Source: Comamonadaceae bacterium
GTDB lineage: Bacteria > Pseudomonadota > Gammaproteobacteria > Burkholderiales > Burkholderiaceae_C
Reading direction: 5' to 3'
DNA length: 64,000 bases
NCBI GenBank assembly: GCA_947442105.1
Contig: CANEVH010000004.1
Coordinates: forward strand, 1 to 64,000
The translations under genes were made by a program, and so were the position numbers. This document shows positions 1 through 64,000 of this stretch, one piece after another. Below the pieces are notes generated by a model. That model saw only the letters and a list, made by a program, of their open reading frames with translations, was not told where the DNA came from and did not search any database. Each line of letters opens with the position of its first letter. Position 1 is the stretch's first letter.

Positions 1-79
1 CACTGCGACTGCGCGACATGCGTTCAAGTTCGGCCATTACATCCGCCGTACACGACAGTGCCACAGCAACTCGTGCCAT
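1..79 (-). mobile_element. IS630-family transposase, N-terminal fragment (runs off left edge)
   Basis: Reading leftwards from an ATG at 77-79, preceded by a good AGGAG ribosome site, about 26 codons give MARVAVALSCTADVMAELER and then a Ser/Arg-rich stretch. This resembles the usual start of IS630-family transposases (MAR..., then an ...AELERL-like helix). Only the first codons are visible, so family and intactness cannot be settled. The element end must lie between about 80 and 137, directly beside the repeat gene that follows, which it may have truncated. Confidence 0.5.
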
Positions 80-146
80 CGCATTCTCCTATGACTGAAC
101 ATAGGGGTATCATAATACTATCGTCAATAAATGCAATTAGACACTA

Positions 147-2330
147 GTGGCCTTGACGCCTGCCAATCTGCAAGCTCTCTCGACCGACCAAGTTGCAGCA
201 CTGAGCACCGAGCAAGTCGCCGCTCTGGGTACCGCCCAGGTAGTTGCTTTCTCGACGGCGCAAGTCGCCGCGCTCACCACCGACCAGATAGTGGCCCTGA
301 CCACCGGCCAAGTCGCCCGCCTGAGCACGGCCAATGTGCGCGCTTTGACCACAGACCAAATCGTGGCCTTAGAAACTGCGGACCTGGTGGCCTTAACGAC
401 TGCCAACTTGCAAGCGCTTCTGACCGCACAGCTCGCAGCCCTCACCACAGATCAAGTGGCCGCACTCACCACGGCCCAAGTCGCGGGCCTGAGCACCGCC
501 AACGCCGGTGCCTTGACGACTGACCAGATCCTGGCCCTAGAGACCGCAGACCTGGTGGCCTTGACGCCTGCCAATGTGCAAGCCCTATCGACCAATCAAG
601 TCGCAGCACTCAGCACCGAGCAAGTCGCTGCCCTGGGCACAGCCCAAGTCGTCGCCTTGTCCACGGCACAAGTTGCAGCGCTCACCACCGACCAGGTCGT
701 GGCCTTGACGACCGGCCAAGTCGCCCGTTTGAGCACCGCCAATGTGCGTGCCCTGACCACGGACCAAATCGTGGCTCTGGAGACTGCCGACTTGGTGGCC
801 TTGACGACTGCCAATGTGCAGGCGCTCTTGACCGCACAGCTCGCAGCGCTGACGACCGATCAGATCGTGGCGCTGACCACGGCCCAAGTCGCTGGCCTGA
901 GCACCGCCAACGCCCGTGCCCTGACCACTGACCAAATCGTGGCCCTAGAGACTGCCGACTTGGTGGCCTTGACGACTGCCAACTTGCAAGCACTCTCGAC
1001 CGACCAAGTTGCAGCCCTGAGCACCGACCAAGTCGCCTCACTGGGCACAGCCCAAGTCGTCGCCTTGTCCACGGCGCAAGTGGCATCACTCACCACCGAC
1101 CAGGTCGTGGCCTTGACGACTGGCCAAGTCGCCCGCCTGAGCACGGCCAATATGCGTGCGCTGACCACCGACCAAATCGTGGCCCTGGAGACAGCCGACC
1201 TGATCGCCTTGACGACTGCCAACGTGCAAGCGCTATTGACGACTCAGGTCGCAGCGCTAACGACCGATCAGGTAGTGGCACTCACTACGGCCCAAGTCGC
1301 TGGACTGAGCACCGCCAACGCCCGTGCCCTGACCACTGACCAAATCGTGGCCCTAGAGACTGCCGACTTGGTGGCCTTGACGACTGCAAACTTGCAAGCC
1401 CTCTCGACCGACCAAGTTGCAGCACTGAGCACCGACCAAGTCGCCGCGCTGGGCACCGCCCAGGTGGTAGCCCTGTCCACGGTACAAATTGCAGCGCTCA
1501 CCACCGACCAGGTCGTGGCCTTGACGACCGGCCAAGTCGCTCGCCTGAGCACCGCCAATGTGCGTGCCTTGACAACCGACCAAATCGTGGCTCTGGAGAC
1601 TGCCGACCTGGTGGCTTTGACCACGACGAACGTGCAAGCGCTCTTGACCGACCAAATCGCAGCCCTCACCACAGATCAAGTAGTCGCACTCACCACGGCC
1701 CAAGTCGCGAACCTGAGCACCGCCAACGCCCGTGCCCTGACCACCGACCAAATCGTGGCCTTGGAGACTGCGGACCTTGTTGCCCTGACGACTGCCAATG
1801 TGCAGACGCTGTCCACCACACAGATTGCGGCGCTGGCTACAGACCAAGTCGCTGCGCTGGGCACGGCACAGGTAGTCAGCCTGCGCACCGCGCAAGCCAT
1901 TGCGCTCAGTACGGACCAGATCGTAGCGCTGTCCACTGCCAGCCTTGCGGCGCTGAGCACTGCCAACCTGCGTAGCCTGTCCACAGCGCAAGTGGCCGCC
2001 TTGACGACCGACCAGATCGTGGCCCTTACCACGGCCCAGGCGGCCGGTTTGAGCACGGCGAACGTGGGGGCCTTGACCACGGACCAGATCGTGGCCCTGG
2101 AGACTGCCGACCTGGTGGCCCTGACCACAACGAACGTGCAAGCGCTGTCCACGGACCAAGTGGTTTCACTGACCACCGCCCAGGTGATCGCCCTGGATAC
2201 CGCCCAGATCGCGAGTCTGAGCACGGCCAGCGTGCAGGCGCTCACCACCAGCCAGGTCGATGCCCTGACTACCGCGCAGGTGGAGTCGCTTACTGCTAGC
2301 CAATTCAGCGCGCTGACGACCAGCCAGATT
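147..2330 (+). repeat. 24-bp coding repeats ordered in 408-bp tandem blocks
   Basis: The 24-bp unit encodes an octapeptide. Seventeen units make a higher-order block of exactly 408 bp. Equivalent positions (the GTGGCC/GTTGCC of the LVALT octad) fall at 147, 555, 963, 1371 and 1779, giving four full blocks. After 1779 the order decays into a degenerate block ending near 2330. The blocks are near-identical at DNA level, which implies recent amplification or gene conversion, and copy number should be unstable. Confidence 0.9.
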
Positions 2331-3209
2331 GAGGTGATGGACTTCAGCACGCCCATTGTGTTGGACCTCAATGGCGACGGCGTGAGAACCCTGGCCCTGT
2401 CCGCTGGCGTGCAGTTCGATGTGCTGGCCACTGGGTCGGCGGTTAACACCGGCTGGGTCAGCCAAGGCGATGGTCTTTTGGTGATGGATCACAACGGCGA
2501 CGGCGTAATCAACGATGGATCGGAATTGTTTGGTTCGTCCACCACCTTGGCCAATGGCGACAAGGCCTCGGATGGCTATGTGGCCCTGGCAGAACTCGAC
2601 AGCAACCACGATGGCGTGATCAGCAGCGCGGATGCAACGTTCGCAGATCTGCGCGTGTGGGTGGACGCCAACACCGACGGTATCAGCAGCACCATAGAAC
2701 TCAAGTCCCTGGACGAACTTGGCATCACCCAACTGGGCCTGGCAACGGACAGCACTCGGGTCCTGGACAAGGGCAATCTGGTGGGCCTGACCTCGACTTA
2801 CCAAACTTCTGATGGGGCTAGCCACGCTGCGGCAGACGTGTGGTTTGCGGTGCAAACTGCGGCATCTGGCGATGCAAACCTGGGCGCACGAGTGAGCGAC
2901 ATGGCGCAAGCCATAGGCGCGTTTGCAGCCACGCCGACCGATGGACCGGCGTCCAGCGCTGGGGCATTGACCGCATGGGCTGCGCAGGACAACAGCCCAC
3001 CGCTTGCCATCTCCAGCCTGGTCGACGCACTTCGGCAGTTTGATGCCCATGGCAAACCGGTGGACGCTGCCGCTCTGGCAGGCCCGTTTGGCCAGCCAAG
3101 GGGTGGTTTGGACTCCAAGCTGGTCGCCCAGTTGGCCCATGTGGACTCGCGACCCAAGACCGAACTTGCCAGTGGCAGCAGTTTTGCCAACCTCGCCATG
3201 CCAAAATAA
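147..3209 (+). CDS. giant octapeptide-repeat protein with C-terminal RTX-like/EF-hand domain
   Basis: About 1020 residues. Residues 1 to about 728 are nearly perfect octads of the form xxALTTxQ (about 90 copies), expected to make a regular solenoid. From residue about 730 a Ca-binding region follows: DLNGDGV, DHNGDGVIN, ELFG, DSNHDGVIS and DANTDGIS loops, as in FrpC/RTX-associated domains of type I-secreted proteins. No signal peptide is visible, which fits C-terminal type I secretion, but no ABC exporter lies nearby. The start is doubtful: a stop precedes GTG 147, no ribosome site is seen, and the sequence opens in mid-repeat, so the true 5' end may have been lost to the adjacent IS. Function unknown; adhesin or surface protein is a guess. 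Confidence 0.7.
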   Translation: MALTPANLQALSTDQVAALSTEQVAALGTAQVVAFSTAQVAALTTDQIVALTTGQVARLSTANVRALTTDQIVALETADLVALTTANLQALLTAQLAALTTDQVAALTTAQVAGLSTANAGALTTDQILALETADLVALTPANVQALSTNQVAALSTEQVAALGTAQVVALSTAQVAALTTDQVVALTTGQVARLSTANVRALTTDQIVALETADLVALTTANVQALLTAQLAALTTDQIVALTTAQVAGLSTANARALTTDQIVALETADLVALTTANLQALSTDQVAALSTDQVASLGTAQVVALSTAQVASLTTDQVVALTTGQVARLSTANMRALTTDQIVALETADLIALTTANVQALLTTQVAALTTDQVVALTTAQVAGLSTANARALTTDQIVALETADLVALTTANLQALSTDQVAALSTDQVAALGTAQVVALSTVQIAALTTDQVVALTTGQVARLSTANVRALTTDQIVALETADLVALTTTNVQALLTDQIAALTTDQVVALTTAQVANLSTANARALTTDQIVALETADLVALTTANVQTLSTTQIAALATDQVAALGTAQVVSLRTAQAIALSTDQIVALSTASLAALSTANLRSLSTAQVAALTTDQIVALTTAQAAGLSTANVGALTTDQIVALETADLVALTTTNVQALSTDQVVSLTTAQVIALDTAQIASLSTASVQALTTSQVDALTTAQVESLTASQFSALTTSQIEVMDFSTPIVLDLNGDGVRTLALSAGVQFDVLATGSAVNTGWVSQGDGLLVMDHNGDGVINDGSELFGSSTTLANGDKASDGYVALAELDSNHDGVISSADATFADLRVWVDANTDGISSTIELKSLDELGITQLGLATDSTRVLDKGNLVGLTSTYQTSDGASHAAADVWFAVQTAASGDANLGARVSDMAQAIGAFAATPTDGPASSAGALTAWAAQDNSPPLAISSLVDALRQFDAHGKPVDAAALAGPFGQPRGGLDSKLVAQLAHVDSRPKTELASGSSFANLAMPK

Positions 3210-3270
3210 AGTTGTCAATTGGCACCAAGGCAGTCGGGCCACTGCTGAGAAATTTCTACAGGGATTCGCT

Positions 3271-5079
3271 GTGACCAAAGAACTTGCATTCGACCGCCAA
3301 GTAGAGATGGCCTGGCGAGGTGAGTTGGACTTCAACGCGCTCATCACGGCTGCTTCGCGCTTAGAGTCAGACCACCGCACCGCTTTGGCCATCGTGCTGT
3401 ACCGCACGTGGATAGCCCGCAATGCGTCGGAGTTGGAGTACATCGTTCAGTTCAACCTCGGCGTGGCGCTGGGCAACGAGCGTGACTTCGTGGCCTCGGA
3501 AGCGGCCTACCGGCGTGCTGTGGAACTTGCGCCGGGCTTCATACAGCCCCGCCTGAACCTGGGCACCTTGCTAGAGCGCCTGGGCCGGGTGGACCAAGCT
3601 TTGGACGAGTGGCGCTGGGTGGAAAAACACCTGTCCAAGCCATCGCCCGACAACAAGCCCTTGCTGGTGATGGCCCTGAATCAGCTGGGCCGCGTCTTGG
3701 AAAGTCGCAAACAGTTGGCAGAAGCTTCGGCCATGCTGACCCGAAGTCTGGAGCTTGAGCCTGAGCAGCCTGACGTGATCCACCATTGGATATCGCTGCG
3801 GCAAAGGCAATGCGCATGGCCAACGTACGGTCCGCTGCCGGGCGTGAGTCGGCGTGCGATGCAAGACGCCACCTCGGCGCTATCGATGCTTAGCATTTCC
3901 GACGACCCGGCCCACCAGCTTGAAGCGGCGCGCCGCTATGTGCAAAAAAAGTGGCGCAGCGACTTGCCTGCTTTGGCCGATAAGGCGGGCTATGGCCACA
4001 AGAAGATACGCGTGGGCTACTGCTCAGGCGACTTTTGCCTGCATCCTGTGTCCCTGCTGACGGTGGAACTTTTTGAGCTGCATGACCGCGAGCGGTTTGA
4101 GGTCTATGGCTATTGCTGGAGCCCAGAGGATGGCTCCGCCATGCGCCAGCGGGTGAGCAAGGCGATGGACCACTTCACCCGCATCCATAGCTTGAGTGAC
4201 GAAGCCGCAGCCGCACAGATTCGGGCCGATGAAATTGACATCTTGATCGACCTCCAAGGCCAGACCGCAGGCGCGCGGGCAAACCTCTTGGCCTACCGGC
4301 CCGCGCCGGTTCAAATCACGTATTTGGGCTTGCCAGCAACGACGGGCTTGCCGTCGATTGACTATGTCATCGCGGACCGGTTTTTGATTCCTGAGTGTGA
4401 AGCCCAGCACTACTCGGAGCGTCCGCTGTACATGCCAGACGTGTACCAGGTCAGTGACCGCCAGCGGCCCGTGGGCATCCAGCCCAGCCGCGCAGAATGC
4501 GGGCTTCCGGCAGAGGGCTTTGTCTTTTGCTCGTTCAACAACAACTACAAGTTCACGCCCGAGGTTTTTCACGCGTGGATGCGCATTTTGGACCGCGTGC
4601 CCGGCAGCGTGCTGTGGCTGCTGGGAGACAACCCGTGGTCGCAAGCCAACCTGCGCAAAGAAGCGCAGGCCCGCAACGTGGACCCCGACCGACTCATCTT
4701 TGCCCCGCGCGTGTCGCCAGAAAATTATCTTGCGCGCTACCAAGCGGCTGACCTGTTTCTAGACAGTTTTCCCTTTAACGCGGGCACCACTGCCAACGAC
4801 GCTTTGTGGATGGGCTTGCCGCTGCTCACCCTGTGCGGCCGCTCGTTTGCGTCGCGCATGGCCGACGCATTGCTCACGGCGGCGGGCTTGGAGTCTTTGA
4901 TTACGCACCGGCTGGCCGATTACGAAGAAAAAGCAGTCGCCCTGGCTACCGACCCGCAAGAAATGGCCCGATTGAAGGCGCAGCTTCAGGCTGTGAAAGC
5001 CCAAGGTGCGCTGTTTGACACGCCCCGGTTTGTGCGCAATTTAGAGAGTCTGCTGATTCCCTTGGCAAGCCAAGCGTAA
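3271..5079 (+). CDS. SPINDLY/OGT-family protein O-glycosyltransferase with TPR region
   Basis: About 602 residues. The N-terminal third carries TPR-like helices (FNLGVALGNERDFVASEAAY; LNLGTLLERLGRVDQALDEW). The rest matches the O-GlcNAc transferase catalytic region: GYCSGDFCLHP, LGLPATTGLPSIDYVIAD, CSFNNNYKFTPEVFHAWMRI, VPGSVLWLL and AGTTANDALWMGLP...ASRMA. The family transfers sugars to Ser/Thr of proteins. Its position beside Maf and flagellin suggests flagellin, or the neighbouring repeat protein, as acceptor; that is inference. The start is GTG 3271; ATG 3307 is an alternative. Convergent with the maf gene, 40 bp apart. Confidence 0.85.
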   Translation: MTKELAFDRQVEMAWRGELDFNALITAASRLESDHRTALAIVLYRTWIARNASELEYIVQFNLGVALGNERDFVASEAAYRRAVELAPGFIQPRLNLGTLLERLGRVDQALDEWRWVEKHLSKPSPDNKPLLVMALNQLGRVLESRKQLAEASAMLTRSLELEPEQPDVIHHWISLRQRQCAWPTYGPLPGVSRRAMQDATSALSMLSISDDPAHQLEAARRYVQKKWRSDLPALADKAGYGHKKIRVGYCSGDFCLHPVSLLTVELFELHDRERFEVYGYCWSPEDGSAMRQRVSKAMDHFTRIHSLSDEAAAAQIRADEIDILIDLQGQTAGARANLLAYRPAPVQITYLGLPATTGLPSIDYVIADRFLIPECEAQHYSERPLYMPDVYQVSDRQRPVGIQPSRAECGLPAEGFVFCSFNNNYKFTPEVFHAWMRILDRVPGSVLWLLGDNPWSQANLRKEAQARNVDPDRLIFAPRVSPENYLARYQAADLFLDSFPFNAGTTANDALWMGLPLLTLCGRSFASRMADALLTAAGLESLITHRLADYEEKAVALATDPQEMARLKAQLQAVKAQGALFDTPRFVRNLESLLIPLASQA

Positions 5080-5119
5080 GCACGCCTTGGCCGTGGCGGC
5101 GACTTTGGACAAGCGCCGC

Positions 5120-7096
5120 TTAGTCGGCGTGGCTGCGGCATTTCTCCAGGCTGGCGTTGACCAGGGGAAGTATCTGCACGCCCGTGTTCACAATCGACTG
5201 GTACAAAATTTTCGCCGCACCATTGCTTTCTTGGGTGGTGGTCGCATCGCCGCTCAGCGACAAAGCCTGTTGAATTTCGTGCTGGTTGGGCAGCGCCAGG
5301 GCCGGAATGCGTTCTATGCACTTCACCAACTTTTTCTCTAGCCGGTCTAAGTTGGCATGGCCGGACTTCGACACTGCTTGGTGGGACACGGTGTGCAGGC
5401 ACTGTTTGGCAAGCCGGATGGCCTCTTCCAAGTCGCGCTGCATGGTGCGTAGTTTGCGGTGGATGGTGAGCCTGCGCCCGGCAGTGTCTGACTGTGCGCA
5501 GCACGCGCGAATGCGTGCTGAAATGCCGGCGTCGCTTGCTGGGATGTACTCTTTGATCGCTTGGGCCAAAGAGATATGTCTGAACCCCTCAATGAATGCC
5601 CCGCCTTCGGTGCAATTGAGCAAGGGACGCGGCGCGGGCTGGGCATTTTCCTGGCGGGCAAAGGCCACAAATTCGCCGTGGAACAGATGGTAGTTGCGGC
5701 GGGTGGACACCAGGCCACCGTAATAGCCCGGCAACTGCAATACCGGTTCAATGGTGTCGTGGCTGCTGGTGCCGGTCGCTTGGAGTATTTTTTCTTGGTC
5801 CGCAGACACGTTGCTGAAGGTCAAGGTGTGTCCATCGGCGTCAAAGACCGGGGTACTTGCGCTATTGGCAGAGTGGGACGAATACTGCTTGCCCCCGGAC
5901 AACGCCAGGTCTTGCCCCACCAAGAGGATGGGGCCGCAGTTCAAGTATTTGGCAATGTGCACGCTGGCCACAGAGACCGAGCCTGCGGAGGACAGGGGAA
6001 GCGTTTCTTCAAACAGATTGGATATCCACTGGTCCGCGTGGGCGTTTGCGTTGAAGATGATGCGGTTTTTGAAGGGCTTGGCGAAAAAGCCAGGGTTGCA
6101 GGAGACGCCCACCATCAGGGCGTCAATCTCGCCCGTGTCCACGCCGTCGAGAAAATACACCAAATCGCCGGGGTCAATGACCACCAAAAAATCGGGTGTG
6201 ATGCCAGCTTGGCTCAAGGCGCGCGCGCATTGGGCGGCTGCCATGAGCACCGCACGGCCTTTGAGCTGTTGGAGCAGGGCAATATTTTTGTCCAGCGATG
6301 GCCCAGGCGCAATGATGACAAAGGGCAGGCCTTGCAGCGCCGTGCCCAGCGCAGACAAGTGCGCGCTGTCGGCAATCGCTGGCAAGTTTTGCAGGCCTTG
6401 GGTAAGCCAGATATTGCCAAAGGCGCGCGAGGTTTTTTGGTTGGTCAGAAACAAGGTGAACAAGTGCTTCACATCGGCCCAAATTTCCAGTTCGGCTGGC
6501 GTCTTTGCCGGTTTGATTCCGGTAATGCGCACCGGATACGGTTGCACGATTTCTTGGAAATACTGCCGCAGTTTCTCCTTGCTGTCGCTAAGCGTGGCGC
6601 CTAGGCCTGCGCATCGGGTATCGGATGCACCTTGCGCCGCAAACACGATGCGTTTTTGACCGCGCCGCACCAGCGCCTGGACGAACGCAAGCTCCTCTAG
6701 CGCGACCAATACGATGATGTCTTTGTCAAAGTCCCATGCCGGTGGCAGCGCCTGGTCGATCAGGGCGTCGATGCCCGCGTCACTGGCGCACAACTGCTCG
6801 TAGCTGGCAATTCCTACAAAGCGTTGGCACCAGACGGGTACAAAGTGGTTGGCCCGCTGAATGTGTTCCAGATCGCTTTGAATGGCGGCCTGGGCAAGCG
6901 GTGGCAACTGGTCGAGCTGCGCGCGCGCCTGCTCGGGCAGAGTTTGCAGCTTGGCGCGCAACACCCGCAATGCGTCAACTGCGCTGCGAGTGGCGGCTTC
7001 GTCACCGGCAACAGCAGCACGCAGCGCATCGGCGCTGGCTTGCGCTTGCAAAGCCAGCAGTTTGACCAGCCGGGTGGCTGACGCATCCAGGCCCAT
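5120..7096 (-). CDS. maf: Maf-type motility-associated glycosyltransferase (DUF115/MptE-like)
   Basis: 658 residues. The central DUF115 core shows IIAPGPSLDKN, AAAQCARALSQAGITPDF, VVIDPG, FNANAHADQWISN and LLVGQDLALSGGKQY. Maf proteins attach nonulosonic sugars (pseudaminic or legionaminic acid) to flagellin in the cytoplasm before export. It starts 24 bp after the flagellin A stop on the same strand with no terminator seen between, so the two are probably co-transcribed from the sigma-54 promoter at 8080-8094. No nonulosonate biosynthesis genes are in the window. Confidence 0.88.
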   Translation of the reverse strand: MGLDASATRLVKLLALQAQASADALRAAVAGDEAATRSAVDALRVLRAKLQTLPEQARAQLDQLPPLAQAAIQSDLEHIQRANHFVPVWCQRFVGIASYEQLCASDAGIDALIDQALPPAWDFDKDIIVLVALEELAFVQALVRRGQKRIVFAAQGASDTRCAGLGATLSDSKEKLRQYFQEIVQPYPVRITGIKPAKTPAELEIWADVKHLFTLFLTNQKTSRAFGNIWLTQGLQNLPAIADSAHLSALGTALQGLPFVIIAPGPSLDKNIALLQQLKGRAVLMAAAQCARALSQAGITPDFLVVIDPGDLVYFLDGVDTGEIDALMVGVSCNPGFFAKPFKNRIIFNANAHADQWISNLFEETLPLSSAGSVSVASVHIAKYLNCGPILLVGQDLALSGGKQYSSHSANSASTPVFDADGHTLTFSNVSADQEKILQATGTSSHDTIEPVLQLPGYYGGLVSTRRNYHLFHGEFVAFARQENAQPAPRPLLNCTEGGAFIEGFRHISLAQAIKEYIPASDAGISARIRACCAQSDTAGRRLTIHRKLRTMQRDLEEAIRLAKQCLHTVSHQAVSKSGHANLDRLEKKLVKCIERIPALALPNQHEIQQALSLSGDATTTQESNGAAKILYQSIVNTGVQILPLVNASLEKCRSHAD

Positions 7097-7120
7097 GCGT
7101 GTGCCTTAGCGACGCGGGAA

Positions 7121-7969
7121 TTAGCCTTTGAGCAAGGCCATCACGCCTTGCGCCTGTTGGTTGGCCTGCGCCAACATGGCGGTAGACGCTTGCTGCAGTA
7201 TTTGTGTCTTGGCCAGCTGCGTAGAGGCCAGGGCGTAGTCCGTGTCCATGATGGTGCTGCGCGACTGGGTCACGTTGGCAGAAATATTGGTCATATTGTC
7301 TGCGGCATAACTCAGCTGGTTAATGCCTGCGCCGATGGCGGCGCGTTGCTGGTTGATTTTGTCCAGCGCGGTGTCAATCGTGGTGATGGACAAGGAGGCC
7401 GCCGACGCGGAGGAAACCGCCAGACCGCTGATCGCGAGTCCTGTCGCGCCAACGTCCATTGAGCCTATGTGTACCGAAAGGGTTTGCCCCGAGTTTTGAC
7501 CAATCTGGAATTGAAAGTCGCCCGATACCCCGGAAATGCTGTTGGTGTTGTCGCCGGTCAGTACGGACGTGCCGTTCCAAGTGGTCTGGGTGGCAACGTT
7601 GCTGATTTGCGTGGTCAGTGCCGAAAACTCGACATGGAGGTAGCTCCGTTGTGCGTCGGAGTAGGTGCCGTTGCTGGCTTGCACTGCAAGCTCGCGCATG
7701 CGTTGCAGCATATTGGACTGCTCCACCATGGCACCCTCTGCGGTCTGCATCATGTTGACACCGTCGTTGGCGTTGCGCACCGCCTGGTTCAGACCGCGGA
7801 TTTGCGAGGTCATGGACTGCCCGATGGCCAGACCGGCTGCGTCATCTTTGGCCGCGTTGATGCGTGTGCCAGTAGAGAGTTGCTCCATAGCGGAGTTCAT
7901 CGCACGCGCGTTGGTCTTCATCGCATTTTGCGAATACAGCGCGCTGACGTTGGTGTTGATGACGGACAT
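7121..7969 (-). CDS. fliC: flagellin A
   Basis: 282 residues, short for a flagellin. The canonical N-terminal D0/D1 begins MSVINTNVSALYSQNAM, with LSTGTRINAAKDDAAGLAI and LNQAVRNANDG. The C-terminal D1/D0 has INQLSYAADNMTNISANVTQ and LAKTQILQQASTAMLAQANQQ. The variable D2/D3 region is minimal. The ATG has a GGAGA ribosome site. It is preceded by a sigma-54-type promoter, unlike flagellin C, whose promoter is sigma-28 type. Flagellin A ends ...ALLKG with a 3' end clearly different from that of flagellin C. Confidence 0.96.
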   Translation of the reverse strand: MSVINTNVSALYSQNAMKTNARAMNSAMEQLSTGTRINAAKDDAAGLAIGQSMTSQIRGLNQAVRNANDGVNMMQTAEGAMVEQSNMLQRMRELAVQASNGTYSDAQRSYLHVEFSALTTQISNVATQTTWNGTSVLTGDNTNSISGVSGDFQFQIGQNSGQTLSVHIGSMDVGATGLAISGLAVSSASAASLSITTIDTALDKINQQRAAIGAGINQLSYAADNMTNISANVTQSRSTIMDTDYALASTQLAKTQILQQASTAMLAQANQQAQGVMALLKG

Positions 7970-8079
7970 GGCGATTCTCCAAACAAAAGAAGGGCGTGAG
8001 CGCCAAACGCTTGGCGCAATACGGGCCGCAAACCCATGTGTCAGTTAATCGAACACAGGTTTGCCGACATTCCTACTAC

Positions 8080-8094
8080 GCAAGAGGTGTGCCA
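8080..8094 (-). promoter_or_regulatory. sigma-54 promoter of flagellin A
   Basis: On the minus strand TGGCACA-N4-TTGC fits the -24/-12 consensus, with GG (8092-8093) and GC (8080-8081) exactly 10 nt apart. The predicted start near 8068 gives a leader of about 100 nt before the flagellin A ATG at 7969. I found no sigma-28 match in this intergenic stretch. Confidence 0.75.
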
Positions 8095-8163
8095 TTGTTT
8101 TTTGCCACTGTAGTGCCGCCTGCCCTACAGGCCTTGCATGCCGTGGCTGCGGTACGCAGACCC

Positions 8164-8198
8164 AAAAAAAACGACCTGTCGCGAGGACAGGTCGTTTT
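8164..8198 (-). terminator. intrinsic terminator, minus strand
   Basis: A 13-bp perfect stem (8168-8180 with 8186-8198, loop GCGAG) is followed on the minus strand by a run of T (8164-8171 are all A on the plus strand). It lies 64 bp downstream of the orphan flagellin stop codon at 8262-8264 and upstream of the flagellin A promoter, so it originally ended a flagellin transcript that the island has since cut off. Confidence 0.8.
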
Positions 8199-8251
8199 CA
8201 GTATCGCGCGCTTGGGCAATGGCCGCTCTGGCTTAGGCCAGGGCTGGCCGC

Positions 8252-8309
8252 CCACTGGCGCTTACTTCAGGAGCGCCAGCACGCTTTGGGGTTGCTGGTT
8301 GGCCTGTGC
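8252..8309 (-). pseudogene. 3' remnant of a flagellin gene; left copy of 58-bp direct repeat
   Basis: These 58 bp are identical to 26950-27007, the end of flagellin C: the last 15 codons (AQANQQPQSVLALLK), the TAA stop and 10 bp beyond. Outside the 58 bp the two copies diverge at once on both sides. The left copy has no flagellin upstream of it, only defence-island DNA. It is either the stump of a flagellin gene removed by the island, or a repeat created at integration. Confidence 0.9.
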
Positions 8310-8454
8310 AGTTGCTTTGCGTTCAAACTGGACAGTAATTCAGGGGCGATAACCAGGAACGCAAGTGTGCCTGCGCCCTGCACATTAGCCTATTGGAGCA
8401 TGCCCCAATAGACGCAAGTACGGCGGGCAACCCAGAATCACACCACGCTGATGA
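8310..8454. other. left island junction without an intact gene
   Basis: All frames are interrupted. A small inverted repeat (arms 8390-8396 and 8405-8411, CTATTGG/CCAATAG) is present. I recognise no integrase, tRNA or terminal inverted repeat. The sequence is probably junction debris between the flagellin stump and the truncated WYL gene. Confidence 0.5.
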
Positions 8455-8964
8455 TGCCGCCCTCGCCCATGCGCGACCAGGGCAAGCCCAGCACCAGTGC
8501 ATCCCATTGGGCGCGAAGTCTCGCCCCAGCGCCTATTGCACTACCGCGACAACTGGTACCTGGACGCCTGGTGCCACCTGCGCGAGGACGTGCGCAGCTT
8601 CAGTACTGACGCCATTGCCCAGATTAAGGTGCTTGATGCCGCTGCACATGACGTACCTGATGACGACATCAACACCGCAGTAGATGCGGGCTACGGCATC
8701 TTTGGCGGTGCTCCCAAAGGTTGGGCCACACTCAAATTCACACCCGAGCGCGCCCGCTGGGTGGCCCGGGAGAATTGGCACCCGCACCAGCGCGGCAGTA
8801 CCCGTGCGGACGGCAGCTATGTGCTGGAGATTCCGTACTCGGACGAGCGTGAGTTAATGGGGGACTTGCTGCGCTTTGGGGCGGATGTGGAGGTGATGGC
8901 GCCGCCGGACTTGCGCAATCGCATCAAAAGAGCGGTTCATGAGGCTTTGGGAAGGTATGTCTAG
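8455..8964 (+). pseudogene. brxR: WYL-domain regulator remnant (probable brxR C-terminal part)
   Basis: From about 8497 the frame encodes the second half of a WYL domain and a WCX-like tail: REVSPQRLLHYRDNWYLDAW, LREDVRSFSTDAI, PYSDERELMGDLLRFGADVE and a basic C-terminus. The winged-helix DNA-binding part and the start of the WYL domain are missing. The frame is closed by tandem TGA codons at 8449-8454, and the only in-frame starts lack ribosome sites. BrxR proteins (wHTH-WYL-WCX) typically precede brxA and repress BREX. Here the regulator appears to have been cut off when the island's left end formed. Confidence 0.75.
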
Positions 8965-9014
8965 GCCCCCTTTAGTTTCTAATGGCTGCTGCCTCCCGAA
9001 CTCCCCCTTTTTCC

Positions 9015-9605
9015 ATGACCCGTTACAACGCCGAAATATCTGCAGGTTCACTTTTGCCTTTAGAGAGCAGGCGCGTAGCCGCACTTTTGCTGACGCAGCC
9101 CCACGAAAACGAGTGGGTACAGGCGATTGAAGTTCAAAATATTCTGCAAAAACGGACTCCGGCCACCGCACGGCGACAGGCCACGCTCATTCGCAAACGC
9201 CTTTTGACGTTAACGCCACAGGCCTTGGAGATGATCGCCACCCGCGAATCCGAAGTTTCCGTTCAACTTCTACTTACCGCCGCCATCAAACACAGCCAAT
9301 TGTTGGGTGACTTTCTGAGAAATACCTACTGGCAGCAACAGCGTCGCTTTGAGGCTGCTTTGTCCGGCAAAGATTGGCAAGACTTCCTGGCAGAAAGTGC
9401 CCACCACGACCCGTCCGTACTGGACTGGTCGGATTCGACCAAGAAGAAACTGTTTGAGGTGATCTGTCGGATTTTGGTGGAATCCCGATTTCTGGATGCT
9501 ACGCGCACCAAAAAGATGACTCCCCCGTCGCTTCACCCTGCGGTGATCCGCTATTTGCGTGAGAACCATGAGACCTATGCACTTCAATGCATGGAGAAAA
9601 ACTGA
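9015..9605 (+). CDS. brxA: BREX protein BrxA (DUF1819)
   Basis: 196 residues from the ATG giving MTRYNAEISAGSLLPLESRR; the family normally begins close to this motif. An in-frame ATG at 8982 would add 11 residues. ILQKRTPATARRQATLIRKR is a basic DNA-binding-like stretch; BrxA structures are known to bind DNA. First intact gene of the BREX operon. It overlaps brxB by one base (TGATG), so translation is coupled. Confidence 0.9.
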   Translation: MTRYNAEISAGSLLPLESRRVAALLLTQPHENEWVQAIEVQNILQKRTPATARRQATLIRKRLLTLTPQALEMIATRESEVSVQLLLTAAIKHSQLLGDFLRNTYWQQQRRFEAALSGKDWQDFLAESAHHDPSVLDWSDSTKKKLFEVICRILVESRFLDATRTKKMTPPSLHPAVIRYLRENHETYALQCMEKN

Positions 9606-10192
9606 TGACACTGACACTTGAAGAACGACTGAATCAAATTTTGCCGCGCGTGACTTCACGCGATTTTCTAGACAGCAAGGGCTTGGGCAATGAGATTGGT
9701 TTTTGGATTTTTGACTACCCGCCCGAGCGCGAATTAGAAGTTCGCGATTTTGTGAACGGGACGGTTATCCCGGCGCTGACCAAGCAAAGTCCACCGTTCA
9801 AGGCTGCTGCAATTGATCTACTCAAGCTGGTCACCGACTTGCTTGAGCAGCGCAAGCTTCTGGACAAAGCCATAGAGATGCAAAAAGCCAAGGGCGACGA
9901 GAGTACTTTGGCCGCACTTCGCTCTGTGCTCAAAGAGGACAAGCTAGCGCAAAAAATTGCACAGCAATATGACATTGCCGCGTTGGATTTGTTGATCCTT
10001 TCCGGCGTGGGTGCGGTGTACCCCATGCTCAGAACCCATACCCTGCTATCGGCGCTGCATCCCATCATGGGCAATACGCCCCTGCTGATGTTCTTTCCAG
10101 GCAAATATGACGGTCACTCCCTGCGACTGTTCAACACCCTGGCAGAAGACCACTACTACCGCGCCTTTCGCTTGGTTCCCGAATCGACCTAG
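9605..10192 (+). CDS. brxB: BREX protein BrxB (DUF1788)
   Basis: 195 residues starting MTLTLEERLNQILPRVTSRD. Family features include GLGNEIGFWIFDYPPERELE near the N-terminus, LSGVGAVYPMLRTHTLL, and the C-terminal MFFPGKYDGHSLRLF. BrxB is a small core BREX protein of unknown biochemical role that is needed for defence. The ATG at 9605 overlaps the brxA stop; an upstream in-frame ATG at 9587 lies inside brxA and is less likely. brxC begins 50 bp downstream. Confidence 0.9.
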   Translation: MTLTLEERLNQILPRVTSRDFLDSKGLGNEIGFWIFDYPPERELEVRDFVNGTVIPALTKQSPPFKAAAIDLLKLVTDLLEQRKLLDKAIEMQKAKGDESTLAALRSVLKEDKLAQKIAQQYDIAALDLLILSGVGAVYPMLRTHTLLSALHPIMGNTPLLMFFPGKYDGHSLRLFNTLAEDHYYRAFRLVPEST

Positions 10193-10242
10193 ATCGCTCA
10201 ACCACCGCTCGCACATCCGAATTAATTTCAGGGATACAGAAA

Positions 10243-13200
10243 ATGAAAATCAAAGAACTGTTCGTCAAACCCATTGACCGACCCATTAACGGAGTCGTCA
10301 AGGCCGACCAAATGGACGCCGCCAGTGTGTGGCAAGAGCTTGAAGAGTACGTCGTCACCGAAAAAATTAGGGAATACCTGCGCAAATTTTTCGACGCTTA
10401 CCTCGCAGCCATAGACCGGCCCAAAGATGCGGCTATTACCGACCGAATGGGCGTCTGGGTTTCGGGTTTTTTTGGTTCGGGCAAGTCTCACTTCATCAAA
10501 ATCCTGTCCTTCCTGCTGGAAAACATGGAAGCGACCAACCCTGCCACAGGGGAAAAGCGCCACGCAGCCCAGTTCTTTGACCACCAGAAAATCAAGGATG
10601 CGATGCTGCTTGCGGATGTGCACCGGGCTGTTTCTGGCACGGCAGACGTCATCTTGTTCAACATTGACGCCAAGGCCGACAGCAAAACCGACCGCGACGC
10701 GATTTTGCAAGTGTTCCAGCGGGTCTTTAATGAAAAGCTGGGCTACTCGGGCGACGCCCCCCACATTGCAGATATGGAGCGCTACCTCGTGGCCAAGGGC
10801 GCTTTTGACACCTTCAAAGCCGCCTTCACCCAATCGACTGGCAGCACCTGGGACAAAGAGCGAGACGCAGTGGACTTTATGCGTGATGACGTGGTGGTTG
10901 GCTTGGCCCAGGCCCTCAAGATGTCGCCAGAATCCGCAGGCAAATGGTTTGACAGTGCGCGCGACGACTACCGTGTGAACATTGAAGGCTTCGCCAAGGT
11001 AGTGAATGACTACCTCGCCACCAAGCCCAGCAGCCATAAAGTCATCTTTCTGGTCGATGAAGTGGGGCAATTCATTGGCGCCAATTCGCAGCTCATGCTC
11101 AGCTTGCAGACCATCACCGAGCAACTCGGCACCCAGTGCAAGGGCCGCGCCTGGGTCATCGTCACCAGCCAAGCTGACATTGATGCGGCGATCGGCGACG
11201 CCAATCTGTCCCGCAGTCAAGACTTTTCCAAGATTCAAGGGCGCTTTCACACCCGCCTGTCACTTGCCAGCAGCAATACGAACGAGGTCATCAGCGAACG
11301 CCTGCTCTCCAAGACGGAGGCCGCCCACGTGCTTTTGCGTGATGTCTTCGCCGGCAAGAGCGACGTCATCAACAACCAGCTCAGCTTTGTCAGCAACTCA
11401 GTCAACCTGCGAGGCTACAAAGACGCAGCCGAATTCGTTGCCTGCTACCCATTTGCACCCTACCAGTTCACCCTGCTGCAAAAGATATTCGAGTCCATCC
11501 GCAAAGTGGGTGCCACGGGCAAGCATTTGTCCCAAGGCGAGCGCTCCTTGCTTGATGCGTTCCAAGCCGCTGCCGTCAGCAATGCCCCAAAAAACACCGG
11601 CGTGCTGGTGCCCTTGTATGACTTCTACTCCTCCATTGAGAGCTTTATTGACGGCGCAGCCAAGCGCTCCATTGACCAGGCGCCGGAAAACCCCAGCCTG
11701 CAGCCGTATGACAGCCAGCTGCTCAAGGCCATGTTCCTTATTCGCTACATCCCCGACATCGTCAGGCCCAACATCGACAACCTGGCAACGCTGTGCATTG
11801 ACCAAATCGACGCGGACAAACTCGCCCTCAAACGCAAAATCCAGGAAAGCTTGGCCCGCCTGGAGCAGCAGCGCCTGGTCAGCCGCAATGGTGACCTGTG
11901 GTTCTTCCTCACGAATGAAGAACGCGACGTGGCCCGAGAAATTGGCCATGTCGAAGTGTCTGCAGCCGAAAAATCCCGCCTGCTGGCCGAGTTGATTTAC
12001 GACGAAATATTCAACAGTCAAACCAAGGTGCGCCACCGTGACACCAAGGCAGACTACGAGTTCAACCGCCTGCTGGACGGCGCACCGTGGCGCCAAGCAA
12101 ACCAGGCACTGAGCTTTGAGGTGCTGACGCCCTTGGGCGACGAATACGAAAAGCTGCAAAGCGCCAAATGCATTTTGCGCAGCAGCGAGGGCAATGGCCG
12201 CGCCATCGTGCGCCTGGCCGAGGGTGACCGCCTGGACATGGAGCTGGCCCTGTACCAGCAAATTGAAAAGTACATCGTCAGCCCCAAAGCCGACCAGGCG
12301 ACGCCTTCCCTTAAACGCATCTTGGCTGACCGCAAAGACGAAAACCGGGAACGCCGCCAGCGTTTGGTCTATCAACTGTCTGCACTGATCGCTCAGGGCG
12401 ATTTCTATGCATTGGGGCAAGCGGTGCAAATCAAGGCCGCAACTCCGGACAAAGTGCTGGACGAACTGCTCAACTACCTGGTGACCAATACCTACAGCAA
12501 GCTGCCTTATATCAAGGTGCGGCAGGCCGACCCCTTGGCTGAAATCAGGGCCGTACTCACTGCCGACAGTGTCGTCGCCTCTGGTCTTGGCTTGGGAGGT
12601 GAGGAGGGCAACGCGCTGGCCATGAAAGAGATGCGCGACTATTTGCACCTCGCGGCAAGCCAAACTCGCGTGCTGCTCTCAGACGTGGTGGATCGCTTTG
12701 CGGGCATTCCTTGGGGCTGGAAGCCTGAGTGGGAAACCGTGCTGTTGGTGGCTCGCCTGTTTATGGCCGGTGAGATCAAGCTTTTGCTGGAAGGTTCAGA
12801 CCTCGACCCCGACGCAGCCGTGGACGTGCTCACCAAAGCGGCTCGATTCAAGCAAGTGTCCATCCTCAAGCGCAAGACGGCGGATGCCAGCAGCCTTAAG
12901 CGTGCCCGCGAGCTCTACAAAGACCTGTTCCAGAAGCTGGGGCGTGAAGAAGAAGACGCTCTGGTGGCAGACTTCCGCGCTCGCTTGGGCGATTGGCAAA
13001 CGGAACTTAAAGGCTTCACCCTTACTGCCAGCACCGCGCACCACCCTGGCAAAGCGGCCACTGAGGCGGAGCTGGCCCGCATTGCGCAGCAGTTGGCAGT
13101 GCGTGACAGCTTTGCCTTTATTGAGGCCTTGCTGGGCGCCAAAGACGAGTGGTTGGACGCCGCAGAAGACATCCACGACCTGGTCAACTTCTACAAAACG

Positions 13201-13854
13201 CAAATATCGGCCTGGCGTAAGCTGCTAGACGGTTTGCGCGCCTTTGTGGACAACCGCGAAGCACTTGACAAAGTGCCCCAGGCTGCTGCAGCGCTCGCCG
13301 AGCTCATCCAGATTCGCGACAGCGCCAAACCGTATGGTTTGGTTAACCGCATTGAGCCCTTGCTGGCAACGGTCACCACCGTCAATGAGCAACTCGCACA
13401 AGAAAAACGCGAGCGCGCGCTGCTGTCCATTGACGAAAAAATTGCGGAAGTCCAGGCCAAGCTCACCGCCGTAGCTGCCACTTCAGACACCAGTAATAAA
13501 GCCCTGCGTGTGCTCCAAGACCTTAAAACCCGCCTTGCCAGCCAAACCAGCATTGCCCAAATCCTGTACCTGCAAGGGCAGGGCGGCGATGCGATGGATG
13601 AGGCCATGGCCTTGATAGAAGCTGCTGCTGCCACGCAGCCACAGGTAGCCCAGCCGGGCGACACTGTCAGACCGTTGCAAACCGGATCTGCCAACCTACA
13701 GCCGCCAGTCAAAACCACCAAGGTCATCCGCGCGGCGGAACTTTCCAGCAAAACCTACCTGGAGACGGAGGCCGATGTGGATGCCTATGTCCACAAACTC
13801 AGACAGGCCTTGCTCGCCACGGTGCGCGCTGGTGGGCTCGCCAGAATCCAGTAA
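10243..13854 (+). CDS. brxC: BREX ATPase BrxC (PglY-like)
   Basis: 1203 residues, normal for the family. N-terminus MKIKELFVKPIDRPINGVVK. Walker A GFFGSGKSH lies at residues 75-83 and Walker B VIFLVDEVGQF at about 267-277. A long helical C-terminal half follows. BrxC is the large AAA-type ATPase of type 1 BREX, essential for both host methylation and phage exclusion, and thought to work in a complex with BrxB, PglX and PglZ. An AbiE pair starts 54 bp after its stop, where pglX would usually follow. Confidence 0.95.
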   Translation: MKIKELFVKPIDRPINGVVKADQMDAASVWQELEEYVVTEKIREYLRKFFDAYLAAIDRPKDAAITDRMGVWVSGFFGSGKSHFIKILSFLLENMEATNPATGEKRHAAQFFDHQKIKDAMLLADVHRAVSGTADVILFNIDAKADSKTDRDAILQVFQRVFNEKLGYSGDAPHIADMERYLVAKGAFDTFKAAFTQSTGSTWDKERDAVDFMRDDVVVGLAQALKMSPESAGKWFDSARDDYRVNIEGFAKVVNDYLATKPSSHKVIFLVDEVGQFIGANSQLMLSLQTITEQLGTQCKGRAWVIVTSQADIDAAIGDANLSRSQDFSKIQGRFHTRLSLASSNTNEVISERLLSKTEAAHVLLRDVFAGKSDVINNQLSFVSNSVNLRGYKDAAEFVACYPFAPYQFTLLQKIFESIRKVGATGKHLSQGERSLLDAFQAAAVSNAPKNTGVLVPLYDFYSSIESFIDGAAKRSIDQAPENPSLQPYDSQLLKAMFLIRYIPDIVRPNIDNLATLCIDQIDADKLALKRKIQESLARLEQQRLVSRNGDLWFFLTNEERDVAREIGHVEVSAAEKSRLLAELIYDEIFNSQTKVRHRDTKADYEFNRLLDGAPWRQANQALSFEVLTPLGDEYEKLQSAKCILRSSEGNGRAIVRLAEGDRLDMELALYQQIEKYIVSPKADQATPSLKRILADRKDENRERRQRLVYQLSALIAQGDFYALGQAVQIKAATPDKVLDELLNYLVTNTYSKLPYIKVRQADPLAEIRAVLTADSVVASGLGLGGEEGNALAMKEMRDYLHLAASQTRVLLSDVVDRFAGIPWGWKPEWETVLLVARLFMAGEIKLLLEGSDLDPDAAVDVLTKAARFKQVSILKRKTADASSLKRARELYKDLFQKLGREEEDALVADFRARLGDWQTELKGFTLTASTAHHPGKAATEAELARIAQQLAVRDSFAFIEALLGAKDEWLDAAEDIHDLVNFYKTQISAWRKLLDGLRAFVDNREALDKVPQAAAALAELIQIRDSAKPYGLVNRIEPLLATVTTVNEQLAQEKRERALLSIDEKIAEVQAKLTAVAATSDTSNKALRVLQDLKTRLASQTSIAQILYLQGQGGDAMDEAMALIEAAAATQPQVAQPGDTVRPLQTGSANLQPPVKTTKVIRAAELSSKTYLETEADVDAYVHKLRQALLATVRAGGLARIQ

Positions 13855-13908
13855 GATTGCGAAAAGTATCGATAGAAGTTACACATTGCAATTCAACTGG
13901 ACAAAAGC

Positions 13909-14718
13909 GTGCAAAGCCCTCTAACGCAAGTTCTTGACGAAGCCGAGCGCCGAGGCAAGCTGAACCTGCGTACGGCGGACATTGCCCGAGCCTTGCCCGA
14001 CGTCAGTGCCGACGCACTGCGCCAGGCGCTGCACCGCCAGCAACAAAAAGGGCGCATCGTGCGCACTTCCCGTGGTTCAGCACACTGGTTGCTCGTTCCC
14101 CTGCAAGATGCCTCTGCAGGCGCGCCACCATTGGAGACCTGGTTGGACGCGTATTTGTCTAAATCGTTAGGTGTACCTTATTACGTCTGCTTGCTCAGCG
14201 CTGCCGAGGTTTATGGTGCGTCACCACAAGCGGTCATGGTCACCCAGGTGATGACTACCAAAGTGCGTCGGCCCGTGCAAGTGGGCCGACACCGTTTGGT
14301 GTTCCTGAAACACGCACGCACATCCGACATGCCCATCCGTTGGCACGAAACGCCGCAGGGCCGTTTCAAGATCAGCACGCCTGAGCTCACCGCGCTCGAC
14401 CTGGTGAGCCGTCAGCAGGCGACTGGTGGTATCGCCCGCATCATGGAAGTGCTCCAAAGCCTAGCCCCAGACATGTCCGAAGATGGTTTAAGCGCCGCAC
14501 TGGATGCTACGCAAGAAGTGCCCACTGCCCAACGACTGGGCGCGCTGCTGTCCCGGCTGCACCATGCTGCCCTGGCCAAGCGAGTGGCCGACTGGTTGGA
14601 CACTCGGCGCACCCGCCGAATTGCGCTCACATTGGACGCCGATACCGGAGCCGCCAGCACGCTAGACCCCCAATTCAAGGTCAGCATGCCCGATACCTTT
14701 CCTGTCGCCAACACCTGA
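13909..14718 (+). CDS. abiEi: AbiEi-family antitoxin (type IV toxin-antitoxin)
   Basis: 269 residues from GTG 13909. The N-terminal winged-helix (SPLTQVLDEAERRGKLNLRT...ALRQALHRQQQKGRI) resembles the AbiEi DNA-binding domain. The following domain, with LSAAEVYGASPQAVMVTQV and FKISTPELTALDLV, matches AbiEi antitoxins. In AbiE systems this protein represses the operon and counters the AbiEii nucleotidyltransferase. Its stop overlaps the AbiEii start by one base (TGATG). Confidence 0.85.
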   Translation: MQSPLTQVLDEAERRGKLNLRTADIARALPDVSADALRQALHRQQQKGRIVRTSRGSAHWLLVPLQDASAGAPPLETWLDAYLSKSLGVPYYVCLLSAAEVYGASPQAVMVTQVMTTKVRRPVQVGRHRLVFLKHARTSDMPIRWHETPQGRFKISTPELTALDLVSRQQATGGIARIMEVLQSLAPDMSEDGLSAALDATQEVPTAQRLGALLSRLHHAALAKRVADWLDTRRTRRIALTLDADTGAASTLDPQFKVSMPDTFPVANT

Positions 14719-15575
14719 TGCAATATACCCACCTCACGGCTTGGCAAGCCCACGCACTGTGGCCCAAGCGCAGCCAAATCGAGCAGGACCTGCGCCTCTC
14801 CAGAGGTGTGGCAGCCATTTTTGAAGACCAAGTACTGCGCCAACACCTGGCCATGCGTGGCGGCACCGTGCTGCACAAGGCCCACTTGGCCCCGGCCGCA
14901 CGGTACTCCGAAGACATTGACCTGGTGCTTACCAAGCCCATGGACACAGGCGTTCTTGAAAAGCACCTGCTGCGGGTGCTGACACCCATCCTCGGCGTGC
15001 CTGCGCCGTCCATCTTTCTGGATGCCTGGTTGGCACTGCGCAATGCCCGCAAGAGCTCCAAAATTTTGTCCATCAAGTTCAAATTCATTCCCTTGGGTCT
15101 GAGCCGGTTCGAGACCATCAAAGTCGATATCAATCTAAATGAGAACGCGGCGCTCTACCCCCTAGTGCAGGTGGGTTTTCAGAGTCTGGACGAAGACGGC
15201 GAGCTGGTCATGGCCCAGGCCGTCTCCTACGACATCAATGAAATGCTGGGCACCAAGACCCGTGCATTGATGCAACGCCAGCAAGGGCGCGATCTGTTTG
15301 ACCTGTGGTTTGCCTGGAGCCAGAGCCAGGCCGGCCTGACCCCATACACCGTGGACGGCCAACGCGCCATGCAAGCTTTTGAGTGGTACCTCGGTAACGA
15401 AGGCACAGCCATGGGGCGCGGTGAGGCCGGGCAGTTGCTGGACCAGCGCCTGCGCAACCAAGCGTTCCGCCTGGACATGGACACCTTGTTGCGCCCCGGC
15501 CTGCCCCGGTTTGATATCGATGCGGCCGCCACCGTAGTGCGCAACGCCTTCCTGGACCATCTGGCAGCGCCTTGA
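14718..15575 (+). CDS. abiEii: AbiEii/AbiGii-family nucleotidyltransferase toxin
   Basis: 285 residues. RGGTVLHKAHL followed by RYSEDIDLVLTK is the GG/GS...DxD signature of the DUF1814 nucleotidyltransferase toxins. SIKFKF and the KVDINLNE strand supply the later acidic residue, and TKTRALMQRQQGRDLFDLWF is the conserved C-terminal motif. Such toxins stop growth by modifying tRNA or similar substrates. Together with abiEi it is a complete two-gene module inserted between brxC and pglX in the BREX direction, so it is probably read with the operon. Confidence 0.87.
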   Translation: MQYTHLTAWQAHALWPKRSQIEQDLRLSRGVAAIFEDQVLRQHLAMRGGTVLHKAHLAPAARYSEDIDLVLTKPMDTGVLEKHLLRVLTPILGVPAPSIFLDAWLALRNARKSSKILSIKFKFIPLGLSRFETIKVDINLNENAALYPLVQVGFQSLDEDGELVMAQAVSYDINEMLGTKTRALMQRQQGRDLFDLWFAWSQSQAGLTPYTVDGQRAMQAFEWYLGNEGTAMGRGEAGQLLDQRLRNQAFRLDMDTLLRPGLPRFDIDAAATVVRNAFLDHLAAP

Positions 15576-15631
15576 CAGCCATCCAACCTGCTTCCCATTT
15601 TTCAGCCTCACCGCTGCATGCAAAGTCACCC

Positions 15632-18600
15632 ATGAACAAAGCCAACCTCAAGTCCTACGCCCCCCAGGCCCGCAGAGACTTCATTGCGGCTGTCACGGCT
15701 CGCGCCAACCAACTGGGCTTGTCAGTCAAGGCTGATTCACTGGAAGTTGCCCCCGCCCAAACGCAGGGCGACGTCACTGTCATTGCTGGCCAAGCCTGGC
15801 CATCTAAGGTCAGTGGCCAGCGCGACAAGCTGATAGAGCGCATCCGCAAAGACGGTTTCGAGCACACCATGGAAGCCGTGGCCTACACCTGGTTCAACCG
15901 CTTTGCCGCGTTGCGCTACATGGAGCTGCACGACTACCTGGGCCATGGCCACCGGGCGCTGTCCAGCACCTCCGGCGGGCTGCCAGACATCCTGACCCAT
16001 GCCACGGACCTGACCAACGAACTCCCAGGGCTGAACGCAGCCAAAGTCACCGAACTAAAGCTCGCTGGCAACCGCGATGGCGAGCTCTACCGCATGCTGC
16101 TGGTGGCCCAGTGCAACGCCTTGTCCCGCGCCATGCCCTTCTTGTTTGAGCGCATTGACGACGACTCCGAGCTGCTGCTGCCCGACAACCTGCTGCGCAG
16201 CGACTCCGTCATCGCCAAGCTGGTCGCAGAAATCCCGGAAGAGGACTGGGCCGAAGTCGAAATCATCGGCTGGCTGTACCAGTTCTACATCTCCGAGAAG
16301 AAGGACCAGGTCATTGGCAAGGTCGTCAAAAGTGAAGACATCCCTGCCGCCACCCAGCTCTTCACTCCCAACTGGATCGTGCAATACCTGGTGCAAAACA
16401 GCGTGGGCCGCCTGTGGCTCATGGCCAACCCGCAAAGCACACTTGCCAAAGAGTGGCCGTACTACATTAGCCCCGCCGAGCAAACGCCCGAGGTGCAAGC
16501 CCAGCTTGATTCCCTAATCCAGACCCGCGTGCTTGAAGATGGCGACACACTTAACCCCGAGTCCATCACCGTGCTGGACCCAGCCTGTGGCAGTGGCCAC
16601 ATTCTGGTGGTGGCCTATGACGTACTCAAGGCCATCTACCTGGAGCGTGGCTACCAGCCCAGAGCCATCCCGCGCCTGATACTGGAAAAGAACCTTTACG
16701 GCCTGGACATTGACGACCGTGCTGCCCAGATGGCCAGTTTTGCCCTGCTGATGAAAGCCCGAGCCGACGACCGCCGCCTGTTCACCGCCACGGATGATGC
16801 TGACAACTTGCAGCCGCCCAAGCTCAATGTGCTGAGCCTGCAAGAGAGCAAAGGCATGAGCGCGGACGAGCTTGCCACCCATCTGGCCCCGTTCAAGGTG
16901 CAGCGCGCCACCATCACCGCGCTGGTGGAAACCTTTGAACACGCCAAAACCTTTGGCTCGCTGATCCAGATCCCCTATACGCTCAAGACGCATCTGGCCG
17001 TGTTGCCTGATGTGTTGGCCTTGGTCAAGCAAAGTGGGGAGTTGTATGCCACTGCGGCTGCGGATGATTTGCTGCCGCTGGTGCAGCAGGCGCAGGTGCT
17101 GGCGATGCAGTTTGATGCGGTGGTGGCGAATCCGCCTTATATGGGTGGAAAGGGTATGAATCAGGCGCTCAAGGACAACGCCCGTGCCGTATTCCCAGAC
17201 AGTAAATCAGATTTGTTTGCCATGTTTATGGAGCGCGGCTTCGGGTGGTGCAAACCGACAGGCTTCAATAGCATGGTCACTATGCAGAGTTGGATGTTCC
17301 TGTCGTCCTATGACTCCATGCGAACGAAATTATTGACGGATCGGACGCTATCTTGCATGGTTCACATGGGTAATGGTGTTATGGGCATCGCCTTTGGAAC
17401 CGCTGCTACTGTTCTGATGAATTGCCACATTCATGACTATTCAGGAAGTTTTTCTTATTGTGAAAGCGATGATGTAAATGATGACGGAATACCAAAGTAT
17501 TTCCCTGTTTCGAACGAGCGACTGAAGAATGCCAAGCCAGATGACTTCAAGAAAATCTCAGGAAGTCCAATTGCATATTGGGTTACAGATGCATTGAGAA
17601 CTTGTTTCGAGAAAGGAAGTCCTATCGAAACTTTGGCTAAGCCACGACAAGGCATGGCCACAACAAATAATGCGCTTTTTCTACGTCTTTGGTCAGAAGT
17701 GGACAGAGGGAAAATGGGTTTGGATTTTGACTCCGAAGAAGACGCTGCATCAAGCAAGAAGAAATGGTTCCCTTACAACAAGGGTGGCGAATATAGGCGC
17801 TGGTACGGAAACAATTATTACGTTGTCAATTTTGAAAATTCCGGTAAAGCGATTTGTGAATACATTGACAACACACCTGGGGTAAAGGTTGGCTCCAACG
17901 GGCGTGTAATCAACAGAGAGTATTACTTCAAGCCAGGCATTACCTGGTCATTCGTTAGCTCTTCATATTTTGGAGTTCGACAGTCTGAAAAGGGATTCGT
18001 CTTTGATGTGGGTGGTTCCACTGCGTTCCCTGATAAAAAATACATCAACCTGTTCACTGGCTTGCTTTGTTCGAAGATAAGTACCATTTTTATGGCGACT
18101 TTGAACCCAACTTTGAATTTTCAAGTCGGAAATGTTGGATCCATTCCGGTGATCGACGGATTGGATGAAACTCATGGTCAGGCAGTTTCTGCGGTGGTCG
18201 CCGAAGCCGTTGGGGTTGCGAAAGCAGACTGGAACGATTTTGAAACCTCCTGGAATTTCACCGGCTTAGAACTTAAAGAGGGAAGTGCCACTTTGGTGGA
18301 ATGGTGGAGGTCCTTCGAGGCAAAGTCCCTCTCTAGATTGAAGCGAATGTCTGTTCTGGAGAGAGAAAACAACCGCATTTTCATTAACGCCTACGGCCTC
18401 CAAGACGAACTTACCCCCGAAGTCCCCGAATCCCAAATCACCCTGGCCCGTGCCGACCGCGAAAAAGACTGCCAGCGCCTGATCTCCTACGCCATTGGCT
18501 GCATGATGGGCCGCTACAGCCTCGATGAGCCCGGCCTGATCTATGCCCACGCGGGAAACGTCGGCTTCGAGCCTGGCCGCTACGCCACCTTTCCCGCAGA

Positions 18601-19225
18601 TGCCGACGGCATTGTCCCCATCACCGACGAACTCTGGTTTGCCGACGACGCACCCAGCCGCATCCGCGAATTCCTGCGTGCCGTTTGGGGGCCAGACACA
18701 CTTGAAGAAAACATGGCCTGGCTGGCCGAGAGCCTTGGCAAAAAATCGGCCAAAGAGGCGTCTGAGACCCCAGACGAAACCATCCGCCGCTACATCGCCG
18801 ACAAGTTCTTCAAAGACCACCTGCAAACCTACAAGAAGCGCCCCATCTACTGGCTCTTCAGCAGCGGCAAACAAGGCGCGTTCCAAGCACTGGTCTATCT
18901 GCATCGCTACACCGAAGGCACACTGGCCCGTCTGCGCGCCGAATACGTCGTGCCCCTCACCGGCAAGATCCAAAGCCGCATTGAGATGCTGCAAAAAGAC
19001 GCCGCAGCCGCCAGCAGCACCGCCGCGCGCAACAAGCTGGCTAAGGAAGTAGAAAAGCTCAAGAAGAAGCATGTAGAGCTACTGGCCTACGACGAACAAC
19101 TGCGCCACTACGCCGACATGCGTATCACCCTCGACTTGGATGATGGGGTGAAGGTGAACTATGGCAAGTTCGGGGATTTGGTGGCGGAGGTGAAAATGGT
19201 GACTGGCGAAAAGGACGAAGAATGA
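15632..19225 (+). CDS. pglX: BREX adenine-specific DNA methyltransferase PglX
   Basis: 1197 residues from ATG 15632 (MNKANLKSYAPQARRDFIAA, the usual family start); an upstream TTG at 15572 is unlikely. The SAM-binding motif VLDPACGSGH is at residues 314-323 and the catalytic NPPY at 500-503. PglX methylates a non-palindromic site on host DNA and sets BREX specificity. Bases about 17440-18380, after NPPY, are clearly AT-richer than either flank. That is the target-recognition region, so it may have been exchanged. The stop overlaps the next ATG by 4 bp (ATGA). Confidence 0.95.
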   Translation: MNKANLKSYAPQARRDFIAAVTARANQLGLSVKADSLEVAPAQTQGDVTVIAGQAWPSKVSGQRDKLIERIRKDGFEHTMEAVAYTWFNRFAALRYMELHDYLGHGHRALSSTSGGLPDILTHATDLTNELPGLNAAKVTELKLAGNRDGELYRMLLVAQCNALSRAMPFLFERIDDDSELLLPDNLLRSDSVIAKLVAEIPEEDWAEVEIIGWLYQFYISEKKDQVIGKVVKSEDIPAATQLFTPNWIVQYLVQNSVGRLWLMANPQSTLAKEWPYYISPAEQTPEVQAQLDSLIQTRVLEDGDTLNPESITVLDPACGSGHILVVAYDVLKAIYLERGYQPRAIPRLILEKNLYGLDIDDRAAQMASFALLMKARADDRRLFTATDDADNLQPPKLNVLSLQESKGMSADELATHLAPFKVQRATITALVETFEHAKTFGSLIQIPYTLKTHLAVLPDVLALVKQSGELYATAAADDLLPLVQQAQVLAMQFDAVVANPPYMGGKGMNQALKDNARAVFPDSKSDLFAMFMERGFGWCKPTGFNSMVTMQSWMFLSSYDSMRTKLLTDRTLSCMVHMGNGVMGIAFGTAATVLMNCHIHDYSGSFSYCESDDVNDDGIPKYFPVSNERLKNAKPDDFKKISGSPIAYWVTDALRTCFEKGSPIETLAKPRQGMATTNNALFLRLWSEVDRGKMGLDFDSEEDAASSKKKWFPYNKGGEYRRWYGNNYYVVNFENSGKAICEYIDNTPGVKVGSNGRVINREYYFKPGITWSFVSSSYFGVRQSEKGFVFDVGGSTAFPDKKYINLFTGLLCSKISTIFMATLNPTLNFQVGNVGSIPVIDGLDETHGQAVSAVVAEAVGVAKADWNDFETSWNFTGLELKEGSATLVEWWRSFEAKSLSRLKRMSVLERENNRIFINAYGLQDELTPEVPESQITLARADREKDCQRLISYAIGCMMGRYSLDEPGLIYAHAGNVGFEPGRYATFPADADGIVPITDELWFADDAPSRIREFLRAVWGPDTLEENMAWLAESLGKKSAKEASETPDETIRRYIADKFFKDHLQTYKKRPIYWLFSSGKQGAFQALVYLHRYTEGTLARLRAEYVVPLTGKIQSRIEMLQKDAAAASSTAARNKLAKEVEKLKKKHVELLAYDEQLRHYADMRITLDLDDGVKVNYGKFGDLVAEVKMVTGEKDEE

Positions 19226-20277
19226 AAATCAAAGCCATATATTTTGACGATGTCGGCCCATTGGGGTCGCAGAGCATCGACCTGCTAAATGACTGGGATG
19301 ACCAAATTGAGTCACGCACCTTACTGTCCGGCCCCAATGGCTGCGGCAAATCTACAGTACTTCGTACCGTGGCGATGCTTTGGGATGCTTTGGGTTACTG
19401 GCTTGATCAGCGCAAGGCCTTACCTAAAACCAGCGTTGCGCGCGAATGGCTGCAACGTTGGGGCGGTTGCGCAGTGGTGTTGACGGATGCCCCAACTCAC
19501 GGCAAGGTAGTGGGACTCATATTCGGTGACTTGACTTGGTGCGGGGCTATGCGTGCCAAACATGCTGACGTGGCTTGGCTCGGCGAAGGTGTAGCGCGCA
19601 CAGGCAAGCCGGGCAACCCCAAACGCGAGGTCTTTATGCCTTCGGAGGCTTGGGTCACGGCATGGTCGGATGCGCGGAAAAAGATGATCTTGTCTTTTGA
19701 CAAGGTTGATGTGCCAAATGTCGTTTTCTTAGATGCAGAAGAGCGCCGCTGGGTGGCTGCACGTCGTAACGTGGGTGAGCACTCCGCCGAGTTGCCAGGC
19801 CGAAGGTGGTTGCCCAAATACCAGGCCAGTGAAGACTGGAAGGATCAGCTGGAAGCCTCTCTCATTACGCTCAAGACGACGCAGTTGCACAAGTACCATG
19901 AAGTCATTCGCCTACTAAACACCTTTTTGTCAGGCAAAGAAATCGACCCGGATATTCAACCGGGTGAAAGTCGCCTGCGGGTGAAACTCAAAGGAAAACG
20001 CGGCCAATCGCATGGCCTAGACGACCTGAGCGCTGGTGAGCATCAAGTGCTGATATTGCTGTATTTGTTGGCACGCTGGGCAGAGCCGGGAGCTGTGGTG
20101 TTGATTGACGAACCAGACCTCTATTTGCATCCATCGTTGGTCAATGGTTTGCTGTCCAGCCTCGAGAAGCTGGTGACAGATATTGGCGGGCAACTGATGA
20201 TCACGTCACACCAACCCGACATTTGGCAGCGTTACGAGGCATCGGGTAAGCGAATTGAGTTGGGGGCCAATCAATGA
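19222..20277 (+). CDS. ariA: PARIS AriA-like AAA/ABC-type ATPase
   Basis: 351 residues. Walker A SGPNGCGKST lies at 36-45. The signature DLSAGEHQVLILLYLLARW and Walker B VVLIDEPDLYLHPS follow near 270-300, then the switch ITSHQPDIW. This is an OLD/SMC-like ATPase with a helical insert between the halves and no nuclease domain of its own. The adjacent gene encodes a DUF4435 TOPRIM-like protein, the pairing seen in PARIS (AriA + AriB). ATGA overlaps on both sides link it to pglX and to its partner. Another split OLD-type defence pair is the main alternative. Confidence 0.72.
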   Translation: MKIKAIYFDDVGPLGSQSIDLLNDWDDQIESRTLLSGPNGCGKSTVLRTVAMLWDALGYWLDQRKALPKTSVAREWLQRWGGCAVVLTDAPTHGKVVGLIFGDLTWCGAMRAKHADVAWLGEGVARTGKPGNPKREVFMPSEAWVTAWSDARKKMILSFDKVDVPNVVFLDAEERRWVAARRNVGEHSAELPGRRWLPKYQASEDWKDQLEASLITLKTTQLHKYHEVIRLLNTFLSGKEIDPDIQPGESRLRVKLKGKRGQSHGLDDLSAGEHQVLILLYLLARWAEPGAVVLIDEPDLYLHPSLVNGLLSSLEKLVTDIGGQLMITSHQPDIWQRYEASGKRIELGANQ

Positions 20278-21116
20278 GTACGCTGGAAGAACGTATCGAG
20301 CAGATAAAAACCCAATTCATAGGCAAGACTGATTTACGTGTGTTGCTGGTTGAGGGGCCTGATGACGTCGATGCCTATCGCATTTTCCTAGATCGCAAGT
20401 TTCCTGAGTGGGAGAAAGCATGGTTATCGACTTGGGCGGGCAACAAGGCTGATGTGGTCAGAATGCTTAAGAAGGAGCCCAATTGGATTGGCTTGGTGGA
20501 CCGTGATGAGTGGACTGAGGCTGAAATTGCAGACCAGAAGGTCGATTGTGCAAATTTGATCGTCTCACCACGGTTCTGCGTTGAGAGCTATCTGATTGAT
20601 CCAGCCGAACTATGGGCTGCATTCCCAGACAAACAGCGAAAGAAAATTTTAGGCGGTGAAGTCCAGTTTCGTAACGAGGTAATGGCAACGCAGACGGAGT
20701 GGATTCGACACGCAGCCCTTTGGCACGGCGTGCGCCCTTTATGGCGACAGCTTCGCAGCCTAGGTTTTCCTAATTCAGTATTGGAGAATCCCCCTATGCC
20801 TGATGACGAAGCTTTGCGCGCAAAGTTTGCAGAGTGGCATGTGACGCTAGACGCAGATGCTATTTTGGCTGCTGTGCATACATTGGAGGCAAAGTTGAGT
20901 GCGGAAGAAGATAGCAAGCTATGCGCACAGTGGTTACATGCAAAAAGCTTTTACCCGCAAGTAGTGCACCAAACTTTGAATCGACTTTTGGGGCAAAAAC
21001 CAGCCAGAGAACGGCGATTGGCTATCTTGCGGACGCGGTCCGTTCCCGACGACTTGGTACCTGTATGGCAAGCCATGGGGTTGGCTGTCCCCCGTTACCG
21101 CAATGACAAACCGTGA
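20274..21116 (+). CDS. ariB: PARIS AriB-like DUF4435 (TOPRIM-like) effector
   Basis: 280 residues. LLVEGPDDVDAYRIFL supplies the acidic residue of a TOPRIM-like fold (Glu27), IGLVDRDEW gives the DxD motif, and LIVSPRFCVESYLIDP completes a DUF4435 core. In characterised PARIS, AriB is held by the AriA ATPase and released when a phage anti-restriction protein such as Ocr is sensed, then cleaves tRNA. That activity is inferred here from family and pairing only. The start overlaps the ATPase stop by 4 bp. Confidence 0.72.
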   Translation: MSTLEERIEQIKTQFIGKTDLRVLLVEGPDDVDAYRIFLDRKFPEWEKAWLSTWAGNKADVVRMLKKEPNWIGLVDRDEWTEAEIADQKVDCANLIVSPRFCVESYLIDPAELWAAFPDKQRKKILGGEVQFRNEVMATQTEWIRHAALWHGVRPLWRQLRSLGFPNSVLENPPMPDDEALRAKFAEWHVTLDADAILAAVHTLEAKLSAEEDSKLCAQWLHAKSFYPQVVHQTLNRLLGQKPARERRLAILRTRSVPDDLVPVWQAMGLAVPRYRNDKP

Positions 21117-21570
21117 GGTGCTTCAGCCCAATTTGCTGGCCGAATACCAGGAGTCGCGACAGATCATCAAGCAGCGCATAGCCTCGGTGCGCATGCGCAT
21201 GGGGTTGGCGGCCAGCCGTGAATTGATTTTGTTTTACTGGGTTCTGGGTGAGATGATTTCCCAGGAGCAGGTCCAAAGTCAGTGGGGGGACAAGTTGATT
21301 GCCCAGTTGTCGGGCGACTTGCAAAAAGCATTTCCTGGCATTAAGGGCCGCTCTGCGGCCAACGTGAAGTATTGCCTTCGCTTTTTCCAGTTCTACCGAA
21401 CGGAATCAATTGGTCAACAGACTGTTGACCAATTGCCGTAGGGCCACAACATCCAGATTTTCACCAAGTGCGAAAGCGTCGCCGAAGCCCGTTTCAATGG
21501 CTATGTCGACATGCGACGCCGGACGAGCGGGGGACGTTTAGCAACTGCTTCCTTTAGATGGCTATTTCAA
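21103..21570 (+). pseudogene. DUF1016 (YhcG-like) nuclease gene, broken by a nonsense codon and truncated
   Basis: The ATG at 21103 overlaps the end of the AriB-like gene by 14 bp. The frame gives a good DUF1016 N-terminal domain (LLAEYQESRQIIKQRI, FYWVLGEMISQEQ, GIKGRSAANVKYCLRFFQFY). It then reaches TAG at 21439-21441 where the family normally reads LPWGHN: TGG has become TAG, and GHNIQIFTKCESVAEARF continues in frame after the stop. The PDDEXK nuclease half is missing entirely and pglZ begins at 21586. A decayed insertion. Confidence 0.82.
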
Positions 21571-21585
21571 TGCAGAAAATAAATC

Positions 21586-24201
21586 ATGAGTAACGCAAGA
21601 ATTACAGACAGCCTAAGTGCATTGTTTGCTAACCACCCCATTGTTTTTTGGCATGACGTAGAAGCTGAGTTTTCAGGGTTTGTGGATTCCATAGGCATCG
21701 AAGGCGTTCAGCTCATTCGGATGGATGAGCAATCGAATCTTCGGATCAAGTTGCAAATTGAAGGCGCTCCCAGTCAGCGTTGGCTTTTGTATAGCAACCA
21801 GCCCGAACCTGAGCCAAGCAAGGACTGGCTGCTCGACGTGCGCATGCGCAGCAAGTCATTCAGGGCTGATGCGAACTCAATATTGCTGGAGGACCTGGCG
21901 CTAACAACGTTGACTCTGCGCAACCATCTGAAAGACCGGTCCAAGTTTTTGCGTGCCAAAGACCGGGTTGAGCGCCTTAGGCGCTTCGTGCTTCCTGGAG
22001 ACACGGCGCAAGATCTAGACCGAAAGATGATTGCTGTCCTATGCCGGGCTGACCAGCCAGAGCTGTTCTCAGTCTTGCAGAAAGTGTACGGCGCCATGGT
22101 TTTGGATGGTGCTGCAGACCTAAGCACGCCGCCCAAAGCTTGGCAAGAGATCGAGTCCAACGACTTGGCACCCGCGTTTTGGGCGCTCGTGCATTCGCAA
22201 TTGGGCTATTCAGATCCAACGCCTCATTTGCGGGATCTGCTGGTGCGCATACTTGTCACCGATTTTTGCCGGGGATTGACCGGCGACGCCCCACGCCAGT
22301 TTGCGCACTTTGTACTGCCCGACCGCACCCTGGCGGCAAATGCATCGGTATTTGTTGGACGATGGCGCTCGGACATTGCGCAGTTTGCCAATTACAACGT
22401 TTTGGCGTCGGCCGTTGCCCATGAGCTGGATTTGGTAACCGTTTTGTCGGGCCTGTCTGCAGAGCAGCTCGCCGACTGCATGACTTTTGAGGACGTGGAG
22501 TTGCGCCTGGTTCAGGACATCAAGTCGCGCATCGTGGTGGGTGCCGGGGCGAATATGGACATGGTCCGCAGCCTGATTGCGCGCCGCCGCGATGGGCACT
22601 GGGCCAACGCCCTGATGGCCAGTGCCAGCGAGCGTACCAGCGCCTTGGCTGCTTGCTATGACGCTTTGACTGCCGCCGCCGACTTCTTTAGCCTGAAAGC
22701 TACCCATGCGGCAGGATTTAGTTTTTCCTCCGCAGAGGGCGCCTTTTTGCAGTACCGGGACGAACTGTTCCAGTTTGACCAGTTGTACCGACACTTTCAC
22801 ACCGCCGCCGATGTGGTTGAACCAACCGGCTGGGCAGTACTGCACGAACTGCGCGGCTCGATTGAGGGGCTCTACTCTGGATGGTTCATTCCACACCTGA
22901 GTACCGCATGGTCAAAAGTGGTGGAGGGTCCAGACGGCCTGTTGAGCCATTGGTCGCTGCCCTCTGTGGCCGGCCAGCAAGATTTTTACCAACGCAAAGT
23001 CCAGCCCTTGTTTGGCGGCGCCGTCAAACGGGTGTTTGTGGTGATTTCAGATGCGATGCGATTTGAAGTGGCGCAGGAACTGGTTCAGTACACCAATCGG
23101 AAGAGCCGTTTTAAGGCATCAATCGACACGATGCTGGGGGTGCTGCCGAGTTACACCGCCCTGGGTATGGCGGCATTGTTGCCGCACAAGACCTTGGCCT
23201 ACAAAGAGGGCGCAAACCTGGACGTGTTGGCTGACGCTCGCCTGGTGGCCACGCTGGACCAGCGCAACGAATGTCTCAAGAATTTTGGTGGCATAGCGAT
23301 TAAGGCGGAAGACTTGATCGCCATGGGCAAAGACAAAGGGCGAGATCTGGTGCGCGATCAGCAATTGGTCTACGTCTACCACGACCGCATAGACATGATT
23401 GGCGACAAACAGGCGTCAGAGACCAAAACATTCGAAGCCGCCGCCAAGACGGTGCAGGAGCTTTCCAGCCTGCTGGGTTTTATCGTTCACTCCCTTAATG
23501 GGTCAACGATCTTGGTTACCGCCGACCACGGCTTTATGTACCAGGAGTCCGCCATGGACGCGGCGGACAAGGCGACGCTTGACGACAAGCCCGCCGGTAC
23601 CTTGGTTGCGAAGAAGCGTTACCTGATTGGCCGTGACCTTGGAGCAACACCAAAGGCTTGGTCAGGAAACACCAGCGTCACAGCAGGCACGAGCCCCGAT
23701 GGAAGTATGGATTTTTGGGTTCCAAAGGGTGCAAGCCGCTTTCACTTTGCCGGTGGCGCCCGTTTTGTACACGGAAGCGCAATGCCGCAAGAGGTGGTGG
23801 TGCCCGTCGTAACGGTGCGGGTCAGCGACGCCGAGGCCGCCAAGACAAAGTTTGTCAGCATTACCCTGCTTGGGGTCGTCAACAAAGTCGTGACCAATCG
23901 GCAGCGGTTTGAGTTCATACAAAATGACGTGGTGTCGGAGCGGGTACTGGCGCGATCAGTATCCGTGGCACTGCGTGATGTGTCTGACAACGACAAGGCA
24001 ATCAGCGACGTCCAGTCAGTCACTTTTGACAGTACGTCGCAACTGTTGGACGAGCGTAAGCGGTCGGTGTTCCTCACCGTTTTGGCGGGCGCGCACGATC
24101 CCCACAAGTCCTACAACTTGGTAATGTGGGATGCGGCGACCAAAGTGGAAATACTGCGCCTGCCAGTCAAAGTAGATCTTGCCTTTAGTAACGATTTTTG
24201 A
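21586..24201 (+). CDS. pglZ: BREX phosphatase-superfamily protein PglZ
   Basis: 871 residues. The N-terminal region has PIVFWHDVEAEFSGFVDSIG, typical of type 1 PglZ. The alkaline-phosphatase-superfamily core has a metal-binding Asp in VVISDAMRFEVAQEL (about residues 485-499) and TADHGFMY (645-652). The C-terminal region ends in a beta-rich tail. PglZ is the marker protein of BREX and is needed for both methylation and restriction. It is separated from pglX here by the PARIS-like pair and the dead DUF1016 gene. brxL follows with almost no gap. Confidence 0.95.
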   Translation: MSNARITDSLSALFANHPIVFWHDVEAEFSGFVDSIGIEGVQLIRMDEQSNLRIKLQIEGAPSQRWLLYSNQPEPEPSKDWLLDVRMRSKSFRADANSILLEDLALTTLTLRNHLKDRSKFLRAKDRVERLRRFVLPGDTAQDLDRKMIAVLCRADQPELFSVLQKVYGAMVLDGAADLSTPPKAWQEIESNDLAPAFWALVHSQLGYSDPTPHLRDLLVRILVTDFCRGLTGDAPRQFAHFVLPDRTLAANASVFVGRWRSDIAQFANYNVLASAVAHELDLVTVLSGLSAEQLADCMTFEDVELRLVQDIKSRIVVGAGANMDMVRSLIARRRDGHWANALMASASERTSALAACYDALTAAADFFSLKATHAAGFSFSSAEGAFLQYRDELFQFDQLYRHFHTAADVVEPTGWAVLHELRGSIEGLYSGWFIPHLSTAWSKVVEGPDGLLSHWSLPSVAGQQDFYQRKVQPLFGGAVKRVFVVISDAMRFEVAQELVQYTNRKSRFKASIDTMLGVLPSYTALGMAALLPHKTLAYKEGANLDVLADARLVATLDQRNECLKNFGGIAIKAEDLIAMGKDKGRDLVRDQQLVYVYHDRIDMIGDKQASETKTFEAAAKTVQELSSLLGFIVHSLNGSTILVTADHGFMYQESAMDAADKATLDDKPAGTLVAKKRYLIGRDLGATPKAWSGNTSVTAGTSPDGSMDFWVPKGASRFHFAGGARFVHGSAMPQEVVVPVVTVRVSDAEAAKTKFVSITLLGVVNKVVTNRQRFEFIQNDVVSERVLARSVSVALRDVSDNDKAISDVQSVTFDSTSQLLDERKRSVFLTVLAGAHDPHKSYNLVMWDAATKVEILRLPVKVDLAFSNDF

Positions 24202-24209
24202 GTTATTTA

Positions 24210-26261
24210 ATGACAACCAACATCAGCACACCAGTCGAAGAGCCCGTGGACACAGGACTGGATGACTTGCTCAACACGCACTTTGCGGGGAAGGTCGTTC
24301 GCAAAGACTTGACCAAGCTGATCAAGGAGGGGGCCAATGTTCCCGTCTATGTGTTGGAGTACCTGCTGGGCATGTACTGCGCAAGCAACGATGAGGCGGT
24401 TATCCAAAGTGGACTGGTCAATGTCAAGCGCATCCTGACGGAAAACTACGTGCGTCCTGACGAGGCAGAAAAGGTGAAGTCCAAGGTGCGCGAAAGCGGA
24501 ACGTACAAAGTCATCGACAAAGTGACGGTCAAGCTCAACGAAAAGCGCGATGTTTATGAGGCCTTGTTGTCCAACCTAGGGGTCAAGAACGCCGAAGTAT
24601 CTGACAGCTATGTGCGGCAGTTCGAGAAGCTGCTGGTGGGCGGTATCTGGTGCATCGTCACACTGAAATACCATTTCGAGGAAGACCAGAAGGGCTCACC
24701 CTTCACGGTGACAGAGCTCAAACCCATCCAGATGCCCAATATGGACATGGCGGCCTTGTTCGAAGCCCGCAAGGCCTTTACCGACGAGCAATGGATTGAT
24801 GCCTTGATTCGATCTACGGGTATGGAGCCCAGCCAATTCAAGGAGCGCGTGAAGTGGCACCTTTTGGCACGCATGGTGCCGCTGGTAGAAAACAACTACA
24901 ACTTCTGTGAATTGGGCCCGCGCGGCACGGGCAAGAGCCACATCTACAAGGAAATCAGCCCCAACAGCATTTTGGTATCGGGTGGGCAGACCACAGTGGC
25001 CAACTTGTTCTACAACATGGGCGCACGCAAGGTGGGCTTGGTCGGCTTATGGGACGTCGTGGCGTTTGACGAGGTGGCTGGCATCAACTTCAAAGACCAT
25101 GACGGCGTCCAAATCATGAAGGACTACATGGCCTCGGGATCGTTCAGCCGAGGCCGCGAGTCCATCAACGCCAGCGCAGCGATGGTGTTTGTCGGCAACA
25201 TCAACCAAAGCGTCGAGTCCTTGGTAAAAACCTCGCACCTTTTGGCGCCGTTCCCCGAGGCGATGATTGATTCGGCCTTTTTTGACCGCTTTCATGCCTA
25301 CGTACCTGGTTGGGAAATTCCCAAGATGCGGCCTGAATTTTTCACGAACCAGTATGGTCTGATCGTTGATTACCTGGCCGAGTACCTGCGTGAAATGCGC
25401 AAACAGAGTTTTGCGGACGCCATAGACAAGTGGTTCAAGCTGGGCAACAACCTGAACCAACGTGACACTATCGCGGTACGCAGAACCACGTCTGGGCTGC
25501 TAAAGCTGGTATGCCCTCACGGGCTGTACACCAAGGAATCAGTTCGCAGGTGCCTTGAATATGCGCTTGAAGCCCGTAGACGGGTAAAGGAGCAGCTCAA
25601 GAAAATTGGCGGAATGGAGTTTTATGACGTCCATTTCAGCTACATCGACCTCGAGGATGGCGTCGAGCGCTTTGTGACGGTGCCCGAACAATCAAGTGGC
25701 GCCCTGGTGCCCGAAGGCCGCTTGGCTCCCGGAACCTTGCACACGATCAGCATGGGTAGCGCTGAAATGCCCGGAATCTACCGGCTGGAGATTCAGTCCA
25801 TTCCGGGCACAGGCAAAGCGAATGTTTCAGGCCTGGCCCCACGCGAGGCTGTTCGAGTGGCCTTTGACTATTTCAAAGCCAACTCTTCACGGGTAAGCGC
25901 GGCCATCAAACCCGGCGAGCGAGACTTCCACACGCACCTGGTTGAGCTACAAAACAGTGGGACGCCGCAGGCATTCACGCTGGTAAGTTTCATCGCATTC
26001 TGTTCTGCGGCCCTGGCTAAGCCTGTGCAGTCACAACTGGCGGTGATGGGCGACATGAGCCTGGGTGGCACGGTGATTCAGGTGCGAAACCTGGCCGAGT
26101 GCATGCAAGTGGCGTTTGACGCCGGCGCCAAGCGGATTTTGTTGCCAATGTCCAGTGTTACGGACATACCCACCGTGCCAGGTGAGCTGTTCGCGAAATT
26201 CCAGACAAGCTTTTACTCTGATCCAGTGGACGCGGTTTTCAAGGCGCTTGGTGTGGAATAG
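24210..26261 (+). CDS. brxL: BREX AAA+ protein BrxL (Lon-like)
   Basis: 683 residues from ATG 24210, 8 bp after the pglZ stop; a TTG at 24198 overlapping pglZ is less likely. Walker A GPRGTGKSH is at 236-244 and Walker B VVAFDEVAG at 283-291. The C-terminal Lon-protease-like fold (LVSFIAFCSAALA, GDMSLGGTVIQVRNLAE, GAKRILLP) lacks the Lon catalytic-serine motif, as in other BrxL proteins, which form DNA-encircling AAA+ rings. BrxL is needed for phage exclusion but not for host methylation in type 1 BREX. Last gene of the operon. Confidence 0.95.
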   Translation: MTTNISTPVEEPVDTGLDDLLNTHFAGKVVRKDLTKLIKEGANVPVYVLEYLLGMYCASNDEAVIQSGLVNVKRILTENYVRPDEAEKVKSKVRESGTYKVIDKVTVKLNEKRDVYEALLSNLGVKNAEVSDSYVRQFEKLLVGGIWCIVTLKYHFEEDQKGSPFTVTELKPIQMPNMDMAALFEARKAFTDEQWIDALIRSTGMEPSQFKERVKWHLLARMVPLVENNYNFCELGPRGTGKSHIYKEISPNSILVSGGQTTVANLFYNMGARKVGLVGLWDVVAFDEVAGINFKDHDGVQIMKDYMASGSFSRGRESINASAAMVFVGNINQSVESLVKTSHLLAPFPEAMIDSAFFDRFHAYVPGWEIPKMRPEFFTNQYGLIVDYLAEYLREMRKQSFADAIDKWFKLGNNLNQRDTIAVRRTTSGLLKLVCPHGLYTKESVRRCLEYALEARRRVKEQLKKIGGMEFYDVHFSYIDLEDGVERFVTVPEQSSGALVPEGRLAPGTLHTISMGSAEMPGIYRLEIQSIPGTGKANVSGLAPREAVRVAFDYFKANSSRVSAAIKPGERDFHTHLVELQNSGTPQAFTLVSFIAFCSAALAKPVQSQLAVMGDMSLGGTVIQVRNLAECMQVAFDAGAKRILLPMSSVTDIPTVPGELFAKFQTSFYSDPVDAVFKALGVE

Positions 26262-26296
26262 TGCGAGGTTTAGTGTACGCGTCCAGCCAACACACC

Positions 26297-26848
26297 TCAG
26301 CCCGTGGTTAATGGCGTCCAGTGGTGTGGCAGCAGTTCATCAATGCGACTGTTCTTCTGCGTCGGCAAGCGCTCCAACACGTCCTTGAGATAGGCATACG
26401 GGTCGTGCCCGTTGAGCTTGGCGCTTTGGATCAGGCTCATCACCGCTGCGGCCCGCTGGCCAGCGCGCAGTGAGCCCGCAAACAACCAATTGTTCCTGCC
26501 GATGGCAACCGGACGAATCTGGTTCTCTATCCAGTTGTTGTCAATCGGCAGTCGCCCATCTTCCACAAACCGCGTCAGTGCCACCCAGCGCCTCAAACTG
26601 TAGTCCAGCGCCTTGGCTGTGGCCCCTCCATCGCTGACGCGTTGGCGCTGCAACAGCATCCACTGGTGCAAGGCATCAAGCAGCGGCTTTGACTTCTCTG
26701 TGCGCATACGCGCGCGCGCATCGACACTGAGGGTTTTTGCCACCCGCTCAATCTCATACAACTGCCCGATATAGATCGGCGCTTGCTGGGCGAGCGTCGC
26801 TCGATATGGTGCATGGTGTTCATCACGCACACTATCTTTGCTTGTCAA
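26297..26848 (-). mobile_element. IS66-family transposase (TnpC), 3' fragment
   Basis: About 180 codons matching the C-terminal part of IS66 TnpC: FGQ-like APIYIGQLYEIERVAK, LDALHQWMLLQRQRVSDG, AKALDYSLRRWVALTRF, DGRLPIDNNWIENQIRP (carrying the catalytic Glu), RNNWLFAGSLRAGQRAAAV and HDPYAYLKDVLERLP. The first two thirds, including the two catalytic Asp, and the tnpA/tnpB genes are absent. It faces brxL, 35 bp from the brxL stop, at the right edge of the island. Its N-terminal break lies next to the flagellin C terminator. Confidence 0.9.
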
Positions 26849-26851
26849 TAA

Positions 26852-26889
26852 GAAAAGGCGGACTGCCTCTGGAGACAGCCCGCCTTTTC
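26852..26889 (-). terminator. intrinsic terminator of flagellin C
   Basis: A 17-bp stem (26852-26868 with 26873-26889, loop of 4) is followed on the minus strand by TTATTG. Two positions pair as G-U only in minus-strand RNA and would be A-C mismatches in plus-strand RNA, so it should act on the flagellin transcript. It lies 70 bp past the flagellin C stop, a spacing similar to that of the hairpin at 8168-8198. Confidence 0.75.
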
Positions 26890-26949
26890 ATGCGACTTTT
26901 CATCCGCCCGCTATGGGACCGTGCGTGGGCCCTTATACAAGCTGCAGGT

Positions 26950-27007
26950 CCACTGGCGCTTACTTCAGGAGCGCCAGCACGCTTTGGGGTTGCTGGTTGG
27001 CCTGTGC
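26950..27007 (-). repeat. right copy of the 58-bp direct repeat (end of flagellin C)
   Basis: Identical to 8252-8309. It holds the last 15 codons and stop of the intact flagellin C gene plus 10 bp of its 3' leader. The two copies are 18,698 bp apart, in the same orientation, and enclose the whole BREX/AbiE/PARIS-like island. Confidence 0.93.
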
Positions 27008-27799
27008 CAGCATCGCAGTCGACGCCTGTTGGATGATTTGCGTTTTGGACAACTGGGTCGACGCGGTCGCATAGTCCGTGTCCATGATGGAACTGCGTGA
27101 GGCAGTGACGTTGGCAGAGATGTTCGTCAGGTTATCTGCCGCATAGGTCAGTTGGTTGATGCCTGCGCCTATGGTGGCACGCTGGTTGTTGATGGTGTCC
27201 AGCGCAGTGCTAATGGCCGTGATGGCAGCCGACGCGTCGCTGGCGTTGGACACTGTCAAACCGCTGACGCCCAAATTCGCAGCGGTCATGCCCGAGATGG
27301 TCACGCTAATGGTTTGGCCTGAGCTTTGACCGACCTGGAAGTCAAATTGTCCTGACGTGGCACCAATGCTACCGTCGTCAGTGCCGTCCAATACCTGGCG
27401 ACCGTTCCAGGTAGTTTGGCTCGCAATTTTGCCGATCTGCGTCGTCAATGCCTGGAATTCCGTGTCCAGGTAGCTGCGTTGGGTGCTTGAATACGTGCCG
27501 TTGGTGGCTTGTGTGGCGAGTTCGCTCATGCGTTGCAGCATGTTGGATTGCTCCACCATGGCGCCCTCAGCCGTCTGCATCATGTTGATGCCGTCGTTGG
27601 CGTTGCGCACAGCCTGGTTCAAGCCGCGAATTTGCGATGTCATGGTCTGGCCAATCGCCAGACCGGCTGCGTCGTCTTTCGCAGAGTTGATGCGGCTGCC
27701 GGTGGAGAGTTGCTCCATGGCGCTGCTCATAGCACGGGAGTTAACCTTCATGACGTTTTGGGAATAAAGAGCGCTCACATTGGTGTTGATAACTGACAT
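26960..27799 (-). CDS. fliC: flagellin C
   Basis: 279 residues, a paralogue of flagellin A with the same N-terminal start (MSVINTNVSALYSQNVM), LSTGSRINSAKDDAAGLAI, and C-terminal LSKTQIIQQASTAMLAQANQQ. The central variable part differs from flagellin A and is equally short. The ribosome site AGGAG lies just before the ATG. A strong sigma-28 promoter lies about 110 bp upstream, so this is probably the major late filament protein. Its 3' end borders the defence island. Confidence 0.96.
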   Translation of the reverse strand: MSVINTNVSALYSQNVMKVNSRAMSSAMEQLSTGSRINSAKDDAAGLAIGQTMTSQIRGLNQAVRNANDGINMMQTAEGAMVEQSNMLQRMSELATQATNGTYSSTQRSYLDTEFQALTTQIGKIASQTTWNGRQVLDGTDDGSIGATSGQFDFQVGQSSGQTISVTISGMTAANLGVSGLTVSNASDASAAITAISTALDTINNQRATIGAGINQLTYAADNLTNISANVTASRSSIMDTDYATASTQLSKTQIIQQASTAMLAQANQQPQSVLALLK

Positions 27800-27910
27800 A
27801 ACAATTCTCCTGAGTGTGAAGAGTAAAAAACCTAAATGGATAAGCAGACAAAGAAATGGTGTTGCTTTCTCTTTACCTACCGCGACAGAAACTTATCTCT
27901 GTTAAATAAT

Positions 27911-27937
27911 GAATCGGGTGTTGAAGCAATAACTTGA
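27911..27937 (-). promoter_or_regulatory. sigma-28 (FliA) promoter of flagellin C
   Basis: The minus strand reads TCAAGTTA (27930-27937), an 11-nt spacer, then CCCGATTC (27911-27918), against the consensus TCAAGTTT-N11-GCCGATAA. It sits between flaG and flagellin C, with a leader of about 100 nt. Confidence 0.82.
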
Positions 27938-27951
27938 GTTTATTTTTCGAC

Positions 27952-28317
27952 TTAAACGACTTTGTTGTACAAAATGCCTTTGAGATCGTCGATCTTGTGG
28001 GCCATGCGCAGCACGTCTTCGGTTGGAATTTGGCGGACAACCTCACCGGTATGGATGTTGCTCACTTTGATCACAGGACCGTTGATGGCCTGGTCAAATG
28101 AAAAGCCCAGCCCGTGCTTATTGGCGGCCATTTGCTCGTTGAGCATGCTCACCGCCGATTTCAGGTTTTGCTGCGCTTTGGCCGGGTCAAATTGCAGCTC
28201 AATCGGCTTGTTTTCCATTACCTTGGGTGCGGAGCCCGCCTTGGGCTCCCATGGTTTTGCCGCGAACGCGGCCGCAGCAGGTGGGCTGCTGCTTGCACTG
28301 CTTACTTCAGAAGTCAT
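27952..28317 (-). CDS. flaG: FlaG family protein
   Basis: 121 residues from the ATG at 28315-28317, with AAGGA upstream. The N-terminus is Ser/Ala-rich and low-complexity. The conserved FlaG C-terminus reads LGFSFDQAINGPVIKVSNIH...GEVVRQIPTEDVLRMAHKID. FlaG limits filament length or affects filament assembly in several bacteria. It lies between flagellin C and fliD and has its own sigma-28 promoter. Confidence 0.9.
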   Translation of the reverse strand: MTSEVSSASSSPPAAAAFAAKPWEPKAGSAPKVMENKPIELQFDPAKAQQNLKSAVSMLNEQMAANKHGLGFSFDQAINGPVIKVSNIHTGEVVRQIPTEDVLRMAHKIDDLKGILYNKVV

Positions 28318-28404
28318 GATGTACCGTCCTTTCAAAATGCAGCTCTTTGGCATATTGCCTGGCACCGCAGGGGCGGCACCTTCAGCGAACTTGCAGTATC
28401 TGAA

Positions 28405-28431
28405 GAATCGGCAGGACGGGAAAATACTTGA
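28405..28431 (-). promoter_or_regulatory. sigma-28 promoter of flaG
   Basis: TCAAGTAT (28424-28431), 11 nt, then GCCGATTC (28405-28412) on the minus strand, close to the FliA consensus. About 80 bp before the flaG start. Confidence 0.82.
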
Positions 28432-28566
28432 GCCGGGGGCGGTCACTGCTAACTTGCATGAAGTTCTCTTGAAGGTGCGCAGCACCCCCACCTTGCAAGT
28501 TCCTCTACGCCAAAGCCGCTTCCACCGACGGACCCAGGCGCAGGGCTGCGCCGGTCTACAGCAGTT

Positions 28567-30369
28567 TTAGTTTTTGGTGTACATGGCCATCAAACCAGCG
28601 AATGTGCTGGTCAGGCCCGTTTGGGTATTGCGGGTTTGGCCCACGATGCTGTCCATGGCGGCAAACTGCTTGGTGTAGCGGGCCAGCAGCTGTGTCATGC
28701 GGTCTTCCAAGGCGGTGAGGTCGTCTTGGTATTTGCTGATGCGCGTGGTGGCGTTGCCACTTTCGGTGGCCACGGTTCCAGTGCTGCTTAGCAAGCTGAT
28801 GATGCTTTTGCTCGCATCTCCGGCTAGGCCACTGTCGGCGCTGTCGTAGGCGCTTTGGTTTTCTTGGTTGCCCGAGAGCAGGGTGACGGTGTTGGCGAAG
28901 TTGAAGTTGACCGCCACATCGAGCTTGACCGAGTTGGTGGTCAGGCGCCCTTTGCTGTTGATCTCCACGCCAATGTCTCTCAAGGCACTGAGCGTGCCCG
29001 ATGAACTCGCGGTAGACGAGTCCTGGGTGACCAGTGTGCGCAGCTCCGCGCGAAGGGTGTTCATGGTGGAGTTGCCCGCCATCGTGCCGCCATAGGTTTC
29101 TAGCGTCGATTTTGCGTTGGTCAGCTCGTCAAACAAATCCATCGCATCGTTGTAGGCGCTCACCAGTGCGCCTATCTTGGTGGTCACGGCGCTGGTGTTA
29201 TTGCTCAGCGCCACGGTGGCTGCGCTGGTGGTGGTGCCCACCAGGCTAAGACTCACACCGGGAATCGCATCACTGACGGTGTTGCTGCTGCTGGAAATTT
29301 GGATGCCGTCCACCGTCAGCGAGGCGTTGCTCGCCGACTGCAAAGTGGTGTCGAAGTTCAAGCCTGTGGCGCTGCTGGAGACTGTGAATGCGTTGTACTT
29401 GCCCGAAGCGCCGGCTACCGCAATCTTGTAGGGCGTGCTGGGGTCGCCCGTGTTGACCAACTGCGCGCTCACGTCCAGGCCGGCGTTGTTGAACGCCTCC
29501 ACGATGCCTGCTGGCGTGTCGCTTCCTGCGCTGATGCTCACGCTGGAGGTGGACGCAGACTGTATGGTCGTGTCAAAGTCGATACCGGCTGCATTGCTGC
29601 TGATGGTGAATGCATGGTCCACACCTGCGGTGCCGGTCACTACCAGTTTGTAGGGTTTGCTGGCGTCGCCGGTGTTCACGATTTCTGCGCTCAGGCCCAG
29701 GTTGGCGTTGTTGATCGCATCCCGAATGCCCGTGGGCGTGTCGCTTCCCGCTGCCACCGTAATCGCGCTGCCGCCCGAAAACGCGCTGCCCCCTAGCGTC
29801 AAGGTCATTGCGTCGCCGCCATTGATGGCCGTGTCTGCGCTTACAAAGCCCATGGTGCCCGTGCTGCTTTGGGCTATGTCAACCGACAAGCTCATGGCGC
29901 TGCCGCTGTTGATTGCCGTGGTGGATGTTGCAAACCCCACGGTGCCGGTGTTGCGCTGGGCAGTGGCCAGGCTGTGGACCAAGACCGAATGGGTGCCAGC
30001 ACTTGCGCTGGTGCCCGCAGTTGCAGTGAAAGCGCTGGTGTTGGAGTTGCTGACCGTGATGCTGGTGTAGTCGCTCTTGTCTTTGAGCGCGTCAAACGCG
30101 GTTTGCAGGTTGCTAAGCGCGTATTTCACCGCCGAGTAGCCGGACACGAGCGCTTCGTTTTTGCTGATGTTTTTGTTGATGGCGTCGGCGCGCGGTGCCC
30201 GTTCCGCTGCGATCAGGCTTGCGGCCAGCGCCTGGGTGTCGATGCCAGAACCCGCGCCCATGGCGCTCACAATTTTGGCAGCGGCCGTGGTTTTGCTTGT
30301 TGTGGACGTCGCCGCAGTCGTGCTGGTGCTTGCGGTGGATGTGCTTGCGCTGGCGATACTGGTGGTCAT
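28567..30369 (-). CDS. fliD: flagellar filament cap protein FliD (HAP2)
   Basis: 600 residues. A Ser/Thr-rich start is followed by the conserved GSGIDTQALAASLIAAERAP and the coiled D0/D1 region. The C-terminus has LTALEDRMTQLLARYTKQFA and ends SIVGQTRNTQTGLTSTFAGL. The middle contains two tandem copies of about 75 residues (AGSDTPTGIRDAINNANLGL... and AGSDTPAGIVEAFNNAGLDV...), which explains its above-average length. FliD caps the filament and helps flagellin fold. It has a sigma-28 promoter. Confidence 0.95.
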   Translation of the reverse strand: MTTSIASASTSTASTSTTAATSTTSKTTAAAKIVSAMGAGSGIDTQALAASLIAAERAPRADAINKNISKNEALVSGYSAVKYALSNLQTAFDALKDKSDYTSITVSNSNTSAFTATAGTSASAGTHSVLVHSLATAQRNTGTVGFATSTTAINSGSAMSLSVDIAQSSTGTMGFVSADTAINGGDAMTLTLGGSAFSGGSAITVAAGSDTPTGIRDAINNANLGLSAEIVNTGDASKPYKLVVTGTAGVDHAFTISSNAAGIDFDTTIQSASTSSVSISAGSDTPAGIVEAFNNAGLDVSAQLVNTGDPSTPYKIAVAGASGKYNAFTVSSSATGLNFDTTLQSASNASLTVDGIQISSSSNTVSDAIPGVSLSLVGTTTSAATVALSNNTSAVTTKIGALVSAYNDAMDLFDELTNAKSTLETYGGTMAGNSTMNTLRAELRTLVTQDSSTASSSGTLSALRDIGVEINSKGRLTTNSVKLDVAVNFNFANTVTLLSGNQENQSAYDSADSGLAGDASKSIISLLSSTGTVATESGNATTRISKYQDDLTALEDRMTQLLARYTKQFAAMDSIVGQTRNTQTGLTSTFAGLMAMYTKN

Positions 30370-30395
30370 GGTGTTTATTTACTTGTATCAACCCT

Positions 30396-30422
30396 GTATC
30401 GGCACGGGCCGGGAAAACTCAA
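30396..30422 (-). promoter_or_regulatory. sigma-28 promoter of fliD
   Basis: TTGAGTTT (30415-30422), 11 nt, GCCGATAC (30396-30403) on the minus strand. It lies in the 58-bp gap between flgL and fliD, about 25 bp before the fliD ATG, so the leader is very short. Confidence 0.75.
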
Positions 30423-30427
30423 ACCTC

Positions 30428-31351
30428 TTACTTGAGGTAGGCAAACAAGGACATTTGCGACACCTTGGCAAAGCTGGCCTGCGCGGCTTCTAGCGACAGC
30501 AGTTGCTTTTGCATCTTGGTGATGGCGCTGGGCATGTCCAGGTCTTCCACGCCCGAGAGCGCCGATTTCAGCGAGAGCTTGGTTTCATCCAAAGCAGCGC
30601 CTTGCTGCTCAATGGCTTTCATGTCGGTGCCGCCATTGGCTTGGGCGAGCACCACCCCTTGGTGCAGCGCGGACATCTCGTTGAGCCCGCGCTGCATCAC
30701 CGTCCCATTGCCGGATTTGACGCCGGTAATCAGCTCGTCAATGGCGGTGAAAAATCCGGTGCCGGTAGACACGCCGTCGGCGCCACTGCGCACCACGCTG
30801 ACAAAAGCCTGTGTGCCTGGGCGGTTGATGGACAGCTTTCGGTGGTCGCCCACAGCCACCTGCATTTGGGTTTGGTCGCCTTGGTAGCTGACGGCGCCGG
30901 TTGAATCGGTGGTAAATGCTGGCGAGTGCAGCCGACTGCCAGAAAAAATATAGCTGCCAGAGCTGTCCGTGCTGTTGGCCAGGCTCATTAACTGGTCGCG
31001 CAAGCCCTGCATTTCTGTGGCGATTACTGTGCGGGTGGACGCACCATTGCTGCCATTGTTGGCCTGTATGGTCAGCTCTTTCATCCGTATCAGAATGTCG
31101 CCGGCGTTCGAAAGCGTAGTGCTTTCCGTGTCCAGGCGTGCTTGCGCAGCGTCCAGCGTGGCCTGGTAGCTGTCTTGCTTGCCTATCATCGATTTCAGGC
31201 GGGTGATGGTGGACGCCTGGTCCGGCGCGTCGCTGGGGTTGAGCACCTGTTTTTGCGCCGAGATTTGGGCTTGGGACTTGGCCAGATCGTTTTGGATATT
31301 GCTCATCTGCACGCTGGCGCGGTCAAACAGCAAACTGGTAGATACCTGCAT
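30428..31351 (-). CDS. flgL: hook-filament junction protein FlgL (HAP3)
   Basis: 307 residues. The N-terminal flagellin-like helix is MQVSTSLLFDRASVQMSNIQ, with LNPSDAPDQASTITRLKSM. The C-terminus contains LKSALSGVEDLDMPSAITKM and AQASFAKVSQMSLFAYLK. FlgL joins FlgK to the filament. It follows flgK by 15 bp as the last gene of the flgB-L operon. Confidence 0.95.
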   Translation of the reverse strand: MQVSTSLLFDRASVQMSNIQNDLAKSQAQISAQKQVLNPSDAPDQASTITRLKSMIGKQDSYQATLDAAQARLDTESTTLSNAGDILIRMKELTIQANNGSNGASTRTVIATEMQGLRDQLMSLANSTDSSGSYIFSGSRLHSPAFTTDSTGAVSYQGDQTQMQVAVGDHRKLSINRPGTQAFVSVVRSGADGVSTGTGFFTAIDELITGVKSGNGTVMQRGLNEMSALHQGVVLAQANGGTDMKAIEQQGAALDETKLSLKSALSGVEDLDMPSAITKMQKQLLSLEAAQASFAKVSQMSLFAYLK

Positions 31352-31366
31352 GGAAGGGCCTCGGGT

Positions 31367-34300
31367 TTATCGTATTTGCAGCACGCTGTCGAACAATTGG
31401 CTTGCCACTTGCATGGCCTTGGCCGCTGCTTGGTAGGCCTGCTGGTAGCGAATCAAGTCGCCCGCTTCCTTGTCCAGGCTCACCCCGGAGATCTGGTCGC
31501 GCGAACTCACTGCCTGGTCGTGCACCACCGTCAATGCCGTTTGCGAGAGGGTGGCTTGGCGGGCGATGTTGCCCATTTCATTGACCTGGTCGATATAGGC
31601 GCCTGAGAGGGTTTTGCTGCCAAGCACGGGCTTGGTTTCCAGCGCGTTCATCGCCAAGATGTTCTCGTTGTTGCCAATGCCGTCCGAATTGCCGTCTAAG
31701 CGGAACTGGTCGCCCTGGCGGGGTGGCGAGATGAAGGAGAGCTGCAAGCCCTGGTAACTGATGGCCGGATCGAGCTGCGTGGCCACCAACTCACGCTCGG
31801 CCAGCACCGTGTGGGTCGCCACGTCGGTGATGCGGTAGCGCGTGTTGGAGAGGAACTGCACATTCATGGGGTTGGCCCGCAGCGCTTGCTTGGCGTCGGT
31901 CGGTGCGCCCGCGTAGCTGGCGGACACCGTTGCCGCACCGGCCCCGGTGACAAACACCAGCAAGTCGTCTTTGGCCGCGCCCGCGATGAACGCGCCGCTG
32001 CGAAAGCCCAGTTGCGCCAAGTCGCTAGGCCCCCCCGCGCTGCCAAAGCCCAGTTGAACTGGCTTGCGTACCTCGGCGCCACTGGCATCGGTCAAAGGCT
32101 GCGTCAGGCTCACCTGGCCCCGGTAGCTGCCGCGCGCAAGCCCCAGGGCGTTGGCCGAGTCCGAGCCCTGCAAGTTCTGGATGCTGATGTCCTGCCCCTC
32201 GTAGCCCGCGCCGTTGGTGATGATTAACTCACCTGTGGTCGCCATCTTGGCCATGAACGTGCCGTCTGAACTGTTGTTGATGGCGCTCACCAGCGCCTGC
32301 TGTGCGTCAGCAGAACTGGCCTGCGCGCCCACCCCGGTCAGGTCAATACCCACACCGTTGATGCGCAAGCTCGACACGCCATCGAGCTTGAGCTGCGCCG
32401 CTGGCACGGTGACCAGGTTGGCGGCGCTTGCGCTCACGCCGGTTTGGCCAGATACGGTGTTGATCCAGTCCGCTACCGCTTGGGCGTCTGCCACCGGGCC
32501 GGGCAGGGCGCCAAGTGCCACGCCGTTCACGGTGATGGTGTTGGCCTCTATGCCTTGGGGCAGGGCTTGGATGCTCTTGCCTTGCAACACGGGCGCTTGG
32601 GCTTTGCTGCCGGTGACATGGCCGTTGTCGTCATACACCGCCTGCATCAGCACCTGCGCCTGGGCGCCGTAAAACACGGTCATGCCTTTGTAGTTCAGGC
32701 TCTCACCCGCACCAAACTGCATGCCTGCGCTGCTTGATGCAGCAAGCATTGCCGCGCCAGCGCGCTCAGTTGCAGAAGCGGCACTAGTCACCAGCAGTGT
32801 GCCGGCGTTGTTGGGGTCTAGCGCCAAGTCGGTAATGCCTGCGGCGATGGCTGCGGCCCCGCCCAAAATGGCGGCTTTGTTGGCAACCAGCAAGGCTGCC
32901 GTGCTGGCCGGTGTATTGCCCGAAGCGCTGCCTGCCAGCGCCACGCCCAGAAAGCTCTGGGCACCGGTGGCAGTGCCGGTGATCTTGACAGACTGCTGCA
33001 CCGTGCTGCGGTTGAGGTAGGCGTCGCTGTAGGTAGCGCCTGCGGCAAAGCCGTTGGCTGTGCTGATGATGGACGCCTGCGCCGCACTGTCGCCGGCCAG
33101 GGAGTGCCCTAGCAGTTGGCGGCCGTCGCGGGTGAGTATTTGCAGTTCTTGCCCTGCTTGCAGGGTGTCGAGGTACATCGCCACGTCTTGCATGCCTTGG
33201 GGAATGGTCGCGACGGCGGCCACGCCCGCGCCGCTGGGCACGGTAATGGTTTTGGCCGCGCTGGGGTGGTCGTTGTTGACCAGCACCGAAGACAGGGGCG
33301 CCGGGCCGCCAGGGCTTGCGCTGCTGTCAAAAGCCAGGCTCGCTTTGCCAGCGCCTACGTTGTTGGGGTTTTCGCTCACCCGGAACTGGGCCGCAGCGGC
33401 CACCAGCAGCGGGTCGCTGAATGCCACTTGGATGCCTGCGGCGGCATCCAGGGCCTTGGGGTCAAAGCCAAACAAGGCCTGGCCGGTGTGGCCGTAGCCA
33501 TCAATGCCTTGGGTGTGGATGGTATTGGCCTGGCTTGCAAACGTGCTTGCCAGATTATTCAGCGCGCTTTTCGATGCGCCTAGCACCTGGTCGTTAAAGG
33601 CCATCAGGCCTGCTACCGTTCCGCTGCTCACGGAGGTAAGCGCCTGGGGCTTTCCATAGGGGTCCAGCACCAGCGTGGCTTTGTCGGGCGTGGCCGCATC
33701 GCGTTGCACGCCGATGGGAATGCTTTTGGCGCCGCTGACCACCACGTCTTGCGTAGCGGACGATCCCAGGCTCACCGAGACTTGTCCGTTGGTGCTGAAG
33801 GTGGTGTTGATCCGTGCAAGGCCCGAGAGTTTTCTGAGCAGCAAGTCGCGCTGGTCCAGCAAGTCTGCCGGTTGCCTGGCTTCGGTGAGCTGCTTGGTGA
33901 GTTGGCTGTTGACCACGCCAATTTGCTGGGTCAGCGTGTTCATCTGGGTCACCGTGCTGTCCAGCGCGTTGTTGGTTTCGTTCTGTATCAAATCCAATTG
34001 CTCAGACAGCTGGCCAAAGCGCTGCGCCACGCCTTGTGCGTCCCGCACAAAACTGCTGCGAAGCACGGTGGATGCGGTATCGGTCGACAGCGCGCGCGCC
34101 GAGGTAAAAAACTGGTCAAGCGCGGTATTCAAGCCCAAGGTGGGGCCGCCCATCACGTCCACCACGCGGTTGGCATAGCTCACCATGGGCCCCTGGGCTG
34201 CCAGGTCACTGGTGGTGTTGCGCAAATTGGACTCGACAAAGGCGTCGTACTGGCGCTTGACAGTGCCAACGATCACGCCAGAGCCTAAAAAGAAGTTGCC

Positions 34301-34447
34301 AGCCGGCGTGACCGGCAGTGCGGTGAGTGTGGCGTCTTGCCTGGAGTAGCCATCGGTGGCAACGTTGGCAATATTGTTGCTAACCGTCGCCAAGGCATTT
34401 TGGTAGGCCATGACCGCATTACCTGCAATGCCTGCGATATCGCTCAT
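31367..34447 (-). CDS. flgK: hook-filament junction protein FlgK (HAP1), unusually long
   Basis: 1026 residues against about 550-650 usual. N-terminus IAGNAVMAYQNALATVSNNI and YSRQDATL; D1 helices with FTSARALSTDTASTVLRS; C-terminal AYIDQVNEMGNIARQATLSQ and GDLIRYQQAYQAAAKAMQVA. The extra length is a large Ala/Gly/Val-rich central insertion exposed on the cell exterior. The start overlaps the flgJ stop by 4 bp (ATGA). FlgK links hook to filament. Confidence 0.95.
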   Translation of the reverse strand: MSDIAGIAGNAVMAYQNALATVSNNIANVATDGYSRQDATLTALPVTPAGNFFLGSGVIVGTVKRQYDAFVESNLRNTTSDLAAQGPMVSYANRVVDVMGGPTLGLNTALDQFFTSARALSTDTASTVLRSSFVRDAQGVAQRFGQLSEQLDLIQNETNNALDSTVTQMNTLTQQIGVVNSQLTKQLTEARQPADLLDQRDLLLRKLSGLARINTTFSTNGQVSVSLGSSATQDVVVSGAKSIPIGVQRDAATPDKATLVLDPYGKPQALTSVSSGTVAGLMAFNDQVLGASKSALNNLASTFASQANTIHTQGIDGYGHTGQALFGFDPKALDAAAGIQVAFSDPLLVAAAAQFRVSENPNNVGAGKASLAFDSSASPGGPAPLSSVLVNNDHPSAAKTITVPSGAGVAAVATIPQGMQDVAMYLDTLQAGQELQILTRDGRQLLGHSLAGDSAAQASIISTANGFAAGATYSDAYLNRSTVQQSVKITGTATGAQSFLGVALAGSASGNTPASTAALLVANKAAILGGAAAIAAGITDLALDPNNAGTLLVTSAASATERAGAAMLAASSSAGMQFGAGESLNYKGMTVFYGAQAQVLMQAVYDDNGHVTGSKAQAPVLQGKSIQALPQGIEANTITVNGVALGALPGPVADAQAVADWINTVSGQTGVSASAANLVTVPAAQLKLDGVSSLRINGVGIDLTGVGAQASSADAQQALVSAINNSSDGTFMAKMATTGELIITNGAGYEGQDISIQNLQGSDSANALGLARGSYRGQVSLTQPLTDASGAEVRKPVQLGFGSAGGPSDLAQLGFRSGAFIAGAAKDDLLVFVTGAGAATVSASYAGAPTDAKQALRANPMNVQFLSNTRYRITDVATHTVLAERELVATQLDPAISYQGLQLSFISPPRQGDQFRLDGNSDGIGNNENILAMNALETKPVLGSKTLSGAYIDQVNEMGNIARQATLSQTALTVVHDQAVSSRDQISGVSLDKEAGDLIRYQQAYQAAAKAMQVASQLFDSVLQIR

Positions 34448-34983
34448 GGCTTATTCCCTTGGTTGTCACTGGGGCTGCTTTGCAGCGGCGCGACGCTTTG
34501 CGTGAGCGCCATCGGGCCACCTGTGCGCGGCAAGGGCGCCAGCGCGGGCTGCTTTGCGTGCAGGGGCAGGGCCTGCGCAGGCGGCGCTAGTAGCGACATG
34601 CCTTTGCTGCTGCGCGCCTCCAACAGGGCGGCGGTGCTCACGGGCGGCGCGCTGGTATCCGGCATGTGCTTAACGAGCAAGTCGGCCAGCCCCAAGGTGT
34701 TGCGCTTGGCCATGGACACCGAAACTTCTTTGTCAAACATAGCCTCAAAAGTGTCTTTGCCCGCCGACTCGACCAAATCGCTTTTGGGCGAGGCGTCGCG
34801 CATGGACTTCATCATCATCTGCAAAAACATGGCCTCAAACTGCTGCGCGGTCTCGCGCGTGGCGGCTTTGGCATCGGTGCGCGCCTGCCCTTTGAGCTTG
34901 CCCAAGCCGCCAAAGTCAAGGTAAGAGCCGGTGACGTCGGTGCCGCTGGCAGCAGCGGGGAGCGCGTTGGAAAGCGTGTCCAT
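34444..34983 (-). CDS. flgJ: rod-binding protein FlgJ, N-terminal domain only
   Basis: 179 residues. The rod-binding (Rod-binding/FlgJ-N) domain is clear: ETAQQFEAMFLQMMMKSMRD and GKDTFEAMFDKEVSVSMAKR. The C-terminal peptidoglycan-hydrolase domain found in most beta/gammaproteobacterial FlgJ (300-plus residues) is absent, replaced by a Pro/Ala-rich tail. A separate transglycosylase gene at 43112-44338 may supply that activity. Overlaps flgK by 4 bp. Confidence 0.93.
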   Translation of the reverse strand: MDTLSNALPAAASGTDVTGSYLDFGGLGKLKGQARTDAKAATRETAQQFEAMFLQMMMKSMRDASPKSDLVESAGKDTFEAMFDKEVSVSMAKRNTLGLADLLVKHMPDTSAPPVSTAALLEARSSKGMSLLAPPAQALPLHAKQPALAPLPRTGGPMALTQSVAPLQSSPSDNQGNKP

Positions 34984-34991
34984 AGCGCGGC

Positions 34992-36131
34992 TTAAATGAC
35001 CAGCAACTCGGCGCGCAAGCTGCCCGAGCTTTTCAGGGCTTCCAGAATCGCGATCAGCGCCGAAGGCGTTGCGCCCACTTGGTTGACCGCGTCCACAATT
35101 TGCTTCAGGTCCACGCCCGGCTGGAACAAAAACATGGGCTTGTTGGGTTCGCTGATTTTGATGTCGGCGTTTTGCACTTCTTTGGTCGTGCCGTTAGAAA
35201 ACATGCCGGGCTGCGACACCTCGTTGGTCATCGCCACCGAAACACTGATGGTGCCGTGGCTTACTGCGGCGGCAGACACGCGCACGTTGCGGCTAATGAC
35301 CACCGTGCCCGTGCGCGCGTTGACGACAATGCGCGCCGGGGGCTCGCCCGGCTGCACCTCGATGTTCTCGATCATGCTCATGAACGACACCCGCTGGCTG
35401 CTGTCCATGGGCGCGCGGACCACTATGGACACGCTGTCGAGCGCGCTGGCCACGTCGCCGCCAAACTTGGCGTTAATGGCCTGGATGATGCTTGACGCGG
35501 TGGTGAAGTCACCCTCGCGCAGGTTCAAAAGCACGTTGTCGGCTTTGTCAAAAGAGTTGTCGACCGCTTTTTCCACGGTAGCGCCGCCGGGAATGCGCGC
35601 TGCGGTGGTGACGCCGGAGGACACCTTGGAGCCCGCCGCCGAGGCGTCCACGCCGGTGGCGGTGAGCGCGCCTTGCGCCAATGCATAAATTTGCCCGTCC
35701 ACGCCGCGCAAGCTGGTCAAAAGCAAGCTGCCACCGCGCAAATTGGTGGCCTTGCCAATGGCCGACACATTGATGTCAATGCGCTGCCCCGGCTTGGACA
35801 TGCCGGGCAGGTCGGCGGTAACCATCACGGCCGCCACGTTTTTGAGGTCAATTTTGCCGGTGCCGCTGGCGCTGCTCTCGAAATCGCTCAGCGGGTTTTC
35901 CTGGTTCACGCCCATGCGGTTGAGCAGGGTTTTCATGCTCTGGGTGGTAAACGACAAATCCGAGCCGTCGCCCGTGCCTTGCAAGCCCACCACCAGGCCG
36001 TAGCCAATGAGCTGGTTGCCCCGCATCGCGGCCATGGTGGTCAGGTCTTTGATGCGGTCGGCATGCGCAGCGCCCAAGGGCAAGGCCCAGAGCAAAGCCA
36101 GCAAGGGCAGGGAGCGAAGAAATGGGGTCAT
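34992..36131 (-). CDS. flgI: flagellar P-ring protein FlgI
   Basis: 379 residues with a signal peptide (LPLLALLWALPLGAAHA). Conserved RIKDLTTMAAMRGNQLIGYG, GTGDGSDLSFTTQSMKTLLN, VVMVTADLPGMSKPGQRID-type motif and ARIVVNARTGTVVISRNVRV. It forms the periplasmic P ring of the basal body. It lies between flgH and flgJ with 8-18 bp gaps. Confidence 0.97.
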   Translation of the reverse strand: MTPFLRSLPLLALLWALPLGAAHADRIKDLTTMAAMRGNQLIGYGLVVGLQGTGDGSDLSFTTQSMKTLLNRMGVNQENPLSDFESSASGTGKIDLKNVAAVMVTADLPGMSKPGQRIDINVSAIGKATNLRGGSLLLTSLRGVDGQIYALAQGALTATGVDASAAGSKVSSGVTTAARIPGGATVEKAVDNSFDKADNVLLNLREGDFTTASSIIQAINAKFGGDVASALDSVSIVVRAPMDSSQRVSFMSMIENIEVQPGEPPARIVVNARTGTVVISRNVRVSAAAVSHGTISVSVAMTNEVSQPGMFSNGTTKEVQNADIKISEPNKPMFLFQPGVDLKQIVDAVNQVGATPSALIAILEALKSSGSLRAELLVI

Positions 36132-36149
36132 GGCAGCGCGCTTTCAGCC

Positions 36150-36806
36150 TTAGAAAGGCCAGAACTTCAACAAGCCACTGGTGGCCCAGCCGGCACGGCT
36201 GGCCGCCGCCATGTCGCCCGTGCCACGGTAGGTAATTTGTGCATTGGCCAGGCGGCGCGACTGCACCGTGCTGTTGGGCGCAATGTCGTCGGGGCGCACC
36301 ACGCCGGCCACCTGAATGATTTCAGCGCCTTCGGTGAGCGCCAGTTGCTTTTCGCCGCGCAGCACCAGGTTGCCATTGGCCATGACTTCTACCACCGACA
36401 CCGCAATCGACCCGGTGAGCGTGGCGGTCTGGTCGGCAGTGCCGCTGCCTTCGTTTTTGATAGTGCCGCCCAGCAAATTGGCAGCGGGCAGCAAGCCGCC
36501 GCCCATGCCTTCAGGCACCACATCGTTGCTCGATGTGCGCTTGACCACGCCGCTTTGGGTGCGACCGGCCTGGGTGGATTCGTTGAGCAAGACGGTAATC
36601 ACATCGCCCACCTGAAACGAGCGGCCCCGGCCGAAAAAGGACTCGCTTTGCGGCCCGTTGAAAATTGCACCCGTGGCCATGGGCGGGGCGGCCTGCGCCA
36701 CCGGGTAGACCGGACGAAAGCCTTCGGAATGGGCCAGCGGCGCGCGCGGCAGCACCGAGCAGGCGCACAGCGCAAGCGTCGCCACAGCGGTAAATAGGTG
36801 TTTCAT
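36150..36806 (-). CDS. flgH: flagellar L-ring lipoprotein FlgH
   Basis: 218 residues with a lipoprotein signal (TLALCACSVLP, lipobox Cys). NGPQSESFFGRGRSFQVGDV, TVLLNESTQAGRTQ and GEKQLALTEGAEIIQVAGVV are hallmark FlgH motifs. It forms the outer-membrane L ring. It follows flgG by 12 bp in the operon. Confidence 0.97.
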   Translation of the reverse strand: MKHLFTAVATLALCACSVLPRAPLAHSEGFRPVYPVAQAAPPMATGAIFNGPQSESFFGRGRSFQVGDVITVLLNESTQAGRTQSGVVKRTSSNDVVPEGMGGGLLPAANLLGGTIKNEGSGTADQTATLTGSIAVSVVEVMANGNLVLRGEKQLALTEGAEIIQVAGVVRPDDIAPNSTVQSRRLANAQITYRGTGDMAAASRAGWATSGLLKFWPF

Positions 36807-36818
36807 GCGGCTTGCCTG

Positions 36819-37604
36819 TTACATGTTTTGGTTGATGTACTTCAGCATGCCGTCGACCGCAGAGATGGCCTTGGAGTTGATCTCGTAGGCGCGCTGGGTT
36901 TCGATCATGTTGACCATTTCTTCCACCACATTGACGTTGGACGCCTCCAGCGTGCCCTGCATCAAGGTGCCGGCGCCCGCAGTGCCGGGGGCGACGACCT
37001 GGGGCACGCCGCTGGCCGGGGTTTGCAGCATCAGGTTCTGGCCGGCAGATTGCAGGCCTGCGGGGTTGAGAAAGCGTGCAATCTGTATTTGGCCCAGCAC
37101 TTGCTGGCCCGCGCCGCCTTGCAACTCCACGGAAACAGTGCCGTCGCGGCCAATGGTGACGCTCGCAGCGGTGGCGGGAATGGCGATAGCAGGCTGCAGC
37201 GGAGCGCCGTTGGAGGTGACCAGCTGTCCGGTCGCCGACACTTTGAAGTTGCCGTCGCGGGTGTAGGCGGTGGTGCCGTCGGCCTGCAAGATTTGGAAGT
37301 GGCCATCGCCCGCAATCGCCAGGTCCAAGGGGTTTTGGCTGTTGACCATATTGCCCTGGGCATGGAGTTTTTCTGTGGCCACCACGCGCACGCCGGTGCC
37401 CAACATCAGGCCGGTGGGGGCTTGGGTGTTGGCGCCGGTTTGTCCACCGGCTTGGCGCACGTTTTGGTACAGCAGGTCTTCAAACACCGCGCGGTCGCGC
37501 TTGAAGCCCGTGGTGTTCACGTTGGCCAAGTTGTTGGAGATCACGTTCATGCGCGTTTGCTGCGCGTCCAGGCCGGTTTTGGCCACCCACATTGATGCGT
37601 CCAT
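36819..37604 (-). CDS. flgG: distal rod protein FlgG
   Basis: 261 residues, the standard length. MWVAKTGLDAQQTRMNVISN, LANVNTTGFKRDRAVFEDLL, and the C-terminal SNVNVVEEMVNMIETQRAYE with SAVDGMLKYINQNM identify the distal rod subunit. 83 bp separate it from flgF. Confidence 0.97.
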   Translation of the reverse strand: MDASMWVAKTGLDAQQTRMNVISNNLANVNTTGFKRDRAVFEDLLYQNVRQAGGQTGANTQAPTGLMLGTGVRVVATEKLHAQGNMVNSQNPLDLAIAGDGHFQILQADGTTAYTRDGNFKVSATGQLVTSNGAPLQPAIAIPATAASVTIGRDGTVSVELQGGAGQQVLGQIQIARFLNPAGLQSAGQNLMLQTPASGVPQVVAPGTAGAGTLMQGTLEASNVNVVEEMVNMIETQRAYEINSKAISAVDGMLKYINQNM

Positions 37605-37687
37605 TGACTGCTCCAGGGAATGTTGAAGTTAGGGTACTAGCAGGTACCAGTAGGCTCTAGTAGCAAGGCGCGTGCCGGGGAAAACCG

Positions 37688-38452
37688 TCAACTGGCTTTC
37701 ATCATCGTTGCACCAGATTCGTCACAAGTCTTGCTTTCTTTAATCAGGTTGACCTGCTGCTCAAACGCGCGGCTCTGGTCCATCAGCTTGACCATCACCG
37801 CCAGCGCATTGACATTGCTGCCCTCTAGGGCACCGGCAGTGAGGTTGGTAGGGACCGGGCCGGGAATGATGTCGCTGCCCACGGGGGCCGCGGCCACTTG
37901 GAACAGTCCGTCTTCGCGGCGCTGCAAGGGCGTTTGGCTGGCGTCGCGCAGCATGAGGCTGCCAATTTGCAGCGGCGGTGTGGTGGAAGGCTGGGCCGGG
38001 TCGCTTCCAAACACCGAGCCGTCTGAGCGTATCGTTACCCGCACCCCAGGCGGCACGGTGATGGCGCCCCCCGTCTGGCTGCGCACCAGAATGCCTGAGC
38101 CGTTTTCCAGCGCGCCATCGGCGTTCACGCGCAGGTCCCCGCGCCGGGTGAAGGCCAGGCTGCCATCGGCAGCGGTGACCCCGAGCACGGTGCTACCGCT
38201 CATGGCAATGTCCAGGTCGTTGCCAGTGGCCATGACCGGTCCGGCCTTCAAGCTGATGTAGTCCTCCGAATACGCTTGTGGCTGGTAGCGGGTTTTCAGG
38301 CCTGAGCCGTCCACGGCCACGGTGCGCATGGCGGCTTCAAAGCTGCGTTTGAAGCCGGTGGTGGTGGCGTTGGCCATTTCATTGACCGACATCTGCCGCC
38401 CCAGCGTCTGCTCCTTCATGGCAACAGCGGCGTTAAAGGCTAAACGGTCCAT
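37688..38452 (-). CDS. flgF: proximal rod protein FlgF
   Basis: 254 residues. MDRLAFNAAVAMKEQTLGRQ and EMANATTTGFKRSFEAAMRT at the N-terminus, and GSNVNALAVMVKLMDQSRAF at the C-terminus. The N-terminal motif is divergent (MANATTTGFK rather than LANVSTTGFK). It occupies the flgF position between flgE and flgG and encodes a proximal rod subunit. Confidence 0.94.
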   Translation of the reverse strand: MDRLAFNAAVAMKEQTLGRQMSVNEMANATTTGFKRSFEAAMRTVAVDGSGLKTRYQPQAYSEDYISLKAGPVMATGNDLDIAMSGSTVLGVTAADGSLAFTRRGDLRVNADGALENGSGILVRSQTGGAITVPPGVRVTIRSDGSVFGSDPAQPSTTPPLQIGSLMLRDASQTPLQRREDGLFQVAAAPVGSDIIPGPVPTNLTAGALEGSNVNALAVMVKLMDQSRAFEQQVNLIKESKTCDESGATMMKAS

Positions 38453-38484
38453 GGTGCGGGCTCCTCAGGTCGTGGGCGGGAGTC

Positions 38485-41214
38485 TTATGAGCGCAGGTTG
38501 ATGATGGCCGAGGTCATCGTCGAACTGGTCTCAATGGCTTTGGCATTGGCCTGGAAGTTGCGCTGTGCGGTGATCAGGTCGACCAGCTCTTGCGTCAAGT
38601 CCACGTTGGCGCGCTCGGTGGAGCCTGAGCGCAAGGTGCCAAAGCCGGCCGAGCCCGCTGTGCCCAAGGTCGGCCCGCCGGAGGCCTTGGTGGCGGCAAA
38701 ACTGGAGTCGCCCATGGGGCGCAGGCCCACTGGCGTGGCGAAGTTGGCCATCAAAATTTTGGCCAAGGATTTGTTGGTGCCATTGGAGTACGAGGCCGTG
38801 ACCAAGCCGTCATTGCCAATCGTCAAGCCCAGCAAATCCCCTTCGGGCGCGCCGTTTTGGGACTGCGACAACACCGAGAACGGCGCGCCGTACTGGGTGG
38901 AGCCGGCAAAGTTCACGCTGATGTCGAGCGCGCCCTTGCCGTTGGCGAGGTAGACGGTGTCGAGCTGCGTTGCGTCGGTCGGAGAAATCAGCTTGCCGGT
39001 GGTGCTAAAGGTCAGTTGGCCTTTGGTCAGGTACACCGGCGACCAGGCCGGCAGTTTGGTAAAACCGGTGTTGGACGTGGTTTCCTTGCCTTTGCTGTCA
39101 ATGAACTCCGGGGCGCCCGAGGCATCGAGTTGTTGCGTGGGCTTGGTCCAGGTGGAGTCTGCGCCGTAGTTGGCATCCACATTGGCCAGGCCCCAGTCTG
39201 CGCTGCCTGAAATCTTGACGTAGGAGTCGTTGCCCGCCGTGCCGCTGGTCACGGTAAAGCCCTTCTTCACCGGGTCGTAGCCGACTTTGACGCCGTTGAT
39301 CGTCACCGGGTCGCCGCTGGTGCTGTTTGCGCCCACGGCGTTAATGCCTTTTTGCAAGGCCTTGGCAAAGGAGTCGATGCTGTAGTCGCTGCGTGGTGGC
39401 ACGACCACCGTGCCCCGCACGCCGTCTATCGTTACCTGGAAGGTGTTGTTGCCCGCGTCCACCGAGAAGATATTGGCCAAGTTCTTGAGCGGCGTCGAAC
39501 CCGTGACCGTAGCCGCCGTGGACGGCAGGCCCCGCAGCGCAAGCTCGGAGGCCGCAACCGTGACAGCTTCCCCGGCGGGAATGGGCGCCAGACCCAGCAA
39601 CTCATTGGCCAGCGAGCCCTGCGCGACGCTGCCGATGGAGATGCTCGACGTGTCGCCCGTGGTGCCAGAGTTAAACGTAAATTTCTTTGTCACTGAGTCG
39701 TAGTTCACCTCCATGCCAAAGCGCTGGTCGGCAAGCGCACACACCGGCTTGCCGTTGGGAATGACTTGCGCGCCGTAGGTGCCGGTGGTGGCGTTGACTG
39801 TGGTGGGAAACTGCGACAGGCCAAACAAATCATTGCTGGCGCTGCCCAAGGGGCCGCTGTCGAGCGTGAGGGTGTTGCTGCCGTCGGTGAACTTGAAGCC
39901 GGAGCTGGCGTAGTCGTAACTCACCGTGTAGTCGCCGCCGTCACTGGCCGCAGCCGCGTCCAACTGGGTTTGGATGGCCTTGACCACGTCCTCGGTCTTG
40001 AGCATTTTCAAGTTGGTGCCCGTGGGAAATGCATCTTGGTTCAATTCGATGGCAATGGGGTCGGCGGCGCCGCTGCTGCTGAGTCGAAAGCTCTGGTTTG
40101 CGGTGTCAGACAGGTCGTAGTAGTTTTCGGTGCCGAACTCGCGCCGCAACTGGTTGGTAATGGCCGCAGCCACCTCGGCACCGGTCACTTTGCTTTGTCC
40201 TGCAAGGCCGGAGAGATCCACGGTCACTTCCTGGCCAGATCCGTCCACCTTGACGGTCATGATGGAACTCAAGCTGCTTGCCGTGTAGCCACTGAAGTCC
40301 ACGCCGTTGCTCAGATCGAATTTGCTCATGTCCACTGCTGCGCCGGAGATTGCCGCAGCCGTCGAACTGCGGATGTCGGTCAGGTCGTTGAGCGCAAAAA
40401 GCTGGGTCGTCGCTGTGGTGAGTTCGTCTTTGACCTGGCTGTAAGGCGCGGTTTGGCCATACTGGTTGACGTACTTGGTTTCACCGTTGTCGTAGGTGGC
40501 TTGCTTGAGCGCCTGCGGAACCTCTTTGCCGTCCACAAACACATGGGTTTGCCAGGTGTTGGTCTGGATATTGGCGTCCGCGTTGCGGGTTTTGACGTAG
40601 TAGACGGTGGCCAGGTAGCCGTTGCCACCGGCGTCGTATACCGTCATCGCGCTGCTTTTGTTGTAGGTGGCCGGGTTGGTGCTGTCAAAAGGCGCGGTGA
40701 TGACGGCGGCTTCTGCCGGAAAGTTCAGGCTGAGCGACACCTGGGTGGTCGGGTTGGCCTCACCCGTGGTTTTGGGCGGAATCGTCAGGTCGATCTGGTC
40801 ATTGACATTGGCGGTGCCGGCGGAGTCCACGGTCGCTGCCCGCAGGCGCTCGCCTGCGGCATTGACCACGTTGTGCTGCTCGTTGAGCATGAACTGGCCG
40901 TTGCGGGTGTAGGTGTAGGGCTGGCCCGGCGTTGCTTGCATGGGGAAAAACCCGTCGCCGGTAATGGCCAGGTCCAGCGAATTGGCAGAAAACGCGATAT
41001 TGCCCTGGGTGAACTCTTGGCTCACTTGCTTGAGCGCCACGCCCTGGCCCACGGTGTTGGCCGCCTTTTGCAGGGGCGATGTGGCAAAAATGTCGCCAAA
41101 GTCCGCCCGCGAGCGCTTAAAGCCCGTGGTGCCCACGTTGGCGATATTGTTGGCCGTCACGCCCAGCATGGTGGTGGCTGCGTTGAGGCCGGTCAAAGAG
41201 GTATAGAAAGACAT
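38485..41214 (-). CDS. flgE: flagellar hook protein FlgE, unusually long
   Basis: 909 residues, about twice the usual length. N-terminus MSFYTSLTGLNAATTMLGVT and IANVGTTGFKRSRADFGDIF; C-terminus RANVDLTQELVDLITAQRNF and ETSSTMTSAIINLRS. The extra sequence is in the surface domains and includes repeated hook/flagellin-IN-like segments (VTVDLSGLAGQSKVTGAEVA; TVDAGNN-type strands). FlgE forms the flexible hook. It is downstream of flgD in the operon. Confidence 0.95.
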   Translation of the reverse strand: MSFYTSLTGLNAATTMLGVTANNIANVGTTGFKRSRADFGDIFATSPLQKAANTVGQGVALKQVSQEFTQGNIAFSANSLDLAITGDGFFPMQATPGQPYTYTRNGQFMLNEQHNVVNAAGERLRAATVDSAGTANVNDQIDLTIPPKTTGEANPTTQVSLSLNFPAEAAVITAPFDSTNPATYNKSSAMTVYDAGGNGYLATVYYVKTRNADANIQTNTWQTHVFVDGKEVPQALKQATYDNGETKYVNQYGQTAPYSQVKDELTTATTQLFALNDLTDIRSSTAAAISGAAVDMSKFDLSNGVDFSGYTASSLSSIMTVKVDGSGQEVTVDLSGLAGQSKVTGAEVAAAITNQLRREFGTENYYDLSDTANQSFRLSSSGAADPIAIELNQDAFPTGTNLKMLKTEDVVKAIQTQLDAAAASDGGDYTVSYDYASSGFKFTDGSNTLTLDSGPLGSASNDLFGLSQFPTTVNATTGTYGAQVIPNGKPVCALADQRFGMEVNYDSVTKKFTFNSGTTGDTSSISIGSVAQGSLANELLGLAPIPAGEAVTVAASELALRGLPSTAATVTGSTPLKNLANIFSVDAGNNTFQVTIDGVRGTVVVPPRSDYSIDSFAKALQKGINAVGANSTSGDPVTINGVKVGYDPVKKGFTVTSGTAGNDSYVKISGSADWGLANVDANYGADSTWTKPTQQLDASGAPEFIDSKGKETTSNTGFTKLPAWSPVYLTKGQLTFSTTGKLISPTDATQLDTVYLANGKGALDISVNFAGSTQYGAPFSVLSQSQNGAPEGDLLGLTIGNDGLVTASYSNGTNKSLAKILMANFATPVGLRPMGDSSFAATKASGGPTLGTAGSAGFGTLRSGSTERANVDLTQELVDLITAQRNFQANAKAIETSSTMTSAIINLRS

Positions 41215-41272
41215 GGTCGCTTACTCCAGGCGTGGTGCGTTGTGGGGGGTCGAAAAAAATCGGGGATGAAAC

Positions 41273-41998
41273 TTAGCCGTAGACTTTGGTCACGTCTGAG
41301 AGCTTGATGGACTTGCCGCCAGTGACCTGCAGCAACATGCTTTTGTCTGCCTGCTGGCTCACACCAATGACGGTGGCCATGGTGCTTACCGTGGGCGTGG
41401 TGTTTTTGCCCTGGCTCACTGCCTTGGCCACAAAGCGGTAGTTGCCGTTGGGCAGGGCGTTGCCCGCGTCGTCTTTGCCGTTCCAGCTGAACAACATATC
41501 GGCGGCCGTTTGTGCGCCGGCAGTTTGTGTGCTGACCAAAATACCTTTGGCGTCATACACCTGCAATTGCACGCCTTCGGCGCCATTAGGCAGGGCAATA
41601 GAGGCGGGCACCGGCTGGCCATTGGCCAGAATGGCGGGGCCGTCAGCCACCGAGACTTTGGTGCCAATCAAGGCCGCACTGGCCGTGATTTGGTTGCTGG
41701 ACATGCTGGTGGTGAAGTCGCCCATGCTGGAGGCCATATTCGTCGTGGCCTCCAACTGCGAGAACTGCGCCAATTGGGCAACAAAGGCTTCGTTCTTCAC
41801 CGGGTCGGTAGGGTCTTGGTTTTTGAGCTGGGTGGTAAACAGGGTCAAAAAGTCGCTGCGGCCCATGGTCGACTGGCCGGTGTTGGCGGTCAAAGCGGCC
41901 TGGGCCGCTCCTGCCGTTGTTTTGATGCTGCTGGGCACCGAAGAGGCCCACGCGGTGTTGGTCAGCGCCGAGGATTGGAGGGGGTCTAGATTGGCCAT
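41273..41998 (-). CDS. flgD: hook-capping/assembly protein FlgD
   Basis: 241 residues. The conserved FlgD N-terminal motif is DFLTLFTTQLKNQDPTDPVK with FVAQLAQFSQLEATTNMASS. The Tudor/FnIII-like C-terminal part has VYDAKGILVSTQTAGAQ and FSWNGKDDAGNALPNGNYRF. It acts as the scaffold on which hook subunits polymerise. 18 bp after flgC. Confidence 0.96.
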   Translation of the reverse strand: MANLDPLQSSALTNTAWASSVPSSIKTTAGAAQAALTANTGQSTMGRSDFLTLFTTQLKNQDPTDPVKNEAFVAQLAQFSQLEATTNMASSMGDFTTSMSSNQITASAALIGTKVSVADGPAILANGQPVPASIALPNGAEGVQLQVYDAKGILVSTQTAGAQTAADMLFSWNGKDDAGNALPNGNYRFVAKAVSQGKNTTPTVSTMATVIGVSQQADKSMLLQVTGGKSIKLSDVTKVYG

Positions 41999-42016
41999 AG
42001 GTGCTGTGATCCAGGG

Positions 42017-42442
42017 TTAGCTTTTGATGATGTCGAGCGTGCGCATCATGAGTTGGCGCGCGGTGTTGACGACTTCGACGTTGTTTTGGTAAGACCGCGC
42101 AGCGGCCATCATCTCCACCATCTCCGACATCTCGTTCACGTTGGACAGGTAGACATAGCCGTCCTTGTCGGCCGAGGGGTTGCCGGGGTCCGAGACGCGG
42201 GAAATCGACTTGGGGTCGTCGGAGATGCCAGATACCTTGACGCCGCCTTGGTTGGCCAGGTCGTTGCCGCCCACCTGGGTTTCCATGATGGTCTTGAAGG
42301 TGACGCGCTTGCCGCGAAACGCCGCCTCATCCGAGCTGGCCACCGTGCTGGCATTGGCCAGGTTGGAGGCGGTGGCGTTCATGCGCACGGTTTGCGCGTT
42401 GAGCGCCGAGCCGGCGATGCCAAAAATGTTGTCCAGTGCCAT
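42017..42442 (-). CDS. flgC: proximal rod protein FlgC
   Basis: 141 residues. ALDNIFGIAGSALNAQTVRM and ATASNLANASTVASSDEAAF at the N-terminus; LSNVNEMSEMVEMMAAARSY followed by a typical terminal rod helix. Three bases separate it from flgB. Confidence 0.97.
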   Translation of the reverse strand: MALDNIFGIAGSALNAQTVRMNATASNLANASTVASSDEAAFRGKRVTFKTIMETQVGGNDLANQGGVKVSGISDDPKSISRVSDPGNPSADKDGYVYLSNVNEMSEMVEMMAAARSYQNNVEVVNTARQLMMRTLDIIKS

Positions 42443-42445
42443 GGT

Positions 42446-42829
42446 TTAGTCTCCGCGCAGTGCTTTGCGAATACCGCTGATGCGGTTTTCTAAGATGCTC
42501 AAGGTGGTTTGGTACTCGGCTGCGTACTGGCCGTACTTGGCTTGCTCCACCGGCAGTTCGACCGTGTTGCCGTCAAAGGCCACGTTGAACGGCGTGCGGT
42601 ATTTGAGCCCGCTGCCGCTGGCCACATCGCCCATAGAAATATGCGCCGCATCAGTGGTGTGCAGGGTGGTGTCTTGGGTGTCTTTCAAGACCTGGCGAAA
42701 GTCAATGTCTTGTGCTTTGTAGTTTGGTGTGTCCGCGTTGGCAATATTGCGCGAGAGCACTTCCATGCGCTGGCTGCGCATGCCAAGGGCCTTTTCGTGC
42801 AGGCTAAAAGCGTTGTCAATGAGGTTCAT
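42446..42829 (-). CDS. flgB: proximal rod protein FlgB
   Basis: 127 residues from the ATG at 42827-42829 (MNLIDNAFSLHEKALGMRSQ) with a GGAGTG ribosome site. ANADTPNYKAQDIDFRQVLK is the family motif. An upstream in-frame start at 42919 is rejected because it falls inside the sigma-54 promoter and adds non-family sequence. First gene of the flgBCDEFGHIJKL operon. Confidence 0.96.
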   Translation of the reverse strand: MNLIDNAFSLHEKALGMRSQRMEVLSRNIANADTPNYKAQDIDFRQVLKDTQDTTLHTTDAAHISMGDVASGSGLKYRTPFNVAFDGNTVELPVEQAKYGQYAAEYQTTLSILENRISGIRKALRGD

Positions 42830-42908
42830 GCGCACTCCAAAAGCGTGGTGTTGATCTGCCGGTTTGCCGACACAGGGGCCAGACAATCCTTCGATAAAGA
42901 CTCTTTTA

Positions 42909-42924
42909 GCAACTTGCATGCCAT
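42909..42924 (-). promoter_or_regulatory. sigma-54 promoter of the flgB-flgL operon
   Basis: The minus strand reads TGGCATG-N4-TTGCT, with GG (42922-42923) and GC (42910-42911) 10 nt apart, almost the full -24/-12 consensus. The predicted start near 42898 gives a 70-nt leader before flgB. It should drive about 12 kb of rod, hook and junction genes. Confidence 0.82.
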
Positions 42925-43111
42925 GGGGTTTTTCACCGCAGGCGGCAGGCGCTTTTGCGCGCGTTCACTGCGGCGGTAGGCGCCTGCGCTGCACCTACGT
43001 CGGTGCGAGCGGCAAAGCCTTGCCGCATGGCGCAAGCGCAATCGCTGCCGCTTTGCCGCTGGGGCAATTTGGGCTGTGGTGTCGGCGCAGGGCGCGGCCC
43101 AGAGCGTCGGC

Positions 43112-44338
43112 TCAGGGCGTCAGCTCAGAGCGAATGTTGTCCACATACTGCTGCGCGCGCTGCGCTTGCAGGCGCAGGCTGGCGGGCAGCATTTGGCCCA
43201 GGCGTGCGCTGGCGTTTTCCAGCAATCCCTGGCGAATCGACTGGCGGGTAATCGGTGCGCTGTGGTCGCTGCCCACGTGCAGCGCGCGGGCCTGCTGGCC
43301 TTGGATGTTGAGCGGCGCGTTCGCTTGGGACTGGGCGCGTGACGCCGGGTTGAGCACCGACAGGTACAAGTCTTCCAAGCCGGCTGGCCCCTGGCTTTTG
43401 AGCCCCACGTCGTCAAAGTACCGGTCCACCAAGCCGAGTTGCTGGTGGACGCTCAAATCCAAAATGGCTTTTGGGTTGGCGCCATAGCCTGCGGACGCTG
43501 CGCCGCGCCCGGGGCCGTCGCAAAACTGGATGATGCCGTGGCAGCGCTGGTTGCTGGCGCGCGGGTTCATGCCGTCGCTCTCCATCAGCGTCATGCGGGC
43601 AAAGTCGTCGGGCGAAAAGCGGTGCTTGTCCGCCATTTGCAAAATTTTGTCGTAGACCGCTGCTTTGTCAGCCGCAGGAATAAAGCCTTTGGCCACGGCG
43701 CGGTCCATGGTTTTTTCCAGCACCGGATGGGCAGTGGATGCTGCCAGCTTGGCCGTGCCGCTTGGGGCAGTGGCGCTGGCGCTGGCCGCTGGTGTGAAGT
43801 TGCGCGAACGCACGTCGTAGGCCAACGGCGAGCCGCGCAGCGCCGCAACTGGGCGGGCCATGCCCAGTGGGGGGGGTGCCTGGAACCTGCCCGGAGGGGC
43901 TGGCGCGGTTTGCATCGCAAGGTTCTGGGGGCGGATGCTGGCTGTCTGCATCGTCTGCAATTCGGCGCGCAGAGGGCTTAGCGCCAGGGTCTGACCGGGA
44001 AACACCAGGTTCGCGTTGCCAATCTGGTTGGCGCTTGCCAGTTGTTGCGCAAGCCGCAGCTCTTGGTTGCCATTCAACTTCAGCCCCCGTGCTTGGGCCT
44101 GTTGGCGCACTACGCCTATCAGCGTGTCGCCGTCCCCTATGGTGTGGCGGGCGGTGGTGGCAGGTGTTCCCGCCCCTGGGGTGTTTGCGCTGCCGCTTGG
44201 CTGCGCGCCGGCTTTTGCTTGCTGCAATGCCTGCGAAAAGCCCGCGTTGGGGCGCACCCCCGTGGTCGGCAATGGCGCGGCCCCACCGCTTGCCATCGGG
44301 AGGGCAAGCTTGGGCTGCAAGGCGTCAGGGGTCCACAT
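43112..44338 (-). CDS. LysM plus SLT-type transglycosylase, probable flagellar peptidoglycan hydrolase
   Basis: 408 residues. A LysM-like segment (HTIGDGDTLIGVVRQQAQAR...LVFPGQTLAL) lies near residues 65-115. A C-terminal lytic-transglycosylase-like domain has the catalytic-type Glu in MTLMESDGMNPRA followed by HGIIQFCDG. No obvious signal peptide, which would fit export by the flagellar apparatus as for FlgJ/SltF; this is inference. It sits between flgA and flgB, and FlgJ here lacks its hydrolase domain, so this protein probably opens the peptidoglycan for the rod. Confidence 0.72.
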   Translation of the reverse strand: MWTPDALQPKLALPMASGGAAPLPTTGVRPNAGFSQALQQAKAGAQPSGSANTPGAGTPATTARHTIGDGDTLIGVVRQQAQARGLKLNGNQELRLAQQLASANQIGNANLVFPGQTLALSPLRAELQTMQTASIRPQNLAMQTAPAPPGRFQAPPPLGMARPVAALRGSPLAYDVRSRNFTPAASASATAPSGTAKLAASTAHPVLEKTMDRAVAKGFIPAADKAAVYDKILQMADKHRFSPDDFARMTLMESDGMNPRASNQRCHGIIQFCDGPGRGAASAGYGANPKAILDLSVHQQLGLVDRYFDDVGLKSQGPAGLEDLYLSVLNPASRAQSQANAPLNIQGQQARALHVGSDHSAPITRQSIRQGLLENASARLGQMLPASLRLQAQRAQQYVDNIRSELTP

Positions 44339-44404
44339 AAGTTGCTTGGTCGGTTTTCAAAAAAATGTTTGGTGGCTTGGCAGGTGTTGCGGTGAGTCCT
44401 GATG

Positions 44405-44420
44405 TGGCATTGTTCTTGCG
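44405..44420 (+). promoter_or_regulatory. sigma-54 promoter of flgA
   Basis: TGGCATT-N4-TTGCG, with GG (44406-44407) and GC (44418-44419) 10 nt apart. About 50 bp before the flgA ATG at 44474. It lies in the 135-bp divergent region shared with the transglycosylase gene. Confidence 0.75.
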
Positions 44421-44473
44421 CTGTCAGGGCAGGGCCGCAAAGCCTGTCAAATTTTTAACACCTGGGTCTGTTC

Positions 44474-45325
44474 ATGCAATTGCTGTGCCATAGAAGTCAG
44501 TCCACGCCGCCTTGTTGGCAAGCGGCGGCATGGGGGCAGTTGCGGCAGCTGGCCGGCCGTTTGGCGCTCGTGTGCATTGCCACCTTAAGCGCCTCCGCGT
44601 TTGCGCAGGCACCGGCTGACAAGTTACTGGCCGAAGTGGGCCAGTGGGTGCAACAGTCCCAGCAGCTCAGCGCCAACCAGTTCACCTTTGCACCCATCGA
44701 TGGTCGGGTGCAATTGCAAAGCTGCGACCGGGCCTTGGTAATGGATTCACCTTTTGCCGCCCGCGAGACGGTTCGCGTGCGCTGCCTGGGCAATCCGGCG
44801 TGGCAGCTCTACCTTCGCGTGCTGCTCAAGCCAGGCATTGCGCCGGGCCTGGTGCCGCCGGCCGGGGCGGTTGGGGGTGTTGGTGTTGGTGTTGGTGTTG
44901 GGGCGCAGGCTGTGGCACCGGGCAGCGCCACTGCGGCCCCAACGCGCCGGGTGGTGCTTGCCAACGACTTTTTGCGCGCAGGCAGTGTGCTCAACGCCAG
45001 CATGGTGCGGGAAGCGGATTACCCGGCGCAGGGCCTGGACCCGCAGGCCCTGGCCTCTGTCAAGGACATTGAAAATGCGGAACTCATTCGCGACATTCAG
45101 CCTGGTGTGCCGCTGCGCAGCTACGACGTGCGGCGCGCTGTGCTGGTCAAGCAAGGCCAATCCGTATTGCTGACGGTGGGGCAGGGCAGTGGCTTTAGCA
45201 TTACCGCGCGGGTGGAAGCGCTACAAGACGGCAAAATGGGCGAGCAAATTCGCTTGAAAAATCCCGACTCGGGCCGATTACTCAGTGGCGTAGTGACCGG
45301 TCCCAACGCGGCACGCGGTTTGTGA
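44474..45325 (+). CDS. flgA: P-ring assembly chaperone FlgA
   Basis: 283 residues, a periplasmic chaperone for FlgI. Signal peptide ends near LSASAFA. The C-terminal SAF-type region has RRVVLANDFLRAGSVLNASM, LIRDIQPGVPLRSYDVRR and RLKN-like GEQIRLKNPDSGRLLSGVV. Four perfect GGTGTT units at 44876-44899 encode a (Gly-Val)n linker before the SAF domain; in-frame changes there would only alter linker length. Divergent from the flgB operon, as in many proteobacteria. Confidence 0.94.
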   Translation: MQLLCHRSQSTPPCWQAAAWGQLRQLAGRLALVCIATLSASAFAQAPADKLLAEVGQWVQQSQQLSANQFTFAPIDGRVQLQSCDRALVMDSPFAARETVRVRCLGNPAWQLYLRVLLKPGIAPGLVPPAGAVGGVGVGVGVGAQAVAPGSATAAPTRRVVLANDFLRAGSVLNASMVREADYPAQGLDPQALASVKDIENAELIRDIQPGVPLRSYDVRRAVLVKQGQSVLLTVGQGSGFSITARVEALQDGKMGEQIRLKNPDSGRLLSGVVTGPNAARGL

Positions 45326-45356
45326 ATAATTTTTGCAAAATGTTCACACATTGCCC

Positions 45357-45383
45357 TCAAGTTATTCCAGCCGCCGCCGATGC
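45357..45383 (+). promoter_or_regulatory. sigma-28 promoter of flgM-flgN
   Basis: TCAAGTTA (45357-45364), 11 nt, GCCGATGC (45376-45383): near-perfect FliA site, about 50 bp before flgM. It makes the anti-sigma factor gene self-limiting, as in the classical arrangement. Confidence 0.85.
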
Positions 45384-45434
45384 TAGTGGTACAGAACCCC
45401 AACGACCGACTGAAGTTAGTAAAGTGAGCCCACC

Positions 45435-45776
45435 ATGACAGACGCCATCAATTCCTATTCCCGGCAGGCACCGTCAGACGCGCTTGCGCGCAAGGCCATG
45501 GAGAAGTCATCCCAATTGGCAGCCCTGGCACCGTCTGCCGCAGGTGGTACGGCGCCGCCTGAGACAGACATTGCGGCCAGCAAATCGGCTGCGGCAGCCA
45601 AAGGCGCCGATGTAGCGGGGTTTAGCGCCATTGCCAGCCGCCTCAAGCAAGAGCCTGACTTTGACCGCGCCAAGGTCGATGCCATCAAGCAAGCGATTGA
45701 AAACGGCCAGTACCCGCTCAACCCCCGCCGCATTGCAGAAAGCTTTGTGGCCCTTGAGCAGCTCATCAGCAACTGA
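45435..45776 (+). CDS. flgM: anti-sigma-28 factor FlgM
   Basis: 113 residues. A disordered Ala/Ser-rich N-terminal half is followed by the conserved C-terminal sigma-28-binding helices (PDFDRAKVDAIKQAIENGQY, NPRRIAESFVALEQLI). FlgM holds FliA inactive until the hook is complete and FlgM is exported. The gene lies directly after flgA and has its own sigma-28 promoter. Confidence 0.95.
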   Translation: MTDAINSYSRQAPSDALARKAMEKSSQLAALAPSAAGGTAPPETDIAASKSAAAAKGADVAGFSAIASRLKQEPDFDRAKVDAIKQAIENGQYPLNPRRIAESFVALEQLISN

Positions 45777-45814
45777 CACCCGTTGCCCTACTGCCCTACT
45801 GTGAGTTCCCTGTT

Positions 45815-46204
45815 TTGAACGATCCGGTGCACTACGCCTCGCAACTTGCGGTCTCGCTCTCCCAGATGCTGGCGCAAGAGTTTGAGGCCTTGCGCAACCA
45901 AGACCTCGACCAGTTTGAGCAATTGCAGCCGGTAAAAACCGAACTCTTGGCAGAAATCACCCGCTTGGCCCCGGCAGCGCCAGAGATGCAGGCTTTGCCC
46001 GAATGGCAAGACTTTCGCGCCACCATGCTGGCCTGCCGCGACGCCCACCGCCGAAATGCGGTGCTGATGGAGCGCAAGCTCGAAGCCATTCGCGGCACTT
46101 TGCAAAGCTTGCGCGTCGATGGCGCCGCCAGCTCGGTCGAGGTGTATGACCGCCTGGGCCATATTTCCCGCTTTTCGCGCCACTCGGGCTACAGCGACGC
46201 CTGA
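45815..46204 (+). CDS. flgN: flagellar export chaperone FlgN
   Basis: 129 residues from TTG 45815; the nearby GTG at 45801 is closed by a stop. A long helical protein (LSQMLAQEFEALRNQDLDQF, KTELLAEI, CRDAHRRNAVLMERKLEAIR) of FlgN type, the chaperone for FlgK and FlgL. 38 bp after flgM. Its 3' end overlaps the convergent flhX stop by 16 bp. Confidence 0.88.
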   Translation: MNDPVHYASQLAVSLSQMLAQEFEALRNQDLDQFEQLQPVKTELLAEITRLAPAAPEMQALPEWQDFRATMLACRDAHRRNAVLMERKLEAIRGTLQSLRVDGAASSVEVYDRLGHISRFSRHSGYSDA

Positions 46205-46518
46205 ACCGCGTCTGGCGGGGCCGCTGCGCTGCTGGCAGCAGCGGCTTTTTCATCGCCTGGGCGCATGCCCTTGAGCCAATACACCCACGACAAAATCACC
46301 GCCACAGCGGTAAACAGCTCAGGCGGCACTTCTTGGTCTACGTCCAGGCGGCTCAGCAGCGCGAGCAGCTGGGGGTCTTCGGTGACATAGACGCCGTGCA
46401 GCCGCGCTTGGGCAATCATCTCCAGTGCGAGTTCGTCTTCGGCCTTGGCCGTGACCATGGGCGTGGCGTGGCTGCCGTATTCCAGCGCGATGGCTTGGCG
46501 GCGCGGGCCTATCTGCAT
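46189..46518 (-). CDS. flhX: FlhB C-terminal-domain homologue (FlhX/EscU-like)
   Basis: 109 residues from the ATG at 46516-46518. RQAIALEYGSHATPMVTAKA, RLHGVYVTEDPQLLALLSRL and DQEVPPELFTAVAVILSWVY match the cytoplasmic FlhB domain after its cleavage site; the membrane part and the NPTH motif are absent. Such proteins can substitute for the cleaved FlhB C-terminus at the export gate. Four bases after the FliK-like gene, so co-transcribed with it. Convergent with flgN. Confidence 0.85.
   Translation of the reverse strand: MQIGPRRQAIALEYGSHATPMVTAKAEDELALEMIAQARLHGVYVTEDPQLLALLSRLDVDQEVPPELFTAVAVILSWVYWLKGMRPGDEKAAAASSAAAPPDAVQASL
46220..46250 (+). terminator. probable intrinsic terminator after flgA-flgM-flgN
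   Basis: An 8-bp GC stem (46220-46227 with 46238-46245) is followed by TTTTT. It ends the plus-strand flgN transcript while lying inside the Ala-rich 3' coding end of the convergent flhX gene. Confidence 0.55.
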
Positions 46519-46522
46519 GCGC

Positions 46523-47860
46523 TCACACCCGAAAGTCCAGCACCGCACCGGGCAGGGCCTGTGCCTGCACGGCTGCCGGACCCTGCGGACGCGCGCCCGC
46601 ATGCGCCTGAAAGCTGCGCATGCTCAGCCCGACCTCGCGCAGGCTGTGACGCAGCGCCTCGCACCCTTGTTGCGCAAGCGCGACGACGGAGTCTCGCAGT
46701 GCCCACATGGACAGGTCCAGCGCGGTCTCGCCGTGCAGATCGGCCTTGAGCCACAGCTCGCCATAGTCTGGGCTTTTGGAGTGGGCGCTCACGGTGTAGA
46801 CCGGTTCTTGCCCCGCTTCCTGGGCCTGGCGCTCAAAACGCAATTCCACCGGCGCCTGGTTGAAAAAGGGCAGCACCACGGACCACGCCATGGCGCCGTT
46901 GCCCTGGGCTTGCACCGCACCCAGCTGCGCGGCGTCCAAGTCGCCCAAAGCGCGCTTGAGTTGCTGGACCTCGGGGCTGTCTTCGTCGCCTGCGTCTTGC
47001 AGGGCTTTGAGCAACTGGTGCAAAAGCTGCTTGGGGTCCAGCGGCGCGGGGCTGCGGATGCGGCCCATGCTGGTTTCCGAGCCCATGGCGCTCAATACCG
47101 CCAGCCGGATGGCTTCGGGCGTGAGCTGTTCGGCGTTCAGGCGCATCGCCTGCCACTGCGTCTGTAACTGTGCTTGGTTTTGTACCTGCCCCGGTTGAAG
47201 GCTGGATGCAGCGGAGGCGGTGGGAGAACTTGATATTTTGGCTAGCACCGCGTCCAGGCCTTCGCCGGGTTCAAACAGGTGGCGCACATCGGGCATGCCC
47301 GGCGCGCGGTAGAGCAAGCTGCCCAGGCGGGAGAACACGCCGGCAAACCCGGCAAAGGGCGCGCCGGTCGCGGCGCTTGCGCCGCCCATGCCTGCGAGCG
47401 CAATCGCAGTAATCGCCGTGGTGGCGGGTGTGTGGGGTGTGGCGATGGCAGGCGCCGCCGCCTGCGCTGCGCTGGCCGGGCTGCGGGGCGAGATATCTGG
47501 CGCGTAAGGCGTGGCCACGGCAACCGTAGGCGCGGCTGAGGGGCTTGCCAAGGGAAAGGGCGCGCGCGCGCCAGGGCCTAGCAACTGCAAGCTGACGCTG
47601 CCGTCGGCGTGGGCCTGCACCTGGAAGCTCAATCGCTGTCCCACTTCCCAGCCATGGGCGCGCGGCACGCCGATCTGCCGGCCGCGCAACATCAGCGCCA
47701 TTTGCTCGCCCTGGGGCTGCACGGTGGCCTGCACGATCTGCCCGTCCTTGAGGTCCAGCGCCCGTGCGGTCACCGCTTCTACCAGCGGAACCGAGGCCTG
47801 GCCCTGGAAAAACAGCGGGCTGGGCCGAAGCGGCGCCGTGCTTTCGGCAAGCGCAATCAC
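46523..47860 (-). CDS. FliK-like flagellar hook-length control protein
   Basis: 445 residues. A Pro/Ala-rich middle separates an N-terminal domain (VPLVEAVTARALDLKDGQIV) from a C-terminal FliK-type domain (SVVLPFFNQAPVELRFERQA, DLHGETALDLSMWALRDSVV, LREVGLSMRSFQAHAG). FliK measures the hook and switches export specificity through FlhB. Here it is paired with flhX, the FlhB C-domain homologue, so the two may act together. It overlaps the upstream FimV-like gene by 4 bp. Confidence 0.78.
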   Translation of the reverse strand: MIALAESTAPLRPSPLFFQGQASVPLVEAVTARALDLKDGQIVQATVQPQGEQMALMLRGRQIGVPRAHGWEVGQRLSFQVQAHADGSVSLQLLGPGARAPFPLASPSAAPTVAVATPYAPDISPRSPASAAQAAAPAIATPHTPATTAITAIALAGMGGASAATGAPFAGFAGVFSRLGSLLYRAPGMPDVRHLFEPGEGLDAVLAKISSSPTASAASSLQPGQVQNQAQLQTQWQAMRLNAEQLTPEAIRLAVLSAMGSETSMGRIRSPAPLDPKQLLHQLLKALQDAGDEDSPEVQQLKRALGDLDAAQLGAVQAQGNGAMAWSVVLPFFNQAPVELRFERQAQEAGQEPVYTVSAHSKSPDYGELWLKADLHGETALDLSMWALRDSVVALAQQGCEALRHSLREVGLSMRSFQAHAGARPQGPAAVQAQALPGAVLDFRV

Positions 47861-48348
47861 GGAAACTGCACCCAGCGTCTGCGCTCTTCGCTGCTGGACG
47901 GCGCCGATGGCGCAGGCGTGGTCGACGCCTCAGGCAAGGGCGCCGCGCTGCCCAGGTACTGGCGCCGCAGTGCGTCGTGGTCCGGCACCGTCAAGGGCAT
48001 GGCTTTGCGCAGTGTGGGCACTTTGCCGGGCGCGATGGCCTGCGGGTTCTGGGCCAGGAAGGCCTGGCGCAGCAGTTCAATTTTCAGCGGACTCGCAGGC
48101 AGAGTGCGTGCAATCACCTGGTCCAGCGTTTCCGAAGGTTTGGGGAGGTAGGTGCGCGCCTGTGGAGCGGGCTCTGCCGGTGCCAGCGCGGCTGGATTGT
48201 TTGCGGGATTTTCCGCCGCGCTTGCTGGTGCAGACAGGCCTAGCAGCAGGCACATTAGCACGCCCGTTAGCAGTCCCCTGGCCAGCAACCAAGACCAACC
48301 GACAGGGCAAAGCGCGCGGCTGCACGGGCAAAACGGAGTGGTGCGCAT
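47857..48348 (-). CDS. exported protein with FimV-like motif
   Basis: About 163 residues from the ATG at 48346-48348; an ATG at 48384 would add 12. A hydrophobic segment (LLTGVLMCLLLGLSAPASAA) is the signal peptide. The mature part contains TLDQVIARTLPASPLKIELL and IAPGKVPTLRKAMPLTVPD, resembling the LysM-like FimV/TPR-associated motif, then a Pro/Ser-rich tail. Lies between flgT and the FliK-like gene, overlapping the latter. Role unknown; perhaps periplasmic motor or peptidoglycan binding. Confidence 0.6.
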   Translation of the reverse strand: MRTTPFCPCSRALCPVGWSWLLARGLLTGVLMCLLLGLSAPASAAENPANNPAALAPAEPAPQARTYLPKPSETLDQVIARTLPASPLKIELLRQAFLAQNPQAIAPGKVPTLRKAMPLTVPDHDALRRQYLGSAAPLPEASTTPAPSAPSSSEERRRWVQFP

Positions 48349-48388
48349 GGGGCGGCTTGTAAGCAGTGGGGGCAAAAAGGCCATGGGT

Positions 48389-49573
48389 CTAGCGCAAGGC
48401 CTTGGCCGACCAGGCAGTCCAGCGGGGCTTTACATGGTTTGGGTTGCCGGCAATGGCGCGCAGCTCCGCGTGGTAGGGGCCGACCGCCTGCACACGGGCC
48501 AGCACGGTATGGTCCACCACCCCGGGCTCCAGGGCGCGCTGCACCACGGTTTTGTCGTGCGCCACAACCCACTCGTCGCCCACCCGCACGCCAGCGGCGC
48601 TGCCCACATTGATGCGCACTTGCGCGCCTGCGGCCTGCACCACGTCGGCCACCACCGGCAGGCAGCCCAGGTGCTGCTGCAATTCGCGGGTCCACACGCG
48701 CACTTGCGCGGCGACTTGCTCCCGCGTGCTGGCGCTCAGGCTGGGCGGGCCCCAGTTGTTGTCTTCCGCCTGGAGGGGCAGGGTCGTGCTGGACTGCAGG
48801 GCAACCTGGGTTTGCGTGCTGCCCATCAAGTCCATGCGCAGCCGCACCAGCACGCCCTGTGGCTCGGCAGGCGCACTGGCTGGGGCCGCGCCTGCACCGT
48901 GGCTTTTGCTTGAGGTTTCCACCACCGACACCGCCGGGAGCGGGGCAGCCACCAGGTCGGTCTGGAACTGGAGTTGCCACGGAATGTTGTCCAGGCTCGA
49001 ACCGAGCAAAGCCTGTTGGTAACTGGAGCGCAGGCTCTGGCCTGGGCGCGCGACCAGCCGCCAACGCGCGGGGGCGCCCGCGCCTTGCTGCAATTGCGCC
49101 AGCACGCTGGCTTGCAAGCTTGCCAGCAGCGGCGCGGTGTCGGCGTCCGCCTGGCCCGCATCGGCCCAGCTCCAGGCCAGCAGGTGCTGCAAAGCGCCAT
49201 CGTGCGCCGCGCTGCACTGGGGTTGCTTGGCGGGCGCGCCCAGGCTGCCAGCGCGCTCGGCGCCCACCCACTGCAAGCGGGCCAAGGGGTCGCCCTGGGC
49301 ATCGGCGTCGTAGCCCAATACCCGGACGCCGCGCACTTCCATACCAGCGCGAAAAGAACTGCTTTCCTGCAAAGCGCCGCTGGCATCAATCCACTGCGTG
49401 GCGGAAACCTGGGTCGGCCCCTCCAGCGCCGCTTGCACCAGGCCTTTGCGAATGGCCGCCAAGCGCTCGTCCGGGGACAGCGTGTCTGCGCCTACAGCGG
49501 CTGCGCTCACGCCCAGCAAGGCTGCTGCAATCCAAGCCCTGTACCCGGCGCGGGGTGCTGAAAAGCGCTGCAT
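48389..49573 (-). CDS. flgT: flagellar H-ring protein FlgT-like
   Basis: 394 residues with a signal peptide (AWIAAALLGVSAAAVGA). The N-terminal LSPDERLAAIRKGLVQAALE resembles the FlgT-N domain. The C-terminal GAQVRINVGSAAGVRVGDEW is the FlgT-C motif. In Vibrio, FlgT builds the H ring around the LP ring, anchoring stator parts. Downstream of flgP in the same orientation. Confidence 0.72.
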   Translation of the reverse strand: MQRFSAPRAGYRAWIAAALLGVSAAAVGADTLSPDERLAAIRKGLVQAALEGPTQVSATQWIDASGALQESSSFRAGMEVRGVRVLGYDADAQGDPLARLQWVGAERAGSLGAPAKQPQCSAAHDGALQHLLAWSWADAGQADADTAPLLASLQASVLAQLQQGAGAPARWRLVARPGQSLRSSYQQALLGSSLDNIPWQLQFQTDLVAAPLPAVSVVETSSKSHGAGAAPASAPAEPQGVLVRLRMDLMGSTQTQVALQSSTTLPLQAEDNNWGPPSLSASTREQVAAQVRVWTRELQQHLGCLPVVADVVQAAGAQVRINVGSAAGVRVGDEWVVAHDKTVVQRALEPGVVDHTVLARVQAVGPYHAELRAIAGNPNHVKPRWTAWSAKALR

Positions 49574-49635
49574 GTTGTTTGGCGAAACGTGGTGAACCGG
49601 TGCTTGTCTGCGTATCTGTGTATCTGCGTATCTGC

Positions 49636-50145
49636 TTATCGGCTTTTGGCCACCAGTTGGCCCAGGTAGAGCATGCGCAGGTCGTGCACCGTGGCTTTGT
49701 CCAGCGACAAGGTGGCTTCGTAGGTGTCGTCACCCGAGGGTGTGATGCTGACCAGGGTGGCGCCATAAATCACGCCCTCGACCCGGCTGCGGAAGGTGTC
49801 GTTTTGCACCACCATGTCGGCCACCGTGGCCGTGGCGTCCATGCGCAGGCCGTACACCTGCTCGGTCAGTGCGCGGTAGGCGTCGAGCTTGGCCGCGCGT
49901 ATGGCCAGCAGGCGCTGCTGGGCGGGCGTGCGGTGGTTTTGCACGCTGATGACGGCATAGCCGGTGGCAGTCAGGGTGTCGCGCTTTTCAATGAGCGGCA
50001 GGTTGCCGATGGGAATCTCAACTGCGGCGGCGACGGTGTTTACTGGGGCGGCCTCAGGGTTGGCTGCGGAGGCGCCGGGCAGTGCTTGACAGGCGCTCAG
50101 CAGTGCTGCGGCCAGTGCCATGGTGCAAGAGAGAAGGGGGTGCAT
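49636..50145 (-). CDS. flgP: flagellar assembly lipoprotein FlgP-like (LPP20)
   Basis: 169 residues from the ATG at 50143-50145, with lipobox LLSAC near residue 19. TLTATGYAVISVQN and RLLAIRAAKLDAYRALTEQV are the LPP20/FlgP core. FlgP is an outer-membrane lipoprotein of the Vibrio H ring and the Campylobacter basal disc. First gene of a sigma-28 transcript running through flgT toward flhX. No flgO is seen. Confidence 0.78.
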   Translation of the reverse strand: MHPLLSCTMALAAALLSACQALPGASAANPEAAPVNTVAAAVEIPIGNLPLIEKRDTLTATGYAVISVQNHRTPAQQRLLAIRAAKLDAYRALTEQVYGLRMDATATVADMVVQNDTFRSRVEGVIYGATLVSITPSGDDTYEATLSLDKATVHDLRMLYLGQLVAKSR

Positions 50146-50174
50146 AGCGTAGTCCTTAGAGGTAGTCCAAAGCA

Positions 50175-50201
50175 GTATCGGCACGGGTTGCCAAAGCTTG
50201 A
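50175..50201 (-). promoter_or_regulatory. sigma-28 promoter of flgP-flgT
   Basis: The minus strand reads TCAAGCTT (50194-50201), 11 nt, GCCGATAC (50175-50182). About 30 bp before the flgP ATG, in the gap after the Sel1-repeat gene. Confidence 0.78.
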
Positions 50202-50241
50202 GCGCGGCATTGCGTTGACGCCCCAGCCTCCGGGGTCGCTC

Positions 50242-52890
50242 TCAAGCGGCGCGGCTCAGAAGCGGCGCTACAGCGGTCTGCGGCAATGCAGTACGCACCA
50301 TTGGCAGCGCCCGCACCTCGCCAGGCGCCTGGCCCGCAGCAGCTTGGTACCAGTGCAGGGCGAGCGCATAGTCTTGCGGAGTGCCTTGGCCATTGGCGTA
50401 CATGGAGCCCAGGCTCAGTTGCGCCGCACCGTCGCCCAATTGCGCGGCCTGCTGGTAGCAGCGCAGGGCGGCAGCCGCGTCGGCGGCCACACCGTCGCCA
50501 AAAAAATACTGCCGGCCCAGCTGGTACCAGGCGGCGGCTTCGCCTAGCGCTGCAGCGCGCTCCAGCAGCGCAAAAGCCTGCTGCGGCTGGGCGGTGCAGC
50601 CCAGGCCTTGACTGCGCATGTGGGCGACTTGCAGCATGGCGGGGGCGTGGTCCAGCGCCATGGCGCGCTCCAAGTGGGCAAGGGCTTGCTCTGGCGAGCG
50701 CGGCAGGCAAACGCCGTGCAGGTGCACCTGTCCTAGGTTGAAGAGCGCCAGCGCATCGCCCAGGTCGGCTGCGGCCTGCAAGTCCGAGAGGGCCAGCCGC
50801 GTGCGGTCGTCCAGGGCGCCGGTCACGCGGGTCTGGCCCTGCACCTGTTGCAGTGCGAACACCGCCAGATTGTTGAGCGCAGGTGCAACACCGGCTTTGG
50901 CCGCGCGCAAGTACCACTGGGTGGCCAAGCCAAGGTCGCTGGGCGTGCCCAGACCTTGGGCGTGCAACAGACCCAGGTTGAAGGCCGCGCTGGCGTCGCC
51001 CTGCTTGGCGGCGTGCTCGTAGGCCAGGCGCTGGCGCCCATAGTCGGGCGCGCTGTGCACGCCTTGGGCCTGCAACAGACGCAACTGGTGCTGCGCCGCC
51101 GGGTGGTCTTGCGCAGCAGCCATTTCCAGCCACAGCAGGGCGCCCAGTTCATCTGCCGCCACGCCGTCCCCGGCGCTCAGAAGCATGCCTGCGGCGTACT
51201 GCGCCAGGGCGTCGCCCTGTTCTGCGGCCTGTTGGTAGTACTGCAAGGCAAGGTCCATGTCCTGCGCCACACCGTGGCCCAGCGCGTGCATCACACCCAG
51301 GTTGTGCTGCGCCCAGGCGTTGCCCAAGTCCGCGCTGGCCTGGTAATAGAAAAGCGCGCTGCGGTGGGGCAGGTCGGCGTCGTCGTGGGGCAACAGGCGC
51401 AGGGGCGGCCCGGCGCGCAGCAGCAGGTCTTGCATGCAGCCCAGGTTGAACAGTGCGTCGCTCATGCCGGCGTCTGCCGCGCTGTGCAGCCAGGCCAGGG
51501 CTTGGGCTGCGTGTGCGGTCGGGTCTTGTGCAGTATGTGAGCTCGGGTCTTGTCGGGAAGGGCCGCCCCAGTGGCTCGCCATGGCCGCGTTGAACTGTGC
51601 CAGCACATTGCCTTGTTGGGCCGCCAGCACAAAGCACTCCAGCGCACGGCCAGTGTCAGTCGGGCCGCCTTGGCCTTGCAGGTGCATCAGGCCCAGGTTG
51701 CACTGGGCCAGCGCGTCGCCTTGGTCGGCGGCCAGCTGGTACCACTGGCGTGCCAGTGCATAGTCCATCGTTACGCCGACACCGCCTTGGTACATCACGC
51801 CCAGATTGCATTGCGCCTGCGCGTGGCCTTGGTCGGCGGCGTGGTGGAACCACTGGCGAGCCTGTGCGCTGCTTGGTGCCACGCCCTGGCCTGCGCTGTA
51901 CATGGCGCCTAGCTGAAACTGGGCGCTGGCCAGTCCCCGGTCGGCCGCCATGTGGTACCACTGCAAGGCTTGCGCATAGTCTTGCGGCACACCAAAGCCG
52001 TTGGCGCTCAGGCTGCCCAGGTTGAACTGCGCCGGCGCATGGCCTAGCGCCGCCGCCGAACGGTAGTGGGCAATGGCCTGCTCAAAGTCCGCCGCCGCCC
52101 CATGCTCCTGGCTGTACCAGACGCCCAGATTGAAGTGGGCGTCGCCATGGCCTTGATCGGCGGCCAGGCCAAAGTAATGCAGCGCGGCTTCCATATCGGT
52201 CGCCCCGCCCCGCCCCTGTGAGAGCAACAGGCCCAGGTTGTATTGGGCTGGCGCGTCGCCCTGTTCTGCGGCGAGCTGGTACCACTTGCGCGCCAGGGCG
52301 GCGTCGTACTCTGCGCTTTGCGGGTCGGCCAGCAGCAGTCCCAAATGGAACTGGGCGTAAGTGTGGCCCTGCGCCGCCGCCGATTCAAACCATTTGCGCG
52401 CGGTAGCCGCGTCTGCGGCCACGCCTTCCCCGTTGGCGTACATGCACGCCAGGTTGAACTGCGCAGTGGCGTGTCCTTGCACGGCGGCGCGCTCAAACCA
52501 CACAGCAGCCTGCGCCTGGTCTTGCGCCACACCCTGGCCGTTGGCAAACATAAAGGCCAGATTGGTCTGCACATCGGGCAGGCCTTGCGCGGCGGCTTTT
52601 TCGTACCACTGCAGCGCCTGCGCATAGTCTTGCTCCACGCCTTGGCCGTTGGCGTACATAAAACCCAGGTTGTACTGCGCAGCAGCGTAGTCTTGCGCGG
52701 CGGCCAGGCGGTACCACTTCAGGGCTTCGGCATAGTCAAGTGCTACGCCCTGGCCATTGGCGTACATAAAGCCCAGGTTGTTTTGTGCCGCCGCGTAGTC
52801 CAGCGAGGCCAGGGGCCGCGAGATGCGCAGCGCGTTGACAAAGTCGCCCCGGCGGTAGGCGGCGTCGGCGTCGGCCAGCAAATGGTTCAC
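50242..52890 (-). CDS. large Sel1-repeat protein 1
   Basis: 882 residues, roughly two dozen Sel1-like repeats of about 36 residues (AAAQYNLGFMYANGQGVEQD, then YAQALQWYEKAA). No signal peptide or membrane segment, so probably cytoplasmic. Sel1 repeats are protein-interaction solenoids. A sigma-54 promoter lies about 310 bp upstream, before a small ORF, and the sigma-28 promoter of flgP follows its stop, so it belongs to the flagellar locus by regulation and position. Partner unknown. Confidence 0.85.
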   Translation of the reverse strand: MNHLLADADAAYRRGDFVNALRISRPLASLDYAAAQNNLGFMYANGQGVALDYAEALKWYRLAAAQDYAAAQYNLGFMYANGQGVEQDYAQALQWYEKAAAQGLPDVQTNLAFMFANGQGVAQDQAQAAVWFERAAVQGHATAQFNLACMYANGEGVAADAATARKWFESAAAQGHTYAQFHLGLLLADPQSAEYDAALARKWYQLAAEQGDAPAQYNLGLLLSQGRGGATDMEAALHYFGLAADQGHGDAHFNLGVWYSQEHGAAADFEQAIAHYRSAAALGHAPAQFNLGSLSANGFGVPQDYAQALQWYHMAADRGLASAQFQLGAMYSAGQGVAPSSAQARQWFHHAADQGHAQAQCNLGVMYQGGVGVTMDYALARQWYQLAADQGDALAQCNLGLMHLQGQGGPTDTGRALECFVLAAQQGNVLAQFNAAMASHWGGPSRQDPSSHTAQDPTAHAAQALAWLHSAADAGMSDALFNLGCMQDLLLRAGPPLRLLPHDDADLPHRSALFYYQASADLGNAWAQHNLGVMHALGHGVAQDMDLALQYYQQAAEQGDALAQYAAGMLLSAGDGVAADELGALLWLEMAAAQDHPAAQHQLRLLQAQGVHSAPDYGRQRLAYEHAAKQGDASAAFNLGLLHAQGLGTPSDLGLATQWYLRAAKAGVAPALNNLAVFALQQVQGQTRVTGALDDRTRLALSDLQAAADLGDALALFNLGQVHLHGVCLPRSPEQALAHLERAMALDHAPAMLQVAHMRSQGLGCTAQPQQAFALLERAAALGEAAAWYQLGRQYFFGDGVAADAAAALRCYQQAAQLGDGAAQLSLGSMYANGQGTPQDYALALHWYQAAAGQAPGEVRALPMVRTALPQTAVAPLLSRAA

Positions 52891-52900
52891 AGCGCGTCGG

Positions 52901-53116
52901 TCACTGTTGCGGCTCTTGCAGCGGGCCTAGCGCGAGGTGGCGCACCGGGTGCGCCTGGTGTTCTACGGCATAGAGCTTTTGCCCATGCGGCACATGCGCC
53001 TGGTGCGAGACCATGGGCGTGGTGTGCGACAGCAGGGCGCGCAGCGGCGCGCGCTCGCCGTGGGCCGCAGCTTCGAGGTGCTGGGCGCTGCCTGTGCGGT
53101 GTTTGACGTCGTTCAT
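52901..53116 (-). CDS. small hypothetical protein upstream of Sel1 gene
   Basis: A 71-residue frame, His-, Ala- and Pro-rich (MNDVKHRTGSAQHLEAAAHG...), ending 10 bp before the Sel1 start. No recognised domain and no clear ribosome site. Its ATG sits about 73 nt after the start predicted for the sigma-54 promoter at 53201-53215, a normal leader length, which is the best support that it is translated. Confidence 0.35.
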   Translation of the reverse strand: MNDVKHRTGSAQHLEAAAHGERAPLRALLSHTTPMVSHQAHVPHGQKLYAVEHQAHPVRHLALGPLQEPQQ

Positions 53117-53199
53117 TTTGGGGTCTTGGTGCTGTCGGGGCGGTAGGGACGTGTTAGAGCGGTCTGGTTTTTGACAATTTTCGCGGTATTTGCGCTTAA

Positions 53200-53215
53200 T
53201 GCAATCTATATGCCA
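53200..53215 (-). promoter_or_regulatory. sigma-54 promoter of the Sel1-repeat gene
   Basis: The minus strand reads TGGCATA-N4-TTGCA, with GG (53213-53214) and GC (53201-53202) 10 nt apart. It is in the AT-richer 157-bp gap between the W-repeat gene and the small ORF, one of the few gaps of this size in the region. Confidence 0.72.
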
Positions 53216-53273
53216 ATTTTATTTGGCTCCGGACATTTGCCACGCTTGCGCCAGGGCTGCGCTGGCGCAGGTC

Positions 53274-54710
53274 TTAGCGTGGCGCCAGGGTCGACAGCAG
53301 CCCGACCACTTCGGCGGCAGACAGGGTGCGCACCCCAAAGTCTTGGTGCTCTGCCACCAGCGGCACAAACCAGCGCGCGGCAAAGGTGTTGAACAGGGCA
53401 GCATCCCAGGGCAGCTGCTTTTGGCTGCTCAGCGTGGCCCAGTTCCAGCGGGCTTCGAACGCGGCAATCCAGGCCGCGCTCCAGGGTAGATGGGGGTTGG
53501 CGCTCAGGCGCTCCCAGTCCCAGGGGTAGTGGGCGCAGTCCAGCAAATCGGTGCTCCAGGGCAGGTGTGCGCTGCTGCTTAAACCCGCCCAGTCCCAGGC
53601 GCTGGCAAATGGGTCGATCAGCGCCACGCTCCATGGCAAGCCAGGGTTCCAGCTCAGGCCGTCCCAATCCCACAGGTCTTGGTGGCGCTCTAGGAGGGTG
53701 GCCGACCAGGGCAGGGCGGGGTTGGCGCTGAGCGCGTCCCAGTCCCAGGCCGGTGCAGGCACGGCGTCCAGCAGGGCCTCGCTCCAGGCCAGGCCGGTGT
53801 TTTTGCTCAAGGCCCGGTAGTTCCAGCGCGCAGACCAGGCCTGCAGCAGGGCAGGGTCTAAGGGCATTTGCGGGTTGGCGCTCAGCGCCGTCCAGTCCCA
53901 ATGGTCGGCATAGCGGGCAAGCAGTTCAGCGCTCCAGGGCCAGTGGAAGGCGCTGCTCAGCGCCTTCCAGTCCCAGCGCGCCAGGTGCGCGTCCAGCAGC
54001 GCGCTGCTATAGCGCAGGCTGGGGTTGCCACTGAGCCAGGACCAGTGCCAGTGCGCGGCAAATGCGTGCACCAGGCTGGCGTCCAGCGGCAGCGCGATAT
54101 TGGCGCTCAGGCCGGTCCAGTCCCAGCGGTCGGCATAGGTCGCCAGCAGGGCGCCGGTCCATGGCAGGCCGGTGTTCCAGCTCAGGCCAGTCCAGTCCCA
54201 GCGGTGTGCGTTGGCGTGGATGAAGGCGGCGGTCCAGGGCAGCTCGGGGTTGCTGCTCAGCGCCGCCCAGTCCCAGCGGTAGGCGTTGGCCTCCAAGAGC
54301 GCGCTGCTCCAGGGCAGGGCGGCGTTGGCGCTGAGCGCGCGCCAGTTCCAGCGCGCAGCGTGGCGCTCCAGCAGCGGCGCACTCCAGGGCAGGCTGGGGT
54401 TTTTGCTTAAGGCGTCCCAGTCCCACGCCGCTTCGTGCGCGGCGATGAGTTCGGGGCTCCAAGCCAGTGCGCGGCTGGCGCTCAGCCGCTTCCAGTCCCA
54501 CAGACCACCAAAGGCCTGCAGCTCTGCGGCGCTGAGCGGGTAATGGTTTTGCAAGCAGCACAAAAAAAGGCTGCGGTGTGCCTGAAAAAACGCCTGTGTC
54601 TGGCCCTCTTGAATGCATGCCAGCGCGCCGGCTGCGGCGTCCAGGCGCTGCTGGGTGGACACGCTGAGCGCTTGTTCCCTGGCCACCACCGGCAGCATGG
54701 GTGCACTCAC
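53274..54710 (-). CDS. tandem tryptophan-repeat protein of unknown function
   Basis: 478 residues. After about 80 residues, 13-14 repeats of 25-26 residues follow, of the form WDWxxLSxNPxLPWSxxLLxxxAxR. Each has two paired Trp and a Leu-Ser-x-Asn turn. No signal peptide, no known enzyme motif. The regular period implies a solenoid or beta-propeller-like scaffold. Its start overlaps the stop of the PLD/J-domain gene by 4 bp (ATGA), so the two products are probably made together. I do not recognise a characterised homologue. Confidence 0.75.
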   Translation of the reverse strand: MSAPMLPVVAREQALSVSTQQRLDAAAGALACIQEGQTQAFFQAHRSLFLCCLQNHYPLSAAELQAFGGLWDWKRLSASRALAWSPELIAAHEAAWDWDALSKNPSLPWSAPLLERHAARWNWRALSANAALPWSSALLEANAYRWDWAALSSNPELPWTAAFIHANAHRWDWTGLSWNTGLPWTGALLATYADRWDWTGLSANIALPLDASLVHAFAAHWHWSWLSGNPSLRYSSALLDAHLARWDWKALSSAFHWPWSAELLARYADHWDWTALSANPQMPLDPALLQAWSARWNYRALSKNTGLAWSEALLDAVPAPAWDWDALSANPALPWSATLLERHQDLWDWDGLSWNPGLPWSVALIDPFASAWDWAGLSSSAHLPWSTDLLDCAHYPWDWERLSANPHLPWSAAWIAAFEARWNWATLSSQKQLPWDAALFNTFAARWFVPLVAEHQDFGVRTLSAAEVVGLLSTLAPR

Positions 54711-56029
54711 GGTGCGTGGGCCGCAGCAGGCTGTGCGGTGGATGGTGGAGTGGACGCGGAGGTGGGCTTTGTTGGGGACGGTGACGTGGGCTGTGCGGTG
54801 GACGAGGCCAATGCCTGCGCATAGCGGTCCAGCTCGGCGCGCAGGTAGCTGGCTTGCTGCGCAAACCAGACCGCCCAGTTGCTTTGGCGGCTCAGGGTTT
54901 GCCAGGTGGCGCTGCGCACAATAGCGGCCCGCTCCTGCTGCTGCTGGGCCAGGCGGTCTTTCAGCGCCGCAGCATGGCGTGCAGGACTGCGCTTTGAATG
55001 GCTGCGCAAGGCGCTCTTACCCGGCGCTGTGCCGGGCGCATTCAAGACCTGCTCTTGCAGTGTTTGCAGGGCGGCAAAGTCATTGTTCTCGTAACTGGTT
55101 TGCAGGCGCTGGAACAGGGCCTGGGCCTCGGGTTTGTCGTGCTCGTCCACCCGGTCGGGGTGCAAGCGCATGGCCAGCTTGCGGTAGAGCTGCTTTAGCT
55201 GGGCTTGCGCCTGGGGGTCGAGTGCGCTGGGGGCTGCGGGCTTGGCGTCTTGGGCCTGGGTGTAGCGCGCAAAGCTGTCTTGCGCCTCCTGGGCTTGCGC
55301 GCGGCTGGCTTCGCTGCCGGTTTTGGCGTGAAGCTGCTGCAGGTGCTGGCGCTTGGCGTCCATGCACTGGCGCAGCAGGCTGCCGATGCTGGCGTCTTGT
55401 GCGTGGTCGAAGGCATTGAGCGTGCGGTGCATCTCGGCAATGTCGGCCTGCAGCGCCAGTGCATGCGCTTCGAGCAAGCCGGTATGCCAGTCCGCAGCCC
55501 ATTGGCTGGGGTCGTCAAAAGCCATTAGTGCGTCGGAATGTGGGTAGGCCGCGCCCTGGGTCTGCACATGGGGCGCTGGGTCCTGCGCCTGGGCATAGGC
55601 CACAAGCAGGGCGCCCAGCCCCTGCCCGCACAGGGCTGCGAGCGCGCTATTGCTTTGTAGCAACACCCCCGCAGTGTGCGGCTCAGGCACCGGCCCCAGC
55701 CGCGCCAGTTCGCCGCTCAGAACCAGCGCGCCGTCGACCACACAGACCGAGGTGTGCAAGCGCGGCGCAGTGGCTGCCAGCCAGTGCAAGGTGGCCCCGG
55801 CGGCTTGGAGCCGTTCCCAGGCCATGCCGGGCGCAATGTCTTCGGTAGCGCCCGGCACCACCAGGGTGAGCGCCAGACCCCGGCGGCGGCAGCCCAGCAG
55901 CAGGTCAAACAGGGGCTTGGCACATGGTGCGGCCAGCGCGCACACCACCTGCGTTTGGGCGCTGCCCAGCTGCTGCGCCAACACGGCATACGCGTCAGAG
56001 AAATGCAGCGACTCGGTGGCTTCGTTCAT
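54707..56029 (-). CDS. PLD-like domain fused to a J-domain (DnaJ-like)
   Basis: 440 residues. Residues about 10-170 resemble a phospholipase-D-type domain with a degenerate HxK motif (LHTSVCVVDGALVLSG, His92, Lys replaced by Ser), so probably not catalytic. A helical linker (about 180-270) follows. Then a J-domain: LKQLYRKLAMRLHPDRVDEH with HPD at about 290-292. A coiled tail with LAQQQQERAAIVRSATWQTL and a Pro/Thr/Ala-rich end completes it. The J-domain implies recruitment of DnaK/Hsp70. Neighbours are Sel1 and W-repeat scaffolds. Confidence 0.72.
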   Translation of the reverse strand: MNEATESLHFSDAYAVLAQQLGSAQTQVVCALAAPCAKPLFDLLLGCRRRGLALTLVVPGATEDIAPGMAWERLQAAGATLHWLAATAPRLHTSVCVVDGALVLSGELARLGPVPEPHTAGVLLQSNSALAALCGQGLGALLVAYAQAQDPAPHVQTQGAAYPHSDALMAFDDPSQWAADWHTGLLEAHALALQADIAEMHRTLNAFDHAQDASIGSLLRQCMDAKRQHLQQLHAKTGSEASRAQAQEAQDSFARYTQAQDAKPAAPSALDPQAQAQLKQLYRKLAMRLHPDRVDEHDKPEAQALFQRLQTSYENNDFAALQTLQEQVLNAPGTAPGKSALRSHSKRSPARHAAALKDRLAQQQQERAAIVRSATWQTLSRQSNWAVWFAQQASYLRAELDRYAQALASSTAQPTSPSPTKPTSASTPPSTAQPAAAHAP

Positions 56030-56122
56030 GGCAAGTTGGGGGGACGGAGGTGGCAGGGGTGGCCGGGATAGTGGGGCGCGCTAGGGTGCGGCTTGGGCGT
56101 TTTGGCCGCTGGCCGGGGTGCC

Positions 56123-57499
56123 TTAGTCAAGGTCCGCAAACTGGTTTTTCTGGCAGGCGCGCGCCATGTCCTGCGCCTGGGCGATTTGCGCTGGCGTCAT
56201 TTGCTGGGCCACCTGGTCGCGACCGGTGGCGGCGTCGGCCAGGCCCCCTACGGCGCCCAGGTTGAACCACATGTGGGCGCGCACATAGTCTTGCAGCACA
56301 CCTGCGCCATGGGCATACAGCCAGCCCAGCGCCGCTTGCGCGTCCGCGTGGCCTTGCGCTGCCGCAAGGCGGTAAGCGCGCAGGGCCTGGGGGTAGTTCG
56401 GTGGTTTGCTGGCCTGGTGCAGCGCGCCCAGGTCGTATTGCGCCTGCGCCTCGCCCTGGTCGGCGGCAAGCTGCAACCATTGCATGGCGACTTCGTCGCT
56501 GGCGATGGTGCCCTGGCCGTTGGCAATCATCACGCCCAGGTGGTACTGCGCCAAGGGGTCGCCCTGGTCGGCGGCCATTTGGTACCAGGCCAGCGCGATG
56601 GCCTCGTCTTTTTCAACATCCTGGCCGGTGGCGTACATCAGGCCCAGGTTGTACTGGGCGGCGGCGTCACCCTGTTGCGCGGCCGCCCGGTAGCACTGCA
56701 AGGCTTTGTCGGGGTCTCGGGGCGCGCCTTGGCCCAGGCTGTACATCACGCCCAGGTTGTATTGGGCGGCAGGGTCTGCGGCCTGGGCGGCGCGCTCGTA
56801 CCAGTACAAGCCGCGCTCCGGGTCCAGCGCCGCGCCTTGGCCCGTGGCAAACATAAAACCCAGGTTGAACTGCGCATGCACATGGCCTTGCTCAGCCGCC
56901 AGGGTGTACCAGTGCTGGGCCAGCGCTGCATCGCGTGGAACGCCGTGGCCGTTGGCGTACATCACGCCCAGCCCGTACTGGGCTGCGGGGTCGCCGCTGG
57001 CCGCTCCGCTTTGGTAGCAGGCCAGGGCCTGGGTGTAGTCCTGGGTTACGCCTTGGCCGTTGGCGTACATCACGCCCAGGTTCAGCTGGGCGGTGGTGTC
57101 GCCTTGGGCGGCGGCTGCGCCATACCAATGCAGGGCTTGGGCATAGTCGACATCGCCGCCCTGTCCGTTGGCGTACAGCGCGGCCAGGTTGGACTGGGCG
57201 TAGGCCAAGCCTTGGGCAGCGGCTTGGCCGTACCACTTGCGCGCTTGCACGAAATCTTGCGCCACGCCCTGCCCGTGGGCGTACATCACCGCCAGGTTGG
57301 ACTGCGCTTGTGCAGCGCCTGCCTGCGCCGCTTGTTCGTAGCAGCTAAGCGCTTGCGCGAAGTCTTGCGCCACGCCTTGGCCGTTGGCGTACAGCAGGCC
57401 CAGGTTGTTGAGCGCGGCGCGTTGCAGGGAAGGGTTGGTGTCGGTCACAAGTTCGGTGCTTTGAATCGGCTTTGGACGGCGCCAAACGGGCGGCACCAC
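56123..57499 (-). CDS. Sel1-repeat protein 2
   Basis: About 458 residues, a dozen Sel1 repeats (LNNLGLLYANGQGVAQD, FAQALSCYEQAA) and a C-terminal part with AHMWFNLGAVGGLADAATGR and MTPAQIAQAQDMARACQK, typical of the end of Sel1 proteins. No signal peptide seen. The start is uncertain: GTG at 57499 or GTG 51 bp further in; no good ribosome site. It is the first gene of the minus-strand run with the PLD/J-domain and W-repeat genes. Confidence 0.82.
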   Translation of the reverse strand: MVPPVWRRPKPIQSTELVTDTNPSLQRAALNNLGLLYANGQGVAQDFAQALSCYEQAAQAGAAQAQSNLAVMYAHGQGVAQDFVQARKWYGQAAAQGLAYAQSNLAALYANGQGGDVDYAQALHWYGAAAAQGDTTAQLNLGVMYANGQGVTQDYTQALACYQSGAASGDPAAQYGLGVMYANGHGVPRDAALAQHWYTLAAEQGHVHAQFNLGFMFATGQGAALDPERGLYWYERAAQAADPAAQYNLGVMYSLGQGAPRDPDKALQCYRAAAQQGDAAAQYNLGLMYATGQDVEKDEAIALAWYQMAADQGDPLAQYHLGVMIANGQGTIASDEVAMQWLQLAADQGEAQAQYDLGALHQASKPPNYPQALRAYRLAAAQGHADAQAALGWLYAHGAGVLQDYVRAHMWFNLGAVGGLADAATGRDQVAQQMTPAQIAQAQDMARACQKNQFADLD

Positions 57500-57752
57500 A
57501 GCGGCGGAGGCGCTGCATTATGCCGTTTGCACCCTGTACAGCGCCAAAATCCTTTGGAAAAATCATTTTAAATAATTTGCACGTTATTGGTAGAAAATTA
57601 AAAACATTTGTGTACTGTCTGAAAAATGACACTTTTCTACGCATAATAGGGCCGTAGCGCTGCGCAGCGTTGCGGCCGGTCGGGGGCGGTCGTGGCTCTT
57701 GATGGGCTCGCACCCTTTCTTCTTTCTATTGTTTGTCACTTCAACCCTTTTC
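57500..57752. other. AT-rich divergent intergenic region
   Basis: The 253 bp between the Sel1-2 gene and the sigma-54 activator contain a markedly AT-rich core (about 57545-57650), unlike the GC-rich surroundings, probably holding sigma-70-type promoters for one or both genes. I see no good sigma-54 or sigma-28 match here, so the activator is likely expressed from a housekeeping promoter. Confidence 0.5.
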
Positions 57753-58907
57753 ATGTCCAGAGCCCCCTTGAGATTCATAGGCGAGAGCGATGCCATTCGG
57801 GCCATACGGGACTTGCTACCCGTGGTGGCGGCGTCGAGTTCGACCGTGCTCATCACGGGTGAAAGCGGCACCGGCAAAGAGATCGTCGCACGGTCTTTGC
57901 ACGATTTGTCACACCGCGCGGGTGCCAATTTCGTGCCTATCAATTGCGCTGCCATTCCCAAAGACCTGATCGAGAGCGAACTCTTTGGCCACCGCAAAGG
58001 CGCGTTTACCGGCGCGGTGACCGACCGGGTGGGGCGCTTTGAGCTGGCGCAGAACGGCTCGATATTTCTCGACGAGATTGGCGATTTGCCCCTGGAACTG
58101 CAGGTCAAGCTGCTGCGCGTGTTGCAAGAGCGGGTGGTCGATCCGGTGGGCAGCACCAAGCCCGTGGCCGTGGACGTGCGGGTGATTGCCGCCACCCACC
58201 GCGACCTGGAGGCCGAAATTGCGGCCGGGCGCTTTCGCGAAGACTTGTACTACCGGCTCAATGTGCTGCCGCTCAACACCCCGCCGCTGCGCGAGCGTGC
58301 CTCGGACGTGCCGCTTTTGTTGGAGTTTTTTGCCAAGCAGCACGCTGCCGCCGGGGAAAAGCCCATCACCTTTGCCCCCGACTTTGCCTACGCCTTGAAG
58401 GCCTATGGCTGGCCGGGCAATGTGCGCGAACTCTCCAACCTCATAGACCGGTTTAGCACCTTGTTTGCCGGCCAGTGCTTGCAGCTCAAAACCTTTTCAT
58501 CAACCATGTTGCCCAAGGGCTTGGCTGCCTTCAAGACGCTGGCCGATGCGGGCGAACTGCCGGTGGTGGACCCGTCCATGCAATCGACGGCCTCGGCCTG
58601 GGTGGATTCGCCCGGCACCGGCGGCATGTTTGATGACCTGTCCGAAGACGGTGAGGGAAGCGACGGGGGCGAAGGGTGCGACGCACCCAATGCGGTGGAG
58701 CAGATGACCTTTATGTCGCAAGGCCTGCCGGTGCTGCCGCCGGAGGGCTTGTCGCTCAAACACCGATTGGCGGAAATAGAACGCGACCTGATCTCCCAGG
58801 CGCTGAGCCGCACCAAGGGCAATGTGTCGCAGACGGCGCGCATTCTGAACGTGCAGCGCACCACGCTGATCGAAAAAATCCAGAAATTCGGGCTGCGCGA
58901 GGCCTGA
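57753..58907 (+). CDS. sigma-54-dependent activator without receiver domain, probable flagellar regulator
   Basis: 384 residues from ATG 57753. The AAA+ domain starts at once: Walker A GESGTGKE (36-43), the sigma-54 contact loop GAFTGA (83-88), [14 protein letters not shown] (Walker B) and the R-finger region [15 protein letters not shown] Gly/Asp-rich linker (about 275-320) precedes a Fis-type HTH ([20 protein letters not shown]). The N-terminal receiver or FleQ domain of FlrA/FlrC/FleQ is missing, so activity may be constitutive or set by expression or a partner. Several sigma-54 promoters in this locus make it the likely activator. Confidence 0.85.
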
Positions 58908-58936
58908 GTGCCAGGCCTGGGGCTTGTTGCCGCCGG

Positions 58937-59257
58937 TCAGGCGAACATTTCCAGCAAAACAGGGTGCCAAACCTTCTCGTCTATTTGCCCCATTTTTTTG
59001 CCTAGCCTGGCCTTGTCAACGCAACGCAATTGGTCCAGCAGGATGCGGGCATTTTTCTTCTGAAAAACCACTTCAGGTCTGCAGCCCATAGGCTGTCCTG
59101 CGCTGGTAATGGGCGCGATGATCACCCGAGGCAAGGCGACATTCATATCGTCGGGCGAGACGACTAAAGCGGGGCGCGTTTTTTGAATTTCGCTGCCAAT
59201 GGTGGGATCGAGGTTGACCCAGTACACCTGTCCTCGCACTACGGCGCGACTCACCAT
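58937..59257 (-). CDS. mazF: MazF/PemK-family toxin
   Basis: 106 residues from the ATG at 59255-59257. RGQVYWVNLDPTIGSEIQKT, RPALVVSPDDMN, VIIAPITSAG and LLDQLRCVDKARLGKKMGQI are the signature of the MazF mRNA-interferase fold. It overlaps the antitoxin stop by a few bases. Lies between the flagellar activator and the 3' end of the fliR-flhB gene string. Confidence 0.92.
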   Translation of the reverse strand: MVSRAVVRGQVYWVNLDPTIGSEIQKTRPALVVSPDDMNVALPRVIIAPITSAGQPMGCRPEVVFQKKNARILLDQLRCVDKARLGKKMGQIDEKVWHPVLLEMFA

Positions 59258-59508
59258 ACCCACTCGCTGTCATTGTCAGTCGCTGCTATGTCCCAGTCTT
59301 GGGCCTGCGCGGCTTCAATTGCCAAGACGGCGGCCGATGCAGGTTCCCCGAACCAGCCTTCGCGCAGTATGCGCTTGACGGGTTTGATCACGATCTGGCC
59401 ATCTTGCAATTGCATATCGACCTGGTCCTCAATCTGGCACGTAGCCAAAAAAGCGACCGGAATCAAGACACCGCGCGAGTTTCCGACTTTGCGAATAGTT
59501 GTCAGCAT
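59251..59508 (-). CDS. mazE: MazE-family antitoxin
   Basis: 85 residues. The SpoVT/AbrB-type DNA-binding N-terminus has TIRKVGNSRGVLIPVAFL and MQLQDGQIVIKPV. The C-terminal acidic tail, ending DNDSEWVW, would wrap the toxin. A perfect AGGAGG ribosome site precedes the ATG. MazE neutralises MazF and represses the pair. Confidence 0.92.
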   Translation of the reverse strand: MLTTIRKVGNSRGVLIPVAFLATCQIEDQVDMQLQDGQIVIKPVKRILREGWFGEPASAAVLAIEAAQAQDWDIAATDNDSEWVW

Positions 59509-59524
59509 GATGAGTCCCTCCTCG

Positions 59525-59549
59525 ATTGTTACAACTTTATTATAACAAT
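59525..59549 (-). promoter_or_regulatory. probable mazEF operator and -10 box
   Basis: The inverted repeat ATTGTTA (59525-59531) / TAACAAT (59543-59549), with an 11-bp spacer, overlaps a perfect minus-strand TATAAT (59539-59544). It is 17 bp before the mazE ATG. The position fits autoregulation by MazE/MazEF. Confidence 0.6.
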
Positions 59550-59628
59550 CCCATGTTGTTTGCAGTCGTTTGCAGTCGGTCTAAGCAGGCGGCTGAGACA
59601 CTCGCCTAGGGGGTATTTCAGCAGCCAT

Positions 59629-60654
59629 TTAGGGCGCGTCAGCGCCCTTGCCTTGGGGCTGGGCACGCGGGTACTGGACCAGTGTTTCCTTGGGCTTGGC
59701 GGGCGGTAAGGACAGTACAGGCGGGGCGGGCGGCGTAATCACGACCGGTTTGCTGGCCGCTTCGGCGGCTTTTTGTTGGCGCAGCGCGGCCTCTATTTCG
59801 CGCCGTAGGGCTGCGGGATCAGGGCGCGCCGGCGCGGGTGTGGCCCGCACTTGCTGCGCGAGCGCATTGAGCGCGCTGGCCTGGCTTTGCATTTTCGTAT
59901 CCAGGGCTTGCAGCCACTTGGCCAGGTCGGGGCCTTTGGTGTCGGCGGGTTTGGCGGCTGCTTGGGCAATGGCTTGGTTGGCGGTGATGATGTCGTCCAG
60001 GCGTGCGTCGAGCTTCATCTGCCCCCCCACGATAGAGTCTTGCTTGGACGAGATGTCTCGCAAGGTTTCCCCCGCACCGGTAATGAGTTCCATGGACTCG
60101 TCCATGGACACGATGCGCTTGCCCACCGCCAGCAACATCGCGTCCGCCTGCGCAATCCGTGCCTGCAGGCGGTAGGACATGATGCCAAACAGGGCCATGG
60201 ACGTGAGCATGAGCGCGCCAAAGGTCGCCAGCACCACGATGCCGTTGATGCGCTGAGCGCTCTGGGCTGCAATAAGTTTGTGCGCCGCGCCGTGCATGTC
60301 GGTGGCCGACTGGGCCGCCAGACCGGCGGCGCGGTTGGCCAACTCGGCCGAATCGAGCATGGTGGACCGCATGGAGAGCATGTCGGCTTCCTCGGACAGG
60401 AAGTCGTCGTCTTCGGTGTCTTCGTGCAATGTGCCGTAGGGTGCGTCCTGCGGTACTGCGGCCTCGGCCCCGCTTGCCGCGCTGGTCGCCGTTGCCAGCA
60501 CATCGACCGGGAGGTCGAAGTGCGCCTCAATCTGCTCCTCCATCACGGGGGTGTCCGCTTCGGCTGTGTGTGCCGCCACCGGCGTGCCACCCGAGGTGAT
60601 GGCGTCGATGGCACGGGCCTCTTCCGCAGTAAGTGGGGTGCTGGTTTCGTTCAT
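59629..60654 (-). CDS. membrane-anchored coiled-coil protein, unknown function
   Basis: 341 residues from the ATG at 60652-60654. An acidic N-terminal half, one membrane segment (VVLATFGALMLTSMALFGIM, about 135-160), then helices (ISSKQDSIVGGQMKLDARLD; LQALDTKMQSQASALNALAQ) and a Pro/Lys-rich tail. Not recognised. It lies downstream of the DamX-like and flhB genes in one orientation, so it may serve flagellar placement or the export apparatus. Confidence 0.6.
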   Translation of the reverse strand: MNETSTPLTAEEARAIDAITSGGTPVAAHTAEADTPVMEEQIEAHFDLPVDVLATATSAASGAEAAVPQDAPYGTLHEDTEDDDFLSEEADMLSMRSTMLDSAELANRAAGLAAQSATDMHGAAHKLIAAQSAQRINGIVVLATFGALMLTSMALFGIMSYRLQARIAQADAMLLAVGKRIVSMDESMELITGAGETLRDISSKQDSIVGGQMKLDARLDDIITANQAIAQAAAKPADTKGPDLAKWLQALDTKMQSQASALNALAQQVRATPAPARPDPAALRREIEAALRQQKAAEAASKPVVITPPAPPVLSLPPAKPKETLVQYPRAQPQGKGADAP

Positions 60655-60685
60655 ATCGGGTGCCCGGTTTGCAGTGGAGGGAATA

Positions 60686-61120
60686 TCAGCCGTCGTCACG
60701 CATCAGGGACTGCAGCGACTGGAGTTGCGCGCGTACGGCTTCGTTGGCAATCTTCAATTTGATAAAGCGCGCCGGAAAATCCATGTCCGCCGCCGCCGTG
60801 CCATTGATGGGGCGCTTCGGGGTTTTTGACGCATCCAGGGAAGCCACTTTGTTGGCTTGTTGCACCCCGGCCAGGGCTTGCGCGTCGCTGGCGGACACAA
60901 AGTCGTCGGCGCGCGGCACTGGGCCGGTGGCCACCGCGCCGCCCTGCAAAACGATGTGGTGCGGCTCTAGCTGGATCGCTTGGTCGGGCGCGAGGTGGTC
61001 CTGTTCGGCTCGCCGTATATCGGTGCCGGTGCTGCCTGAGCGGCTTTTGGCAATGGCGCTGCCTTGTGGCATCTCGACGGAGTGCGGCACAGCGCTGGGT
61101 ATGAAGGGGGCTTGGGCCAT
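60686..61120 (-). CDS. hypothetical protein
   Basis: 144 residues from the ATG at 61118-61120 (MAQAPFIPSAVPHSVEMPQG). No membrane segment; the C-terminal part (FPARFIKLKIANEAVRAQLQ) is helical. Located 41 bp after the DamX-like gene and 31 bp before the coiled-coil gene, same strand. Function not recognised. Confidence 0.55.
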   Translation of the reverse strand: MAQAPFIPSAVPHSVEMPQGSAIAKSRSGSTGTDIRRAEQDHLAPDQAIQLEPHHIVLQGGAVATGPVPRADDFVSASDAQALAGVQQANKVASLDASKTPKRPINGTAAADMDFPARFIKLKIANEAVRAQLQSLQSLMRDDG

Positions 61121-61161
61121 GGTGTTTTCAGTGCAAGGCGTGCAACAAGGGTCTCGCGCGC

Positions 61162-62661
61162 TCAGGGCGTGAAGTGGTCTTTCATGGACCGGGCGGAGCG
61201 GATTTGCGGGTCTTTGGGAACGCCACCGCTGTTGGCAAAGCTGTTGGCCTCTGCCATCGACGCGAATGGCCCCGACACCACTGCAAACTGGACCGATGCC
61301 TGCCCATTGAGGTAAGTGGCCACCACGCGCGCCTGGCGCAAATTTGCGTGGGCTTGCAGCCAAACGGTGGCGTCGCCATAGCTGGGCACGATGGTGTGCT
61401 GGACCAGAAAGGTGCCCGGTGGCATTTGCCGTACCCAGGCGTGGCCGACTTGGGCTTGCGGTGGCGCGGAAATGATCTCTTCGACCTCATTGGCGGGTGC
61501 CGCCGTGGCGCTGCGCACGGCACTGGCCGCGGCAATCGGCGCTGGCGGGTCGGCGGCTTTGGGCGGCTGCGGGTTGTTGTTGTTGGTGGTGGTGGACTCG
61601 CCCAGCGCATTGACCGGGGTGCCAGGGCTGCCAGGCACGCCCGGCGTGGCGGTGGCGGCTGTGGGCTGCGAACCCTCAAGGCTGGGGACCAGGCTTGCAC
61701 TGCCAGTTTGGCTGGCCGCCGCTGACGCCGCATTCACCGGTGGCGCAACTGCGGCGGGTTTGCCAGCGCCCAGGTTCCACAGGTCTGCATTCAAAGCGCC
61801 GCCGTACAGGGCCCACACCGCCAAGGCGCAGGTCGCCAGCAAGGCCACAGCAAGCGCCAGCCACAGCAGCCACTTGCCCCTGCCTGCGCGGGCAGGTGGG
61901 GGCTTGGCCTGTGGGGCTGCGGCAGCGCTTGCTGCGCGTGCAGTCCAGTCGGGCTCTGGTTCGGCCACGGAGGCGCTTTTTGGCATCGACCGAACGGCTG
62001 GTTGAACGGGTGACTGAGCGGACGGCTGCACGGGTGGCAGAGTGGGCACAGCGCCCCAAGGCGCAATCTTTTTCAGCAGCGCGGTGACGGCGCCCTCGCG
62101 CCCTTGGGCACGGGCTTGTTCCAGCATGAGCTGCGCTTGCTCGTCGCTGGGCGGCTCTATTTCCCAGTTCAAAATGCGCCGCCCAAACGACGCCAGCAAT
62201 TGTTGTTTTTTGCTCGCGGTGGTCAGCAGCATGACCACACGGATATTGGCCGCCGGGAAGTGTTGCACCAGGCGCGCCAGCAGTTGGATCTCGTGGTCGG
62301 GCAGGGCGGATGCGTCGTGCACGATCCAGACTTTGGCCGGTGCCGCCGGGGCTTTGCTGCCCATGGCGTCTTCGATGGAATAGCTTTGCAGCACTTCGTT
62401 AAAGCGCGTGATCAGGGCGTCTGCGCTGGCCGGAAAATACACCTCCAGGCCGATGTGGGGCGCAGCCTCGCGCAGGCGCGCCACCAGCAGCCGGCCGTAG
62501 TGGTCCAGAATGGCCTCATGGCCGCTGACCAGGGACAGGCTCATGTTGTCGTCCACCAGCGCGGCGACATAGCCTTCCAAGCGCATGCGGTCGGCTACCC
62601 GGAAGAACAGGGGCTGCAGTCCGACTACGGGCTCCTCGCCATAAGAATTGAAATCGCTCAT
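61162..62661 (-). CDS. DamX-like protein: ATPase-like domain, one TM, SPOR-type domain
   Basis: 499 residues. The N-terminal domain (LPDHEIQLLARLVQHFPAAN; IRVVMLLTTASKKQQLLASF) resembles the ExeA/DamX AAA-like domain but the Walker A loop is not visible. One membrane segment (LLWLALAVALLATCALAVWA) is at about 275-295. The C-terminal region (FLVQHTIVPSYGDATVWL, VQFAVVSGPFASMAEANSFA) is SPOR-like and would bind denuded peptidoglycan. Start overlaps the flhB stop by 4 bp (ATGA). SPOR proteins mark septa or poles, suggesting a link between flagellar export and cell-wall site. Confidence 0.65.
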   Translation of the reverse strand: MSDFNSYGEEPVVGLQPLFFRVADRMRLEGYVAALVDDNMSLSLVSGHEAILDHYGRLLVARLREAAPHIGLEVYFPASADALITRFNEVLQSYSIEDAMGSKAPAAPAKVWIVHDASALPDHEIQLLARLVQHFPAANIRVVMLLTTASKKQQLLASFGRRILNWEIEPPSDEQAQLMLEQARAQGREGAVTALLKKIAPWGAVPTLPPVQPSAQSPVQPAVRSMPKSASVAEPEPDWTARAASAAAAPQAKPPPARAGRGKWLLWLALAVALLATCALAVWALYGGALNADLWNLGAGKPAAVAPPVNAASAAASQTGSASLVPSLEGSQPTAATATPGVPGSPGTPVNALGESTTTNNNNPQPPKAADPPAPIAAASAVRSATAAPANEVEEIISAPPQAQVGHAWVRQMPPGTFLVQHTIVPSYGDATVWLQAHANLRQARVVATYLNGQASVQFAVVSGPFASMAEANSFANSGGVPKDPQIRSARSMKDHFTP

Positions 62662-63815
62662 GCGGCAGCCTGGGGCGAGAGTTGCTTGCCATCGGCGTCA
62701 AACAACATGGTGGTGGGAATTTTCGGCGTGGGCCGGGCCATGGGGTCCACGCCCGGCTGCACCTGCGCCAGGCTAAACACATAGGCAATCACCTGTGCCA
62801 CGGCAAAGTACAGGGCCTCGGGGATGGGCTGGTCCAGCTCGGTGGTGAAGTACAAAGCACGGGCCAGCTCGGGCGCCTGGAAGACTTCAATGTGGTTGTT
62901 TTTGGCCTCTTCGCGGATGCGGGCGGCCACGAAGTCGGCGCCCTTGGCCAGCAAAATCGGCGCGCCGTCGGCCGTGGGGTCGTAGGACAAGGCGATGGCG
63001 AAATGCTCGGGGTTGGTGATGATGACGTCGGCGTCCTTGACCTTTTGCATCATGCGCACCGTGGCCACTTCGCGCTGGCGCCGGCGTATTTGGGCCTTGA
63101 CCTCGGGGCGGCCTTCCATGTCTTTGTGCTCGTCGCGAATTTCTTGCTTGGACATGCGCATGCGCTTCATGAAGGAGTAGCGCTGGTAGGGTGCGTCAAC
63201 CATGGCAATCAGCACCAGGCTGAGCGTGAGCCAGAGCACCGACTCCGAAATCAGCGAACCCGCCAAGGCCAGCGCAGGCTCTAAGCCCATGCCGCCCAGC
63301 GACATCAGGGCCGCAAAATGCCGGTCCAGCAGCATCAGCAGCACCACCGCAATCAGCGTGAACTTAAGAATGGACTTGAGCAGCTCCACCACCGCGTGGC
63401 CACCAAACATGCGTTTGATGCCCGCCAGCGGGTTGAGTTTGGAGAGTTTGGGCAGGATCGCGTCCCACGAGAACAAAAAGCCGCCGGTGGCGCCCGAGGC
63501 CAAAATCGCCACCACCATGGTCACCAGCATCAGCGGCAGCACCAGCAAAAAACCATGCATGGCCTGGGTGGCAAGGGCCTGGGGCAGCAGGGCAGGGGTG
63601 TCCAGAAACTTGCGGTCCAGGGTAAAGCCCGCAGCAAAGTACACCGACAACTGGCGAAACCAGATGCCGCCCAGCGACATCAGCATCAGCACCGCGCCAA
63701 TCATCACGCCAGCGGCGGGCAGCTCTTGCGAGCGCGCGACCTGGCCTTCTTCGCGGGCGCGTTTGAGGCGCCTGGCGGTCGGTTCTTCGGTGCGTTCTGC
63801 GCTGTCGTCGGACAT
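62658..63815 (-). CDS. flhB: flagellar export gate switch protein FlhB
   Basis: 385 residues. AERTEEPTARRLKRAREEGQ is the standard N-terminus, followed by four membrane segments. The cytoplasmic domain has the self-cleavage site as NPEH (VIITNPEHFAIALSYD) in place of the usual NPTH. FlhB controls the rod/hook-to-filament substrate switch. Starts 14 bp after the fliR stop and is coupled to the DamX-like gene. Confidence 0.96.
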   Translation of the reverse strand: MSDDSAERTEEPTARRLKRAREEGQVARSQELPAAGVMIGAVLMLMSLGGIWFRQLSVYFAAGFTLDRKFLDTPALLPQALATQAMHGFLLVLPLMLVTMVVAILASGATGGFLFSWDAILPKLSKLNPLAGIKRMFGGHAVVELLKSILKFTLIAVVLLMLLDRHFAALMSLGGMGLEPALALAGSLISESVLWLTLSLVLIAMVDAPYQRYSFMKRMRMSKQEIRDEHKDMEGRPEVKAQIRRRQREVATVRMMQKVKDADVIITNPEHFAIALSYDPTADGAPILLAKGADFVAARIREEAKNNHIEVFQAPELARALYFTTELDQPIPEALYFAVAQVIAYVFSLAQVQPGVDPMARPTPKIPTTMLFDADGKQLSPQAAA

Positions 63816-63829
63816 GGTCTGTCAGCGCA

Positions 63830-64000
63830 CTATTGCAGGCCAAACTGGCCGCGAACTTCCACAAATCCCTGCAGCCAGAGCCACTGCATGCGCGCGCCCA
63901 TGCTGGGCAGGGCCACCATCAAAATGCCAAAACCGGCCACGATCATGACCGGCAGACCCAAAGAAAAAATGTTCAAGCTGGGCGCGGCGCGCGTGGCCAC
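63830..64000 (-). CDS. fliR: flagellar export gate protein FliR, C-terminal part (cut by right edge)
   Basis: 57 codons ending TAG at 63830-63832. RAAPSLNIFSLGLPVMIVAG and a last membrane helix (FGILMVALPSMG) are the conserved FliR C-terminus. Directly upstream of flhB, as in the common fliPQR-flhB order. The rest lies beyond the window. Confidence 0.88.
   Translation of the reverse strand: MATRAAPSLNIFSLGLPVMIVAGFGILMVALPSMGARMQWLWLQGFVEVRGQFGLQ

Follow-up and report, generated by a model that had tools for sequence, protein, structure and literature searches.

PARIS and BREX have been linked in several reports. Canonical PARIS is triggered by Ocr and is described as functioning without type I R-M or BREX (Rousset 2022, PMC9122126), and its biochemistry has been characterised (PMC12409363; PMC11455837). 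Ocr also inhibits BREX, through binding to PglX (Went 2024, PMC11341690). The closest described relative of the pair presented here lies in the BREX island of Salmonella Typhimurium LT2/D23580 (STM4493/STM4494; StySA, BREXSty 'PARIS'). In D23580, BREX was blocked by Ocr and by the SP6 homologue Gp5, yet neither elicited PARIS-dependent defence from a pglX-deletion construct retaining ariAB, and the pair had no activity against any phage assayed (PMC11341690). Deletion of ariA or ariB increased defence against TB34 ten-fold in plating and left it unchanged in liquid culture, the double deletion massively lowered plating of BB1, methylation is given as unchanged by loss of either gene, and of about 2000 pglX-pglZ regions in which a system was recognised, no more than 2.21% had PARIS homologues (PMC11341690). 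Published work on Salmonella further proposed the pair as a later addition to BREX and failed to recover a pglX deletion in three contexts, toxicity being considered as a reason, while E. coli HS has a BREX without the pair. Both the placement and the idea of an anti-BREX trap are in print (Went 2024, PMC11341690; Rakesh & Krishnan 2026, PMC12839542). The OLD-ABC/TOPRIM 'backup effectors' of BREX in the latter belong to the same class of association, across BREX types, and the lineage treated here is not singled out in the available text of that paper (PMC12839542). The present analysis adds a census of 13 members (10 with BREX, one with a BREX relic, two BREX-free), a match between the AriA tree and that of PglZ and BrxL, and copies of the pglX tail.

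The gene pair and its operon

The window is the whole stretch of 64,000 nucleotides that was analysed, and it carries a type 1 BREX operon in the order brxA, brxB, brxC, pglX, pglZ, brxL (PADLOC), with the following features:

8252..8309, no strand: left-hand member of a perfect direct repeat of 58 bp, which copies the 3' end of a flagellin gene
8497..8964, + strand: WYL/WCX regulator fragment, BrxR-like (Pfam WYL and WCX)
8982..9605, + strand: brxA (PADLOC BrxA, 1.1e-87)
9587..10192, + strand: brxB (PADLOC BrxB, 1.1e-70)
10243..13854, + strand: brxC (PADLOC BrxC, 1504.6 bits)
13909..14718, + strand: AbiEi antitoxin gene in the brxC-pglX gap (Pfam AbiEi_1, 1.1e-24; PADLOC AbiEi, 2.7e-70)
14718..15575, + strand: AbiEii toxin gene in the brxC-pglX gap (Pfam AbiEii, 2e-23; PADLOC AbiEii, 2.9e-75)
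15572..19225, + strand: pglX (PADLOC PglX, 1551.9 bits, residues 21-1208)
19222..20277, + strand: ariA-like OLD/ABC ATPase gene, 351 aa, ATG start (PADLOC, Pfam and solved-structure match)
20274..21116, + strand: ariB-like TOPRIM nuclease gene, 280 aa, ATG start (PADLOC AriB, 3.5e-13)
21103..21441, + strand: DUF1016 N-terminal fragment (Pfam DUF1016_N, 2.2e-19)
21586..24201, + strand: pglZ (PADLOC PglZ, 1063.3 bits)
24198..26261, + strand: brxL (PADLOC BrxL, 1146.5 bits)
26950..27007, no strand: right-hand member of this repeat (58 bp), located at the 3' end of the flagellin gene 26960-27799 (- strand)

An earlier sequence-only reading had described an ATPase gene overlapping pglX by 4 bp and a nuclease gene overlapping the ATPase gene by 4 bp, and the open reading frames are indeed arranged in this way (pglX ORF 15572-19225). 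From these overlaps it is inferred that ariAB is read with pglX, so that the pair would be made whenever BREX is made. A scan returned 5 promoter-like sites (shuffled mean 8.0) and 26 terminator-like sites (shuffled mean 23.6), and Rfam gave no match at gathering thresholds over 7000-28000. The pglX ORF begins with TTG and its profile match starts at residue 21, which makes a start at about 15632 likely. In the regulator fragment the stop-to-stop frame starts only at 8455, and the N-terminal half is not seen in that frame. Similarity of the DUF1016 fragment at the DNA level extends to about 21494; the complete gene is found in L002, by comparison with which the fragment is a remnant of another cargo gene. 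An AbiE toxin-antitoxin pair is placed between brxC and pglX.

The profile searches with AriA and AriB models that had been suggested as a check gave PADLOC matches for both genes. The ATPase matches AriA at 1.7e-18 and the AriAB fusion model at 1.8e-25, and exceeds the Pfam cut-offs for AAA_21 (58.9 bits) and AAA_15 (49.9 bits); among solved structures its best match is AriA (8ux9; E 1.9e-9, strongest over residues 229-339). The second gene matches AriB (PDLC02983, E 3.5e-13, 48.2 bits) and reaches only 14.8 bits against DUF4435 (PF14491), under the cut-off of 27. DUF4435 matches were seen in five of the six members of set A2 at E up to 1, the best at 2e-7. AriB had no credible match among solved structures. 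The published detection rule for PARIS asks for AAA_15 of at least 32 bits or AAA_21 of at least 27 bits, with a DUF4435 partner of at least 27 bits (Rousset 2022, PMC9122126); the window AriA lies above the ATPase threshold and the window AriB below that for the partner.

The motif set of PARIS, i.e., a TOPRIM glutamate and DxD together with Walker A and B, signature and H-loop, is present. In AriA, GPNGCGKST (37-45), LSAGE (269-273), VVLIDEPD (292-299) and SH (329-330) are what we take to be Walker A, signature, Walker B and H-loop, respectively, and these positions are kept, with single substitutions, across a 13-row alignment. The AriB residues E27 (in VEG), D76 and D78 (in VDRD), E104 and Y106 are invariant in all 12 rows of alignment A5, which leaves out L023, whose C-terminal part cannot be aligned. 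By these alignments both the ATPase and the TOPRIM motifs are intact. Structure prediction, also suggested beforehand, was run with AlphaFold on five rows (window, L002-L005), but the models are unusable (mean pLDDT 50.9 for AriB and 37.0 for AriA).

Comparison with known systems

The pair shares operon, pglX-pglZ slot and lineage with the Salmonella pair. Compared by way of the S. Infantis copy (L022, annotated with reference to the LT2 loci), the two pairs are 45% (AriA) and 41% (AriB) identical over full length. Slot and full-length match are those of a Salmonella-type BREX-embedded AriAB; the window differs from L022 in the AbiE pair and in the DUF1016 fragment after ariB, neither of which L022 has. 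Taken together, the sequence comparisons show that the AriA/AriB-like module is intact and belongs to the lineage of the Salmonella pair; the arrangement thus exists as described, but its kind was known before.

The likeness to PARIS proper is looser. PARIS of E. coli P4-like satellites has the same gene order, ABC ATPase and then TOPRIM nuclease, and its AriA aligns in the C-terminal ATPase block, while the window AriA has 351 aa and the solved AriA chain 464 aa. Identity to six PARIS-type plasmid pairs is 16-22% for AriA and 9-16% for AriB; these were six of eight plasmid regions fetched. The other two were dropped, L045 because the partner gene falls outside its stretch and L047 because its ATPase gene adjoins cas genes. 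One of them, L041, shares 68.6% identity with the solved AriA across a 108-residue query stretch among the matches listed (20 of 76 records), and the solved AriA is presumably the Ocr-sensing one. In profile comparison with L041, AriA aligned over 122 C-terminal columns only and AriB over 29 TOPRIM columns only (probability 10%), i.e., there is no full-length similarity to a PARIS pair close to the solved one. With the alignable part of AriA confined to its C-terminal ATPase block, the trigger is not transferable by homology. Of the proposed PARIS identity, the model matches and motifs thus stand and the DUF4435 score and full-length similarity do not; with an AriB under the cut-off and both proteins at 9-22% identity to the plasmid pairs, 'PARIS' is on present comparisons a loose label.

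AbiL, Gabija and Septu belong to the same ATPase superfamily, and the window ATPase matches AbiLi (8.6e-13), PtuA (5.8e-14) and GajA (6.6e-10) in PADLOC, each with a score below those for AriAB and for the best AriA model. For the nuclease gene, AriB and AriAB are the only models matched. A better match to some other split OLD-type family, which had been named as a result that would count against the pair, was therefore not found, and AbiL was rejected as the second gene had no AbiLii match at E up to 0.01.

Relatives and shared history

Both genes are kept adjacent in 12 relatives, with 45-90% (AriA) and 31-75% (AriB) identity to the window, the lowest AriB value being that of the short AriB of L023; the pairing is therefore not due to chance. 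In five near loci, fourfold-site divergence is 0.49-0.77 in 16 of 20 ariA/ariB comparisons (0.30-0.38 in the other four) while the proteins are 58-97% identical, which indicates that the AriA and AriB protein sequences are under selection. The 13 members counted leave out L017 (G430; distant, AriB match partial), L021 (G1348; matched only weakly and without a BREX hit) and L040 (G1521; pglZ and brxL present, ariB match from residue 19, ariA not found). The pair lies between pglX and pglZ also in Salmonella, E. coli R18, Oceanisphaera and betaproteobacterial records, which extends the Salmonella type to betaproteobacterial loci. For one of the two BREX-free members the genome, listed as 99% complete, has no PglZ match. 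These two occurrences fit a self-sufficient module, and the existence of an AriAB-like pair is independent of BREX. One plasmid record carries both AriB and AriA of this lineage, and the single match among phage records is a Salmonella contig. In viral contigs no AriB relative was found, and the 14 AriA loci are all distant (22-35% identity).

For nine BREX loci the unrooted branching of AriA is identical to that of PglZ and BrxL; the BREX-linked L019 is left out of these trees, its stretch having no pglZ or brxL hit. When the window is compared with L003 and L018, ariA and ariB have diverged at fourfold sites about as much as pglZ and brxL have. As far as gene trees can tell, the pair in betaproteobacterial loci shares the history of pglZ-brxL, which makes a window-type pair a good candidate for studying what a BREX-linked AriA senses. 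In the nine loci pglX looks as if it has been exchanged; in enterics, on the other hand, it is the pair that looks younger or replaced. Separate sources of ariAB for Oceanisphaera and the enterics were considered but are not demonstrated: forcing the three gamma loci to group in the AriA and AriB tree costs only 1.41 log units (AU p 0.242), and the trees of the nine loci are in agreement. Nor is a single clade of BREX-linked AriA supported: the label requires 4 changes, against a mean of 6.6 after shuffling (21 of 500 shuffles gave a value as low), and in the AriA tree the BREX-linked L019 has the BREX-free L020 as its sister.

Proposed function and alternatives

The most likely function of the window pair is probably that of a PARIS-like abortive-infection pair co-expressed with BREX. 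If it works as characterised PARIS does, where AriB is held by a hexamer of AriA, the ABC ATPase AriA would keep the TOPRIM nuclease AriB inactive until a phage product binds AriA; the freed AriB would then cut host RNA, probably tRNA, and stop growth, providing BREX-positive cells with a second, suicidal layer. The sequence-only reading was right in placing an AriA/AriB-like pair within BREX, as profiles, motifs and operon genes agree. Its proposal of Ocr as the trigger fares badly, as neither Ocr nor Gp5 activated the D23580 pair (the S. Infantis copy, L022, is 45%/41% identical to the window pair), and Ocr itself is probably not the trigger here. Its suggestion that the placement creates a trap is correct as to the placement, while the trap is unproven and was already published. 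Such a trap, with AriA recognising Ocr or another DNA-mimic inhibitor and firing when a phage disarms BREX, would agree with the action of Ocr on both canonical PARIS and PglX, with the published proposals and with the branching shared with pglZ-brxL; it is nonetheless unlikely in view of the negative Salmonella result, the two members that persist without BREX neighbours, and an AriA that outside its C-terminal ATPase block cannot be aligned with one close to the solved AriA.

A reading with appreciable, though less than even, probability is that the pair is a hitchhiking module sensing something unrelated to BREX, for which the pglX-pglZ gap is a tolerant and well-expressed cargo slot. In related loci this gap holds DUF1016, PDC-M25A-like ATPase, Schlafen, LRV, DUF1963 and NERD/helicase genes, and in three of them extra pglX 3' ends adjoin the cargo; the BREX-free members and the proposed late arrival in Salmonella point the same way, but branching identical to that of PglZ and BrxL in nine loci exceeds what is expected of a passing guest. 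That the pair is instead an auxiliary effector or brake of BREX itself seems improbable. The gain in TB34 defence on deletion of either gene, the strong double-deletion effect with BB1 and the common branching argue for it; unaffected methylation, the BREX of E. coli HS, the low frequency of PARIS homologues in pglX-pglZ regions and the BREX-free members argue against. Very improbable is a guard in which AriA monitors PglX or the BREX complex and responds to its absence or sequestration: the 4-bp coupling to pglX and the unrecoverable pglX deletions would suit a guard, whereas pglX is the operon part with signs of exchange, and in E. coli the pglX-deletion construct with ariAB retained showed no PARIS activity in the presence of Ocr or Gp5 (PMC11341690).

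The pglX 3' ends

The extra pglX 3' ends next to cargo suggest recombination at these ends, and with it how BREX operons may collect second-line systems. It is tempting to speculate, tentatively, that this AriAB lineage has become adapted to BREX, responds to a trigger of its own and has long been kept beside pglZ-brxL, and that the pglX 3' end serves as a recombination arm for stacking and swapping defence modules. On that view BREX would provide a platform on which second-line suicide systems are mounted as cassettes, the brxC-pglX gap taking toxin-antitoxin pairs and the pglX-pglZ gap taking nuclease modules. Counting against this, the pglX-tail copies are closer to copies from their own locus than to those in front of the same cargo. 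Sorting of the copies by the cargo behind them was as a whole unsupported, since 2507 of 5000 shuffles reached as high a value; with the locus as the sorting label the number fell to 174 of 5000, which fits duplication within the locus. Individual pairs nevertheless do agree with their cargo: the relic in L005 resembles those of the window and L018 at 76-78% and all others at 47-65%, the scars of L003 and L004 are 90% alike, and copy 2 of L002 with the start of the next gene matches the pglX end of L004 and the DNA that follows over 107 bp at 90.7%.

Organization of the operon

The type 1 BREX operon occupies positions 8982–26261 of the window with every gene on the plus strand, in the order brxA-brxB-brxC-[AbiEi-AbiEii]-pglX-[ariA-like, ariB-like, DUF1016 fragment]-pglZ-brxL. 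The genes carried in its two gaps include:

13909–15575, +, AbiEi/AbiEii type IV toxin-antitoxin pair, within the BREX operon in the brxC-pglX gap
19222–20277, +, ariA-like gene, 4-bp overlap with the preceding gene
20274–21116, +, ariB-like gene, 4-bp overlap with the preceding gene

The pair is real and intact, and the ORF coordinates agree with the sequence-only reading in that the ATPase gene overlaps pglX by 4 bp and is itself overlapped by 4 bp by the second gene. The genome holds a single match to the window AriB and a single PglZ match.

The remnant of a truncated DUF1016 (YhcG-type nuclease) gene lies between ariB and pglZ (21103–21494), while the intact gene of the related locus L002 is instead found between pglX and ariA. 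Upstream of brxA, near the left edge of the island, a WYL/WCX regulator (8497–8964) apparently lacks its N-terminal half, which may alter BREX regulation. A 58-bp perfect direct repeat (8252–8309 and 26950–27007), a copy of the flagellin gene's 3' end, is present at both sides of the island, which is bounded by a flagellin gene (26960–27799, minus strand) and a DNA-similar gene (7121–7969, minus strand); judging from this repeat, it is as if the island had been inserted at the end of the flagellin gene. An IS66 transposase fragment (26297–26848) directly follows brxL.

Identity of the pair

The top profile matches of the ATPase are the AriAB fusion model (1.8e-25) and the AriA model (1.7e-18), with mad3, PtuA and AbiLi ranking behind, and AriA is its best solved structural relative. 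The second protein matches the AriB profile (3.5e-13) and, weakly, the AriAB model. The proposal of a PARIS-like pair with a DUF4435 member stands as far as AriA and AriB are concerned, but the window AriB scores 14.8 bits against Pfam DUF4435, under the 27-bit cut-off, and at least 27 bits is the published PARIS detection rule (PMC9122126, available sections). Identity of the window lineage to six PARIS-type plasmid pairs is 16–22% for AriA and 9–16% for AriB, and the AriA tree splits the 13 members (the window and 12 relatives with both genes) from the six PARIS-type sequences at 100/100, on long branches. The pair is thus PARIS-like but forms a lineage of its own, and the window AriB lacks one published defining feature. 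In the alignments, the Walker A, signature, Walker B and H-loop motifs of AriA are conserved across 13 rows, and residues E27, D76, D78, E104 and Y106 of the TOPRIM protein AriB are invariant across 12. The TOPRIM mutant residue of E. coli AriB is E26 (PMC12409363, available sections).

Function

The pair is already described in kind: of roughly 2000 regions between pglX and pglZ in which a system was recognised, 2.21% held PARIS homologues (PMC11341690), which makes this an established, if uncommon, arrangement. According to the available sections of the Salmonella studies, BREX methylation needs neither gene (PMC9009780; PMC11341690), deletion of ariA or ariB gave ten-fold higher plating defence against TB34, removal of both had a marked effect with BB1, and no phage tried was one against which the pair acted (PMC11341690).

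It had been proposed that the pair is a trap sprung by any phage that blocks BREX, since known PARIS is triggered by Ocr, a phage inhibitor of BREX. For Ocr this was not borne out: in the same sections neither Ocr nor Gp5 activated the Salmonella pair in a pglX-deletion construct (PMC11341690), which speaks against an Ocr trap, at least in E. coli with those triggers. Since the pair stayed inactive with pglX deleted, the result speaks, within the same limits, also against a simple guard of PglX. With all components and their active sites in place, our best guess is that the pair would work by a PARIS-like release mechanism, whose trigger, target and benefit are likewise matters of inference. 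What the present analysis adds is the distribution of the lineage, the branching it has in common with pglZ-brxL and the scars of pglX tails.

Distribution and linkage to BREX

At the sensitivity of these searches the AriB lineage is rare. With the AriB alignment as query, and the own genome counted, matches were found in 2/399 genomes of the family, 2/399 of the order, 3/369 of the class (one partial) and 4/398 of the phylum (one weak), as well as in 2/74 and 2/117 genomes of the families of G1257 and G088. The genome-contig collection gave four loci, plasmids one record and phages one record; among E. coli genomes 1/5426 was found with Oceanisphaera DNA as query, 13% of which was covered. 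The sole phage-collection match, AFYI01000007.1 (L022, S. Infantis), is a 501-kb Salmonella whole-genome-shotgun contig and so no evidence for a phage-borne copy. Its notes cite the LT2 loci STM4493 for ariB and STM4492 for pglZ, while STM4493 is the ATPase and STM4494 the DUF4435 gene in the available sections of PMC9009780; owing to this disagreement STM4493/STM4494 were used as an unordered tag pair.

ariA adjoins ariB in all 13 members. The pair is usually, but not always, BREX-linked, as ten of the 13 are located in BREX, while the genes next to it in L016 and L020 (a 5.3-kb contig) are of other kinds, encoding an AAA protein and Omp85, or an efflux pump. It lies between pglX and pglZ in the window, L002, L003, L004, L006, L015, L018, L022 and L023 (E. 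coli R18), and between two pglX parts in L019. L005 has no BREX gene match in its 20.8-kb stretch, and its pair was probably once part of a BREX operon, since a decayed piece of the pglX 3' end (8794–8915) lies immediately 5' of ariA. One PglZ model matched six of the nine genomes searched, with no match in G636 (99% complete), G1388 (57% complete) and G1606, the genome of L005.

The PglX of L019 (5945–12972) consists of two ORFs, corresponding approximately to residues 21–627 and 654–1214 of the window PglX with ariAB and a Schlafen gene lying between them, an arrangement that resembles distinct subunits for modification and specificity. The AriB of R18 (L023, 15030–15731) is shorter, its C-terminal part unalignable with the others. 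L040 of G1521 (1378–3424) is probably a decaying locus, keeping pglZ and brxL together with an ariB match without the first 18 residues, and no ariA was found in it; by eye, a long opposite-strand ORF adjoining this remnant resembles a transposase.

Shared history with the BREX genes

In nine BREX loci the unrooted branching is identical for AriA alone and for PglZ plus BrxL, with only 3/6 and 4/6 inner branches, respectively, strongly supported. Pairwise identities of the operon genes are correlated (r 0.84–0.98), which shared ancestry alone explains. Fourfold-site differences between the window and L003 are 0.54 (ariA), 0.64 (ariB), 0.59 (pglZ), 0.56 (brxL) and 0.32 (pglX), and between the window and L018, in the same order, 0.73, 0.71, 0.72, 0.71 and 0.38. 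The low pglX value is not universal, as between L003 and L004 pglX (0.29) is barely below ariA (0.30) and ariB (0.31). A long partnership everywhere is counted against by the divergence between Salmonella and R18 (BrxL 91%, AriA 56%, AriB 36% identity), by E. coli HS, whose BREX is without the pair although about 80% identical in DNA to that of LT2, and by the later acquisition proposed for the Typhimurium pair (both PMC9009780, available sections). Between the window and L018, by contrast, a similar BrxL identity of 92% goes with 77% for AriA and 60% for AriB.

In PglX, 100-residue blocks within residues 601–900 are 24–45% identical between the window and L002, L003, L004 and L018, versus 69–98% in 1–500 and 1001–1217, save one block of 52%. 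This pattern would be expected if the specificity part were exchanged via recombination in conserved arms, suggesting that the recognition part is swapped between near relatives.

Copies of the pglX 3' end and cargo genes

The pglX 3' end is present in three copies in L002, one being pglX itself. The extra copies are:

L002, 7238–7376, after a DUF1016 gene
L002, 8703–8798, after a PDC-M25A-like ATPase gene, upstream of ariA
L003, 8168–8279, single extra copy downstream of pglX, beside a cargo gene
L004, 8185–8252, single extra copy downstream of pglX, beside a cargo gene

None was found in the stretches of the window, L006, L015, L018, L022, L023 and L054, and titles and abstract openings among the matches listed held no report of such copies, which is not proof of absence. 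The tails may be read as scars of recombination at the pglX end. The idea that they follow the cargo failed its test, the tails being more like those of their own locus.

In the pglX-pglZ gap ariAB is joined in some loci by genes of the DUF1016, PDC-M25A-like, DUF1963, Schlafen or LRV kind. In Polaromonas this gap carries a NERD/helicase gene, and ariAB is not annotated there. In the brxC-pglX gap the window carries AbiEi/AbiEii, L003 a RES protein, L018 HipA, Oceanisphaera a PDC-M25AB pair and plasmid 1 of Polaromonas JS666 Xre-RES. This gap is empty in Salmonella, R18 and L019; in L004 an LRV-repeat gene is upstream of pglX, the compared stretch ending short of brxC. Among the matches listed in a literature search no report of AbiE inside BREX was found, which is not proof of absence, and the term 'abie' does not occur in PMC12839542 (main text). 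An SXT/R391 element carries BREX and AbiE in different hotspots (PMC7251087, available sections).
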